Below, one piece after another: positions 1-64,000 of a stretch of DNA of 64,000 nucleotides. The stretch comes from Neelides folsomi (taxonomy: Eukaryota; Arthropoda; Collembola; Neelipleona; Neelidae). The position numbers and the translations under genes were made by a program. The stretch is taken from the NCBI GenBank assembly GCA_034687125.1, contig JAQGBZ010000024.1, positions 186,001 through 250,000 on the forward strand. Reading direction: 5' to 3'. Positions within the stretch are counted from its first letter, which is position 1. Each line of letters begins with the position of its first letter. The notes under the pieces were generated by a model. That model ran no database searches, was not told the DNA's origin, and saw only the letters and a list, made by a program, of their open reading frames with translations.

Positions 1-68
1 TCTCAAATAGATTAAATTCTGGGGAAAATCAATTAATAATTAAATAATGTAATAGAGAAAAAACTTAC

Positions 69-853
69 GTATGCAAACGATTGGGAGCGGAAGAAGATGT
101 TGAGGAGAGAGGCGAGGAGCATTGTTGACAAGATGGACATGATGGGCGCACCAAGAGCCAAATAACGACCTTCAGGAGCAATGAGAGCGCTCAGAGAAAA
201 ACAGACAAAAATGACTCCGGTATACAAAAGTGCAGAGATGACAATTGCTGGATTCATTTCCCAAACTAATTCAATGAGCGGTCCGGTGGATAATCCTAAA
301 TCATCAAATACAATTATATTAAAACTAAAATATAAAAAATATTAATACATTAAATGATTTGATTAAACAAATTCATAAATTAATTTTAAACGATCGAAAC
401 AATATTTACCTGAACAAAATGCAAGCCCGTTTAAGTACATGAACCGCTTTGCGTCATTTTTTCCATCAGAAGATCGTGACATCATGATCATGACCATCAA
501 AGCCAATGATCCCAACGCGCTTAAAATTCCTCCTTGAAATATTCCTAAAAATTGAAATAAAATATTTATTTAGCATAATCATAATTAAATTGTCATTTAG
601 GTAATTTAAAAATAAGATATTGCATACCATTGACATGTACAGCAGCTCCAACTGATGCAACAACACACGCTGAAGCGATGGATGCATACACGTTCTTAAG
701 ATGAGTCCGAATTGGGCCTTCCCTGTATCAGATTAAAAATATTAAAATTGCTATTTAGAAATATATTTCATCATCTATGAATTGTTTATAGATTTGAAGA
801 TATACTTACAATTTTTGATCCAACATTCTGTTAAAGTTGTTTAAAGTCTCCAT
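69..853 (-). CDS. TMBIM6: Bax inhibitor-1 (TMBIM6), 5' part, runs off left edge
   Basis: Multi-pass ER membrane protein of the BI-1/TMBIM family, which limits ER-stress cell death and ER calcium release. Coding exons on the minus strand: 853-810, 722-628, 544-410, 295-69. They join in frame with GT-AG sites and give 167 codons. The usual family length is near 237 aa, so about 70 C-terminal residues lie beyond position 1. The protein starts METLNNFNRML. It continues with the family segments HLKNVYASIASACVV, GGILSALGSLALMV, GLSTGPLIELVWEMNPA and LALGAPIMSILSTMLL, several of them hydrophobic helices. The start is the ATG at 853-851, which gives the usual short N-terminus before the HLKxVYAS motif. 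It is divergent from the GPCR gene, with 2.7 kb between the start codons. The identification is strong; the missing end prevents checking the charged C-terminus. Confidence 0.93.
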
Positions 854-3597
854 TTTGATACTTTTTAGGTATTTGAATTCTTCTCAATCAATACTTGTTC
901 TGTAAAAATTAAAAACATTTGTTAGTTTAGGTCTGTTCCTAAAACTCAATAATTAATTATATAGCCGTATTATAATTTAACTTTAACCTCAATACTTTAT
1001 TTATAGGTACTTATTTTAAAGTTAATAGAACTAAAATAAATAAACAATTTTATGTTAAGCAATTATATTCCTTTAATGTAAACTAGAAATAACCAACCAA
1101 GATTATATAATAAGACTATTCTAGACTTAAAAGACTAGAAACTATTTAATTTATTCAACTATTTAACAAAACTTCCTGATATTTTTCCAACAATTTATTC
1201 CAAAGGTTATTTCCTGTTTATTCACGATATCCTATAAAATTCACCGAACTTGAATCAAACCGAACTTAGCAAACCTGAAAAGAGATGAAATTTTTGGTCT
1301 TTACTTGTCAATCAGCTGGGTTGAGTAAATCCGGGGTCGGATGTCGAATAGTAATTGGGATTCTAAATCAGCAACACTCGAGTGATGCAAAAGTGAAACG
1401 GGATGAAAATGTCCACGTAATGATAAAATGTTCAACGAGAAGCTTCCAACCTGCTGACGTTCAACATAGTGAGAAGGCCAAACACAACCTATATCAAAAC
1501 ATCGTACGACGTCAAACGCAAAACTTCCAAAGACTATGACTGAGCTATGCTCAAAATATAACATGACTCGTATATGACTCTCTCTTCTCTATTTACTCAA
1601 TACGCTCAATACCTTTTCTACGAAGTTGAGTAGTTTACAATTTGTCCTCAAGATGGCTCACAACTTTGAGGAATTTCTTTGAGAGAACGCTAACACTAGA
1701 AGTTTTAACTTTTAATAAACGTTAATCATCTTTAACATCTTTAAGAATTTAGGGGTACAAAGAGCAAAGTACAATGAGAGATTGTCCAAAGATGATTAAT
1801 TATAATAGTTTGTTATTTGTAATGTTTATGTTAAATTCTAATTTAGTATTTAAATACACATAAGATTAAAGGTGATTAATTCTTTTAAAACATGGATGGG
1901 TATTTAATATTTATCTAAATATGGTTCATATGACTCAAATGAGGCTTTAATTATTTTGCGTGTGCGTGTAGTTTATCTAATTTTATAGGAATAAGGCTTT
2001 ATAGAATTCGCGTTGTGAACGCATTCGTGATGCGAATTTCCGGATGTGCATAAATTAAGAAAGCTGTACATTAATTGATGTTTTAAGTATCTATCATGTG
2101 GTTGTACGATATCTATCATTTCATATTTTGTGTCAAATTTCATAATGTCATTAATACATTCCACAAATGTATAATACAGCTTCATAATGTTAGTATTTAT
2201 GTACTTATATTTATTGATTATCATTTTATCAGCGTTTTATATTTCCGTTTCCGTAAAGTAATTAATTTGCAAATAAAGATCCTAAGCATTACCAAATTTG
2301 GTAAATTTTGATCAAATGCAAGAATACGAGTAATATATGAGTGATATAAATTAAATGGCATCCTACATAGTATGGTTAAACTTGAGTTAAATACACCAAA
2401 CGGTATTTAGAACATTGAATAAAATTACAAATTACAATTTTGTAAGTAGTTCGTTCCGTTTCATCAAGTTCGGTTTCTGTTTGGTATAACTTATACGTAA
2501 ATGAACAATTTGTATGGTTATTGAATTGAATTCAATGTTCATTTACGCATTTTCTTTCCAATTGTTTCCAAATGGCTTTCCGCCCACCATTCCATTTAAA
2601 ATTCAATGCGTAAAGGAATTTGGGCATTTGAGAGGATAATGATTAAGAGGAAATTGAAAAGTGTGGTTTTAACAAAAAGTATTTAATATCCTGGGTTTTC
2701 TTTAGACGGGAAAGTGGGGACAAAGGAAGCCGCGCAAGACTTTGCCAAATCTCACTTTCACCAAGAGCCAAATGGATTGGGGTAGTGTAAGTAAAGTCAG
2801 TTTGATTCTCTCTGCCTCTTCCTCAATCCATCCAAACCCTCGCTCCCAACACTTGGCTGCATCTTCTCCCACATCTTCTCTATAAACTCTTTATCCACGA
2901 ATTGATTTAATTTGTTCGATGTGCGGAGAGTTGAATGCAACAAGGGTCTAATTAATTACTTTCCCCCAAGCCCTATTATTTCTCGAGGAAAAAAACTTGA
3001 TGAGAAACCGCACTGGGAGATTAGACGAAAAAGGATCGAGACGTTTCGTAAAATTCCAGAGGAATAAAAGTGTGAAAAGCAAGTTGGTCTTAAATGTAAA
3101 CTCTGTTACTTTCTCCATTCATCTTCGCTGTATTTCCGCAAGCAGTAAAATTCTCCCCTTCGAATATTTTACATTCTCTTTACTTCCGTTATGAACTTAT
3201 GAATAATAAAAGTCCCGAGAATAAAAATATACATAAATTAGAAAAACTCCTCTTTGTCAGTTATTGTGTGAATATAAGGATTTTGGAAAGATAAATATTT
3301 ATTAGCACAAGCAGATTAGGCATAAAAATGGGAGATTATTCATAAAAGTTCTCAGGCTATACAATCTCAAATTTAAAGTGTTGTTATTAAAAATAAGAAA
3401 TTGTGTAAACCTTGCATGAGAAGAGTTTATGGTGAGTGTCGAGTGAGTGTGTGGGGTGGGAGATAGTGAAGACAAGATGTGTTGAATACTTCAAAAGTGA
3501 AAAAGTTAAACCGACCTCAAAATTGAATGGAGTTTCACCATACATGGCCATAAGCTGGAAAATATTTCATGAACTTATCAGGGATCCCTTTTGAAAA
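854..3597. other. Intergenic region between divergent BI-1 and GPCR genes
   Basis: AT-rich DNA with no supported gene. It must hold the 5' UTRs and promoters of both flanking genes, but I cannot place a core promoter. The open frames at 1285-1539 and 2997-3194 show no recognisable domain and sit in unsupported context. A stretch near 2700-2900 is somewhat less AT-rich than its surroundings and could be transcribed leader of the receptor gene. Confidence 0.4.
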
Positions 3598-3805
3598 ATG
3601 TTCGAATTTGACAGTAAGTTTGAAAATGCGATGCATTCGGCGATCGAGGATGGAAATGGACTTCAAAGTGAAGATGTCGAGATGTCGTCGACTCTCCCTT
3701 CACCAAAAATCATATTCTCCACTTGGCAAAAAAGTCAATTGCAGGATTTGCCATTAAAGGGAGTTGAGTGTTTGGTCCACAGTTGGTTTGCTACTCCAGT
3801 TAAGG
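3598..3805 (+). CDS. GPCR exon 1: N-terminus and first ectodomain cysteine
   Basis: Encodes 69 residues ending SWFATPVK. It ends in phase 1 at a GTAAG donor and completes an Asp codon with exon 2, five kb downstream. It supplies the first of the six ectodomain cysteines (GVECLVHS), without which the hormone-binding fold would be incomplete. That is the main reason to accept this isolated exon. The N-terminal 30 residues are acidic and hydrophilic. Confidence 0.75.
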
Positions 3806-6800
3806 GTAAGATCTTTTTAAATAAATGGAACGAGGATTATGAAAAATTCCAGAACGCTTTTGAATAATGAAGGAATTGCAAATTACTCAATTCATTGCAA
3901 AATACCTAAAATACGTATTTCATGAAACGAAATGGAGTTTTAATGTATATTATTATTGGATGCAAATAATGTACTTGAACAACCTTTAAAGCTCTTTCAA
4001 AATCAATACACTTTTTGCGCCGTTGGTGTATCATTGTCTTAAATTGCCTATAAGAAATTCTACTTTACTGGATAACGGCTAGACCTTTATTAAAACATTT
4101 GATTTAAAGCGGTTTTCATCGAACAATTTTTGATTAAGAATGTTATAAAAGCAGATAATTAAACCACAAACCTCATCTCTATTATTAATATTGCGAAATT
4201 GCGGAAACATGACTTGTCCAATTATTGAAGTTAGTGAGTTAATTTTTAGCTGAGAGTTTGAATCAAAAATGCGATGGATGAAAACTTTGGGTAGTGAATA
4301 AAACAACGTATGAATTCGATAAATATTTTATGAATTCTCAACATGCAGCGTTTGCGTGCATATTTAATTACCCATATAATTAGTAAATTTAATCGTTACT
4401 CAAGCACGTTAACGAGCAATTTTATCACACTGCACAACTTTTATAGTGTTGTTGTGTTATTCATTTTGTACATACAAACTTTAGCCATCTTACCGTCTTT
4501 CACTATTAACATTAATTGTACTAAATGTAAGTAAAGTACAGATACAATTTGTGCAAAAGTATTAAAATAAAGATGCAGAAATGCAAATGCAAATATTCAC
4601 TTTTGTGTCTTAGGTTAATTAAAACACAACCGCTGTGTAAATCCAATCCGACAAGAAACAAACTAAAGACAATAAAATGAACAAATTTAAAGTTATTTAA
4701 TTTCTTGTAAAATGCATTTTATGCATAACTTTATTAACAAGCATTTCAATACTGTATTGTTGTCTGGAAGTCATGATTTATTTAGAGGATAAATAAACGG
4801 TAAGGTAATGTATTTACATGTTACAGATAGAAAAGGATAATCCAATTCTCCTTCTTCGCATTAAAGAGGCTTTTAAAATTACCATAATCAAATATTTCAA
4901 ATAGTTGTTGAAAGAACCCTCTGAATCTCTTCAAAATAGGTGGGGGTTTATTATAGAGAATAATGAAATACATGATTTGAACTTGAGCCAACTTGCTTCT
5001 CTCAAGACCAGATTGGATGATTTGATTAAAAAGGTGACACTAATTTAATCCATTCGGTCCAAAGTTCCCCCTCAACTATTCCCCTTTTCCAAGATAAGGC
5101 AAGCTGTGCTTTCTCCCTTTTCCCATATTGGATCCAAATTGTACTTGCTCTCTCGTAATTTTGTTTTCTAAATCGCTCTGGCTCAAAAGTTTCTATAAAA
5201 GAAGTTTTGGGACCAAATTGAGGCTTCTTCATTCAAAACCATTTATGTTTAAATCATATTAGTGAATTCTCTTTGTCTTGACCTTATTAACTTTTCAATT
5301 TTGTCTTCTGTGTGGTAATGCAATTTGAGAAACTTTGAGATTCATTTTCATGAATATGACAATTACTTTTCTGGCCCGGAAAAATTCTACAGACGTTTAT
5401 CTTTTTAACCTTGTTATGAACAATTTATTAAAGCTTTAAAAACAGAAAATTTTTTGAATGCCGGGAATTTTTTTATAAAGTAATAATTAATACTTGTAAT
5501 GGAAAGAATACTGAGACAAATAATCAATTTGTCCAAATTGACAAATGATGTTAAACTATTTTTATTGGCCCTTAACAATAAATATACACTTGAGTGGATA
5601 TATGTATCAGTAAGGTATTTTCCTTTCTTCTTGTATAAAAGCAATATATTTAAAAGAATCTTTTGGGATAAGAGATAAAGCATAGGCTTTTGAGTTGATT
5701 CGAATTTGGAATTCAATTTCACGGTCTCATCCTCTTGCTCAAAGGAAATTGAGTTAGAAAAACGAAGATTCCAAACAAATATATCTTAATAGTTTTGTAG
5801 AGTGGTTTGGGCCATTTCTTTTTGAAATTTTAATTTCTAATAAAAAATTAAACTTTGGGAAAGCATAAATTGTTATCTAATCCCCAATTTCCTAAATTGT
5901 CTCAAATCAATTTAATTTCCTACAGTTTTAAATAATTTCTATCTTGATAAAATCTCTGGTATTAAATAACGCAGTCAAGTCGTATACTTAAATTCACATA
6001 ATGCTCGAAGTACAAACATTCACATGAGTTAGGAGAATTGGGAGCACTCAAATATTTATAGGAGTGCTTAAGTCTAATAATTACATGTACTATAGGGTCA
6101 ATATTTTAACAAATATTTACGAGTATGATTTTGGAGCTCAGACCCGAGCTTTGTAAATTGCCGAGAGAAATTATGTAGTTCGTATTTAAGAACTGAAAAT
6201 GGAAAGAGAAAGAAGCTTAAGGAAGACCAATAAAGAGACTCGTCTTAGGAGTCGGTTTTAATATGAGGATGAAAGTGAAGAAATGCCTCTTTGGTTTCAC
6301 TTGAGTGGTAATCTCTATTAATCTTCATGTTGTGTAAAAAGAAGGAGAGAAGACGTGGATGGGGAGAGCAATAGACTTTATATTCCATTTCATCGACTTG
6401 AGCTTCATTGGCCCGATGAATTGGTTCTTAAGTACAAACGAGAAGAGCTCCGGGAAATGTTCAAAGTTGGTCTATTCATCTGTTGGTAATCTCTCGTTCA
6501 TCCCTCTGGACTGCCCTGATAAATTTATAATTATTATTGGGTTACGACGTTCCTGAGCTTAAACCTCGCTGCTTTATGTTCTGCTTTCAACTCGTTTCAT
6601 CTTCCTCTTTGAGAAAATTCTTAAAAGAGCAATATTAGAAATATAATATTTATTTAGAATAATCTCACACAAGTTCAGACTGTACTATAAAATATTAATT
6701 TTCATAAAGAATTCATTATTGACTATTATTATCAGTCTACATGCATAGATTATTAATAAAGTTCTCTTTATGCACGGTATGTAGAGTACTTAATATGAAT

Positions 6801-9800
6801 ATAATAAAGTTTTATTGGAAAATAAATGTACCGAAAATATACTGAGAATTCGTATATTATAATATAGCACTGAATTCATGACCAACTTCAATTGAATTTT
6901 TAGTATTTTCTCCATATTAAATAAATATAATTAAACTCACATTATGAGTTTGCATTTTATGCATAATATCCTCATTTTAATCATTTTACCAATTGAAATG
7001 TTCCATGAGTCCTTGTCATTAATAATATATTCCGTTTACCGTTCTGTAGGAATGTGGAGCGGTTAATCCATTGGCATTAGCATGTGGATTAGGAATGATC
7101 AAATGATCACAGGAAAATATGCAAATTTATACGACTTTTGTTTTTGCCCAACCCCAATAGCACTGCAAATAATCCTTTAGAACATCATGTGAAGTCAAAG
7201 GTACTTGATGGATTATTGCAAACATTCAAATATTCAATCATTAAATACGCGTCTGGCGTATGTAAACTGAATACATTATTTGTTTTATAAATAAAAGGAA
7301 ATTTTTTTAGTGCATTAAATATTAAAAAATTCTTACTTTTGGAATATTGTAAAATTTCTGTCTTTTGATCTACTTTGATCTTTCAAATGTTCATATTTAA
7401 ATCATATTTTTATTCGAGTCATTCCTTGAATTAAAATTCTGGATGAAAGAAACACACCTTTTTTCTTCATCCATTAAGCCACGCGTGGTGTGGATCATTT
7501 AGATGTATAAGGATTTTGATGAAAATATTTATTACCGGGCACGAACTTCGGGCTTTTAAGATCCCCCTTTGGATACTTTGGATCTTTATAAGAAAGGAAT
7601 TGCTGCTTTCTATTTAATGGATGTGAGGAGATATTTTACAGGCAACAACTTCATGTTCCGAGTCTTAACGATAAATGGCATACTCGACACTTCCACTGCG
7701 GTATTTATTTTAATGAGCCGTAGAAAGGGGCGATTAAATAGCCTTTACAAAATGAGTTTGTAATTACCGAGTTCAGCTTTCACTTAACCTGAACATTAAT
7801 TTCCTTTTGTTTTTACTGTCGCATGTTAAGCTTTTTGATCATAGAGGTTTTATTTAAATGATTGATAACTAAGATTAATGCTCATAAATATTTTCTTATG
7901 GGTTTAGACACAAGACAACCTTTTGATATAAAATATATCTTCTCATAAAGTATAATATTTACGTAATTTTAACACGATTTTGACCAGAAAACGATCATTT
8001 GTAAAAATGCGCTTGAGCTGTCAAACTCATAATTCAACTAGTCATAATTTGTATTCAACAGGAAGACGTAAAGTTTTAAACTTTATGTTATTGAAAAGAA
8101 ACTAATCGAACTTTACATTAGAAAAGTAAAGTTAAAAAAGTATTGGAAAAATCAGTTTTGAGATCAGATCCAATATGTGGGCAAGTGGGCATATAGCGTG
8201 TAATAAGTTCGATACGGATCTTATTCAAGTGACAATCTATATTACAAGGTACTTATATACAGATAGGATTGAAAGTTTGAGTGTTGAAAATTGAAATCAG
8301 AACTCTTTTTATACAATGGTGGATCCTCCAAATCACCAGGATCAAATCCGACAGGAAAAGTTGAGATTCGATTACTTTTATTTCTGGAAAATTCATTTTG
8401 ACGTTGAAGTCTGTGCAGCGGCTGTCATTGTCAAGCTTTAGCTGTCTCTAATAAAGTAAATAAGATATAAAAAGTAAAACCCGCTGTGGCACATCGCACT
8501 AAACACGTTCTGAAGTTGAACTTTCCACTGGTCATCTTCAATGATATCAGATGGGAAAGTCACTTTGAGTTTTCTCCTCAATGTGTCAAATCTCGATACT
8601 TTGTTAATATAAAAGTTGCATTTTGACACTATTTATATTTAGTTTCAATTTAAAAAATTCTTGTGCTAAAAATCATTCAAGTGAAATGTGTATGACATTT
8701 TGATATGATACACATACAACATACAAGTTTGATTTTATGTACAGATATAAACAAGTGTGATTTTTATTGGTTGGTGTTTATTGAAATTTTGAATTTTCTA
8801 TATATTTATTTTGGATATGAATTATTTACAGATGTGTCGTATTGTAACGCAACATGGGACTCTTTTTATTGTTGGCCGGCCACACCTCCTGGAGAAATTG
8901 TTAACAGATCTTGCTCAGAGATTATGAAAGACGATGATGAAGATTTTCACTTTGAAGGTAAAAGTTGTCTAACGAATTTGAGATTCAATTAAGACACATT
9001 TGCACATTTCCTCTGACGTGAGTATGAAACTTGTGATTTTAAGGAAATGCATTCAGAATTTGTTCTGAAAATGGAACATGGCTTTGGGGAAATTGGACAA
9101 AGTAAGTTAATTATTCAATTAATTTAAATATTTAATAAAAGCAAGTGATGAAAAAATACACATTTTGTTTTCCGTTAGGCATTTATTTTAAAAAATTGAA
9201 TATTATTTATTTACAGCTATACAGAATGCTTAGATGATTATGAAAAGGTAATATTATTTTTAATCACAATTAAAATTCCAAAAATATACTAAAATAATGT
9301 TTAAACTTTAAGTTAAAATGAACAAACATTACGATTTCTAAATTTTGTTCTATTAAAAATTACAAATAATCTATAAAATATTTTTTAATATTTTTATTGT
9401 ATGAATTTCATACATATCATTTGTCAAGAATCAATCATAAACAATTTCCCTGTTTATTGACTTAAGATGAATATGAAAGAAAAGTTTATTTACATTTATT
9501 TTTGTTATAACAAAGAAAGCTTGCCTGGCGTCAATGAAATCTTGGTTTATGTATTTCTACCTATTACATCAATCGCGAAACGTGAGAATGGAAGTGAGTC
9601 AACATTATGAAGGAGCGCCACTAGGAATTTAAGTGATCGGAGTCGATTCTATTTGCATAATTTATATGATAAATTGTGAAGACGCGTGATGTGAAAGGGG
9701 ATTTTAAAGCATTAGAAATCTCATTTTCCCATTGATCCTTTCATTCCTCCCTGCGTTGGTTTCCTCCTTGGATCTTATTGGGAGTATCAATGGTTCAAAA

Positions 9801-12800
9801 ACGATCCTCCCGCACACCTCGATAAATTTATTCACTCGCCAAATGGCTCACTAAAAGATTTCCCATGGACCAGAGGTTATTTGTGCTCCCAAGGCAAATG
9901 AGAAAAGGGACAGATGAAACTCATCACAAATCACCCGATCCGCCTTTTATAACCCTATTAAACCCATTGAGGTATGTCTCTAAACTTTAAAATATTTACT
10001 TCCTTTTCAATACCCGGCGAAATGGACTTTGAAATGTTGAAAAAATTTACCCGATTTGTCATGAGTTGAAACTTGAACCTTAAAGGTCTTATTGAAGCTT
10101 CCAGTACAAAAATTCCTTAAAATGTGATTTACTCGCCCAATAAAATTTTATGTTCAGTTAATTCAATTTTACGGCTTTTGAAAGTAATTTGGATGGGGCG
10201 AATTTCTTGCAAAGTGAAACGGATATTTGAGATTCATGACATCATTTTGTAAACTTTGAACTCTGAGAAATCGCTCAGTGAAGAAACTGAATGAAGAGCA
10301 AATAATTCAAGAAGGGGAAAGTTTGCAAGGGGAATTGGAGTGAAAAATGAATGTGGTATGAGGGCTGGAAAAGTTTTTCATCTTTATCGAAGGAATTTTT
10401 AAAAATACTCTTTATATGATAGTGGGAAGGAAATTAAAAATGATACAAAAGGCTTCAAATGCGTCATCGTATACCTATATTAAATTACACTTTTATATTG
10501 ATTAGCGAAACTAAAATGCCTCGGGCAAGATTGGAAATCTAAAAATCTTGAAAAATGAAAATTCACATTTCCTTATTAATTGTTAAATACGGGTTAATTA
10601 GGGAGGAAAAACGTGAGTGTTTATGAACAAAGGATTTAAAATGCAAAAACATTGAATTCCTTTATTTCCATTTCTCATTTGCATTCCTGTATAAAGATTT
10701 ATAATGAATGGAGGTAAAAGGCATAAAGACGGAGTGACAGTTTGGATTTAAGGGAAGGTTTAAGGTAATGGTGGTTGTGTGATAAGAAATGAATTCAAAA
10801 GATTCTTCTCCGTCAGCTCCAACAGCGGATGTAATCTCAAATTCCAAGTCTACGAACCGTGGGATGAAAAAGGGTATTTTGAAAGATGTCGGGCTTCCTC
10901 TTAGATCGAAACCACAAACCGATGTGGATGTGGAGAAAGTAAACGAACCAAACCTTGTTGCTTTCTTCCATGTTTTCCACAACGAGAAAAAAACTTATTT
11001 GACCCTTGACAATTCTTATTCTCAAACCAAATTTATTCTCAGAGAGAGGAAGCATATAATCAAAGGCCCATTCAATTTACTCTAATATATAAAATATACT
11101 ATATTTATATACACGTACAAACTTGGAGAAAAAATGTTTAGGGTTCGTGTTTGAAAATGATAAAAGAGATATACGCCGAAATCTATTTCTTGACTCGTGG
11201 GATGCATGCAGAAAAACCATTAGAATATTACTGAAATCATTTTTTAATATTTGTACTTATACCGATGAATTGCATTTATCTAATTGGACTAAATTATCAA
11301 TAAGAGTACTATTAGTGAAAAGGGTGGAAGAATATATTGAAATAAAAAATATATGTTTAATTTTTTTATTAAATTTCATTTATAGGTACAGCAAGGTGAC
11401 TTGGTCGTAATTGCTGTTCGCTATATCTTGTTCATCGGATCCATCGTCTCGTTCCTTTGCCTGGGCGTCTCACTTTTCATCTTCTATTATTTCAAGTAAC
11501 TTGAGAACTTTCTTATTGCATCCTTCATTTCTTTAGAAAATTCATCATCAAAGGTTCTTAAAAAGCATTTTTAATTTTATTTTCTACCCAATTAAATACT
11601 AGAGACGTTTTTATAGTATTAAACTAAAATAAGTATGTAATTACAGATAATTAATTTATGAAATTACTCATATTTGTATTGTACAGATACCAAAAAGCTT
11701 CATACAATATTGTATTTCTTCTAACATTAAGTACTGATACTTATATGGCATGATGTACCATAGATCTGTATGACGTTTATTTAACTTTTTGATATTATTG
11801 TATAGGTAGAAAATCATTTAAAAAAATCTACATCAAACATGTGTCCAATATTTTTGATTGTCTGAATTTCGACCATTGAAAATGATTTATTCTATAGATC
11901 ATTAATTGCAATTTTAGTACCTTTGAAATTCCTTTAGATCCCTATGATTTCTATCCTAAGTTTAATTGTTTAGTAAGTCGATATACTTCCAAAACCATCA
12001 ATAGTGTTGCTGCGTGTGTGCACTTATTTACAGTCGGTTGAGTATATTGGTTAATTTATGAGACAACACTGGGCAGAGAAGTCGCATTGAAAGTTGAAAA
12101 TAAAGCCACAATCTTCTGCAGGATTGAACAAAGAGATTCAACTTGTCTGTAAAATCTGTTATCTTTCCAAAGCACACGTTATTTAAAATCAATTCCTGTT
12201 TAATAGAATTGTTTTTTTACCATTCAATTAAGTAAATAGATGTTATTGTGTAAAATATCCCCATTTATGTATACTATAAGTAGTATAGCATTTTAGATTT
12301 TAGGATATCATATGTGGTCTTAAATGGTCTATCATTACATAAAGATAGCTATTGCAAATGGTTGTACGGTAAACATAAAGTGAAAGAGGAAGTAATAAAC
12401 TTATGCTACTTACCATATCTGCATGATACATTATGATACATATTCCATTAATGGCATTTCTTGTGATATTAAACTCATAATTTATTTCACCTTTATTAAC
12501 TGCACGTCTTTTCCCCTTTAATTAATATCAGCAGATATGTAGTCTACAAACTTCCAAAGTCCCCTCATCTAATTAATAATAAATAGTATTTGTAGTCAAG
12601 TGTTGACAGTACTTTCTATGGAGTACTTACATTAGTAATTTCACCCAATAACATTTCCCGAGAGCCACTCGCAGTCAAAATGTTGAGCCATTTGAAAGGA
12701 TGCTAATTTGATACCATGTGGCTTTTACAAACACTTGTCGTTCAAAATACACACCAACGACATTTCTAGCTAAATTCACTTCTAAAAGGGGCATAGGCAT

Positions 12801-15800
12801 TAAGTTTTATTGCAAAAGTCACAGGACTCATTTAGTCCATTCGACAAAATAATTAAGTTCTCGACTTTCACCATTGTTTTCAAATGTTCCCAAGTGATAC
12901 TTGAAATGTGAATATCGTTTATTTGCAATTCTCCATCCCGAAATGCTTCAAAGAGGAAGTTTTAACCCTTTGAATATGCTTTAAATAAAAAAATATAAAT
13001 AAATTTTATGGGAGTAAAACTTAAATTTCCAAGCAGAACTATGGCATTTTGTATATTTAATAGTGGCCCCACTTTGGGGCCCAGAATTTGGAAAGATTAT
13101 TTGCGGCCCCATTGTGGGGTCAAACCATATCAAAGGGTTAAATATTCAATAGTTCAATTTTTTACGACTGAGGTTTCACCGAAAGGAGTATGCGTTTGAC
13201 TTGTATGTATGTATGGTGCCTATCTCCTCCTAAACGACCCAACCGATTTTAATATACAGTGTACCAATCGATAGGTATAATATTCCCCTAGGTCGTAGGA
13301 CAAGAAAAACACAAGAAAAATCAACAGTTAATTAATTAACCACAAAAAACAAAATAATTAACTATTACCTAAAATAAGAAAATCAATAGAAACAACAAAA
13401 AAATTTCAATTATTTTTTTTGAATTTCAAATATATTTTTAAAGTGATCCGCAAATACGTTAAACTTTTGAAATGAATTTAACTATGGTTGCCTAATTTCC
13501 GAGAACGTTCCCTGGAACGCTCCGGGAACGCCTATAAGGTAATATACCATATGGGAGCGTTTCGAGCTGAGTGAGTGATTACAATCCTCAAATCGTAGTT
13601 TAATATCTCTTATTCCCATTTTAAAAGTCTTTTTTCAAGTCAAACAATGCATTCACCCTTTTCGATGAACCTTTAAAAATTCTGAAATAAAACCAATTTA
13701 AAAAATTGAATAACGACTGAGGTTGGGGTAATAAAAAGTATGAAATAATTTTAACAAATGATTAATTAAATGCCGAGGTCGTCGCAACTTAGAATAGTTA
13801 GGTATATAAAATTTTAATTGTAGTCATAATCATCGTGTACGGGCACGGTTTTCAACAGTATCATTTTATAAACAGGGCCATGAATAAATCATTTATTATT
13901 AAGTAGAATGTATTTATCAGTATCAAGTAGAATCTTGGGTCAATATAAAGTAAGAATTTTTAACTTATAATTGATTGAATTTAACGATATTAGTTGTAAA
14001 ATAGCGCGATTTGTAATAATATGCTATAATCATGCACCCTTCTGAATCAGCTTTAAGGACAACTTGAAGATTTTGCGACGACCACGGCATTTAATTGATC
14101 ATTTGTTAAAATTATTTCATACTTTTTATTACCCCAACCTCAGTCGTTATTCAATTTTTTAAATTGGTTTTTATTACAAGTAAACTATTTGTATACCAAT
14201 GTTAGGAATTAAATAGGTTCATTAATCAATCACAAAAAATCTAAAATGAGTATGAAATTGATAATTAATTAATTTATTAAGCTAATATTATTGGAAGTGA
14301 TATGATTAATTTTGTAAAATTAACTTTGAAAGCCGCTTTGCATAAACGATTCGGTTTTGCGTTAAATTGTTAAACTTTCTTAATTGTAAGTCTCTTGGAC
14401 ATGTTGACACTGGAAGTGTAAATTAGAGGAGGGTCGTAAATCAAGAATAAAAGATTATTAACTACGTCGTTTACTTTGCAGTTAATGAATTTCAAATCAT
14501 CCATGTTATTCCACTCGAACTCCTCGCACGTAGGATCGTAGTTTGTAGTGTATAGCTACTTCCAAACCGTTCCAAACCTTCTGGAAGCAGCAATTGAGGA
14601 TGATTTATAGCTTCGGTTTTACTCCCATGATATTTCGGGTGGGAGGGAAATTCTTAAACCCATTTCCGTACACCTTAAATTGATTTTAGCAACAAATTAT
14701 GCCAAGATAAGATTTATTGTATGGAGTAACGCCGTGTCCAAAGAGAAACATGAAAGAGAAAGAAGACAAAAAATGAAATGAATGCAATTTGTTCAATTTG
14801 CTAAAGAAAATGGATACTTCAAAATGGCAAATACATAGAGTAGTCTTCAGTGTCTTAAAAATACATAAATCACATTCTTAATGTAAGTAAAATGTTAAAC
14901 TTCACAATTACATTTAATTTGTTACTTGTAATAGTACGTCTGTAGTATCTTTATCATATTACAATCTACCATATTCTGTAATTAAATATTTTATCATATT
15001 TATGAACATATTAACAATTAATTTTTATATCTTTTGTATATATACTCTATTAATTAAATAAATAAGAGTGGTTAATTATCTTCCATACACTTTCAGATGG
15101 AGAAAGTTTTAGTGAAAGTTTAATGATTTCAAACTTAAGAGTTTATTTTTTATGAGGCCTCATTTTACTTAAATAATTTGTCATAACTTTTCATTTCTTG
15201 TTCAACTCAGACTCCATTTGTCTTTCCCACATTAACACACCAAAAAAACTGGAAGGAAAAGTGACACATGCACATTTATCATTTTTTACTAACATTGTAA
15301 CATAAATCTCATCTCTGGAAAATACAATATATTTTTCGTAAACTGTAAATTGTGACCTTGATTTAATTTTAAATTAAAATATGATAAATTTGATGTTAAT
15401 ACTTGAGATATTGGCTTGAATTTTTAAATAAATAAGTGGTTTAATAATAAAAAGTGAACTTTAATATAAATACTGATAGTTTCCTAAAATTTGATTTGGT
15501 AAAATGGTTGAAATTGTTTTTGAGAATGGAATTTTCAGTATACTAGTTTGTAAGATTTGATTATTTTTTTCAGATGCCTTCGTTGCGATAGAATCACTGT
15601 TCATGTTCATTTGATGGTGGCCCTAGCTCTCCGATTTATTCTCCTCATCGTTATAACGGAGCCATTTATATTCCAACGAGATCGCCACTACAGAGACGTG
15701 GTAAGTTTGCCCTAACCTTTCAACCTTCTTTTCTTCAGCACAAAATTTGAAATAAAAAGTCAGGGTCGTATCAAATTTTTACTTTCAGAATTTATTTTTA

Positions 15801-18800
15801 TTATTATAACTATCCTTTTTTCTTTCATGCATTGCGCATAGATATCAAAGAGTTGCTTTCTTCATGAGAAGACGCTTAATACATTTAAACAAGTGAAATT
15901 AAAAAGAAAACTCTAAAGATCAAATGTCAAATGCCATTGACATTTCTATCTTTTTTCTATCATGAAAAAATCACCATTTGACAAAGATTGAATTTACTTA
16001 GAAGATTCAATTAAAATATTAAAGTTAAAGAAAGCAAATGTTAATTTCAATAACTTTTTTTACTTCAAGTTAGTTATAGGCCCAGCATTTATTTAAATCT
16101 GTTCCACTTTACTAGAGGTTATTCATGAAAAACTTTGAAAAAATTGTTTTTCCCTAAAGGTTAAAACTTTTAATTTTCAAAAATTTCCAAATTTTCTTTT
16201 ATCGTATTCGTTTACGACGTTTGCGTTTGTCAAATAGCAGTTTTCCGTGCGCACATCTTGAGTTAACTCAGTTTTTACTTTCTCTATTATTTCTCAAATT
16301 CAAATGATAGATTTTCAAAAGTATGATGATTATTCTTACGCACTCACATACTCTACTTGACTCACATTTCTTTTATATACTAGTTATGTATAGTAATTTA
16401 GTACTACAAATGACATATGTATGGTTTTTATATCTAACCCATAGTGCACTAACACTATAGGTAAATACCCATGTAACATATTTAACGAATATTTCCACAC
16501 AAACCATACATATTGGATTGTCTAATTTACTAAATAAATATTATATTCCAAAAATATACCAAATCTATTAAAAATCGGCAACAACTGGGCTATTTACTTA
16601 TTTACACTACATAGAACACCATATCAAATAATGTTCGTTTTCTTTGATATGCAAAAGGTAAAACTAATATTTACTTTAATTAAATTACAATATTGTATGT
16701 TACATGAGTATGGCTTCAGTATCAATTTAAAAACAAAATATTTGCCTAAAGTTCTAAAATTACAAAAGGATTTATTTTTAAATGATGCTCATTTACAGAT
16801 TTCGTTCATTTTAAAATGCATATTGCATAGCATCCTCTTTCTGAAGCAAAAAATTATAAAATTTTTTATTTCAAGTGTCTGACTATTTAAATCAATGGAG
16901 TTCTATAGAATACCATAATTTAAATGAAGGAGTTGAAGGAAGAATTTTATTGATGGCAATCCTTGGTTTAAATTTATGTTTAGGATTGGATCTGCAAAGG
17001 AGTGTTGTCTCTGCAGTTGTATGCGAGTATCGCGTCCATCAATTGGATGTTCATTCAGGTATGACTTTCCCCTCTTGACTGATTCAAGTGGCATTTCAAG
17101 GAGTTATGTATTATGTTCTAGGGACATTACTTGCATTCGAGGCTGACAACAAATGTCTTTGACAGAGGAACGCCCTTTAAAATCTACCACGGAATTGGAT
17201 GGAGTGAGTTATTGTATTTCACTTACGCATCTACTCCTTAAAATCTATCTTATACAATCCAAGTTCCGAATCAATATATTTCTTGTTCTTAAATCTTTGA
17301 CCTTATTACTTCTATAATACAGATGGTTTTATGAGCTTTGTTCGATAATGACTGCTATTACATGACATAAAGCCTTAAGGGCATTTATTAAACTGAAAAG
17401 AAAACGCTATTTGGCCACACGCATAAGTTACACTTTAGCTAGGTTAAAGTAGTTAAGATTAAATTAAGGGCAATTAAGCAACTTGGTCAAAGTAAGTAAT
17501 TGGATTTAATTTGTAATTGGAAAGTTTTAAGTTTTGCGTAGAAGCGTAGTTTTCTTCCACTTCCCAGTACTTACACGTGGAAGGGGAAGGATGAAAAGAA
17601 AAGAAACTTTCAATAATAATAGACTTACAATTACTTTACAAGGGAGTTTGGTCAGTTTGGAGCTCAAAGTTTTTCACCGAGCTTACATTTTCCTTATTTC
17701 TTTAATCCACCCATAATACTTACGCTTTCGTTTGATTTTCAATGACTTCCCTCCAGCTATTCTGATGCTGAAAAGCTCAAGCTGTTCATTCAAACTCACA
17801 ATTTGATTTATCTTTCTTTCTTCTATAAATATTTTAAACTTTTTAGGGTTTTTTTTATTCACCGAGAACTTTAAATGTCATTTGCATAATATTTATTGTG
17901 TCATTTTTATTTGTCAACTCATGGTGAGTTTATCAAACATGCTTAAATACATAAAATAGTAAATAAAAATTTCAAATAATTTTTTAAATGTACGAGACTT
18001 GTACAAAATAATTAGCAAAATGGGTATTTAAGTATAAATAAAGATAAAGATGAAAATTACATTAAAATATACATTAAAATTAACAGGCTAAGACTCTCAA
18101 TCTCAAGAGGAATATGGTTAAGTAAAATTAAGTATTATTATGGTATTTAATGGTGAATTTAATTAATCAGTATTGAGCATAAAAGAGGGAAACTAATTGA
18201 GTTATATGAATAATGTGGGGAATTGGGTGATGTTTTATCTGAGAAAGCACTTTGCCCTTTCCCTATTGATTTCTCGTAAGAACGTCTTGATTGCAGGAAG
18301 GGTTATTTATATAGAGAGATTCCCTCAAGGGTTCCACTCATGTAGAGACAAATAGAAATTGGACTCGACCCGGAGCAATTCGGACCAAATTCCAAAAGGC
18401 CATATACCAATAGATAGTAAGTTCTTTATCTTATTCAATTTCCAGTTCTCCCATTGATCTTGATCGTCTCGTGGACATTGATTATGGAGAAATACCATCC
18501 GGTACGCTGGGGATCATATTTTATAAATATGACATTCCAATAAACTTTATTTATATGATAATTGAACATTTCCCAAAGGTCCACTGTTGGAAAAATTATG
18601 GGGAAGAGCCATTTATATGGATAATTGTTGGACCAATGGTCGTCGCTCTTTTGGTAAGAATTTTTTTAAAAAAAATAAATGATGACATCATTTATAAACC
18701 TCAAATATACCCTGACCTTACATTTCCTGTCCTTCCATGACCCATGACCTTCCCTCACTATATAGTATAATATGGCTTTATATGATTGTTACAATAAGCT

Positions 18801-21525
18801 GGTTAAGCTGGTTTCATCTTTCATACTTTTTTGCTGACATTTATGCTCAAAGGTTGGAACAGTCGAGCATCTAGAATCATTAATGGCCACAAAATGTTAT
18901 AAATGTTGGATAGTTTTATTTCATCCATGTTGACAATGGAAGTCCTCAAAAACTCTCTTGTGTTTAATGGGAAGGAGCGGTAATCTAAACGTAGTGATCC
19001 ATGGGAAAATTGCTGCCCGGTGAATGAAACGGAACTGTGAGAAAAGGAGAAAGTTGAGGGATAAGAATGCGGGAGAGTGGAACTTTATTCGATCTTCCCT
19101 TCCGTCAAATGCAATCATCATTTTCTTATACAAAAGCCCTTTTAGATTCACATCATCATTCCCTTAAACACAGTTTGTACTTTGCTCATTGCTGCTTACC
19201 TAATACTTACCTAATACCAGATGGCTATCCATCCCCACAAAATGCTCACAAATGATGATGAACATTTATCCGAGAACTTGTCCACAGGATAAAGACCTTT
19301 AGAGGCTGAAAAAGAATTGAGCATCATTTAGATCCTTATGCACACACTTCTCGGAGTTCTCGGTTTAGCGGAAAGCTCCTTCAATTTTTTTTCAAAGAGA
19401 GGAATATAAAAGATTTATAGACTCAACTAACTGTGATGGTAAAATGGCTGGTTTGGTTTTTTTTATTCCTCTTCGTTTTTATCCTTTTCCGAGAGAGTTC
19501 ATAAATAAAAATGTTTCTTAGATTTTTTAAAAGTCGGATTATCTCAAGAAGACTTTGGCAAATTCAAGACTCAAAAGGAGAGGTTTAAAGTTGGAAGTCG
19601 CTTATTTTCCTTCCAAGTAATAATATGTGGAGCTTTGGCAGAGAGCTGGACGGGAGTTTATATGAGAGACAATAATTCTCCATCACGTAGGAACTCTCTC
19701 CGCTCTGATTCCCAATCCTTCAATTGAGGACGTGACGAGGAGCCCTGGGATGTGTTTGGGCAGAGCAAAGACCAAAAATGTCACATCTTTTTCACACACA
19801 TCAACACAAACGAAGGGAGATGTTTTATTGATGGTCAACCGTGCTTTCTTCACTTTATAGACTTGAATCGTCTTTTCCGAGCTCATCCCCTTCATAGGCA
19901 TTTAGACCTATGCTTAGCACACATGAGAGATCCTTCACTTTCCCACACATATTACAATGGGCCCTTAAGCGGTTTTCCCAGCTCTCATTTCTCTTCCTTT
20001 AATCTTTTTTTAACTCCAGGCTAACCTTGGATTTCTGATCAATATCATGAGGATTCTTCTTACCAAAATACAATTGTCAACCTCATCAACAGACTCAGCA
20101 CAATTCAGGTAAAATATTTACCTAATATTTTTTAAAATTACTTAATTAGCACCTCTGTTTATCATAATTGGGATCTGTATGTTTATTATACAACCTGTTT
20201 GTGCATGTTTCAATTTAAACAAAGAAGAGGATATACCTGTATGGTATATTGAGATATATGGTAGTAGGTATACGCTTGTAGTTAATATCCCAATCATTCA
20301 ATACAGGATATAATAATTCGGTAATCTGTAATAAGTATACAGTAATTTGCATATTAAATCATTTGTATACGTGAATAATGGAGTAAGATGATCTCGTAAT
20401 GAGAAATGTAAAATTGAGTAATTGTAATTAAATAAAACGAATATTTAGTTTTTAATTAACCAAATAAACGTGAAAAGGAAGCTTGAATTAAAAAGCATAA
20501 TCATCCAATTTTATCAAGAAATAATTTGCAAAAACTTCCAAACTAATTAAATGATAAGAGGATTTAATAAGCGATTGAGCTTAAATTACAAAAGATATCT
20601 CTTCATTTCACTTCACAAACAACTTTTTAATCAGGAATTCTTTGCATGTTCCGGATCATCGGAACATTTTCAAAGCACACATTTACCCATATAATTACCC
20701 TGAGAATTGATTATTTCAGGAGAGCAGTGAAAGCGACGGTGATTTTATTTCCCCTCCTGGGCATCAACAATCTCCTCTTCTTCTACAATCCCGGCGGCGA
20801 CTACGAGAACGCCTATATGATTGTGAACACGATTTGCCAATCAACTCAGGTACCTGAGCTCGGATTATTGACTCTCTTCGCAGATTTGCATTGCATAATG
20901 AGTTTGCTTTCCAATGTTCTTATTTGTGTTCCAAGGAATACACATTTGTATCTTTATATGTGTGTTGACGAACATTATATAATATCGGGAACCGCGAGTT
21001 GGCTCCTTCTTATGCTTTAACCATTTCATTCGCTCGACGTCTTGAGTAATGCGGGAAGAAAATATATTATGCGTGGGTTTTGTTTAGGGGATTCTCGTCA
21101 GTGTCCTGTACTGTTACATAAGTTCGGATGTTCGGGATGCGATCCGGAGAGAGTACGGAAGATTCTCGGCCCGACGGAGTGCAAACTCGATCCGAAGGAC
21201 TCAGTCGAGACGAAGGGCTGGATCTTATAGCACTACGAGAGCTGAAAACCCTCAGCAACTCAAACCAACGACTCATTTCCGATCCAGATTGAGGTCTTCC
21301 ACGAGGCGGCAGGGAGATGAGGACGACGAGAGTCCGTCGCCAGAAACAATGAATTTCCTCAACGACACACCGTCGCCTCCCTCCCCGGCTACGTTGAATG
21401 TCAACAACGGGAGGCATGCTCACTTCAACCTCGCGACCAACAATGGAAGCCATGGGGAAAAGAGACCCAAGACCTATGCCCTCAAGACAGAAACAATTGT
21501 CATCCAAATGAATGATCTTGGATAA
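3598..21525 (+). CDS. Class B (secretin-family) GPCR, CRF/diuretic hormone 44 receptor-like
   Basis: Peptide-hormone receptor at the plasma membrane, expected to couple to Gs/cAMP. Thirteen coding exons: 3598-3805, 8832-8957, 9044-9101, 9217-9247, 11386-11495, 15574-15700, 16984-17058, 17122-17203, 18446-18501, 18579-18653, 20020-20108, 20720-20849, 21088-21525. All join in phase and give 534 aa. The ectodomain has the six class B cysteines (C58, C74, C83, C97, C118, C135), a CWP motif and five N-glycosylation sequons. Seven helices span about residues 146-400. The TM3 cysteine (DWICKG) and the extracellular-loop cysteine (HCWKN) are present, as are GWILP in TM4 and AVKATVILFPLLGINNLLF in TM6. 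The tail is Arg/Ser-rich (RRTQS, RRRAGS). The TM6 and loop 3 sequence is closest by memory to CRF receptors; another class B subtype is possible. Oddity: no signal peptide follows the ATG, and an in-frame stop lies at 3592. A phase-compatible acceptor at 3613-3614 could admit an upstream signal exon. Confidence 0.88.
3806..8831 (+). other. GPCR intron 1 (5 kb)
   Basis: AT-rich intron. No second gene or clear repeat was recognised. The open frames at 4079-4306, 4343-4534, 5414-5722 and 7569-7763 have low-complexity AT-driven translations and no domain. Confidence 0.6.
10789..11085 (+). CDS. Possible nested small ORF in GPCR intron 4 (98 aa), unrecognised
   Basis: ATG-initiated frame within the 9248-11385 intron, on the same strand as the host gene. 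The first 60 residues have fairly normal, non-AT-driven composition and include MKKGILKDVGLP. KGILK is also the degenerate PP1-binding motif of protein phosphatase inhibitor 2, but nothing else of that family is present. An antisense frame (10662-10982) is open over the same DNA, which weakens the case. It could be an unspliced small gene, an alternative exon or chance. Confidence 0.2.
   Translation: MNSKDSSPSAPTADVISNSKSTNRGMKKGILKDVGLPLRSKPQTDVDVEKVNEPNLVAFFHVFHNEKKTYLTLDNSYSQTKFILRERKHIIKGPFNLL
12962..13141. mobile_element. piggyBac-like MITE with TTAA target duplications
   Basis: 180-bp element in GPCR intron 5. Both ends are TTAA (12962-12965 and 13138-13141), followed inward by CCCTTTGAATATG on the left and by the matching inverted CATATCAAAGGG on the right, with one indel. 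TTAA target sites with CCC/GGG termini are the hallmark of piggyBac-superfamily elements. Inside lie two similar short hairpins, GGCCCCACTTTGGGGCC (about 13065-13081) and GGCCCCATTGTGGGGTC (about 13105-13121). There is no transposase coding, so it is non-autonomous. Confidence 0.7.
13199..13262 (+). repeat. Fragment resembling a common arthropod interspersed repeat
   Basis: A short TATG-type microsatellite is followed by CTCCTAAACGACCCAACC and GATTTTAAT. From memory this combination recurs in dispersed repeats of several arthropod genomes. I cannot assign a class. Confidence 0.25.
13686..14175. repeat. Long inverted repeat (two ~102-nt arms, ~285-nt spacer)
   Basis: Left arm 13686-13787, right arm 14073-14175. 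Read on the opposite strand, the right arm matches the left with two substitutions (T/C, A/T) and a one-base indel. Both arms include AACGACTGAGGTTGGGGTAA and end GTCGTCGCAA. The spacer has no coding potential. The structure could be a foldback or MITE-type element, or two inverted copies of one element. No clear target duplication was found. It lies in GPCR intron 5, so the pre-mRNA could form a stem of about 100 bp. Confidence 0.8.
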
Positions 21526-21735
21526 ATACAATCGGATACCGTTACTACTCACATAATCTCTTATTAATTGATGTCACTCATGTCAGTATTCACCGTCAGT
21601 ATTGAAAATTTATTATAATTTAATATTTAAAGATTACTATCAAACTAGCATATTTTTAAACCAGTTAAATTATTGAACAATTATTAATAATTATATCTAA
21701 CTACATTGAATTTAGTTAAATAAGTAACCGAAAAG

Positions 21736-21741
21736 AATAAA
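21736..21741 (+). terminator. Possible poly(A) signal for the GPCR gene
   Basis: AATAAA about 210 nt after the stop codon. A second AATAAA is at 21968-21973. In such AT-rich sequence either could be chance. Confidence 0.3.
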
Positions 21742-24700
21742 ATTGGATTTGTAATTAATATGTACATTTGTGGAATTTATATGAGTTTTTATAAATTAGC
21801 TCAAATTGACAGTATTGTATTTAATGCAAGTGTTTTGTAATATTTAATTATATTATGTTGTAATATTCTAGTAATTAAACGATTGAGACAATCGAAATGA
21901 ATTGAGTACCTTTACTATACCTTTTATTAATATTGTATGTATGTTATTATATGGTGTGTCATTAAAAAATAAAGATCGGATAATTGATGATCGAAATGAA
22001 TTACTGTAATGTTAATGTTACGATTCAATTCCGAATGGTTGTTAGCATATTGACACAGCGAGGCGAAGTCCTTTATAAATTCTCACCATTCTCAATTTTG
22101 ACTTTCTCCTATTGTTTGAGTTGCACAGAGTTGAAAGTCGACATAAATGCAAAAGGGCATCTCGGAGTTCATCGTTTGAGATATTAAATGTCGTGTGAAC
22201 TTTGTGATTTGAATAACTAATGCATAATGTAATGAATGATTCTAAACTTTTAACTTCGCAGCTTTTGACTTTTGTTTCTCAAGAGAGTTAACTCGAGTCC
22301 CATGAGTGTACTAAAGAAGAGCTGATAACTATGTATGTGCATGATATATAAATATATTTAGCTCTGTTTAAATGCAATATTTCTAGTACCTAATTATGTA
22401 TTGCACAAAGCAAATGCTGATACAAGAGCTAACTTTTTGTGTATTTAATAATTTTAACATTTATGGTGCCATTTGTTGGAATAATAATTTTCTTGATTGT
22501 CTATTCATTTGTTAATTCACATCAATGCAAAATCTCAGTGTGTTTATAAATATAATTTTGATTCACTAATTTAATAATAATAATAATATAGTATTAGAAT
22601 ATTTATAAATTGAATAAAATAAATAGATAAATTGTTAAAAATTATTACCATTTTACGAACTACATATTACAATAAAATTTAATTAATTGGATATTCGATT
22701 AAGATTATAATTTTCAAACTCGCAATCAGTCAGCAATGCTTGCTAAGAGTAAGCAAATGGTATGAAAAAGTTTCCTATAAATGAAGAGCGCAAAAATGTA
22801 ATACTCAAAACCTAAACAAGAGATTCATAAAATTTTTAGATTTTTTATCGATGAGAACGACTCCAAAACCTGTCTTACAAATTATCACTGATTGTAAAAT
22901 GAAATGAATTGAGTCTCATCCCATCAGAGTGAAATGAAATTGCTTTATAATCAACGAATCTACATTTTAAGGATCATTCAACTTGCAACGTGGGAAGAAG
23001 AAAATATATTTTCTTATATTTTCTATATTCCTAGAATTAACCCAACCGCTTTCATGTTTCTTATAAATATTCAAAAAAAAATTATCCATTTTTATTCTTC
23101 AGGTAGAATACTCAACTCCATAATAATTCTCGTATAAATAATTGAGATTTAATGACTATTTTATTCATAAAAATGGAAGGTGAAAATTTATACATGAATT
23201 TATAAATACTCGAGATTTACATTACAACCTTGCAACAAAACAAATGTAAGGTGTGGAAGTGTAATGAAAAATATTGCATGTTTCATTGCCATATATTTAA
23301 TGCACAGTGTGGACACAATACAAGCAATGTATGAAGGTAGTTACGATGCATGTATTTATTATTTACCGAATTAATCATACACACCTTCAAGTCAACAGTA
23401 TTTATGTAGGTACAAATTATGTATTATCTTCCTGCTACAGGTAGTTTTAAACATCCCCTTCTAATCCTATCTGTTAAGGCTGGATTTTTATTACAGATAG
23501 CTATTAAGTTGATTGAATAATGGAGAGCAAGGTGGGATTCAATAATGTACTTTAAACGAAGTTTTATTCACTGCACTTCAGAGGCTGAATTTGAGATGAA
23601 ATTGGGCGTGGGGGAGAGAATTAAAATTCTTCGTCATTCCTTCCCAGCTTGGTCTTTTAATGGCATTAATAAATTGAGGAAAGATGGAAAATGACAAGTC
23701 AAGGTTTTCTTGTAACTTACGACCGTCGGCTAACTTCACCATTGGGAGATTCAGTTTTATATTCAAAAACTCAATGCATAATAATACTATTTTAAAGCTA
23801 CAAAGTTAATCCTTATTTGTTACTCATTTCTTTTATGTCCTTTTGTAGAAACTTTAAAATAACATGCGTCATGACATGTTAAAAAATGTCAAAAATTAGC
23901 ACAAAAGATTTGTAATTTGATTACGTAAACTTATTAATCGCAATACTATAAATTTTTTATATGACAAATTATAAAAAAGACCTAAATAACTTTGCACGTT
24001 TTATAAACTTTCAAATTCAAATAATGTTCTCATTAGTTTAATAATGCTTTACTATTCATTACGTACATAAAACATGCATCGTGTTTTTTATGTGTATATC
24101 TCAAATGCAATTTTTAGTTTCATTCAAAAAAAAAGCTTAAAAAGCAAAAGTTACAAGATAAGGTAGTAAGTGCAAAATATGTGTAATAATATAGGAAAAA
24201 GCAAAAATGCATCAACCATATGGTATGCCGTATGCTGTACATACATACGTAAATGCGTTGAAGATCTGCAGGAAGCTCTTCACTTAACTGATCCATTTTT
24301 TATTGACCGGATGTAATTTTTTGAGGCGGAAACCACATGAGAAGCAGAAAAGATCAAAAAGGAAAATGTGGTCAATATATTAACTCTAATAACGTCCTTA
24401 TAAGAGAACACGGTGTGTAACATCTTCCCTATATACATAATAAAAATAAAGTTGCGAATTTGGTATAAGTTGAAAGCGTCAATTTCATACCAAGTTATTA
24501 AGAAAAAACATGCAGGTAAGTGATAAAATAAAAAAGATGTATGAACTATCTGTATGTAATGTATGAAGTATATGTAACATGAATGTAACTCTAAAGAATA
24601 AAATGTATCATAATTTATTAAGGATGCTACATCTATAGAAAATTGTTAAAAGAAGCAACGACGAGAGTCCTTCATCTTTTTTGCCCAAGAGGAAGATGAA

Positions 24701-26304
24701 AAAAATTAGTGGAAAGTGGTGAAGATCCCAACGTGAGAAGATGTAATATAATAATCTTTTTTTCTCCGTCTGTCGTGATTTCCGAGTTGTTACTGAAATA
24801 TTTCTTCATCTTGAAGTCTCCAACGGCTTCGTGTTGAGCCGGCGATGGTTCCAAACTTACACATGTCGTGCATTATTAACGTTTCATTGCAAGACATTGT
24901 TTATTACCACCCTAATAATCCCATTTTAAAAGATGAGATTCGAATCTGATGATTGGAGAAGGACAACAATGTCAGTTCTGAAAGTGAAGGTTAAAAGCGG
25001 AATATTTGAGAAAGCTCCAAGACCCATTCTTCCCATTCCATCTCATCATCATCAACTCTTCCGATCGATCATCAAAGAAATGGTCGTTTTAAATCTTCCT
25101 TATTGCTTCCGCGTGGTCCTCCAGACATAATGGCATCGTTATTTAGCAAAGACTCCAAACCTTAACCATGTTTAACAATAACAAACTTATATCCAAAAGT
25201 ACCAGTGTTAGTATAAACTTCAATTATGGTGGAAGAAGGTGATGCACCCTGTGCTTTTAAGATATGAACAACAAACAACAGTTCCTCATCTGCTCATCAT
25301 TGTCCGGATATACTTTGAACATCCTTGTTAAAGAATTGTTGACGGAGTTGAGTCTTAAATGCACATTGTTTCCTTTTCAACTCTTAACTTCATCATTAGT
25401 ACTTTACATTACTTTTTGAGCTTTTAATATAAAAGTATACATTATATATCGAACATTGTTAATGTAATAGGATTTGACTCTTTAGTGCTTTTGGATGTAA
25501 AGTAGACAATTGAAGATTAGTTTATATACCATATACATAAGTAGTTGCTTATAAATAACGTGATGGCATGTCGTATATTATAAGATAGGAACATGAAAAG
25601 GCTTCCGACTCTTCCGACAATGTAATTGTTGTTCGTTGTTCCTTGTTTCGCTCAAAAGATAATCCCATCAAGATCTGGTAACATAAGATGCAATAAACTA
25701 TTAGATTATTTCAAAAGGTCACTGGGCAAATCCAATGTTTACTTCTTTTTACACGACACGGCAGACGTCCTTTTGTTTGTCTTTTTTATAAAAAATTAGC
25801 AAAAATACTATTAATATTAATGGAGATGAGAAAGATCCAGAATATTTCTCAGTTGAATCATTATTAAAATTAAGAATTTTTTTTATTAATTCATTAAACG
25901 AATGTTGTAGAAGTCCTTGAGAATTTTAAAAACTGAAAGCTGAACTGATGCAAGACGTCATTATTATTTAGATTTTATTCGTAGAAGAAAACTAAAAATG
26001 ACTTGAGCCTTGGTGGCAGAATTATGTATTAATAAATTAACACTTTATCTTCATTTTCGCACATGTTCACAATTTTATTTTTAAGGACAATACCACACAG
26101 GTGGTTTATTCAGTAGTGATAAATGTAATTTTAATTTAAGCTTTTTACAACTTTAATTAGACACCTATTCAATGATTAAATCCAACATGAACATATTTAA
26201 TGTAAAATATTCTTAGATAGGTAATTGCCCGGGTATTTTTTATGTATTCAGAACATTGTTTTTCAGTGGTATTTAATGATTAATGTGTACAAATAAATGT
26301 AACA

Positions 26305-26736
26305 TACCGTTATTGTTCGATTAAGAGCCTGGGCTCTTATTAAAAAATTAGGTTTCATGGGGGGTGGGCTCTTATTCGAGCAGAGTCTCTTATTAAATAA
26401 TTTAGAAAATATTGTTCATTTATATAAATTTATTTCGTCAAATTACAACAATATTATTCTTCATCGCTGCTAGAGCCTTCATTTATAACATCAAGTTTAT
26501 ATGAAATTGAATATTGCTTCTTTAATGACATTTTAATTGTTTAAATATTGGAAATAAACAATAAATTTAAATCGACAAGTAATATTGACTTTTGACAGAA
26601 CGCTATTTTGAATTATGTGCGCGGGATAGGGGGCTCTTAATAGAGCCTAGGCTCTTATAAAAAAAATTAGGTTTCGTTTTCTTATTCGAGCAAGGCTATT
26701 ATTCGAACAGAGGCTCTTATTCGAACAATAACGGTA
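26305..26736. mobile_element. pogo/Tigger-like (Tc1/mariner superfamily) MITE
   Basis: About 430-bp element flanked by TA dinucleotides (26305-26306 and 26735-26736). The left end reads CCGTTATTGTTCGATTAAG and the right end is its inverted copy, with one mismatch within the first 24 nt. TA target sites and terminal repeats rich in TTCGAATAAGAGCC-type sequence fit pogo/Tigger-like elements. The GGCTCTTATT motif recurs several times just inside each end. A small remnant reading frame on the minus strand (26531-26454) supports origin by internal deletion of a transposase gene. Confidence 0.75.
26454..26531 (-). pseudogene. Deleted transposase remnant: N-terminus joined to C-terminus
   Basis: ATG-to-stop frame of 25 aa. 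It begins MSLKKQYSISYKLDVI, like the first helix of pogo-type transposase DNA-binding domains, and ends EGSSSDEE followed by a stop, like the acidic Ser/Asp/Glu tail of such proteins. The simplest reading is an in-frame internal deletion of nearly the whole transposase. The match is from memory of the family pattern, and 25 aa is too short for certainty. Confidence 0.5.
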
Positions 26737-28175
26737 TACAAATAAACGTATGAATGTAAAATTATGTATCAGTCGTGTTTATATTTTAGGATATTTCATT
26801 GAACTCGAGTTCAAGTATTCGGACGCATCATGCAGAGTTGTGAAACAAAGAACCAATTCCATAAATTGGATGAGTAAATGAATTATGAAAAAGGAATTCT
26901 AACTGGGAATCAGAGGGAGTCAGAGGGAGCATTTAACTGTGCTAATGAGTGAGCCAAAGTCAAGATGAGTTGCCAGTTGCCATCATTTAAAAGATTGTAT
27001 GCATAATTGCACATTCTCGTCTTTAAATAATTGAGATCCTTAAACCGTGTGTGATTCAAAAAGGAATTCCCTTGCACTTCCTTTCATTTATTCAACGTGT
27101 CATCATTTGCCTCATCATGAACTTTCGTAATTCTCACTGCCTAATTTAGATCTTCGCTTGTGATATTGAGCATAGGACTTGCTTGTTGTAGAGAAAATTA
27201 GCATGTAATATTTTATTTTATTAGAATATCAACAATAAATATTGGCAAACCATATAGAGAGTACATAAATGCTTTTAAATGCATAATACCTACGTGCATT
27301 TTAATACAATAATGTAACAATGTGTTGACTATGTCTTCGTGACTCCAAAGTATTTTTCATTATTTCATTAGTTTATTATGGGATTTGAATTTGAAAAAAT
27401 CATGCTCATGGACATCATTGAGATGATAATAGTTATGTAACTTACTATAAATATTATATTACTTTATGATTTTTATTGTATTGATTCTTTTGCGAATAGG
27501 TTTGTAAAAAATAATCATTTAAAGACAATTAAAATTTTTATTTGTTCTAATATGTTTACTATATTACATTGTATTTGCTTTTTACATCTAAACATATGAA
27601 ATGAGTAATAAGAATTGCAAGAAATATAAATTCGTCTTTCGCATTCTATTCAATATGATTTCGAAATTTATTTACTTTAGAAAAGTTCAATATCAATTTT
27701 ATTATAAAGACCATCATAATTGAGATATCATTATTCAGTATGGCATTTACGCTCAGCCTGAAGTTATTTTGACACTGACATTTATTTCCTATCGAACGCG
27801 TGCAATTAGTGAAGATGAGCATCAATGGCTTTTACCCTTGTACATAATATATGCTTTAAATGTTTGCAAACATGATTCACGGCTCTTGAAAACATAAACG
27901 CTCCTTCCGGCCTTCTTCGAAACAATGAGCAATCTGTTTGGCAAAACACACTTTAATCCTCACCAACTCCATCAATTAACAATAACTGTCATTTGTAATT
28001 AATCATACTTACGCTATTCATCTTAGTTTTGATCACAGCATAGAATTTAAGACATCTTAATTTGGTATATTAAAAAAACTAAGAATCTTAACTAAATTGC
28101 TTAAATATCTCAAATTGTGCCAAATTAACTATAATAAATCCATCCTTTTTAATCACTCCTGTTAAACTACTTACA

Positions 28176-28181
28176 TTTATT
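28176..28181 (-). terminator. Possible poly(A) signal for the coiled-coil gene
   Basis: AATAAA on the minus strand about 40 nt after the stop codon at 28221, a typical distance. Confidence 0.4.
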
Positions 28182-28220
28182 GGATAAATTGTTAAATAAT
28201 TTTAAAAAATGCTGACAAAA

Positions 28221-29864
28221 TTAACAAATATTAAGTTTCACAATTGGTTTTTCCCCACTGCAATGGCCTTCACAAGGTTGTATACTTCCAGTGGTCCTCA
28301 AAAGTGTCAATTGCCCATCCTTTCCAACACAAAAATCATAATTTGTTTCTTGGATAAAACAAATTGTTCCTTCTCTTGAAGAACAAGGACAATGGTGATC
28401 TGCTGAGGTTCTTCGATGACTTTGAGAATTCATGACTCGATATTCAAGCTTTAAGTCTTCTAGACGAATTCGCAACCTCTCAATCATCTCATTTTCATTT
28501 CTAATTAAACGATCCCGATATTCTTTGGATTCATTTGGACAGCCATTCTGAGAATATCAGAACATGTAAAATATTTAATAAAGCATCCTATGAATGCTAT
28601 TAAAATAAAGAAACTATTTACCTAATTATTTTTTTTAAAACTGACCATATTATTTTCATCAAACATTCTTGAATTCTCTCTTTGGAACAGCTCTCGTTCC
28701 AATTGAGTTATTTTCCGACTCAAACAAGATTTTTCATCATTTGCATCATGACTGTAAAAAAATTAATTTATTAGAATTTAGAATTTATAACTTTACTTAT
28801 GGACCAAGGCAGGTTCATAATTCATTGATAATTGAACATTTAAATAACTAAATTACCATAATCCTTAACTCTACAGTATGCAAAAATAATAAAAAATAGT
28901 AATTGGTAATTGGGTATTGTCTTTTGAGAGAAAAAAGAATTTGATTATTTAAATAAGGAATCTTGACCAACCTGCAGCAAAGTTCGGGTGGGGAATCTTC
29001 GCCATTTTCAAGTTCACACTATTATAAGTGAAGGAATGATTAATTAAAAATGACAAAGCCGTTAAAATTAATGAGCAATTAAATTGACAATTTTTATATA
29101 CGAGGATGTCTAGAGCGAGCTTCCTTCTTTCCTCATGATCAAGGGATTTAATTAGGGAAGCGACTTGAGAGGCTTTTAAATCTCTACAGGAATTCCTTGA
29201 CCTATCCCTGATATTTTGATTCGAGCAGGATGGGTCTGTTTTATGGCAAATCCTTGGATTATGCGAATTCTAAAAGGAAGATGAAGGATCTTTACAACTC
29301 GCAATTTATTCCTTAATAAAACTCCTGATTATGATTGAGCAATTAAAGTGATTATTATTAATTATGAAATCTGCATACCGAACAACATTGGGTTTGATGG
29401 GAAGTTTTTGCCGAACTCATTTTTTCATTAAAATGCTTCCGCTTGGCTTCATGACATGGCCCCCATGATCTCACATCTTCAGCTTCAATTGTACTCAGAG
29501 CACAATCGTCGTCCTCGCGTGTCTTCGGGCATTCTCCAATTAAATCGTAGATGCGGGGGTTGAAGGAAATGTTAAGGGGGATTTTGGCAGGATTGAAGAC
29601 TTTCCTTCGGGGATCCCCATTGAAGATTTTATTTGACAGGAGTTTCTTGACGATCGAGTTCACATTCTTCTCAGTTTGTTGAATGGATGAAAAGCAGTTG
29701 CGCGGATTCCTTTGTTCTTCTGAACGTGGACGGTAATGACGGTGGTGGTCTGAACAACATTTGTCGTACACCTTTCGGCAAAATCCGCTCGAGTTTTGAA
29801 ACTCTTTGAGAGATTGGCAATCTACGGTCGGGAATTGATCCCAGTCCTCTTCATTATAACTCAT
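28221..29864 (-). CDS. Uncharacterised Cys-containing coiled-coil protein (377 aa)
   Basis: Five exons on the minus strand: 29864-29379, 29269-29102, 29018-28972, 28751-28646, 28547-28221. They join in phase with GT-AG introns of 83-220 nt. The start is the ATG at 29864, with an in-frame stop nine nt upstream. I do not recognise the family. Residues 1-160 are hydrophilic with scattered Cys and His (KCCSDHHRHY, QTQCCS). Residues about 163-218 contain a charged helical stretch (HEERRKLALDIL). Residues about 245-305 have coiled-coil character (KITQLERELFQ, ENEMIERLRIRLEDLKLEY). The C-terminal 65 residues contain Cys pairs (CPCSSREGTICF, PCEGHCSG) and end in NIC. There is no signal peptide or membrane segment, so it is probably intracellular. 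It is divergent from the DOMON gene, with 1.6 kb between the ATGs. Multi-exon continuity makes the gene credible; the function is unknown. Confidence 0.75.
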
Positions 29865-31503
29865 TATTTTTTAGGCTCAATTGAACGGATGGTTTTATTG
29901 GACTTTAAATTAATTTTTTATTAAATTTTTATTATTTATAATGCAATTCCATATTGTGGAAAGGCATCACTTATATAATTTGGGCTACATGATATCCATT
30001 CACTGCCGCCATTAAAAAATTTAAAACACCTTGAATAAAAATTTTAGTTAATTTAGAGAAACTCGGGTAACGTTTTCCTGGCGTTAAAAATGATTTTTTG
30101 AAGCTTCCTTGAATTTGAATATCATTGTGTTGATGTTGATGCTGTTATTGGTATTTCTATAGACTATAGTCCTATCCTGTAAAATCCTCATTATTAGGAC
30201 AAATGCAATAAATTTTAAATTTTATTGGAAATTGCTCTATATTTAACTACAACTTTATGTGTGCTTGTTATGATTTGAATGGAGGATTCAAGTCCGGTAA
30301 CTTTGTTTATTTTTGGTAATAATACCATGTTGGATTTTCAATACATATAGAGAATGAAATATAAATGTGTGAAATGAGAAAATGAATCTATTGGTATGTC
30401 AGGATCAAATATAATAAAAGAAATTTAATGACACACATCCTCCATCATAAAGGCCCATGCTATAAATGAAATAAAGGGCCGTGGAAGCTCCAGGGTCCAA
30501 GACATTTCTTCATTCCATATGTGAATGTGGAGGCTTAATGGCTAAGTCAAATGAAAATGAATACAGATAGGATAATCCATGCTGTAAATTATAACAGAAT
30601 TGTAGAAGGTGGGTTTGAATCAGACGGAGGATCCTGGGGCCGGAGAGGGTTCTTCTCATTCATCCCTTAACATGTAAAGTGTATTGAAATGAAAATTACC
30701 CACCCTCAGGTTCCCATCAGCTTCTTCTCGGCCGAGAAGGGGTTGGGTTGAGGAATGCAGGTGGTTCGAGTCCCTCAATCCATTCCCTATAAGCCTATTC
30801 TTAGGGGCGCTTCAACCCACCTTGCGAGTTCCTTCGACGCCGTCTCACGCGTCGCACGTCTCTCGGCTCCTTCTGCAGGTGGATTTACTTTTATATTCAA
30901 TACTTCCATTAAAGACAAGTGGGGATATATGCAGTGTTACAGTTTTTTATAATCGGCTCTTGTTGTTTCACTTTCACTTGACCGCCGTCCGTCGGGCAAG
31001 TGACCATCGAGAGGTTTATTACATCATAGCAACGACCACTCGCCTGGTTGGAGAGGGGAAACGTCAAGCAATCAATGAGCTCAGGTGAGCTCCCACTCTC
31101 AATCAAGTCGCCGTGGAGTGAACGACTCTCCCTTCCGATTTAAACTACATACATTGGAAACAAGAACGACCCTTCATTAACTCTCCCAATTGCAAATTGT
31201 GCGACAACATCCCTCGTTCCTCGTTTTAAGTGGGGGGAAATCGTGGCCAGAAATTCGCCTTGTTTCCTAATTGAGAGCAAAATGAGATTGGGGAGGGAGA
31301 GGAAGTGAACTCGTTCAGAGTAAGGATTTTAAGGTGTGTGTGCAAGTGGTTTGGATTTGACAAGTGGGGTGTTGAATAAGATGTGACTATTTTTCTCGAG
31401 TTTCAAACGTTGGCCAATCCAATTATAAAAAGGATTAAAACTAATTAGGTCGAAAACCAGGTGTTGAATATTATTGGATATTGTTGAGATTATAAGAAGA
31501 ATA
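29865..31503. other. Intergenic/promoter region of two divergent genes
   Basis: Between the ATGs of the coiled-coil gene and the DOMON gene. The part from about 30700 to 31130 is less AT-rich than the surroundings, and GAGCTCAG followed by GTGAGC at about 31080-31092 is a good splice-donor candidate. A non-coding first exon of the DOMON gene may therefore lie here. No TATA box or initiator can be placed with confidence. Confidence 0.35.
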
Positions 31504-34500
31504 ATGGGTGAGATGATGGATGAAAGGACAGTTGGGAGATTTCGTTGGAGAAGACATTTAAGTTCATTTTTCTTGGCCTTTGTGTGTCTTTTCCCTTATG
31601 CCTCCTCTCATGTTGGCCTCACGTTTCCTCCAGCAAGAATGTTTGACCTCGACTTTCTCGACAATGTGAGAACAAAACCTCCGTGTGGGATGCCAAGAGG
31701 TGAGGCTTTGATTTACAATTTACATTTATTTCCATTTTTTCCATCAGAAGGGATGTCTTTTGGATATTTTAATTTGGCTCTGTGAATTGTCTTCCAATGT
31801 TTGTTATTTTTCTCTCGAATTTTGATATTGTAAGTTGAGAGTCTTGAGAGTAATAAGTAATAAGTAATAATAGACCTACGATATAATACTGATGTTATTT
31901 ACACCTTTTGTATAGTCACCTTATTTATGACTACTGTACTTACAATACATATTATTGTATTAGGAATTGAGAGTAAATTATGTTTTGTTCGCTCAATTGA
32001 ATAGATTAAGGAAGGATAAAAGAAATGTTTCCCACATTGAAATGCCCAAATGTCACTGTGTCATTGTCATGTTCTTATTCACATGTTATTCCTTGATTTT
32101 CACTCCGTGTGTGAGCGAGCCGCATAAGGTCTTGTGCGGTTTGTAATTTCATATTTTTCTTTTCATCAGTCATCATATATGAATGGTTGACCCTCAACTG
32201 AACCCTGCCTTCGGTTCCATGTTAATCACACAAACTCCAAACCCAGTTCTCTCGGATCAACACCATCATGGGTCAAACAAAGGGTCAAAGAACAGATGCT
32301 CAGTGTAAAACATTAGATTTTCCCCAGCGCCGTGCAATGTGTGCGGTGCGAGTTTATTAGGGAGGTTTCTCCACGTCGCCCATCCACATCCACAATATGA
32401 CCTTTTAAGTCCATCCAGTCGAACGAGAAGACAATGGTCGGTAGTGGCTCCCATTCAGAGTCGAGTTTTCTAGCTCGTATTTAAGAAGGGAAAAAAACTG
32501 ATTCTCGCTCTTCTCCAACAAGACTTGCTTTTCCTCCTCCTTCTTCTTCTGCTTCAACTCTCCTCGCTTGCATAACGGAGGATTTTATATGATTTTTTCA
32601 TTCCTCACCACCAACCAGCAGATATTCATTTCATACAGAGAGAAATGAATTAAAGGCACATTCTTTAAAACGAGTCTTCAGCTTCCTCAGCGTTCATTTT
32701 CATCATAAGAATCCGAAAATTATTTAGCAAATGTATGGCATTATTAAATGTCTATCCGACTCTTCGTTGTCCTTTGGAAGGATAGGGACGTGAATCATTT
32801 ACAAGTGAAGGCATTTGAATTCTCAACGGTCCTACCTGTGATTCATTATCCGCATACCACCTGTTCAATAATAATGTTTTTAATAAGCCGTTTTTTAAGC
32901 TGTTTTTAATAATGAGGATATATAAATCCTACATGGCATTTGAATTGTGCAAATATTTTTTTTAAAGTGCAATTATTTTATTGTTGGCAAGAAATGCGAT
33001 GAAAGGATCGTTTAACAATGCGATAAATACCTGTAGTTTAACCTTTCATTTTTATTGTACCATCATCTTTGAACGAAATGGATCCGCTTAAGGAAGAAAG
33101 GAATGTTAAATCAAGATATAAAAATTGGAATCAATCAAAATAATGGGATTATTGTTGCCATTTGAAGTTTTTTATTTGTCATAAACCATTAGGCATCAAG
33201 GAGAATGGTTTAAAAGCGATATCAAATCATTTGTTCCTCTTGATAATAAAGAGACTAAGCGTCATTTGAGTGATAGTTAAATGAGACTTGGCGATAGCTC
33301 TCAAATCTCAAAGGATCTCCATACAAATATCCTTATATACCTACTTACTCCTATTGTAATATGTATTTGTATGTATGAGTGTGAGTTTCAAATGTCTTAC
33401 AGATTTCCTTTGCGTGGTTCCCCACCTGAAATATTATGGTTCGACTCAAGGTAAAGGAATCAAAGTGACAAAGCGTATGAATGAGATAATGGCCCGTTCT
33501 CAGCAAAATACCTACCCTTAAAATTATTTATTTTATGCTGGCTTATCTTTACCTTAAATTTCTACTTAAAAACAACCTAAAAGTTACAAGCTATAGTAAA
33601 AGATGTATGGATTAGGTATACTATAAACTGATGCAAGTTGTCTAACTATAAATATAAGTAATTCATAACTACTACAATACTTATTATGTATTAGACGTAC
33701 TTGTCCATTTTATGACCATCAATGACGTGAATGTGGTTTAAAATGTAAAATAAAATTACAATATAAATTATTTTATGTATCTAAACTTGGTATAATACCG
33801 ACTTTGACAGGCTGCGAACATTAAGATTGGCAAGTCAATTAACAACAATGGTTTATTTTACGAATTTTATGCTTTTCCACCTCTAATTCCGCATCGATGG
33901 GCATTTGGGCCAAAATGATTTACTTAATTTACTTTTGGTTTAGGCTCAACACGATTTTGACGTGTGGATGTGTGGTGTGCATGATGAACTGATGTGTGTA
34001 TTTTTACTCAATGTAATGTTTGTATGAGATTTTTAAGATTTAAAAATGAGTCTTGTCATTTGGAATACATTTGTAATGTTTAACTAAACCCAACTAAACC
34101 TAAATTTATCTATTTGTCTGGCGAGCGGCTTTTGTGTCAATAATACATTAAATATAGTTATAGGTTATAGGAACATTCATATGATTCTAACTTTAAATCT
34201 CAGAGGCATATTCAAGCTTAAAACCTCTCCCTTGGTATTTGATGACCTTCGGAACCTTCCACTTACTGTTCGCAACTTCGCTCCACCAAGCCCTTTTTCC
34301 ATTTTTCATGTTAAAGTGGATTTCTTATTAGATATTTTCAACAAGGAGCACACAAAGGAGATTATTTGCTTTTCTTAAGCAAATGACTCGGCTTGTTTTT
34401 GCTCCTTCTGAGGAGAAGGAAGGTGAGCAAAGGAAGTGACGATTTCTTCATTTCAACCTCTTTGAACCAAAACTCTCATTACAAGCTTGGAAAATACAGA

Positions 34501-37500
34501 ATGTATAACAAAAATACGAACGAAACAACACATGCGATTTTGCTAAAATGGTCCGTGTAATGAATATTAAATACAAAAGATTTTGACTCGTGCAGCCCTT
34601 TGTTTTACAGACTCACTTTCCGGAAATACACATGTGAAAGGGAAAGAATAATAAAGGTGTAATTTGGGGATAATTGAGCCAAAGGTCGCTGTAATAAAAA
34701 AAAAGGCCCTTGGGGATTTTCAAATTTAATTCACTAATCATACAAGCTCATTTCTGCAGCGTTTATTTTTCCATTAAGTCATGCAGGAGGCTCTTTACCA
34801 AAATCCATTATTATTTAACAAAATTAAATTCTTTTGCCCTCGAACGAAACAATGAAATATCGGCGATACTCTCAAGTTCTTAAGGTTAAGAAAGAACGTA
34901 GCACGCGTAAAAAAAGTTCAGATACGGAAGGTGATTTTATGTAAAAAGTGTAAAAACTTGCGGAATCTTTTATTCTGCGAGTTGAAAGTAAAGTAAAGTT
35001 GAGGACATGATGTAAAAATGGTTTTATTATACAGTTGACTTTAAATCAGCAATATGCGGTACATGCTCTATATTTCACCAATTCTTTCTTGGTATATTGA
35101 AATTAAATAAATGTCTAACAATAAGGAAGATCTGACAAAAATTACCATAAAGAATAAAATATAAGTAAAGTTCAATGTTGGGGATTTTTACGCGTCTTTT
35201 TATTTCCACTCTTGGAAATGCGAAGGATTCTTTAGATTTTGATTTATGACGGCATTTTTATGTTTACTACTTCTTTGAGTACTTGACTGTTTTCGATTTC
35301 CTTCTTGAGCCCTTCAATAAGTCTCACTTAAATATAAAAGAATCCTTTCTCTAATATTTTTCATCAATACAATATTTTAAGACATACATAGGTTTGTGTA
35401 ATAAATATACCATATACAGGTATAAGAATTGTACGAGCAGTCCTCATATTACCTATACATTGAAAAATGAGACTAGCTAGATAGACTTAATATACAAAAC
35501 TACATTTAGTTTGTATATTAACACATATAATGTATGTACTGATAGTACGTATGTAACTAGACACATAAAAGTGATTGGAATTTGGAGTAATCCTTTTAAC
35601 TCCGTCTGACTACCTGTCTGCCCTTCACAATTTTTTTTATCTGAATGAGAAAAGGCTTCTCTTGAAGCATAAAGAATGGTGATGTGAAAAGAATTGGAAG
35701 TTGATGAGATCCAAATTCGGTTCCGACGTTGTTCAAAGACGTTTGCGGCAATTTCCACGACTCGCTCACTTGGGGCTACTTCTCATCCTCTCTCATCATA
35801 GAAATACAAAAGGGCTTTTACCTCAGTCTTTATTACATTTCACATTGAGCAATTTTCTTTTCAAATGGATTATTATGTTAAAACTGTGGACACTTTCTGC
35901 ATCCAATGTCTTTTAAATACCAAAATGGTACCTGTAATGTTGATTTGAGGTTTATTTTAGATATTTAACCAAAGCTCATGTGAAATTAATGTGTAAAACC
36001 GCCTTTAATAACCAATTTCTTCAACTTTTTAAAGAATTTCATTTAGCGCATTTGATGTTGATCAATGGATGATTTTCAGTTTCAGGCTTTTAAACATAAA
36101 TAAGGAAATTCATATTTGCTCAACTTAAACTGCAAAAGTGCAGGGAGTATTTGCAATTATTAATGAGGCTTCACGCGTTCCAATTGAAGACCGATAGAGT
36201 AAACAGAGGGAATGGGAAAGAGAGATTTTGGGACCAAAAGTGAAATAAATCGACTGAAAGTTTTTTGAGTGAAGAAATGTTCTGAATGAAGGCGCAAGGA
36301 AGAAGCTGAAGATTATCAAAGACATTTATAACTTTTATATAAATATAAAAGGACTCATTCGTTCCATCCTGTCATTTTTATATATCAATCGAGGTTGGTT
36401 CCTAAGTTGGAAATCATCCACACACTTCTTCAATTCCGTCTATGAGAAAATGAAAGTGTTTCATATTTCAAGCTGTTTGACTCCATTAAATGCCATATCA
36501 CTTTTCTGTATCAATCCAAACTCTTTTCCACTCCTTTTAATATCATGAGCAAATAGAGTTTATAGAAGATTAAGCTACCAATTTCCCATCATTCTGAAAG
36601 GTCTTTCTAATCCTCAAACACAAGATTCGGCTTGTTTGCTTTATGTTTCATTCATTTCTCTTTTGTAAAAGGGAACATATTTTTTGTCTTCTGTTTTATT
36701 AAAAAATTTGACGAGTAAAATGGCTGGGATTTAAAACATTATACTTTCTATTTATTCCCCTGTCATTTTTATTCTCATTGATTGTCAATAGTAGTAATAG
36801 TAGTAATACTATACGAGTACTTTGTCCTGGCTCAGAAAAGGCAAAAAGGGAAATTGCGGTTCTTCCTGCTATTTGAGCCATTGTGGCTTTAACATTCTGT
36901 TTCAATTCAACTTATAAGAATACAAATATTCTATTTATCTAGTTTATACACTTATCACTGGATTTATAAATGAAGAAGACATTGCAAAATAATTTGGGGC
37001 TTCGGAAAGAGAAATTACAAAAAGCTCTTTTTTACAAAAATGCAATGTTTTGGGATGAATTGAAATTCATTGTTTTAGGCTAAACAATTGGATTTCTTTC
37101 ATATTAATAATTAACACATTTATTATTTGCTTAATTCAATAGTCAAATAACATCAAAAGTGTATACAAGTAAGTAAAATAGTAATATGTAAGAGGTCCGA
37201 GAGGCTGAAACTCTTTGTTATTTGTGGACAGGATATTTATCATTTCAATAAATGTCCATTCATTTATTTAATCCTTGAAACGAGTTCTTTGAAGTAAAGA
37301 AAGTTCTTTGTGTACAAGAAAATGCATTTTTGACTTTTCTGGTAAAATTCAACATGTGTAATTTGTCATGTCAAACCCGTTGAAATATTTGATAAATTGT
37401 TGTGCCAAATATAAAGTACACGCTCATTTGCTCCTTTGATATATCCTACCCACAAAAATGTAAGTGTGTTTGTGAAAGAAAGTATTACATTTTTATATTT

Positions 37501-40500
37501 TAGGAATAGCTATGTCCCTTACATTCACATATATAAATAGTAATTACAAGTCGGTATACCTATAGACTTTTCTTAAATAATAACCAAAATAAATGCTTAC
37601 CTATAATAAATTCTACAATAAAATTCAAAAAATATTTCACCACGAATGATATCGGCACACTTGGGCATTTATTGATTTCAGACATGGTCGAATATTAGTT
37701 CATTTTTGTATGTTTTGGCACTAATATACTAATAATTGACATTTGCTTTTGTCCATTATAATTGAAGTAGATACACTTACTTTCATTATAGGAATAAATT
37801 ATTAGTGTAGGTTTGGTTTACTTTCTGAATAATGAACAAATAAAAGACCCGGGAGCATAAAGCCCACATGCATCCCCCACTTTTGACAAAATTGGGCTTC
37901 CCTTACGTGTCTTCTTAAAAGGGGTCACAGAAAATGGGCCAATCTAATATGCTATTTAATAATGGTCATTTCGTATTCTCATTGACTGTCGGAGATTGCC
38001 TAAAACGACAAATCTTGGTATAAATAACTTGACAATTACGCGTAAACGCCCCTCTCCTTTCGTTATTAACTAAAAGTAAGGACAATTACATTATGAATTT
38101 TGAAATATTGTTTACTTGAAGTACTTACTAATGTGAATAAACGCCTTTAAATAACGACTAAGAGAAAACAATTTTTACCATTAAATCTACCATACGTGTA
38201 TTTATTCCGTTTGTTTAGGTTTGTTTAGCTTCATATTTATAAACTAAAAATATTTACCATTTACTATACAAAATATTCGTTCTGTATATTCATCCTGAAC
38301 AAATAATTTCATGTATTACACTTTACCTTGATGATTCTAAAATGTAGAACAAATTCCGCTTTATATAAGCTTTTATGACATACTCGTACGACATACCCAA
38401 TACTCATAACCATAACTCATATGTATGCCAAATAATGCTTTAACGATTTGTGTTTTGATTTTTGGTAGTAATTTTCATATACCCAGGATAAGCGGGAAAA
38501 TATAAAATTTTGAGTAGTTGTTAGAAAATTGTATCGAAATTAATTAATTCTCACCTTCTCTTTTCTTAATATGACGTGGATGTGGAAATTGTGTCAATCT
38601 GCAATTAAGGATTTCACATTTCATATGCAGATGTTAGCAATTTAGAGTAATTATTACATATTGAAATTTCCCTTTGAGCCATTATTAAGAAGACTTTTAA
38701 TAATGATTATTTTCTTTTGCAGGGTCGATAAAGACGAGTATCCTTTCTGGCTCAACATTCAACGTAACGTGGCATTTATCATATCCTCATCGGGTAAGTG
38801 TCTTTTGAATCTCACTCGTATATTAAACTCTTAACTTAATCGTATAATTGGAATAGTCAAGCACATGAACAAGTCTCATAGTTTATCTCAAGTACTTGTC
38901 CTATGCATAAATAGCAATAAAAACGGCTAAGAATGGGAGTAACCTCATAATCCAAAAGGATTATTATATTTTTCTATCTCACGACCACGATGGAAGAAGT
39001 CGAGCCGAGGAAGGTTGAGAAAATGAAGAGATTTTCCATAAGAATGAAAGATATGAGGAGAACATGTCGGCGGTTGAAGCTCATTTTGGTCTCTCAGGTT
39101 GTAAATATAAAAGAATGAAAGAGAAAGAATGGAAACCAGAACGAAATTCATAGGAATAAAAGTCAAGGTGGAACGGGAATCGAATGGCCCAATTCTGAAC
39201 TCCAAGTGCCGTTGATATCAAATTTCATGTAAACACGCCATTAGAACCCACTTGAAAGAATAAGGACCCGCATTGCTCTACACATACACACACACGCTTA
39301 AACTATTTATTAGAGAGCTCTCAACCCCAGACCCTTCAATTGTTCATAAATAGAAATATGAAATTCGGGCATATTCCCATGTGTAAGTATTAGTTATTAT
39401 CCAACTATGTGCCAAAATTGAAATAAGCAGATGGTTGACAACTCTTGGTCTAATTTGCTATTTTATTTACTCACCTCTATGCTATTTTTTTTATTAAATA
39501 TGTAGTAGTGAGATATACAGTATTATTTATTTGTATGAGCATATTGGCAAAAATTTTATTATGCTAGCTTTTTTATTCTTTTGTTCAATGTTCGATTTAC
39601 TATCGTTTTTGAAACAGTTGCAAATTATTGAACGAGCTTCTCTGATACAATTCGCGTGTCAGTATTATAAATGAGGAGTTGTACTTCCCCCTACTTTTTA
39701 TCGTTCTTTAAGTCAGTTAGGTTAAGCTAACTCATTTTTCATTCCTTTTTTCAGCCCTTCCTGCTGTTTTATTTTATACAGAAGTGAAGTACACTATAAA
39801 AAAAGTCTTGAGAGCATTAAAGCTATTTGAGCTAATATAGTACTATCTTACGTAGGTAGGCACACGTTCTTGAATGATTGTTCCCAATGAATTTGGGAAC
39901 ATCAATATCACGAAAGAGATGACATGATAACGAAAGGATTATATTTATGAAATAAGGAGAATTGTACAATTTATATTATCATCATTATTGTACCCAATTT
40001 CTTGTACCAATAAGTAGTATATTAAAAATTCATGGTCTTGTAGTTAGTAATAATGCATACTTTAATAAAGTTCTTAATTAGATTAAAGTGTGGAAGAATA
40101 TGAATTTCTGTGTGATACATGAGTGAATGAAATTGGAATCGATGATGAACATTGAATGATTTTGTAGGGCGGCTATCGGCTCGAGATGATGGATAACAAA
40201 GAAAGACAACTCCTCGATCTGACACCAAAAACCGGTGATGAAGAATTCATCAAAGGAGACCCAACGTAAGAAATTACCTCAATTCCCATATGAATTATCT
40301 CATAATTGATTAATTCCTCATTTGAGCAAGTTGATGTGTGGGTCTTTAATGAGAGTGTAAATTATTCAATGGTCGATGGCTTTTTTTGGGTTGATGACCT
40401 CATTTTATCATCATTTATGAGGAATGTTATCTCATTTGTTTGATTCACTTTGAATTCTCACAATGAAACACAGCGAGGAGAATTGAAAGACGGTTTGGTA

Positions 40501-43500
40501 TATGAAGAACAAAAATTTTCTTTGAACCACATGTATAGCTGTACTTGAGAAACCTATGTTAGAGAGAAACGTAACATGAATTTGTAGAAATTTGGATCCT
40601 GAAAGAGGAAGTACATTTATCTGTACCTTACAATTTTTATATTAAATCTGTGAGCATAACTAATCTCAAATTTTCATCAAAAAACTGATATTTAACTGTC
40701 ATTATTTACTTTATTATAATTGAATTTTAGTTTAAACCCGTATTGCAAAACTAGTATAAATAAAGGAAATGTTAATATTATAGTTATTCAACCAATTTAA
40801 AACTTCTCCTGAATAATAAACAATATTTTATAACTAAAAGAAAAGAAAGAATAAAATTATAAAGCTTTTAAAGTGCAATTCTTTCAAGTGTTTATTGAAA
40901 ATTGAATTGTGAATTCTCAGAATTTATCGAATATTAATTTAGTATTCTTTAAGAAAGTTCAACCCCAATGATTAATTTTTTTCTAATTCATCTTTATATA
41001 TTTTCTCGTCAAAATCTAGAGATAAATACATACCAAACTACATATCGTATTGTACTTTATATGCAGTTAAATTCAATGAGCAAAAACTTTTACATTAAAT
41101 ACTGATTATACCGATGGATATATTTTTGTTTTTTACTCAAATTATTCCACTTTCATCAATTAGTAATGGGAAACTCATGAAAATATCTTAATAAAAATAT
41201 AAACCTCTTTATTTCTTTTCCTTAATAAAAAGTTTCTTCCAATTCGTTATGACTTATGACTGTTAAACATTTAATTGATTAGGACAATAAGGAATAACTT
41301 CAAGAAGGGAAAATTGTTTCATCGGTTATGCAATGCATTTATTAAATTGTATAATAATAAATGTAAGATTTCACTTTAATTACATAGTTTACTCATACAA
41401 AAATATGTTTATTAAATACTCCTGCTAAATGATTCGAAGAAGAAAATAAATTTATTGAGTTAGCTTTCCGATAGCTCCGATACTGTTACAGCAAACATTA
41501 TAAACTCATGCAAATATAATTACACTATTAATAAAAAGCTTAATCCTAAGCAAGAAAGTAAAACCAATGTTAAACCATTCTAAGCTCAATTTATGAGAGT
41601 AAAAATCCAAAAAATATACCACTTTATAATATTTGTATTTAATTTAAGAAGTGATCGGCAAATCCAAGCCGCTATAAATTAACTGTGCGGAAATGTCATT
41701 GTTGCTTATCATTGAATCATTAATCTTAGTTTGAGAGAAGCGCATTAAGAATTGAGTTCTTATTAAAGACTGTTGAATCAGTTTAGGCTCGCTAAATAAC
41801 AATCCCACCCAACCAAAAGTAATTTCCTCGCCTGTTTCACAAGAACCTTCCACGCAACAGAACTCCATTTATATTTTCACTAGGCGATTATCCCGGCCTA
41901 CACGTTCCCCTAATTCCCTTCAGTATTAAATATACAAACCAAGGTACAGGATAAATACTAGACATAGGTCTATGGCGATCTCACCCTTGTCAAATTCCTG
42001 ACAATGTGCATAATTCAACCGTTTTAAATTCCATATACGAAAACTAACAATATGCAATTTGGTCATTTTCGCACAAATCTGTTTTAATTTCAAAATTATT
42101 ACAGGGCTTCATGGAATAATCATCTACACAACCTTAAAATTTGTAGTGACATGTGTGCATTAGGATTGTTCGTGGTCAATTATATATGGATTTTTTTCAA
42201 ATTATAAATGCACTTTGTTTCTTAATAATCCTTAATGATGGTGAATGAATATCAATGAGATTTGATGAGCAGTTTTAACAACTTATTTAATTTTACTCTT
42301 GACTTGAAGCTTGACTTTAGTCATGAATGATTGCACGTAGTTAAATTGGGAGTGGGCATTATTAAGTAATGGAAGTTAAAACAATTTATTTTCATTTCTT
42401 TCAAGTAAAAAAATCGTCCCCTCTATTATAAAAAGGAGTTTACAATTACTTTGTATACCCAACATCTATCCTGCCCGGGAGTGCCCTGTAGCATCGAAAA
42501 CAATAGCATCGAATACTAAAGCATCTAAACATTTCCATCTAAAACTAAAGGATCTAAAGACATAAGGATCGACATACAAAAGCATCTAAGCTACGAAGCA
42601 TAATAGGGTCGATTGGTTAAAGGATCGAAACAATGTAATTATTGGAAATAGTAAGCCCCTATTCCGGGTATTCAATGAACACAATAAAACTATACTCTAA
42701 AATAACGATTTAAGCACATTAAATTAAAATATAATTAATATATAATATTTCTAAAAAGTCGACGAGTTTATTTATTAAATTTCAACATGTAACTATTGAA
42801 TTAATTAAAATCAATCAAAAGATGGGGAAATGGAAATTTTATTAAAAAATTGGCGATGTTTATTAAATTGTTAAATGTAGCCAATGATTTTATTTAAACG
42901 GGATTCTCTTTTAAATTTCCAAATATGGCTCGAATTTGGTTAAAACACCGAATAGATTTATATATTTTTTACATATATTCCACTCACTAATAACAAGTGA
43001 TCCGTATGTGACGGGATGATTTGGGTAATTGCGATACCATTACTCAATGGATTATTGATAGAGGGTCAAAGGTTTTTTATATGATTTAATGATAACCGTA
43101 GTTGATAGGCTCATTGGTAAAATATTATAATGGGAAAGTCATACCACGGCTGTAGTGGGGATACTGATTACTAATGATCATCGTCAAAGGCAAGAAACCC
43201 ACCATTGACGGGTAAACTGACTGAACAATTAATAAGATCAAATTTGGATAAGACGCCAAAGAGAATTATAACTTTTGCACATTTATTACACTCTTCGAAA
43301 TGTTATTAATAATCGGCGTAATCGGTTTTGGATAACAAAGGTATTGGGACACCCTCCAATGATGATCAGGCGGGTGATCTGACTGAAAAATTAATGCGAT
43401 CGACAACCATGAGGTTTAGTAGGAGTAAAAACATGATAGAAGTGGATTCTTGGGCCGTTTTATCGTTTAGGGCAACTCCAATTCCAATCGGATAATTCTT

Positions 43501-46500
43501 TAGTCGGATATTCCAATAGTAATCTATCTGATAGATGGGTTACAGATATTGAAATACCCACGATTACGGGTGACTCAATGGTATCTTGAAATCCAAGCAT
43601 TGAGTGACCCGTAGGTTACGGGTGATCGGCTCGTTGACATTAAAAATACACGTTTAACAACTGACAAATCTAATTTTTCGCCGATTAGTCGGCAGTTATT
43701 ATTTGAATTTATGGATATTTTATTTTGGTATAAAGAATTTTTATTCCATTGTCTTCATAGACTCTGTATTGATATTTGTGTGGTGATTGTTGAAGACTGA
43801 AGAGGATTAAAGGAGTGTTAAAGAAATCTCCAAACTCATGGTTGCATTTATTTCATACATTTTCTAATGGTCTACAAAAAGGGAGGACACGACGTTGTTT
43901 TGAAATGATATCTCTTTGACCTGAAACTTAATTTCCACCTCATTTCGTCATCCCATTTCAATTTTCTATTGTTGTCTCTCTCTTCCCATAATTACTTCGT
44001 CCATTAGTTTGCCCTATAACTATGTGTAGGTAGACAATATAGTACAAGTATAGGTGCTCACTTTGTACTTATACTGCATATTGTATCTCTCATATGCATA
44101 CGTCCAACTTCATTCATCGACCTCATTCACAGAGATTTTAAAGGGTGTGAGTGTGAGGCTCCCTGCGAATCAAATTCAGATTGAATTAATTATTACAATG
44201 TACAACCTCTATCAACTAAAGTCAATAGAGGAAAGTTCATAAAATATACATATATTATAATTACAGATTGATAGAAGAATGGCGATGTTCATCATAGATT
44301 AGTTATAGCGGCTCTTTACTTCATACATATATGGATATACTCAGGTATAAAATGAAAGTGTATGAGTATATTACTTGTATGGGCTATCATCGGCAATCAA
44401 TGTTCATTGATATACATTTTCATTGTACTAAAAGTGGTTTATATTTATTAATGAATGAAGAGTAGATTTCAATTATCTGGACATGGAAAGTGAAATCAAT
44501 CATTGTTACAAATTAAATTTTTTATGTTCAATCCTTACATCTTGATTATTTTGTATATATTATGAATTTGCAGACAAATGACATATAATTGACACTTGTT
44601 TAAAATTATTTTGTAAGTATTTGTTCTTCCTTCTCATCCTGATTCTATTAAACTACATAAATGAATTATAACATAGAGGTACATTTACCAAACCCTTAAT
44701 AGTAAGATGATCGATGATTTTCATCACGTAAAATAATTTTGATGTGGTTTTTTATCTTTATGTATTTTATCTTAATGATTTGTAAACAAAATATTGTAAA
44801 TAAATAGGAAATCAGTGATTAGTGGTTTTGCTTTTACTTATTTGCCCTCAATTTATGATAATTAAAGCCAAAAGTTTGCATGTTAAGTAAACCAAATGAA
44901 TTAAAGAAATATACTCTGTAATGACATAAAAAATAATAGTTATCTTAAAGTAACGGATACATACATCATTCGTTCCTTAGTTCAATTGAAGAAGCATCTT
45001 ACAGTAAAACAATAAACAATAGTACGCGTAATTTTAGTTTTACTTTCATATTCTGCTGAGGTCTACGATACATGTACGCAATTAAAATGATTATTTTGTT
45101 GATTTAACTATTCCATTCACTTTACCATTCTGTTTTGTCTCAAAACAATATAAAGCATGAAGCTTAATGATACACTAAACTAAATAAGAATTACGTAGTA
45201 AAGTTAACCATTTTATAGATCAACAACAAATTAACCATCATTAGCTATAAGCCTTATAGATATAAGACTACAATACAGTATTTTATACTATAGTTTGGTG
45301 CATAACTAAGTATTATATAAGAGTTTGTTATGTAAAATATTTAGCGTATTAAAGGTAATATAAACATTCCAACTTTCACTTTTGCTTCTTTAACGGTCTT
45401 TTCATAAATAATGGAAAATATGGTATAATGGGAAATGCTTATTTGCATCTCAAGTAAAAATCTAAATACTAATTGGATAATCATAAGTAAAGATTAATTA
45501 AAAAGACAATTAAGGATTCAAACAATGGTAATGAGCTGCGAACTACAAAATATCTTTATTAAATGGTTCAAAGGAATGGTCAATTTTATTTTGCATAAAT
45601 ATTTTATGACCAATTTTATTACCAGCAGAATTACAACATTATGTTTTCTAATTCTTAATGTGATTGCATAAGTTAATTATGTAGTTATATTACTTTCCGT
45701 TTAAAATATTTTGTCGGTAATGTTTAATATTTATATAATATCATGTTACATAATTAAGTAAATGTGAAGCCCTAGTTATTATACTAAAAATGATTAAAAG
45801 ATAGGGAGCGTGGATAAGTTAAAATACCCATAATTGAGCCTTATTAAGTAATAGCTTGATTATAAACAAAATAAAAATGTAAAACAAAATCGAGTACAAA
45901 TATACATTATAAAACTCGGAGCGTAAATATTATTAGACCTTTAGATAAAGATGATGAATGTGAGTTAGAGTGAGACCTTAAACTCCTTTTCTTTGTTTTC
46001 CTCAAGATGTGAGATGATTAGAGGAGATTGGGTTTGAATTTGGATCAAAAGGCTGAGAGTTTCTGGGTAATCTCACCCACATATCGAAAACCTCAAGAAA
46101 CCATCCAAATTGTACGAAAAGTGTAGAACCAAATAGACGCTGAGATGTTCCATGCTTCAATTTCGTGCGATTAAGGCTAAACCCACTAATTAGAATTAAC
46201 AGTATCAAAGCATAATTTTGTGCCACTCTACATGTGCTCTCACAAACAGCAACTCGGGCAGGATAAAAGAAAACTCGTTGAATCCAATGTGGCACAGAAT
46301 TCCTTTGTTCGGGGTGTCACCTTTCCCTTAAGAATTATCAATGGCCAAATCCCTCGTAAACCTCATTGAAGATCTGGATCTTATTTTGTTTCCTTTTTAT
46401 TATTTTGGATTGAGAGTTCTCTCCAACTGGTTTTTGCCAATTTATAACATTTCAATTCGTAGCTTTTATAAAGAATCCGAAGAGTTCATTTATATATTAT

Positions 46501-48388
46501 TTTAAAATTATAGTTTATAATTATAAGTTTCATTTGGTTCAGATATGCTGTATCTTTTCTTTTGATATTCCTTTGTTATACGTATTCAAGTATTTTATTT
46601 AATTTTAATTGAGGAATCATTTAACTTAATTTATTGTAAATTGAGTTTGATTTGATATTTATGGATTTGAACTACGAACTTTAAAAAAGTTTGTAAAGAT
46701 GAAAATCGGTTCCAATCTTTGTATGAAAGGCAAACGGAACTAATATGAATCTTTAACTTTATCTAATGGTCCTTTCGAGGAGGTTCAAAGAGAGATTGAG
46801 AAGCCCTTTCCCCCATTTTCCAAGGCTAATTTACCATTCAAGTGGAGTCCCGTTCGAATTGATATTATTTACTACGTACACCACTTACTTCCTTCAGCCA
46901 CACGGACCTTCATTCAGTATTAAAGATATACAAGGTGGATACTTCATCTACGATCTAACTATATCACATTGATATTAGATATTACTAGACCTAGAACGGA
47001 GCTGTGCAATTTTCATCTCCTTGTCCCCACTCGACATTTGAGACTCGAGAGTCTTTATAATATTGAGAGCCAAAATTGTTTTCTTTACTGTACTTTTGCG
47101 ATTACGGACCCTCGGAGAGTTATATGTCAAGAATAAGATTTTTTACACTCGTTTTCAAGACATTGGCCTCGTGAATCGATCCAATAAAGAATGCACAGCT
47201 TTACTCGCCAAAACGGCCACATAATCAACTTACCTCAACTTTACTTTTTTTTCTTATTAACGCCACTCCTTATATGCCATTATGTTTTTTCTTTGAATTC
47301 ACGTAAGAGGGTAAAGAGTGGAACAGAGACATCCAAATGATTTCAATCTCGCTGATTCTTCTTGATAAAATTTTACAACCTTTTAATTAAAGTCTAATAG
47401 GCAAGTTGTTAAACTTGAATTTATTAGAGTCGTTTAAATAAGAAAAAAAGGGTGAGTTGGAAAAAAGTTAATTGTGCTCAGCTGATAGAACGTGTTGTTT
47501 CATCTCCTTGATCAATGTTTTGATAGTCATTTGATGCGAGATTTGAGTTAGGGAATAAATCGAAATAATTTTAATTATGGGCTTTTCATACAGTATCCTT
47601 CTTCTGTTATGATGATGATGTTTTAATTACACATTTAAAACTCATACAAGCATGTAAAAATCGTGATGGCCTTATCGGATTTCCAAAATATAATTAAAAA
47701 TAGATAATGTATGCCTAGACTTAAAAGTAAGTTGAGATATGATTAGATAAATAACCTAATGAGAAAAAAGTAATCGTGAATAGGAGAATGAGGAAAATGA
47801 GAAAAATTAATCTTAAATCTATTTCGCTCTCCCTTCCTCAAATAGCTTTATTAATAGATCTGATTTGGATCTTTTCAATGAAAGTGTGAGGAAACAAAGA
47901 CAACTTTCAAATTGCATATCATATATTCTTTGTATTTTTAAACATCAAAATCAATTTGTTGCGATATTTTCCAAGTACAGATATTTACAAATACAATATT
48001 TACCCTTTTTGCATTATCTGGCTCTATCTGATTCCGGATTATGTGTAATGCATTTTTATATTTCTGAGAATGAGAATTTAACGTTAGTTAAGAGCAGTTT
48101 AATAAATTACACATCAATCTCTCCGCAAATCACGATCATTTTTAAAGCCATTAACCAAATATTTTTTTATTGTCATTAGAATATGTGTGACTTGTTTTGT
48201 ATGTTTTTACAACAGGAGTAATTTATTTGTGTGTTTTTTACAGTGCTCAATCACACTTAGTGAAACTCCCGAGTGGTTTCACATGTGAGAACTGCACTAT
48301 CCGCCTCCTGAGACAAGCGTCCGAATGGGCCAACAACTACAGATTCTGGTCTTGTGCCGACGTTGACGTTATTGAGAATAAGAATTAC
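31504..48388 (+). CDS. DOMON-gene exons 1-4: signal peptide and putative histidine-brace (BIM1/X325-like) domain
   Basis: The hydrophobic core SSFFLAFVCLFPYASS ends with A-S-S, so cleavage would leave His36 as residue 1 (HVGLTFPPARMFDLDF). The rest includes PPCGMPRG (Cys61), VTWHLSYPHRGGY (His83, His88), FTCENCTIRL (Cys136, Cys139) and FWSCADVDVI (Cys159, Asp161). Fungal BIM1/X325 proteins, an LPMO-like copper family, start with H-x-x-L-x-(Y/F)-P-P-x-R. They carry a CGG-type motif, a second His about 50 residues on, and a CAD motif whose Asp is a copper ligand. All four landmarks occur here in order. Copper binding is inferred; other short beta-sandwich domains starting with His remain possible. 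Confidence 0.55.
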
Positions 48389-51300
48389 AAGGAGAATTGT
48401 ATGGGCAAAGGAAGATCTATTGCCGGTCGGTGTATTTGCAACAAAGGTAATTTCTTGTTACATCAAAGATCATTTCATTGTTTAATACTCAATGGTCAAA
48501 GCAATGCTTTCAATTCCCTTCCTTGAAGATGAATAAAACAAGATAAAAATTATAAAAATAAGAATGGGTGAAATAAGGAAGTACTAAATAGTATAGATAT
48601 TGCTGTATTGGGGATTTATGTTGGAATTTAATCGTGAAGGTTTTTAATAGGTTTCTCCGGTTCTCGATGTCAATATGAGGACGAGTGCGATTCGGAAGAT
48701 GAATGTAATAAGAATGGCAAATGCATTAACTTGGGTGGAACGGCCCTTCCGAGGAAGCAATGCTTTTGCAAACCAGGATTCCACGGTGTTAAGTGCAACA
48801 AGAGAAACGCTGTCAAAATGCCTGATAGCTCCTCAACCCTCGATCTCTCACGCCATAATAAACATGTTTTGTCGGAAAAAATGACGTTGTACTACCGGAT
48901 CATTCCAGCCTCTAAAGAGGAAAATAAAGAAATCGAGTTTGTGCTTATCACTGATGGAACGTCTTATTCCGCTATCGGCTGGAGGCCCCTCAACTTTGAC
49001 AAAACCTGCAAACGGTGGCCTCACATTGCAAATTCAACTTCAACTCCAGATAGACAAGGGAAAAGAATTGATGGAACTTACACATCAGCTTCGAAATTGT
49101 GAGCATAAAAAATATTTATTTTTAATGTATAACACAAATAGGATATTATAGATAGACAATTTCAATCTTAAAACTGATATTTGAATAAAATATTTATTAT
49201 TTTGCAAAAATAAAAAATGTCCGAATTACTCTTTTGCTAATTTTATTTATTTTGTCATGAAGGGTTCCAAAGGCAGAACCTGAGCCTGAAACTGAACCGG
49301 AGCCAGAAGGCACACCTGAACCGGCATCTGCAGAACCTGAGGCCGAATCGGAACCAACGGGAACATCAGAGAAGAAGTATGAAAAAAAGAACAAGTATCA
49401 CTCTAAGCATCATGAAGACGATGACCATCATGCTCATGCTGAGCCAGAGCCAGATGCTGAGCCTGAAAGCGAACCCGAATCCGAACCTGCCCCTTCAACA
49501 ACCACAGAGCGACACACCATTAAGCAAAAGACGAGATATGGGGAATTTAGTAGGCCAAAACCTAAAAGATTAGCGTCAGTGGAGCTTCCTGAAGGTACGG
49601 AAGTAAATGTTCAAACTTCTTCAATCGTCGTCACCAGAACCACTGGAGCGAGCAAAAGGATTAAACGTGCTGCAGACCACGAGCACGGACACCATGATCA
49701 TCATGATGGGGAAGATGATCATCATGATGACGCGAAGGCAGAACCAGGTGCGTTACAATAAACATACTTTATTTAACACTCCTTGTATGCAAATATGAAC
49801 CTTACATATCACTACTTATGAATCTAACACTGTAAGAGTGTACCATAGAATAAGTATTTAAATTACAAGTAGGAATATTTATTTATTTTACAGTAAATTG
49901 TATGATATTGATAATACAAAGAATCAAAGCTAATTGCTAAAGATTAAATATAACGTTTTTATATTGACCAAAATGAATTTGCAGAACCTGAAAGTGAACC
50001 TGAACCCGAATCAGGTGCAGGTGTAACTTACCGTTACAACAACGACGAGCCCAAATCTGAACCCGAAAGTGAACCCGGAGCTAGCGAGATTTCAACTAAA
50101 GTTAATGTGGTTAAACTACCACCTTCAGAAGTAAAAAACAATTTTTATAATTTTTTACTTCATTTAACAATTTATATGTAAATTATATAATCAGTTAATC
50201 AGAATTTTAATACTATTTATTATTATATTCAAGTGGGCACCGAAGGGCGATTTCCATGCTATGGATTGCATTGATTTGATCATGGGCGGAGCTCGAGATA
50301 ATCTTTTCAGAATTCGTGATTATTACACTCGAGATCGATCAACTCCGAGACTCGATTCATTTTGGGGTGGAACTGAAGACATCACTTCGGCTGCTGGTTG
50401 GGAACGAGATGGGAAAACCACTTTGATTTTCCGAAGAAAGGTTGTAACCACCGACGGACCCGATCACCCCATTGAGAATGAAGAAATGCACGTCATTTGG
50501 GCACGAGGACAAGAACCGAAGGGATACATCCATAAGCCCAAATCAGGTCTTGAAAGGGAAACTCCGTCCGTTCCACAATTCTACGCCCAAGATGAAATTA
50601 AATATCATGGGCATGAGAGCCAAAGAGGAATTACAAGAATTAATTTCTTAACTCAACCAAGTAAGATTAATTACCATTTAACCTTTCAAGTTTTAATTGG
50701 GATAATTAATTAATTTTAATTAATCAGCATGAGTTTAACGCATGGATTGAATTACTAATTCAACTTTTCTTGTTCCTAGACCAAAAACGAGATGAAAAAA
50801 CTGACGAGAAGAATTGTGAAGCTGGTTGGTCTCATCCACCAGGTTGTTCCAACGAGGGGAAGGAAAAACCCTGTACTTATTCGGCTACTTGGCGCTATTA
50901 CCCGGATATTGACTCTGTCAAGTTTTCAATTGAAACCAGGAATCCAGAACAATGGACAGGAATTGGATTTAGCAATTCTCCCAACATGAGGAATACCGAT
51001 GCAATCCTTGGATGGGTTACGGCTGCTGGACAATATTTCCTTATGGATGTTTACATGACTTCTTATGCTGCACCAGCTTTAGATAAATTCCAAGTAAGAA
51101 AAACACTAATTCCTATTTTAAAGAATTGTTAATAAAATGTTAATTTAACTACAATTAATGTATAAATTTAATAAATTAACATTAATTAATTTTTTAAATT
51201 TGTTTTTTATAGGACATTTCCAATATGACTGGAAAGTATGAAGATGGCGTAGTGAAGATTAGCTTTCTCCGTAAAGTATTTACCGGTGATAATGACAAAG

Positions 51301-53502
51301 ACGTTTCTTTGGATGAGTGTCGTTATTTCCTTTTCCCCACAAAGGGTGGAACGTACAATCACGTGAACAAGAAAATTGGGAAACACGATCAAGCTCCTTT
51401 TGCTTCACCACAAAAGATCTGTATTTCAAGGACCTGCCGACCCGCTCCTGAGCCAAAGAAACCTCCAGAGTTGAGATATCAATTTGACATTAAGCTTCTA
51501 AGCATCGGAGCAAATTGGCAAGCTCCAAAGTACGGCTCCACAGATTTCAATCAGTTGAGCAACAGGCTCGAAAATGACTTTTCCCCTGAACTCAAAAAGA
51601 TTCCTGGATACAGTCGACTTTCACTTGCTGAGATCAAAAAGTAAGCCAATGTTAAATACTTTTTATATCTAAAACTTAATCAAATATGTGAATTTGTCAT
51701 TCTTTATATAAAAATCAATACAAGCTAAATATCATATATTAGGTTATGTAACATTTTGATTTTAGTATGTAGAGTCTTTTGATCAAATCATGAAGGATTT
51801 TGTGATTAAAATCATAATTTTGTTTCAATTTAGGGACGGAGAATCAGCTTTAGCCAAATTAGACCTCATGGTTGAACCCAGGTCTGAAGCTTCTGACCAA
51901 AATCGAGTTGAGCGAGCTTTAAAAGAAACGATCAAAACGGGGAAAGTCGGTGCTTTAAAATTGGACCCAAGTTACCTTGAGTTGAGTTCCCCGTCCCTTG
52001 TGAGCCATGATGATGGAGAAGACAATCAACTTCTCACCTCGGCCTTTGGAGGTCAAAGGCTCTGGATCGTTTTAGGATGCGTGGCAGCACTGATCGTCTT
52101 GGCCCTCCTCCAGGCAGTATTCACTATCTTGAAAACCTCAGGGAGACCTCCGTCTCAAAAGGTATGGAAAATCCGCCCAATAATTTTGCATAATTAACCC
52201 ATCTAACAACCCTCATATCTATTTTATTCATATAGTCAAAATACTTGTAACACGTTCAATTTCTTCAAAACATTACAAAATATATAAATATGTAAATTGA
52301 GTTCCATATAATGATTTATACGACGATTTATATAATATTTACCCCGTATTTTTTAATACAAGTTAAGGAAGGTTTACTACAAATGTCTAATTTCAAATCT
52401 TTGTTGGGTTGAAGGTCGTTCCAAACTGGAATGGAGCTATCTAAAAGTCCCCTACTCTTTCTTCTCCTATTCTTTCAAGTAGATAACAAAAGGGAATAAA
52501 CACATTACATCTCAGGTTGACTTTGACTCTCTTTATATGTATAGTAAACTGCACACCTATTAAATAGTATTAAACCTCAATCCAACGAACATGTTTTCTC
52601 GTTGGATAAATACACAAACACATCTTTGTTGACCTTCAAAGCCTTTTCTCACTCAATACTCAAATGATTAGCCTATCGAGCCAATAAATCCACGCAAAAA
52701 TTTTTTCACCTTCTGTCTCACTTTTCCTTTTTTTTCTCATCATGATCACTCGTTTATTTAATGTTGAATATATGCTGCCAATGAATATGTTATCCATTAT
52801 TGTATACTCGTTTCTGTCCACATGTCACCACTTCAAGGAATGCAATTTACACGTTAATGCACTTTGAGAGTGAAAGTGTATTAAGGAATTTATGATATGA
52901 ACAAATGCATGTTTTGGACATTTGCAAATTGCTTTATGACAATCATTGCATTTTTGATTACATTCATATAAACCAATTTTTCTTATCATGTCATAATAAT
53001 AAAAAAGCTTTAAATTTGCAATCGCCACTTCAATTTGGAGCAGAATATTAAATTGTATTTTTTCTCTCAGGGTTCTCCATCAAGTGGGTCAGGGATGGCA
53101 TGGCGAGATTATTCGGAAACGAATTACGGGTATGATGCCTACGATGAAAAACATCCAAATGCCATGCCGTTGACGACGAATCCAAATCACCACGGCGGCC
53201 ATCACCATCCTCAACATCTTCAAAATAATAGTCATCCGAGCGGGAGCAGCCATCAACCTCATCACAATGGACACTCGATGTCTACAAATTACAGCAGCAG
53301 CAAGAGTCAGGCGGTAAATCCGCCCGCTTATGTTTCCCTCCCTCGCCCTCAGTCCCAACCTCCCCGCCATCATGAGAATGGCGGGAGCCAATCGAGTTCC
53401 CGCGGACAGCAGAGCCATAATTCCGATTTCTATTTTATGCCTTCACAGAGGAAGTATTCCGGAGAAGTGGTTCGAGTCTACGTCGACCATAATAAACGAT
53501 GA
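31504..53502 (+). CDS. Type I membrane protein: BIM1/X325-like domain, EGF, two DOMON, SEA, TM, PPxY tail (1191 aa)
   Basis: Twelve coding exons: 31504-31699, 38723-38793, 40168-40265, 48244-48446, 48651-49098, 49263-49747, 49985-50130, 50234-50660, 50780-51093, 51213-51640, 51834-52161, 53071-53502. All join in phase. Order: signal peptide (1-35); putative copper domain (36-165); two EGF-like units (about 174-240); DOMON 1 (about 260-690, split by an acidic linker at 340-549); DOMON 2 (about 707-866); SEA-like domain (about 885-990); transmembrane helix 1015-1038; cytoplasmic tail to 1191 with PPAY at 1132-1135. DOMON domains bind heme or sugars in other proteins; no enzyme module such as a copper type II monooxygenase or b561 follows here. 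It is probably a cell-surface or shed extracellular protein with a redox, matrix or metal role, which is inference. The start is the first ATG directly before the signal peptide. The architecture resembles an arthropod protein family I remember only as uncharacterised. Confidence 0.85.
31700..38722 (+). other. DOMON-gene intron 1 (7 kb)
   Basis: AT-rich intron. It contains a pyrimidine-rich stretch at about 32500-32575 and a triplicated TAATAAG run at about 31853-31870. No nested gene was recognised; open frames at 32266-32454, 34181-34378 and 35477-35758 look like chance. Confidence 0.5.
39879..39901. repeat. Perfect short palindrome in DOMON-gene intron 2
   Basis: TGTTCCCAA, a 5-nt loop, then TTGGGAACA. 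Nine perfect base pairs. No associated element was recognised. Confidence 0.5.
42489..42635 (+). repeat. Degenerate tandem repeat, unit about AAAGSATCKAA plus spacer
   Basis: About nine imperfect repeats of AGCATCGAA / AGCATCTAA / AGGATCTAA / AGGATCGAC / GGGTCGATT, spaced roughly 13-19 nt apart and sometimes wider. The spacing is irregular and the spacers are A-rich. There is no coding potential. Confidence 0.6.
43000..43640. repeat. Diverged dispersed repeat region
   Basis: Related phrases recur: GACGGGTAAACTGACTGAAC (43208-43227), GGCGGGTGATCTGACTGAA (about 43370), TACGGGTGACTCAATGG and TACGGGTGATCGGCTC (43564-43632), with ACTCAATGG also near 43043. Composition is less AT-rich than the flanks. 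This looks like an old, decayed repeat or tandem array of a longer unit; I cannot define exact borders. Confidence 0.4.
48401..48776 (+). CDS. DOMON-gene exons 4-5: EGF-like repeats
   Basis: Two adjacent Cys-rich units. The first is NCMGKGRSIAGRCICNKG continuing to FSGSRCQYEDEC. The second has C-x5-C-x5-C-x12-C-x1-C-x8-C spacing, ending GFHGVKCNK. The exon junction falls inside the first unit in phase 1. EGF-like units usually act in extracellular adhesion or spacing. Confidence 0.75.
48828..50660 (+). CDS. DOMON-gene exons 5-8: DOMON 1, split by an acidic/His-rich linker
   Basis: First half: MTLYYRIIPAS, EIEFVLITDGTSYSAIGWRP (residues about 267-302). Second half: FHAMDCIDLIMGGARDNL, YYTRDRSTPRLDSFWGG, AAGWERDGKTTLIFRRK (about 555-630). 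Exons 6 and 7 (49263-49747, 49985-50130) insert about 210 residues between the halves. These are Glu-Pro-type acidic repeats, a furin-like RIKR site at 471-474, and a His/Asp cluster just after it (residues 478-495). Both linker exons could be removed only together to keep phase, since they start in phase 2 and end in phase 0. Confidence 0.75.
50780..51640 (+). CDS. DOMON-gene exons 9-10: DOMON 2 and start of SEA-like domain
   Basis: DOMON 2 shows the standard pattern: YSATWRYYPDIDSVKFSIE, WTGIGFSNSPNMRNTDAIL, GWVTAAGQYFLMDVYM, then DISNMTGKYEDGVVKISFLR. Flanking cysteines (CEAGW, CTYSATW, CRYFLF, CISRTC) probably pair. A proline-rich spacer (RPAPEPKKPPE) follows. A SEA-like fold begins with YQFDIKLLSIGANW and is completed in exon 11. 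No GSVVV-type autocleavage site is visible. Confidence 0.75.
53071..53502 (+). CDS. DOMON-gene last exon: cytoplasmic tail
   Basis: 144-residue His-, Ser-, Asn- and Pro-rich tail with HHGGHHHPQH, NPPAYVSLPRP (a PPxY motif of the type bound by WW-domain proteins such as Nedd4-like ligases) and a more ordered end, KYSGEVVRVYVDHNKR, before the stop. It joins exon 11 in phase 0 just after the transmembrane helix. Confidence 0.8.
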   Translation, partial: GSPSSGSGMAWRDYSETNYGYDAYDEKHPNAMPLTTNPNHHGGHHHPQHLQNNSHPSGSSHQPHHNGHSMSTNYSSSKSQAVNPPAYVSLPRPQSQPPRHHENGGSQSSSRGQQSHNSDFYFMPSQRKYSGEVVRVYVDHNKR

Positions 53503-55083
53503 TTTCCTTCAATCCTTATTAATTCTTAAGAGTTTTCATATTGTACATTATACATAGATCTAAAGTAAATATCTCAGTCTGTTAGCCCTAAGAAAAATTA
53601 ATATTATCATTATATATTATGTATTATAATTATAATATAAGTTTTACACCCAGAGACTCATTAATTATATACAAATAAATTTTATTATATTAACAATTGA
53701 CATTATATAAATAAAAATATTGTTTAGTCATTATAATATTTGTTCAGTTCATTTATTTTGAATCAAAAATTTTTCATTTTTCATCATCATTCATGTAACG
53801 TATTGAGCTTGTGTATCATATCTATCGAGCATGGTTCCATGGTTCCATATTATTATGCAAATAAAAAAGTTTATTTAAGCATTTTTAATTTCTAAATATT
53901 TTCCGTTTTTATTCATCTGATATTGTTTTGTTCGTCAAATTAGTATATTAGATACATAATTAGATTATTAGTACTTCACTAACATGGACTATAAATCTGA
54001 ATTAATTATTTAACATTAGCCAGCAAATTAATACTATACTAAATAGCAATAACAAATCTTAATGAGAAATAAATGTAAAATTAGTATGTACACTTATTAG
54101 TTAACAGATATACTACAAATACTATATAATAGGATTATAAACTAATATATTTACTATATACAAATTCACAATAATATAGGATCGGTAATTGAGCAACGAT
54201 TAAGAAAACAATAAGATCATTTTGTTAACTCAAATTGAAAATTAGTCTAAGAATGGAAAGAAATTAACGTTTATGTTACATACCGGTATATTGTATGAAA
54301 CATTTGAATAATTGAATTCAAATGAATATATGATGCAAGATGAAATTCATTTCATCGATTTCACGATTAATTTTTGGTTAACAATATGATCAATCATTTT
54401 AAAAGTCGTCAAAATTAAAGTATGCGCCAACAGAATTAGATTAACTTATTTATTATAACGATTAATTATTGTTTTTATACATTTATTTTTATCATCTAGT
54501 AATTTAATAAACTACCTTAATCAGACTAACAAAGTACGGTAATTTTCGAAATAGTTGTTGATTGAATCTTATATTAACTATGCACAATTTAAAGCGATTT
54601 ATTTTAGGTAAATATCATAAATACAACCGAAGAGATTTACAGGTGAATAATAAGTAGACATTTAAACATTAACTTTTTCTTTAATAAAATAAAACTAAAT
54701 AATATATTTACATAACATTTGTTCTCTGTCATAAATTCATATTAAACTATTTATCTATCTACTCCTATAACTTTTACATACTTTACTATAATATGTAATA
54801 TTATTTCCTTACAATACAATTAGTACATTCACATTTTAACATTACAAAGTCACATTTAAACTTAAATTGTGACGTCTACTCATAAAACTATAAATATACA
54901 TACAGAGATTGTCCCCAAACTTCATAAAATATCAAATAGCTAATACAGTAAATTGAGATTTACGTTTTGCTAATGAAAAAGCTAAAAAGAACTACAAAGA
55001 GTATTTCGATTTCGATTCTATTCAAACTTACAATTTATAAGTGAAAATAATATTCATGTTTATTATTAAACTATTTATTAAAC
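53503..55083. other. Short AT-rich gap between convergent 3' ends
   Basis: No coding signal. AATAAA motifs lie at about 53674 (plus, about 170 nt past the DOMON-gene stop) and at 55079-55074 (minus, just past the FASN stop). Either may serve as a poly(A) signal. Confidence 0.5.
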
Positions 55084-56360
55084 TCATAATTTGTTGATAA
55101 CTTGAGCTACTCTGTCGACCGCTGGTTCGTCAATGAAAGATCGATGGTTTCCTTCAACTCCAAAGATTTCAACTTTTTGTTTACACACCTGAAATTCAAT
55201 TAATCAGCCCATTTATCACCATTCTCCAAACAAATATTAATCGTTTAATAAAAAAACCATTAATGCTAATGATTGAGATTAAATTAATAGTGGAAATTGT
55301 ACCTGTGATAAACTGTAATCTTCTCCTAATGAATGACATGATCTATTGTCAAGGGCTTTGATGAGAATGGCTCTTCCGTGGAATTGGTGAGTTGGGTTGT
55401 AAATGTCAACGGCAAGAAGTTTCCTATAAAATGAGAGAGCTGCGTCTTCAATGTCTTCTAAATTGACAGAGGTGAGGACAGGGGCGAGGAGTTGAGCAGT
55501 TTTCGCTACTTTCCCTTCAATGGTGGGAATCTTCATAAGCTCAGCTCGGACCTGGTTAAATTAAATTATATTTATTTAAAAAATAAGGATTAAATATGAA
55601 ATTGATAGATTCATTTTCGCTCACAAGCCATTAATTGTACTTTTGTAATGATCTAACTTTAAGTAAGATTAGCAATTTAATATAAAAATTTACTTTAAGA
55701 TATTCAAAAGAAAGGAACTGCATGAGGAACGTGCACATGGCGTCACAGAAGTTCTCATCCGTTGTGTCATTTCCTTCGTTCCTCTTCTGTCTCTTGTATT
55801 CCTCTGTTTGAGCACTCACGTATTTATGAGATCCATCAAGGAAGATCAGATTCTTTACCTGTTAAATTAATTATCATCAGTGAAACCATTATTCATTAAA
55901 ATGCCAAGATTCACTTGTTCATTAAAATTATTAAATTACTTGATTTTTAGATTCTTTCTCCAATTGGATGGCAATTTCAAGAGCAATTGTGCATCCATAC
56001 GAGTAACCAGCAATGTTAAATGGTCCATTTGGTCTAACTGTCTTAATATGCTAAAAAGGAAATAAAAAAGTAATAATTAATAACTTAAAATGCTTAAACA
56101 TTTGTATTTCTCAACCAGAGAGCTAATTTATTATAATTAGTTATTATAAGAATTAAATATTTATTTACCTGGATGTAATATGCCGCAAGAGATTCCACAC
56201 TCTCCAAATCAGCTTCCCGGATACATTGGAGTCCATAAACAGTATAATCTAATTTCTTTGCGAGTTTCTCCAATGAAAGCGTAACACCTTCAATTGGATG
56301 AACGACAAAGATCGGGTCTCGGGTGGATTTCTTTGGTTCGTTCAATTTGACCAGACATTG
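55084..56360 (-). CDS. FASN: FASN thioesterase (TE) domain, last exons
   Basis: Releases the finished acyl chain, usually palmitate. [19 protein letters not shown] opens the fold. The nucleophile Ser is in [17 protein letters not shown] (exon 56050-55940). The catalytic His is in [14 protein letters not shown] in the last exon, just before the stop TGA at 55086-55084. Confidence 0.93.
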
Positions 56361-59300
56361 TTTAGGCATCAGCTCATTACTAAACAATTTAATTTGATTT
56401 GATTCTTCCGACATGTCAATGAAGTCCGAGAGCGGAGTTTCTCCTCCTGACCCACGACGACTTTGTGGCCCTCTTGGACTCATCGCAGCATCTGCATCGC
56501 CCTCACCTTCATCAATTTCCTTAAGTCGGGCAAGGGTCAATTGGCGGATTTCTTGCATTGAGAGAACAAGGTCGAAATCTCTCTCCAATGCCTGTTTCAC
56601 TTCAACTCCCATAAGAGAATCCATTCCAAGTTCGGCAAGATTCGCCGTCGCATTCACCTTTGACACGTCCTTCATTCCCAGAATGTGAGCGATCGAATTA
56701 ACAAGCGAAACTTTTTTCCCGCCTCCTTCTTTCCTTCCACCTGATTTATCCGCAAGGACCATTGAAGCCACAGTTGGTTTGGCTTGTTGAAGGAACATGT
56801 CCAAGGCAGCAAGACATGATGGGATTCTTTGTGGTAAAGTTCCACCAACGACTGTTTCATTTCCTCCCATATGATCCGACACAACTCCAACATCCCCAAT
56901 AGCTCCCCATTGGATGGCCAATGCAGGGAGTTTGGCCTTCTTTCTCAATTCGCAAATTCTCTCCATGGCAGAATTAGCCAATCCGTAATTGGACTGTCCT
57001 GCATTTCCCCTCCCGCATGACACAGATGAGAAAATGATAAAGTGGTCCAGGGTTGGGCAAATCTTTCGAGAAACTTCATCCAAATTCTCTGTTCCGGTGA
57101 TCTTTGGCGTAGCGACAGCACAGAAATTCTCCTCCGTTTGATTCTCAATAAATCCGTCTTTAAGGACCATGGCGAGATTGAAGATTCCTCCAATAGGAGC
57201 CAATTTGTTGACTTGGTCTAAAAGAGCTCGAGCTCCGGTCATCGTTGTCACATCAGCCTTTGGTGTCTCAACAGTATGTCCTTGTTCTCTCCACCTTCGG
57301 ACACAAAGGTCTTGATATCCCGTGGTGATTCCTGACCTCGAGACCAAAACAAGCTTTGTGGCTCCTCTTTCGGTCAACCAACCCGCAAGTTCAAGACCGA
57401 ATCCTCCCAAACCTCCAATAATCACGTAGGACTTGTCCGGATCGAAATAAGTTCTTGGCAAGGCTTTCACCAATTTCTTTCCAGTTTCATTCTCATCCCT
57501 GATTTTCAACAAAACCTTTCCGACATGTTTACCCGAGGCCATGAATCGGAAAGCTTCTTCGATCTGATCATCAGAGAAGACAGTCCTGGGCAATGGGGTC
57601 ACAGCTCCACTGGCAATTCCATCCGACACGAGTTGAACCACACGTCTCTTTTCTTCCGAGTCTTGGTCGAACAAAGCGTCAAGAAGGATTCCATGGAACG
57701 TTGTGTTCCTCAAGAACAAAGACATTCCCAATGGAGAGTTATTGGACAAATCGTATTTTCCAATTTCCAAAAACCGTCCATGAGTCGCCACGCATCGGAT
57801 AGACGCTTGGAGTTTCTCTTCAGCAAGTGAGTTAAGAACAATGTCAACTCCACGTCCGTTCGTCTTCTCCATCACATGTTGTTCAAAAGAAGTGTCGCGA
57901 GAATTGGCAAAGCAATCTTCATCCATTGCAGGAAATCGTGATTTGAGAAGTTCTTTCTTGTCGTTTGATCCAATCGTTGTGAAAACTCTGCAACCCATTG
58001 AAAGAGCAATAGCAATTGCTGCTTGTCCAACACCTCCCGATCCCGAATGGATTAAGACCGATTCTCCCGACTTGAGTTTCCCTCTTACTATGAGAGCATA
58101 ATAAGCAGTGGCATAACAAACCGGAACTGTCGCAGCTTCTTCCAGCGTCCATTGTTCAGGAACTTCCCACATAAAAGTAGTATCGGCCAAAACAGTGGTC
58201 GCTAAACCTCGCGCAGCTACCAAACCCATAACTCGCTTTCCGGCTTTGTTCTTCCCGGCGAATTCAAGACCCAAGACGCAATCTTGCATGGCCAAATTTC
58301 CAGGTAAAGCATCTGGTGGAAGTTTGCCAGTGGCCAACATGATGTCTCGGAAATTAAGTGGAGCATAATGGACAGTGCAAAGTTCCTCAGTTGAGGGTTT
58401 GGGCGAAGGCTTGTGGTATTTTAAAGGTCCTTCGATCCATCTCAAACTTGACAAATCACCTCGCATTTGGGTATTAATATAAGCGTGTTCGATATCGACC
58501 ATTGGGGACTCACCGCTTTCTTTTAGTGGAAAATGACGAAGAGATCCCAATGACTTCCCTTCGAACACATTCATCAACATGTCATTGTCGAGGATCTTCT
58601 GGAGCAGAGGATCGGGTTTGTCAAAATTGAGGGCTGAAATTCCGGGCTTTTCTGTATTTGGACAGAAGATGCATCGGATGTTTTGGCCACCGGGTTCTTG
58701 TTTTAAGCAATTGACCAATCCGACAATACCGGAGGTTGGGACTGATTGGCTCAAAAGGTAAATGAGGGGAGATTCTGGATTTTGAGACGCGTTGGCCATG
58801 GCGGCTTTCAGCTCGTCGAGCCATGAGAATTGATTATTGTCAACAGTCAGTGTAATGGCGGATTTGATCGGTGCTTGGGGTCGTTTCCTGTAAAGGAAAA
58901 ATTCTCGTTCGGCTGATAGTTTGTGTGCGACGAGATTCAAAGTCTGGATTAGGTCTGGGACTTTCCCGGTTGGGATCCGATGGAGTAGGATGAACCCATT
59001 GTCTTTTAATGGACCCTCCACTTGTTTAAAAAACTTCTCATTGTTAATAACAGCTAAATGAATTCCATTCTCCGGGGTGAGTTTTTCTAAAGCATCCTTT
59101 GTAACTCCTTTAATTCCAACTTTCTCTAATTCGGCCAAATGGGGAGTTTCGGACTTGAGGGTCATTACAGTCACGTCGTCTTGGTACATTGGCTGTGAGA
59201 GCGTAATGTCGTGAACGGCTACAGCGAGACTTTCTTCAACCTTGTCGGTGATTTCTGCGACTTTAAGACGAAGAGTTGGAGTATTTTCAATCACGAGGTC

Positions 59301-62300
59301 AATGAGGGTTCGGAGAGCCTTTTCTTTGGGTGAATTTACGACTTCGGCATTGCTCTTATCGTCGAAATAGGGCGTGAAGGAATATTCTTCCAACTTTGGA
59401 GCAGCTTGGGTTCCTTGTCTTCGTGGGGCGAGGGACGCTTTCAATCCGCGCATTTCAACACCGTGGCATTTAACGACGTTTAAGTTCTTGTATTTGAAAA
59501 CGGGCATTCCTTCAGTTTGGACGATTGAGTTGTTGAGGACGAAGTCGCGGAGGACTTGTGGGTCGATGATGGCTTGTTGGAGGCGTGTTGGAAGATATAG
59601 CCCTCGGTTTGGTTGACTTAAAATTGTAAATTGGAGCATTGTGTCCAAGAAGCTCACCCAATTTTCTTCCCATGCGAGTTTGGCCCAATTTCCTATATTC
59701 AAATTTTAAAATATGATAATGATCCATAATGACTCATTTGCCTATTATTTCTTGTTTGAATAATGTATTAAAACTACTGATATCATTTTTTGCATTTCTA
59801 GATAAATCCATCTTAAAAATTTATTAATATCGATCGTTAACTCCAAAAATATCAATAATCTTATATAAAAACTATGCATATTCTGAAAGTTCGTTAAATT
59901 CTCTACAAATTATATCAAGCATGAGTTCTTGTAAACCCAAATATGAAAATTCTACAATATAATGAATGAAACTCATAAAGCTATTTAATATTTAAAAGAG
60001 AAGACGTAAACAAACTATACAATAAATAGTCAATAAAAACAATTATTGTATTTTAATTAAAAATAAAATTTGCCTAATAAAAGAAATAATTGTACCTAAA
60101 TTGTCGGCCTTTTTAATTCCTCTGAATAATCCATAATAATCGTATCCTCTGAGACGAAGCTCTTTGTAGACATCAGAAGTGTTCATTGGAATGAACTTGG
60201 GCGTCAATGGAATTTCCATCTGCTTGAGTTGGAGAAGTTCTTTGCTTGGCTCTTCAGGTGTGCGAATGTAGCCAGAAACGGCCACTGAACCTCCTTCAAT
60301 CACTTCGAATTCTCCAGTTCCTTCAAGGATGTTAATGGCGAATTTGGTGCCTCCTTCCTTCTGCATAATTGTCGCCCGTTGAAAACTCACATTTTCAAAG
60401 ACGATTGGCAATTGGTCATAAGTTGTTCCGCGGAGTTTGGCAAAAGTCTTCCAGACCAAGAACATGTAACCAGTAGCTGGGAAAATAATTCTTCCGTCGA
60501 TTGTGTGACCTTCCAAATAAGCGTCAGTTTCGCTGGCAAGTGACACTTCAACAACGCTCTGTCCAGAAGTCGAAGATCCTTGGCCGAACGTGGCAACGTC
60601 CCATGCAACAGAATGATCCCATCGGACGAGTGGACTGATCAATGGAGTTTGGATCGAGACGGGGAAATCAATTTTCTTGTACAACTTCGCCACTCGTGGG
60701 TTGATTCCAGCCATGTAAATCTTTCCAATGGTGGTGAGGAAGAAAATGGCGTTGTCTGGAGCGCTGCGGCTCATAAGCCCAACATTCACTGCTTTGGATG
60801 AGAGGGAACGTTTGAGAATCGCTTGGAGGAGACAATGAGGAGCAATTTCAATAACAAGAGCATTTTCTGGAATATGAGCCAAAGCCTAGAAAAATTAAAT
60901 AAATTAAAAATTAGTTAATTGTTTAACAAATAGCATTAGCAAGTGAAAAGTTATAAAAATATAAAGTAATACATTCTATAATACATTGTATTTGAATTTA
61001 ATCTTGTGGATTTAACTCAAGTCATACTTATTTATGTTAGATTATAAATAAATATTCGAAAAATTTGCGCGATATCATATTTGGGCATTAACGCATAGAG
61101 ATTTAGAATAATGGGGGTTTAATTATAGATGTTTTTTACCTCTTGGAAAAGGACTGGCGAGAGGAGATTGTTTACATGATAGGCCGTAGAGCACAATTTT
61201 GCCAAGTTTGAGTCCCAAGATGCTTCAGGAATGGAAGATGAAATCCACCTTGGCGACCTTGGCTTTGGGCTTTTAATGAATTGGTCAAGAGCTTCGCGGA
61301 GCTTGGGGCCAACGTCTGCAATATATTTGCTATGGAAAGCTTGGCCGGATGACTTCACTTCCTTCGCAAAAATTCCCTCCTCCTTCAATTTTTCCACAAA
61401 CTTCTTGATGGAAGCAGCCGGGCCAGAGACGCTCACTGAGTCCTTCGCATTGTGACAAGCGGGGAAGATGTCATCAGGACAGCGGGCTTTGGCTTCTTCC
61501 CATGTAAGTCCGATAGCGGCCATGGCACCAGGTGGAAGTTTGGATTCAAGAATGGCTTTTCCTCTTGAGTAGGCCGCCATCACGGTTTGTTCCGCCGTGA
61601 AGCATCCGTCAGCATAAGCACAACCCAGTTCTCCTACCGAATGGCCAACAATCCCATCAGGGACGATTCCCATAGAGCTCAAGAGATCAACAAGAGCTAC
61701 TTGAATAGCCGCAATTGAAACAAAAGCTTTGAGAACATTTTCAAATGTTTCCTCGCTCCCGTTCATGAGGATGTCAAAAAGGTCGATGTCGAAGGGCTTA
61801 AGGACCAGAGCCGATTTTTTTAATGAATTTGAAAATGTTTCAAATTGGAGGAGATCTCGGCCCATTCCGCTCCATTGGCTCCCCATTCCGGAGAAAATGA
61901 ACCAGACTGGGGGCTTATCTGGAGAAGTGATAGGAACAACGTCGTTCTCCGTCTTGTCCCCGTTTTGAATTAAGTAGCCGCGAAAGTGATGGCCTGTAAT
62001 GTCATTCTGGGCAATTTCATGGAGCAACCCATTGAGCTCATCATCTTTGGGCTTTTGTGAGAGTTGGGTGACGATTTCCTCGACGGCTTCTTTGGTTCGG
62101 CCAGAGAGCGGAATAATGACCGGGGTTGAGTCGTTCAATTTCCCTTCGACCTTCTGCTTAGGATTCGATTCTAAGATGACGTGAACGTTGGCTCCGCCAA
62201 ATCCAAAAGAGTTAATTCCGACAATTCCTCCTTCCCAAGGATAATTTTCACTCACAACCTATAAATGATGCAATTTGTTAAAATGCTTTAATTGGCACAT

Positions 62301-64000
62301 TTTTAAACATCTCATTATTTTATAATATTTGTACTTAATTATCAAGTACGTAAATGAGTTTATAAAAAAACTCTAATCAATTTGGGTTTAATCAATGTCT
62401 TGTAAATTCGATGACTTGGGCAATTTGAATATTTAATATTAAGTAATCCTTATCAAGGGGTTGTAAAGTTATATATAATTTTTTATCATGTTAAGCAATC
62501 GTAACAGTTTTAGTTTCATCCATAATATTCAAGTTCATGATCATGGTCACGTGATGGCGAAAATGAAAAGTGTAAAAGAATTTAATATCAAAATTGACGG
62601 TGGCGAAAATTTTGCGTTAATTTAAAAAACGAATTACCTTGAGCCTTCCGTCACTCAAGGCTGGAATGTCAGGGTTTGGTTCTTTAAACCATAAGTTGGC
62701 TGGGATCCGCCCCTCTTGCATTGCAAGGACGACTTTCGCAATGCTGCAGAGTCCAGAAGCCGGCTCTGAATGTCCCATGTTGCTCTTCACTGAACCGAGG
62801 AGGAGAGGACGGCCAGGGTCACGGCCTTTGCAGAATACCTCTGCGATGGAATTCACTTCTTGTGGATCTCCGACCTTCGTTCCGGTCCCGTGGGCCTCCA
62901 CGTAGGTCACTTGGCATGGGCTGATCCCCGCTTCTGAATAGATGTCTTCGAGAAGCGCCTTCTGGACCGATCCTGCTGGAAATGTAATGCCTTGTTCTTT
63001 GTACCCGTCAGTGTTGGTCTTCGCGTGAAGAATCGTCGCATAGCTTCGTTTCGCAATATCACTTTTTTGAATGTAAATCACAACTGCTGCCTCACTCCTC
63101 ACATATCCGTTTCCTAATTGACCATTATAATACTTATAAATCCCATAAAAGTAATAAAAGTAATGACTCTTAGAAATTATTAGGAAATAAGAAAAGGATA
63201 TTTTTCTACATTATTTAGAATCAAAGTAACTTTAAAGTTAAGTAAAATAAAATAATAATTTGAAATAATAGCCATTGGCAAAATTATGACTTAATAGTTA
63301 AGGATTCTTGAGAAAATTTAAGAATGAATTTTACCTGAGGCATCAAACGCTTTGCATTTTCCATCAGGTGCTAGCATATTAAGTCTATGGAATTGGAGGG
63401 AAGATTGGGGCTTGAGAAGGAGATTGACTCCTCCGACGATGGCAGCGTCACAATGACCATCTCGTATAGCTGCCACAGCCTGTTCGAGGGCTAAGAGACT
63501 TGACGAGCACGCCGTGTCAATGGCAAAACTAGGTCCCTTGAAGTCGAACGTGAAGGAAACCCTATTGGCAAACATGGCCCGGCAACATCCCGTAAGACCA
63601 TAGCCATTGATCTTGTCTGGGTCAGAACTCCACGCCTCATCTGACTCACTAGCGGATGCCCCAATGAAAACCCCAGTTCTTGATCCCCTGATTGTTGCAG
63701 GATTAATACCTAATTAATTAATGTTACATTAATATTATATTTTAATAACCAAAAGCTCATCTCAATTGAAACAATATGACAATTGCATAAAAACTCCAAT
63801 TTAGCAAGTGAAATTTTCCATGTTAAAAAACTTGTTTTTACATCTACTATAAACTGCTAATGTAAAATGTACGGATTAAATAAAAGCGGGAAAAACGAAC
63901 CAGCATCAACGATGGCTTCATAAGTGAGTTCAAGAAGCATACGAAGTTGTGGGTCCATGAGATTTGATTGTTTCGCGTGGACGCCGAAGAAAGTGGCATC
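55084..64000 (-). CDS. FASN: Fatty acid synthase, type I (partial, N-terminus beyond right edge)
   Basis: Cytosolic multifunctional enzyme that makes long-chain fatty acids from acetyl-CoA, malonyl-CoA and NADPH. Ten exons on the minus strand: 64000(+)-63901, 63709-63335, 63113-62638, 62258-61140, 60885-60096, 59692-56169, 56050-55940, 55858-55694, 55551-55303, 55188-55084. They give 2337 residues in one frame. Order: KS, MAT, DH, inactive ME-like region, ER, KR, ACP, TE. Active-site motifs are all intact, so no domain looks dead. About 80-100 N-terminal residues are missing, judged against a family length near 2400-2500. The KS/MAT/DH part is split by several introns, while most of the rest is one 3.5-kb exon. 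Insects and crustaceans often have several FASN paralogues, so this may serve storage lipid or cuticular lipid synthesis; the sequence does not say which. Confidence 0.97.
56169..59692 (-). CDS. FASN: FASN large exon: DH end, ME-like, ER, KR, ACP
   Basis: A 3.5-kb exon. ER: NADPH loop in [21 protein letters not shown]: Rossmann motif [17 protein letters not shown], and the catalytic Ser/Tyr region [23 protein letters not shown]: phosphopantetheine Ser in [14 protein letters not shown]. An acidic, Ser/Gly-rich linker ([15 protein letters not shown]) leads to the thioesterase start. The ME-like region between DH and ER has no SAM-binding motif that I can see, as expected for animal FASN. Confidence 0.93.
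60096..60680 (-). CDS. FASN: FASN dehydratase (DH), first hotdog and linker
   Basis: The catalytic His is in [32 protein letters not shown] is the conserved stretch at the start of the second hotdog, which continues into the next exon ([20 protein letters not shown]). Confidence 0.88.
60700..61900 (-). CDS. FASN: FASN malonyl/acetyl transferase (MAT) domain
   Basis: [19 protein letters not shown] opens the domain. The active Ser is in [14 protein letters not shown], and the catalytic His is in [11 protein letters not shown]. The domain crosses the intron at 60886-61139 ([22 protein letters not shown]). Confidence 0.93.
62150..64000 (-). CDS. FASN: FASN exons for the ketosynthase (KS) domain
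   Basis: The reading starts [20 protein letters not shown]. The nucleophile Cys is in [12 protein letters not shown], and the two catalytic histidines are in [13 protein letters not shown] and [13 protein letters not shown]. The C-terminal [16 protein letters not shown] strand closes the fold. The donor at 63901 is GTTCGT, weaker than the others, but the phase and protein continuity ([14 protein letters not shown]) are clear. Confidence 0.95.

Follow-up and report, generated by a model that had tools for sequence, protein, structure and literature searches.

Does an arthropod membrane protein carry, at its amino terminus, a copper domain of the BIM1/X325 type, as the initial annotation of this locus proposed, or does its histidine brace belong elsewhere, and what might such a module do at an animal cell surface? 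The locus lies in a stretch of 64,000 nucleotides from the collembolan Neelides folsomi (contig JAQGBZ010000024.1), hereafter the window.

Gene structure and domain architecture

The landmarks that had been named, HVGLTF (31609), CGMP (31684), TWHLSYPH (encoded within the exon 38723-38793) and CADV (48353), are all present on the + strand and are joined in phase by GT-AG introns. They fall in a rebuilt gene of 12 exons (31504-53502, + strand; predicted product 1191 aa), whose numbering agrees with that given for His36, His83/His88 and Asp161. The span 31504..48388 previously assigned to the protein covers the first part of the gene only, 48388 being merely close to the end of the copper domain. 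The rebuilt model has a further exon absent from the annotation (40168-40265), which begins GGYRLEMMDNKERQLLDLTP. The features are:

31504..31699, + strand: exon 1; predicted signal peptide (residues 1-35), mature His36 (31609-31611) and PPCGMP
38723..38793, + strand: exon 2; N-glycosylation sequon N79-V-T, His83 and His88 (38788-38790, proposed second copper ligand)
40168..40265, + strand: exon 3; GGYRLEMMDNKERQLLDLTPKTGDEEFIKGDP, mid-domain
48244..48446, + strand: exon 4; LPSGFTCENCTIRL, Phe156 (48344-48346, proposed axial residue), CADV and the start of the first EGF module
48359-48361, + strand: Asp161 of CADV, in exon 4
48398..48796, + strand: two EGF-like modules (EGF_2, two stretches), residues about 174-238, interrupted by an intron
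48651..49098, + strand: exon 5; remainder of the first EGF, the second EGF and the opening part of DOMON1
49263..50130, + strand: exons 6-7; Glu/Pro-rich insert within DOMON1, with a His/Asp-rich run (477-494) and, by eye, a furin-like site RIKR (471-474)
50234..50660, + strand: exon 8; DOMON1, second part, containing FHAMDC and KYHGHESQRG
50872..51323, + strand: exons 9-10; DOMON2, one internal intron, Pfam stretch at residues 723-833
51477..51966, + strand: SEA-like module, residues 885-983, one internal intron, under the Pfam cut-off
52054..52122, + strand: transmembrane span by hydropathy, residues about 1013-1035
53071..53502, + strand: exon 12; stop codon, preceded by a tail that contains PPAY (PPxY) at residues 1132-1135

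A Pfam scan of the full-length protein recovered DOMON (PF03351) in two stretches (148.4 bits against a cut-off of 32.7) and EGF_2 (25.4 against 22.1), and listed neither LPMO_10 nor BIM1. The proposed fusion with EGF and DOMON modules and with a membrane anchor stands; the SEA module is a weak match under its cut-off (19.3 against 26.4). His-rich runs occur in the protein.

The genome is that of an arthropod, with 39 cuticle-protein matches, and it encodes two paralogues of the protein (C12 and C449), with 50-58% identity among the three. In C12 the copper domain is encoded in one exon, and the DOMON1 insert is missing, the sequence reading through at that place. Fungal or bacterial contamination was rejected because the gene has 12 exons, encodes EGF and DOMON modules, has two paralogues and lies in an arthropod genome. 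The fly genes olf186-M and nahoda were considered as orthologues, and the literature on them gave no help.

DOMON1 retains FHxMDC and KYHG in 3/3 paralogues; their Met and His, at what we take to be the haem-ligand positions, are candidate haem ligands. Searches of solved structures with either DOMON gave 0 matches at E 1, so haem binding by DOMON1 is proposed from the motif.

Family membership of the amino-terminal domain

Signal cleavage prefers small residues at -3/-1, and the residues preceding His36 (..ASS) are compatible with this rule, as is cleavage before His in 52/52 of the compared sequences, the window protein among them. The mature chain would probably begin at His36, after a likely signal peptide, as had been claimed.

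The mature domain scores 24.3 bits with LPMO_10 (Pfam cut-off 23) and 19.8 bits (E 0.0012) with the BIM1-like model PF20238, under its curated cut-off of 27; of the paralogues, C449 gives E 8e-6 and, scanned again with its corrected sequence, exceeds the latter (29.3 bits), and C12 is non-significant (13.6 bits, E 0.095). With all three, the PF20238 alignment starts at the first His and covers most of the model length. None of eight shuffled copies of the mature domain matched LPMO_10 or BIM1. Within the searched libraries, the window domain comes nearest to a family of LPMO-like proteins from bacteria, NCBIfam SCE4755 (NF043005), at 38.3 bits and E 1.3e-9; the scores of the three animal sequences (38.3, 42.1 and 26; E 8e-11 and 8e-6 for the two paralogues) all lie under the curated cut-off of 75 bits. 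This model matched 0/4 shuffled copies and likewise left LaX325 unmatched, and, searched against the genome, it found only the three family loci, none above cut-off (E 0.002 to 0.9). An exon-by-exon search of the genome with PF20238 gave 0 matches, its control being also unmatched. Used as queries against viral contigs and bacterial genomes, the three animal sequences gave 42 and 66 pattern matches and 0 confirmed relatives; a plasmid search with exon 1 and its read-through returned 0 matches, and a second one 9 records with weak partial matches (E up to 10).

Profile-profile comparison links the animal alignment, whose three sequences are all paralogues of one genome, with 17 bacterial relatives (hhalign 98.8%, E 6e-17) and with 32 SCE4755-type rows (98.0%, E 2.4e-13); the best E-values among 40 column-shuffled controls (20 each) were 0.035 and 0.0018. 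The whole bacterial genomes searched with the animal profile were from the phylum of Sorangium only, and the bacterial rows used below number 49 (19 of 20 fetched loci and 30/30 SCE4755-type rows). In a tree, the animal branch is long (3.5), and its neighbor L067 may be joined to the animals through branch length. The joint profile matches solved LPMOs, namely AA15 5msz (E 3.3e-8) and AA10 4oy7 (E 2.2e-5), with LaX325 unlisted in the same search. The PF03067 match of the window domain begins only at profile position 83, short of a full-length AA15 domain; the AA15-type gene at C102 of this genome matches from position 2 (51.3 bits).

Taken together, these results make it very probable that the domain is a histidine-brace member of the LPMO superfamily. 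This much of the initial annotation survives; its assignment to X325/BIM1 on the landmarks used is not supported. The CGG-type and CAD motifs on which that assignment leaned are both also found in this arthropod's own AA15-type gene, and the Asp of CAD fails as a family landmark, being Asp in only 8/30 SCE4755-type rows. For Bim1, modelled on LaX325, a Gly-rich loop is described as supplying an Asp as the additional copper ligand (PMC7529816), which we read as the Asp of GGDG right before CAD of LaX325; at the corresponding place the window protein has RQASEWANNYRFWS, with 0 Asp and 0 Gly, so that no such fourth ligand occurs at the expected loop. Out of 300 shuffles each, 299, 299 and 300 score below the global alignments to LaX325 (z 3.7, 2.7 and 3.8); we give these alignments no weight because the middle is poorly aligned and hhalign of the animals against LaX325 alone covers only 11 columns (0.7%). 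A hint of X325 kinship comes from the 17 bacterial relatives, which match LaX325 over 33 N-terminal columns (53.7%, E 1.3e-4).

The candidate copper site and alternative readings

His36, Cys61, His88, Cys136, Cys139 and Cys159 are invariant in the 3/3 animal and 49/49 bacterial rows. In the match of the joint profile to the AA15 enzyme TdAA15A, His88 (His in 52/52 rows) pairs with His91 and Phe156 with Tyr184, the axial column having Phe in 3/3 animals, Tyr in 49/49 bacteria and Leu in LaX325. Both of these TdAA15A residues are described, in the available text of PMC5823890, as the copper ligand and the axial residue. The N-terminal His is aligned to no solved chain because the 5msz match begins past the first 28 profile positions, and, as the multiple alignment is not anchored on the second His of LaX325, the LaX325 residue in the His88 column is meaningless. 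Of the two further histidines first put forward, His88 is retained and His83 is variable; the latter is rejected as a ligand, being Asn in C12 and mixed residues in bacteria, which makes His88 the better second ligand. Asp161 of CAD was likewise rejected as a copper ligand, being variable in the kin and also present in AA15. The original copper proposal is supported: a putative His36/His88/aromatic site of the LPMO type would bind copper. We consider this site probably LPMO-like rather than X325-like, an estimate that overlaps with the functional alternatives below, the likelihoods attached to the several readings not being shares of one whole.

The first of these, comparatively unlikely, is a BIM1-like carrier that takes extracellular copper and passes it to a transporter without oxidation chemistry. 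The alignment of PF20238 with the three paralogues, C449 lying over the cut-off, would suit it, but the same model also matches bacterial kin with an axial Tyr. Likewise, the His-rich runs of the window protein would be apt for a carrier, yet visual inspection of the C449 insert showed no such run. Finally, whereas tested X325 members are without polysaccharide-degrading activity in the excerpts of PMC7924993, the present domain departs from them in that the loop preceding CAD lacks Asp and the axial residue is aromatic, as in LPMOs.

An improbable reading is that a former copper domain now serves as a glycan- or protein-binding or adhesion module, with metal at most structural. EGF and DOMON modules are frequently adhesive. 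A coral DOMON membrane protein is discussed as adhesion-related in the available part of PMC3204972, and another LPMO-type gene of the genome has apparently lost its N-terminal His (GYGRLLDPPGR), so that such loss may happen in this genome; however, both histidines of the present family are invariant in the three paralogues despite their 50-58% identity. Lastly, chance resemblance, by which an unrelated extracellular domain happens to start with His, would fit the low scores that individual Pfam models give for the window domain and the absence of both models from the full-length listing, but is rendered highly improbable by the profile-profile E of 6e-17 with its shuffle controls, by the joint-profile matches to solved LPMOs and by the 0/8 shuffles matching LPMO_10 or BIM1.

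Proposed mechanism and comparison with known systems

From the computed homology, the two histidines with the aromatic position and the computed architecture, we infer copper, haem, catalysis and a substrate in the following scheme for an LPMO-like site. The product would be a type I membrane protein, with a small (about 125-residue) LPMO-superfamily copper domain as its outermost module, presented by the EGF modules. Signal-peptide removal would free His36; one copper ion would then be coordinated by the amino group of this residue and by the side chains of His36 and His88; Phe156 would occupy the axial position, where LPMOs have Tyr or Phe, and the equatorial position, Asp in X325, is probably vacant. 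Such a vacancy would leave the copper free to react with O2 or H2O2 in an LPMO-like manner. DOMON1, whose Met and His are common to the three paralogues, may carry haem b and deliver electrons to the copper, by analogy with fungal cellobiose dehydrogenase, whose cytochrome DOMON supplies LPMOs with electrons. A likely target would be a glycan or matrix polymer on the cell surface. We regard catalysis by the domain as a tentative proposal and electron feeding by DOMON1, drawn from analogy, as doubtful. It is rather unlikely that the complete picture holds, namely that animals possess a membrane-anchored LPMO-type copper oxidase with its own DOMON haem donor and a cell-surface glycan target, in a lineage shared with surface proteins of myxobacteria and apart from AA15. 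In broader terms, an LPMO-type copper domain joined in one chain to two DOMON modules that may bind haem or sugar suggests, short of demonstrating, a copper oxidant tethered to animal cells and supplied with electrons from within the same protein.

If true, this would add a second animal lineage, held at the membrane and perhaps equipped with an electron source within the same protein, bringing copper oxidation chemistry to cell surfaces, and would offer a direct test of histidine-brace roles in animals beyond chitin digestion or remodelling. The bacterial kin, 4/5 of those scanned being recognized by both PF20238 and LPMO_10 at E 0.01, link X325/BIM1-like and LPMO_10-like sequences and are thereby relevant to how the two arose.

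Among known systems, the LPMO tree published by Voshol et al. in 2019 already has a DOMON/EGF plus LPMO_10 branch with the same domain names, placed early and beside Egh16-like proteins; the text of that paper, as far as available, describes no sequence, organism, copper site or membrane anchor for the branch (PMC6950343). In the review and insect literature, as far as covered here, the animal LPMO family dealt with is AA15. The window domain resembles AA15 (TdAA15A, PDB 5msz; PF03067) in the second-His column, the C..C strand, the CADI end and the aromatic axial column, but is smaller, at about 125 residues against 201 in the AA15 chain of known structure. With X325/BIM1 (PF20238; LaX325, PDB 6ibh) it shares size, His1, CG and CADV; it differs from LaX325 in lacking the Gly-rich-loop Asp, in its axial Phe in place of Leu and in its C..C pair, which LaX325 lacks. 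Further, X325/BIM1 proteins are fungal and GPI-anchored in the literature drawn upon, unlike this arthropod protein with its transmembrane span. The SCE4755 family (NF043005), polysaccharide monooxygenase-like and mostly of myxobacteria, with a sister bacterial group mostly ending in YYxCAD, has no EGF or DOMON in frames read by eye and a short tail, which in several ends like a surface anchor. In common with the window protein, these kin have a likely leader followed by His1, PCG, the second His (mostly HPGHYR in the kin), LP..C..C and an aromatic residue three before the last Cys, Tyr in the kin and Phe in the window protein.

Architecture of the window gene and its paralogues

Manual splicing across in-phase GT-AG introns predicts that the window gene comprises 12 exons spanning 31504 to 53502 and encodes 1191 residues; the start proposed by the initial annotation is retained, whereas its end at 48388 falls short. 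Every sequence landmark named there (N-terminal His, CGMP, TWHLSYPH and CADV) is present in the window, as are the EGF and DOMON modules and the membrane span to which the domain was said to be fused, with the SEA module scoring below the Pfam cut-off. The predicted order is:

Signal peptide, then putative copper domain spanning His36 to ~Cys174
Two EGF modules (Pfam), C-terminal to the domain ending near Cys174 and before DOMON1
DOMON1, after the EGF modules, interrupted by a long Glu/Pro-rich insert
DOMON2, between DOMON1 and the SEA-like module
SEA-like module, after DOMON2
Membrane span, residues ~1013-1035
Cytoplasmic tail, with a PPAY motif at 53320-53331 that may bind a WW domain

At 49657-49728, within the DOMON1 insert, a furin-like RIKR precedes a His/Asp-rich run (HEHGHHDHHDGEDDHH), the two together being a possible metal-binding or processing segment. 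Long reading frames at 56094-63713 on the minus strand resemble, by eye, animal fatty acid synthase.

Matches to the cuticle protein family Chitin_bind_4, 39 of them at E <=0.001, mark the 75.1-Mb genome (840 contigs) as that of an arthropod. It holds two paralogues of the window gene, named C12 and C449: the former carries a complete, 50% identical domain within a single exon, and the intron positions of the latter are by eye those of the window gene. The EGF modules and DOMON1 are present in both; DOMON2, SEA and the anchor were not found by tblastn (E 0.01) in the stretches examined. His36 and His88 are invariant across the three proteins, and so is an N-x-T sequon upstream of the second His; His83 is Asn in C12. 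A mariner-like transposase fragment was seen by eye on the minus strand of the C449 locus L027, ~0.35 kb past the DOMON1 frame and close to a paralogue in which DOMON2 was not found.

Standing relative to the X325/BIM1 family

The proposed placement in X325/BIM1 is not supported. The isolated window domain scores 19.8 bits against the BIM1-like profile (cut-off 27), and C12 13.6; C449 reaches 26.8, or 29.3 with corrected sequence and neighbours. Against LPMO_10 the window domain scores 24.3 bits (cut-off 23), and a Pfam scan of the full-length protein matched neither family. In X325 proteins, as excerpts of two papers have it (PMC7467343; PMC10952591), an Asp joins the histidine brace as an additional ligand, and part of a third places it on a Gly-rich loop in a Bim1 model based on the fungal LaX325 (PMC7529816). 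Judged from its sequence, the best candidate for this ligand in LaX325 (6ibh) is Asp122, in GGDG six residues before the last Cys, with Asp38 and Asp77 also lying near glycines. The equivalent loop has neither Asp nor Gly in the window protein and no Asp in C449, and C12 has SDG shifted by one place; therefore, an acid ligand may still come from elsewhere.

Bacterial relatives and solved structures

The window domain is better matched by the bacterial SCE4755 polysaccharide monooxygenase-like family of NCBIfam (E 1.3e-9), which also recovers C449 (E 8e-11) and C12 (E 8e-6), with all three scoring below its cut-off of 75 bits; it matched neither LaX325 nor any of four shuffled copies. To 30 bait-recovered bacterial loci, labelled mostly Myxococcota or deltaproteobacteria, we added 20 retrieved with the animal profile, which found matches at E <=0.01 in 21 of 282 genomes of Sorangium's phylum. 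The domain was readable in 19 (L080 lacked it), two of them, L081 and L085, being SCE4755-type. A leader precedes the His in all 49 bacterial sequences. Several bacterial kin end in a hydrophobic stretch with an Arg-rich tip, resembling a surface anchor. Both BIM1-like and LPMO_10 match four of the five bacterial LPMO-like proteins scanned from these loci (L034-L063, L066-L085) at E 0.01, two exceeding the BIM1 cut-off and three that of LPMO_10.

In an alignment of 53 rows (3 animal, 49 bacterial and LaX325, the L041 and L085 rows being identical), all share His36, Pro42, Cys61, Gly62 and Cys159, while His88, Pro60, Pro131, Cys136 and Cys139 occur in 52, the exception being LaX325, which is poorly aligned in that region. 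The axial column (that of Phe156) has Phe in 3/3 animals, Tyr in 49/49 bacteria and Leu in LaX325. Asp161 is Asp in the three animal paralogues, in 18 of the 19 profile-found bacteria and in 8 of the 30 bait-recovered SCE4755-type rows. The tree unites the animal rows on a long branch (100/99), adjoined by the bacterial L067 (95/82; bootstrap not settled), a joining that may be artefactual.

Profile comparison by hhalign, with E-values for a single template, aligns the animals with the 17 non-SCE4755-type bacterial rows at 98.8% (E 6e-17) and with the 32 SCE4755-type rows at 98.0% (E 2.4e-13), against best E-values of 0.035 and 0.0018, respectively, among 20 column-shuffled controls per set. 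LaX325 gave 0.7% against the animals (11 columns), 0.5% against the SCE4755-type rows and 53.7% against the 17 (E 1.3e-4, 33 columns). A joint profile of the three animal and nine of these 17 rows, searched against solved structures at E 1, did not recover LaX325; its top matches were the AA15 structure 5msz (3.3e-8), followed by 4oy7 (2.2e-5) and 4opb (0.005), which we take to be AA10 and AA13. Four weaker matches range from E 0.12 to 0.84, the weakest being a carbonic anhydrase. The His88 column falls on His91 of 5msz and that of Phe156 on Tyr184, described in part of the source as a copper ligand and the axial residue, respectively (PMC5823890). The match begins past the first 28 profile positions and is therefore silent on His36.

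Elsewhere in the genome, an AA15-type gene (G000:C102:21124-22085, L030) also matches SCE4755 (E 1e-7); in a by-eye model Tyr seemingly replaces its N-terminal His (GYGRLLDPPGR). Three more matches above the LPMO_10 cut-off (G000:C284:79241-79462, G000:C195:38175-42713; L002-L004) have no clear LPMO exon by eye on the strand inspected.

Putative function and known systems

Similar proteins in other arthropods are presumably annotated as uncharacterised DOMON proteins. Voshol et al. 2019 place DOMON/EGF and LPMO_10 sequences on an early LPMO branch, with no details in the part consulted (PMC6950343). Excerpts of a 2023 review assign X325/Bim1 to fungi and AA15 to animals (PMC10952591), and those of a 2022 insect study describe a search with an AA15 query and a grouping of AA15 proteins (PMC9156745). 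Voshol et al. apart, the titles and abstract openings among the matches listed, which cover few subscription journals, do not describe the protein, which does not imply absence; no paper among those listed for SCE4755/Sorangium names SCE4755.

The putative copper ligand set of the window domain is LPMO-like. DOMON1 keeps FHxMDC and KYHG in all three paralogues, which we take to be of the type in which Met and His bind haem b, and the DOMON fusion suggests electron supply to the copper domain; the DOMONs matched no solved structure at E 1. Two alternatives to an active LPMO-like domain are live, namely that it is a copper carrier or that catalysis has been lost. Among known systems, polysaccharide degradation was not seen for the X325 members assayed, according to part of one report (PMC7924993), and the fungal Egh16-like TrsA, which is distantly related to LPMOs and has a Phe alongside a proposed brace, oxidised fluorescein, according to an excerpt of another (PMC12377627).
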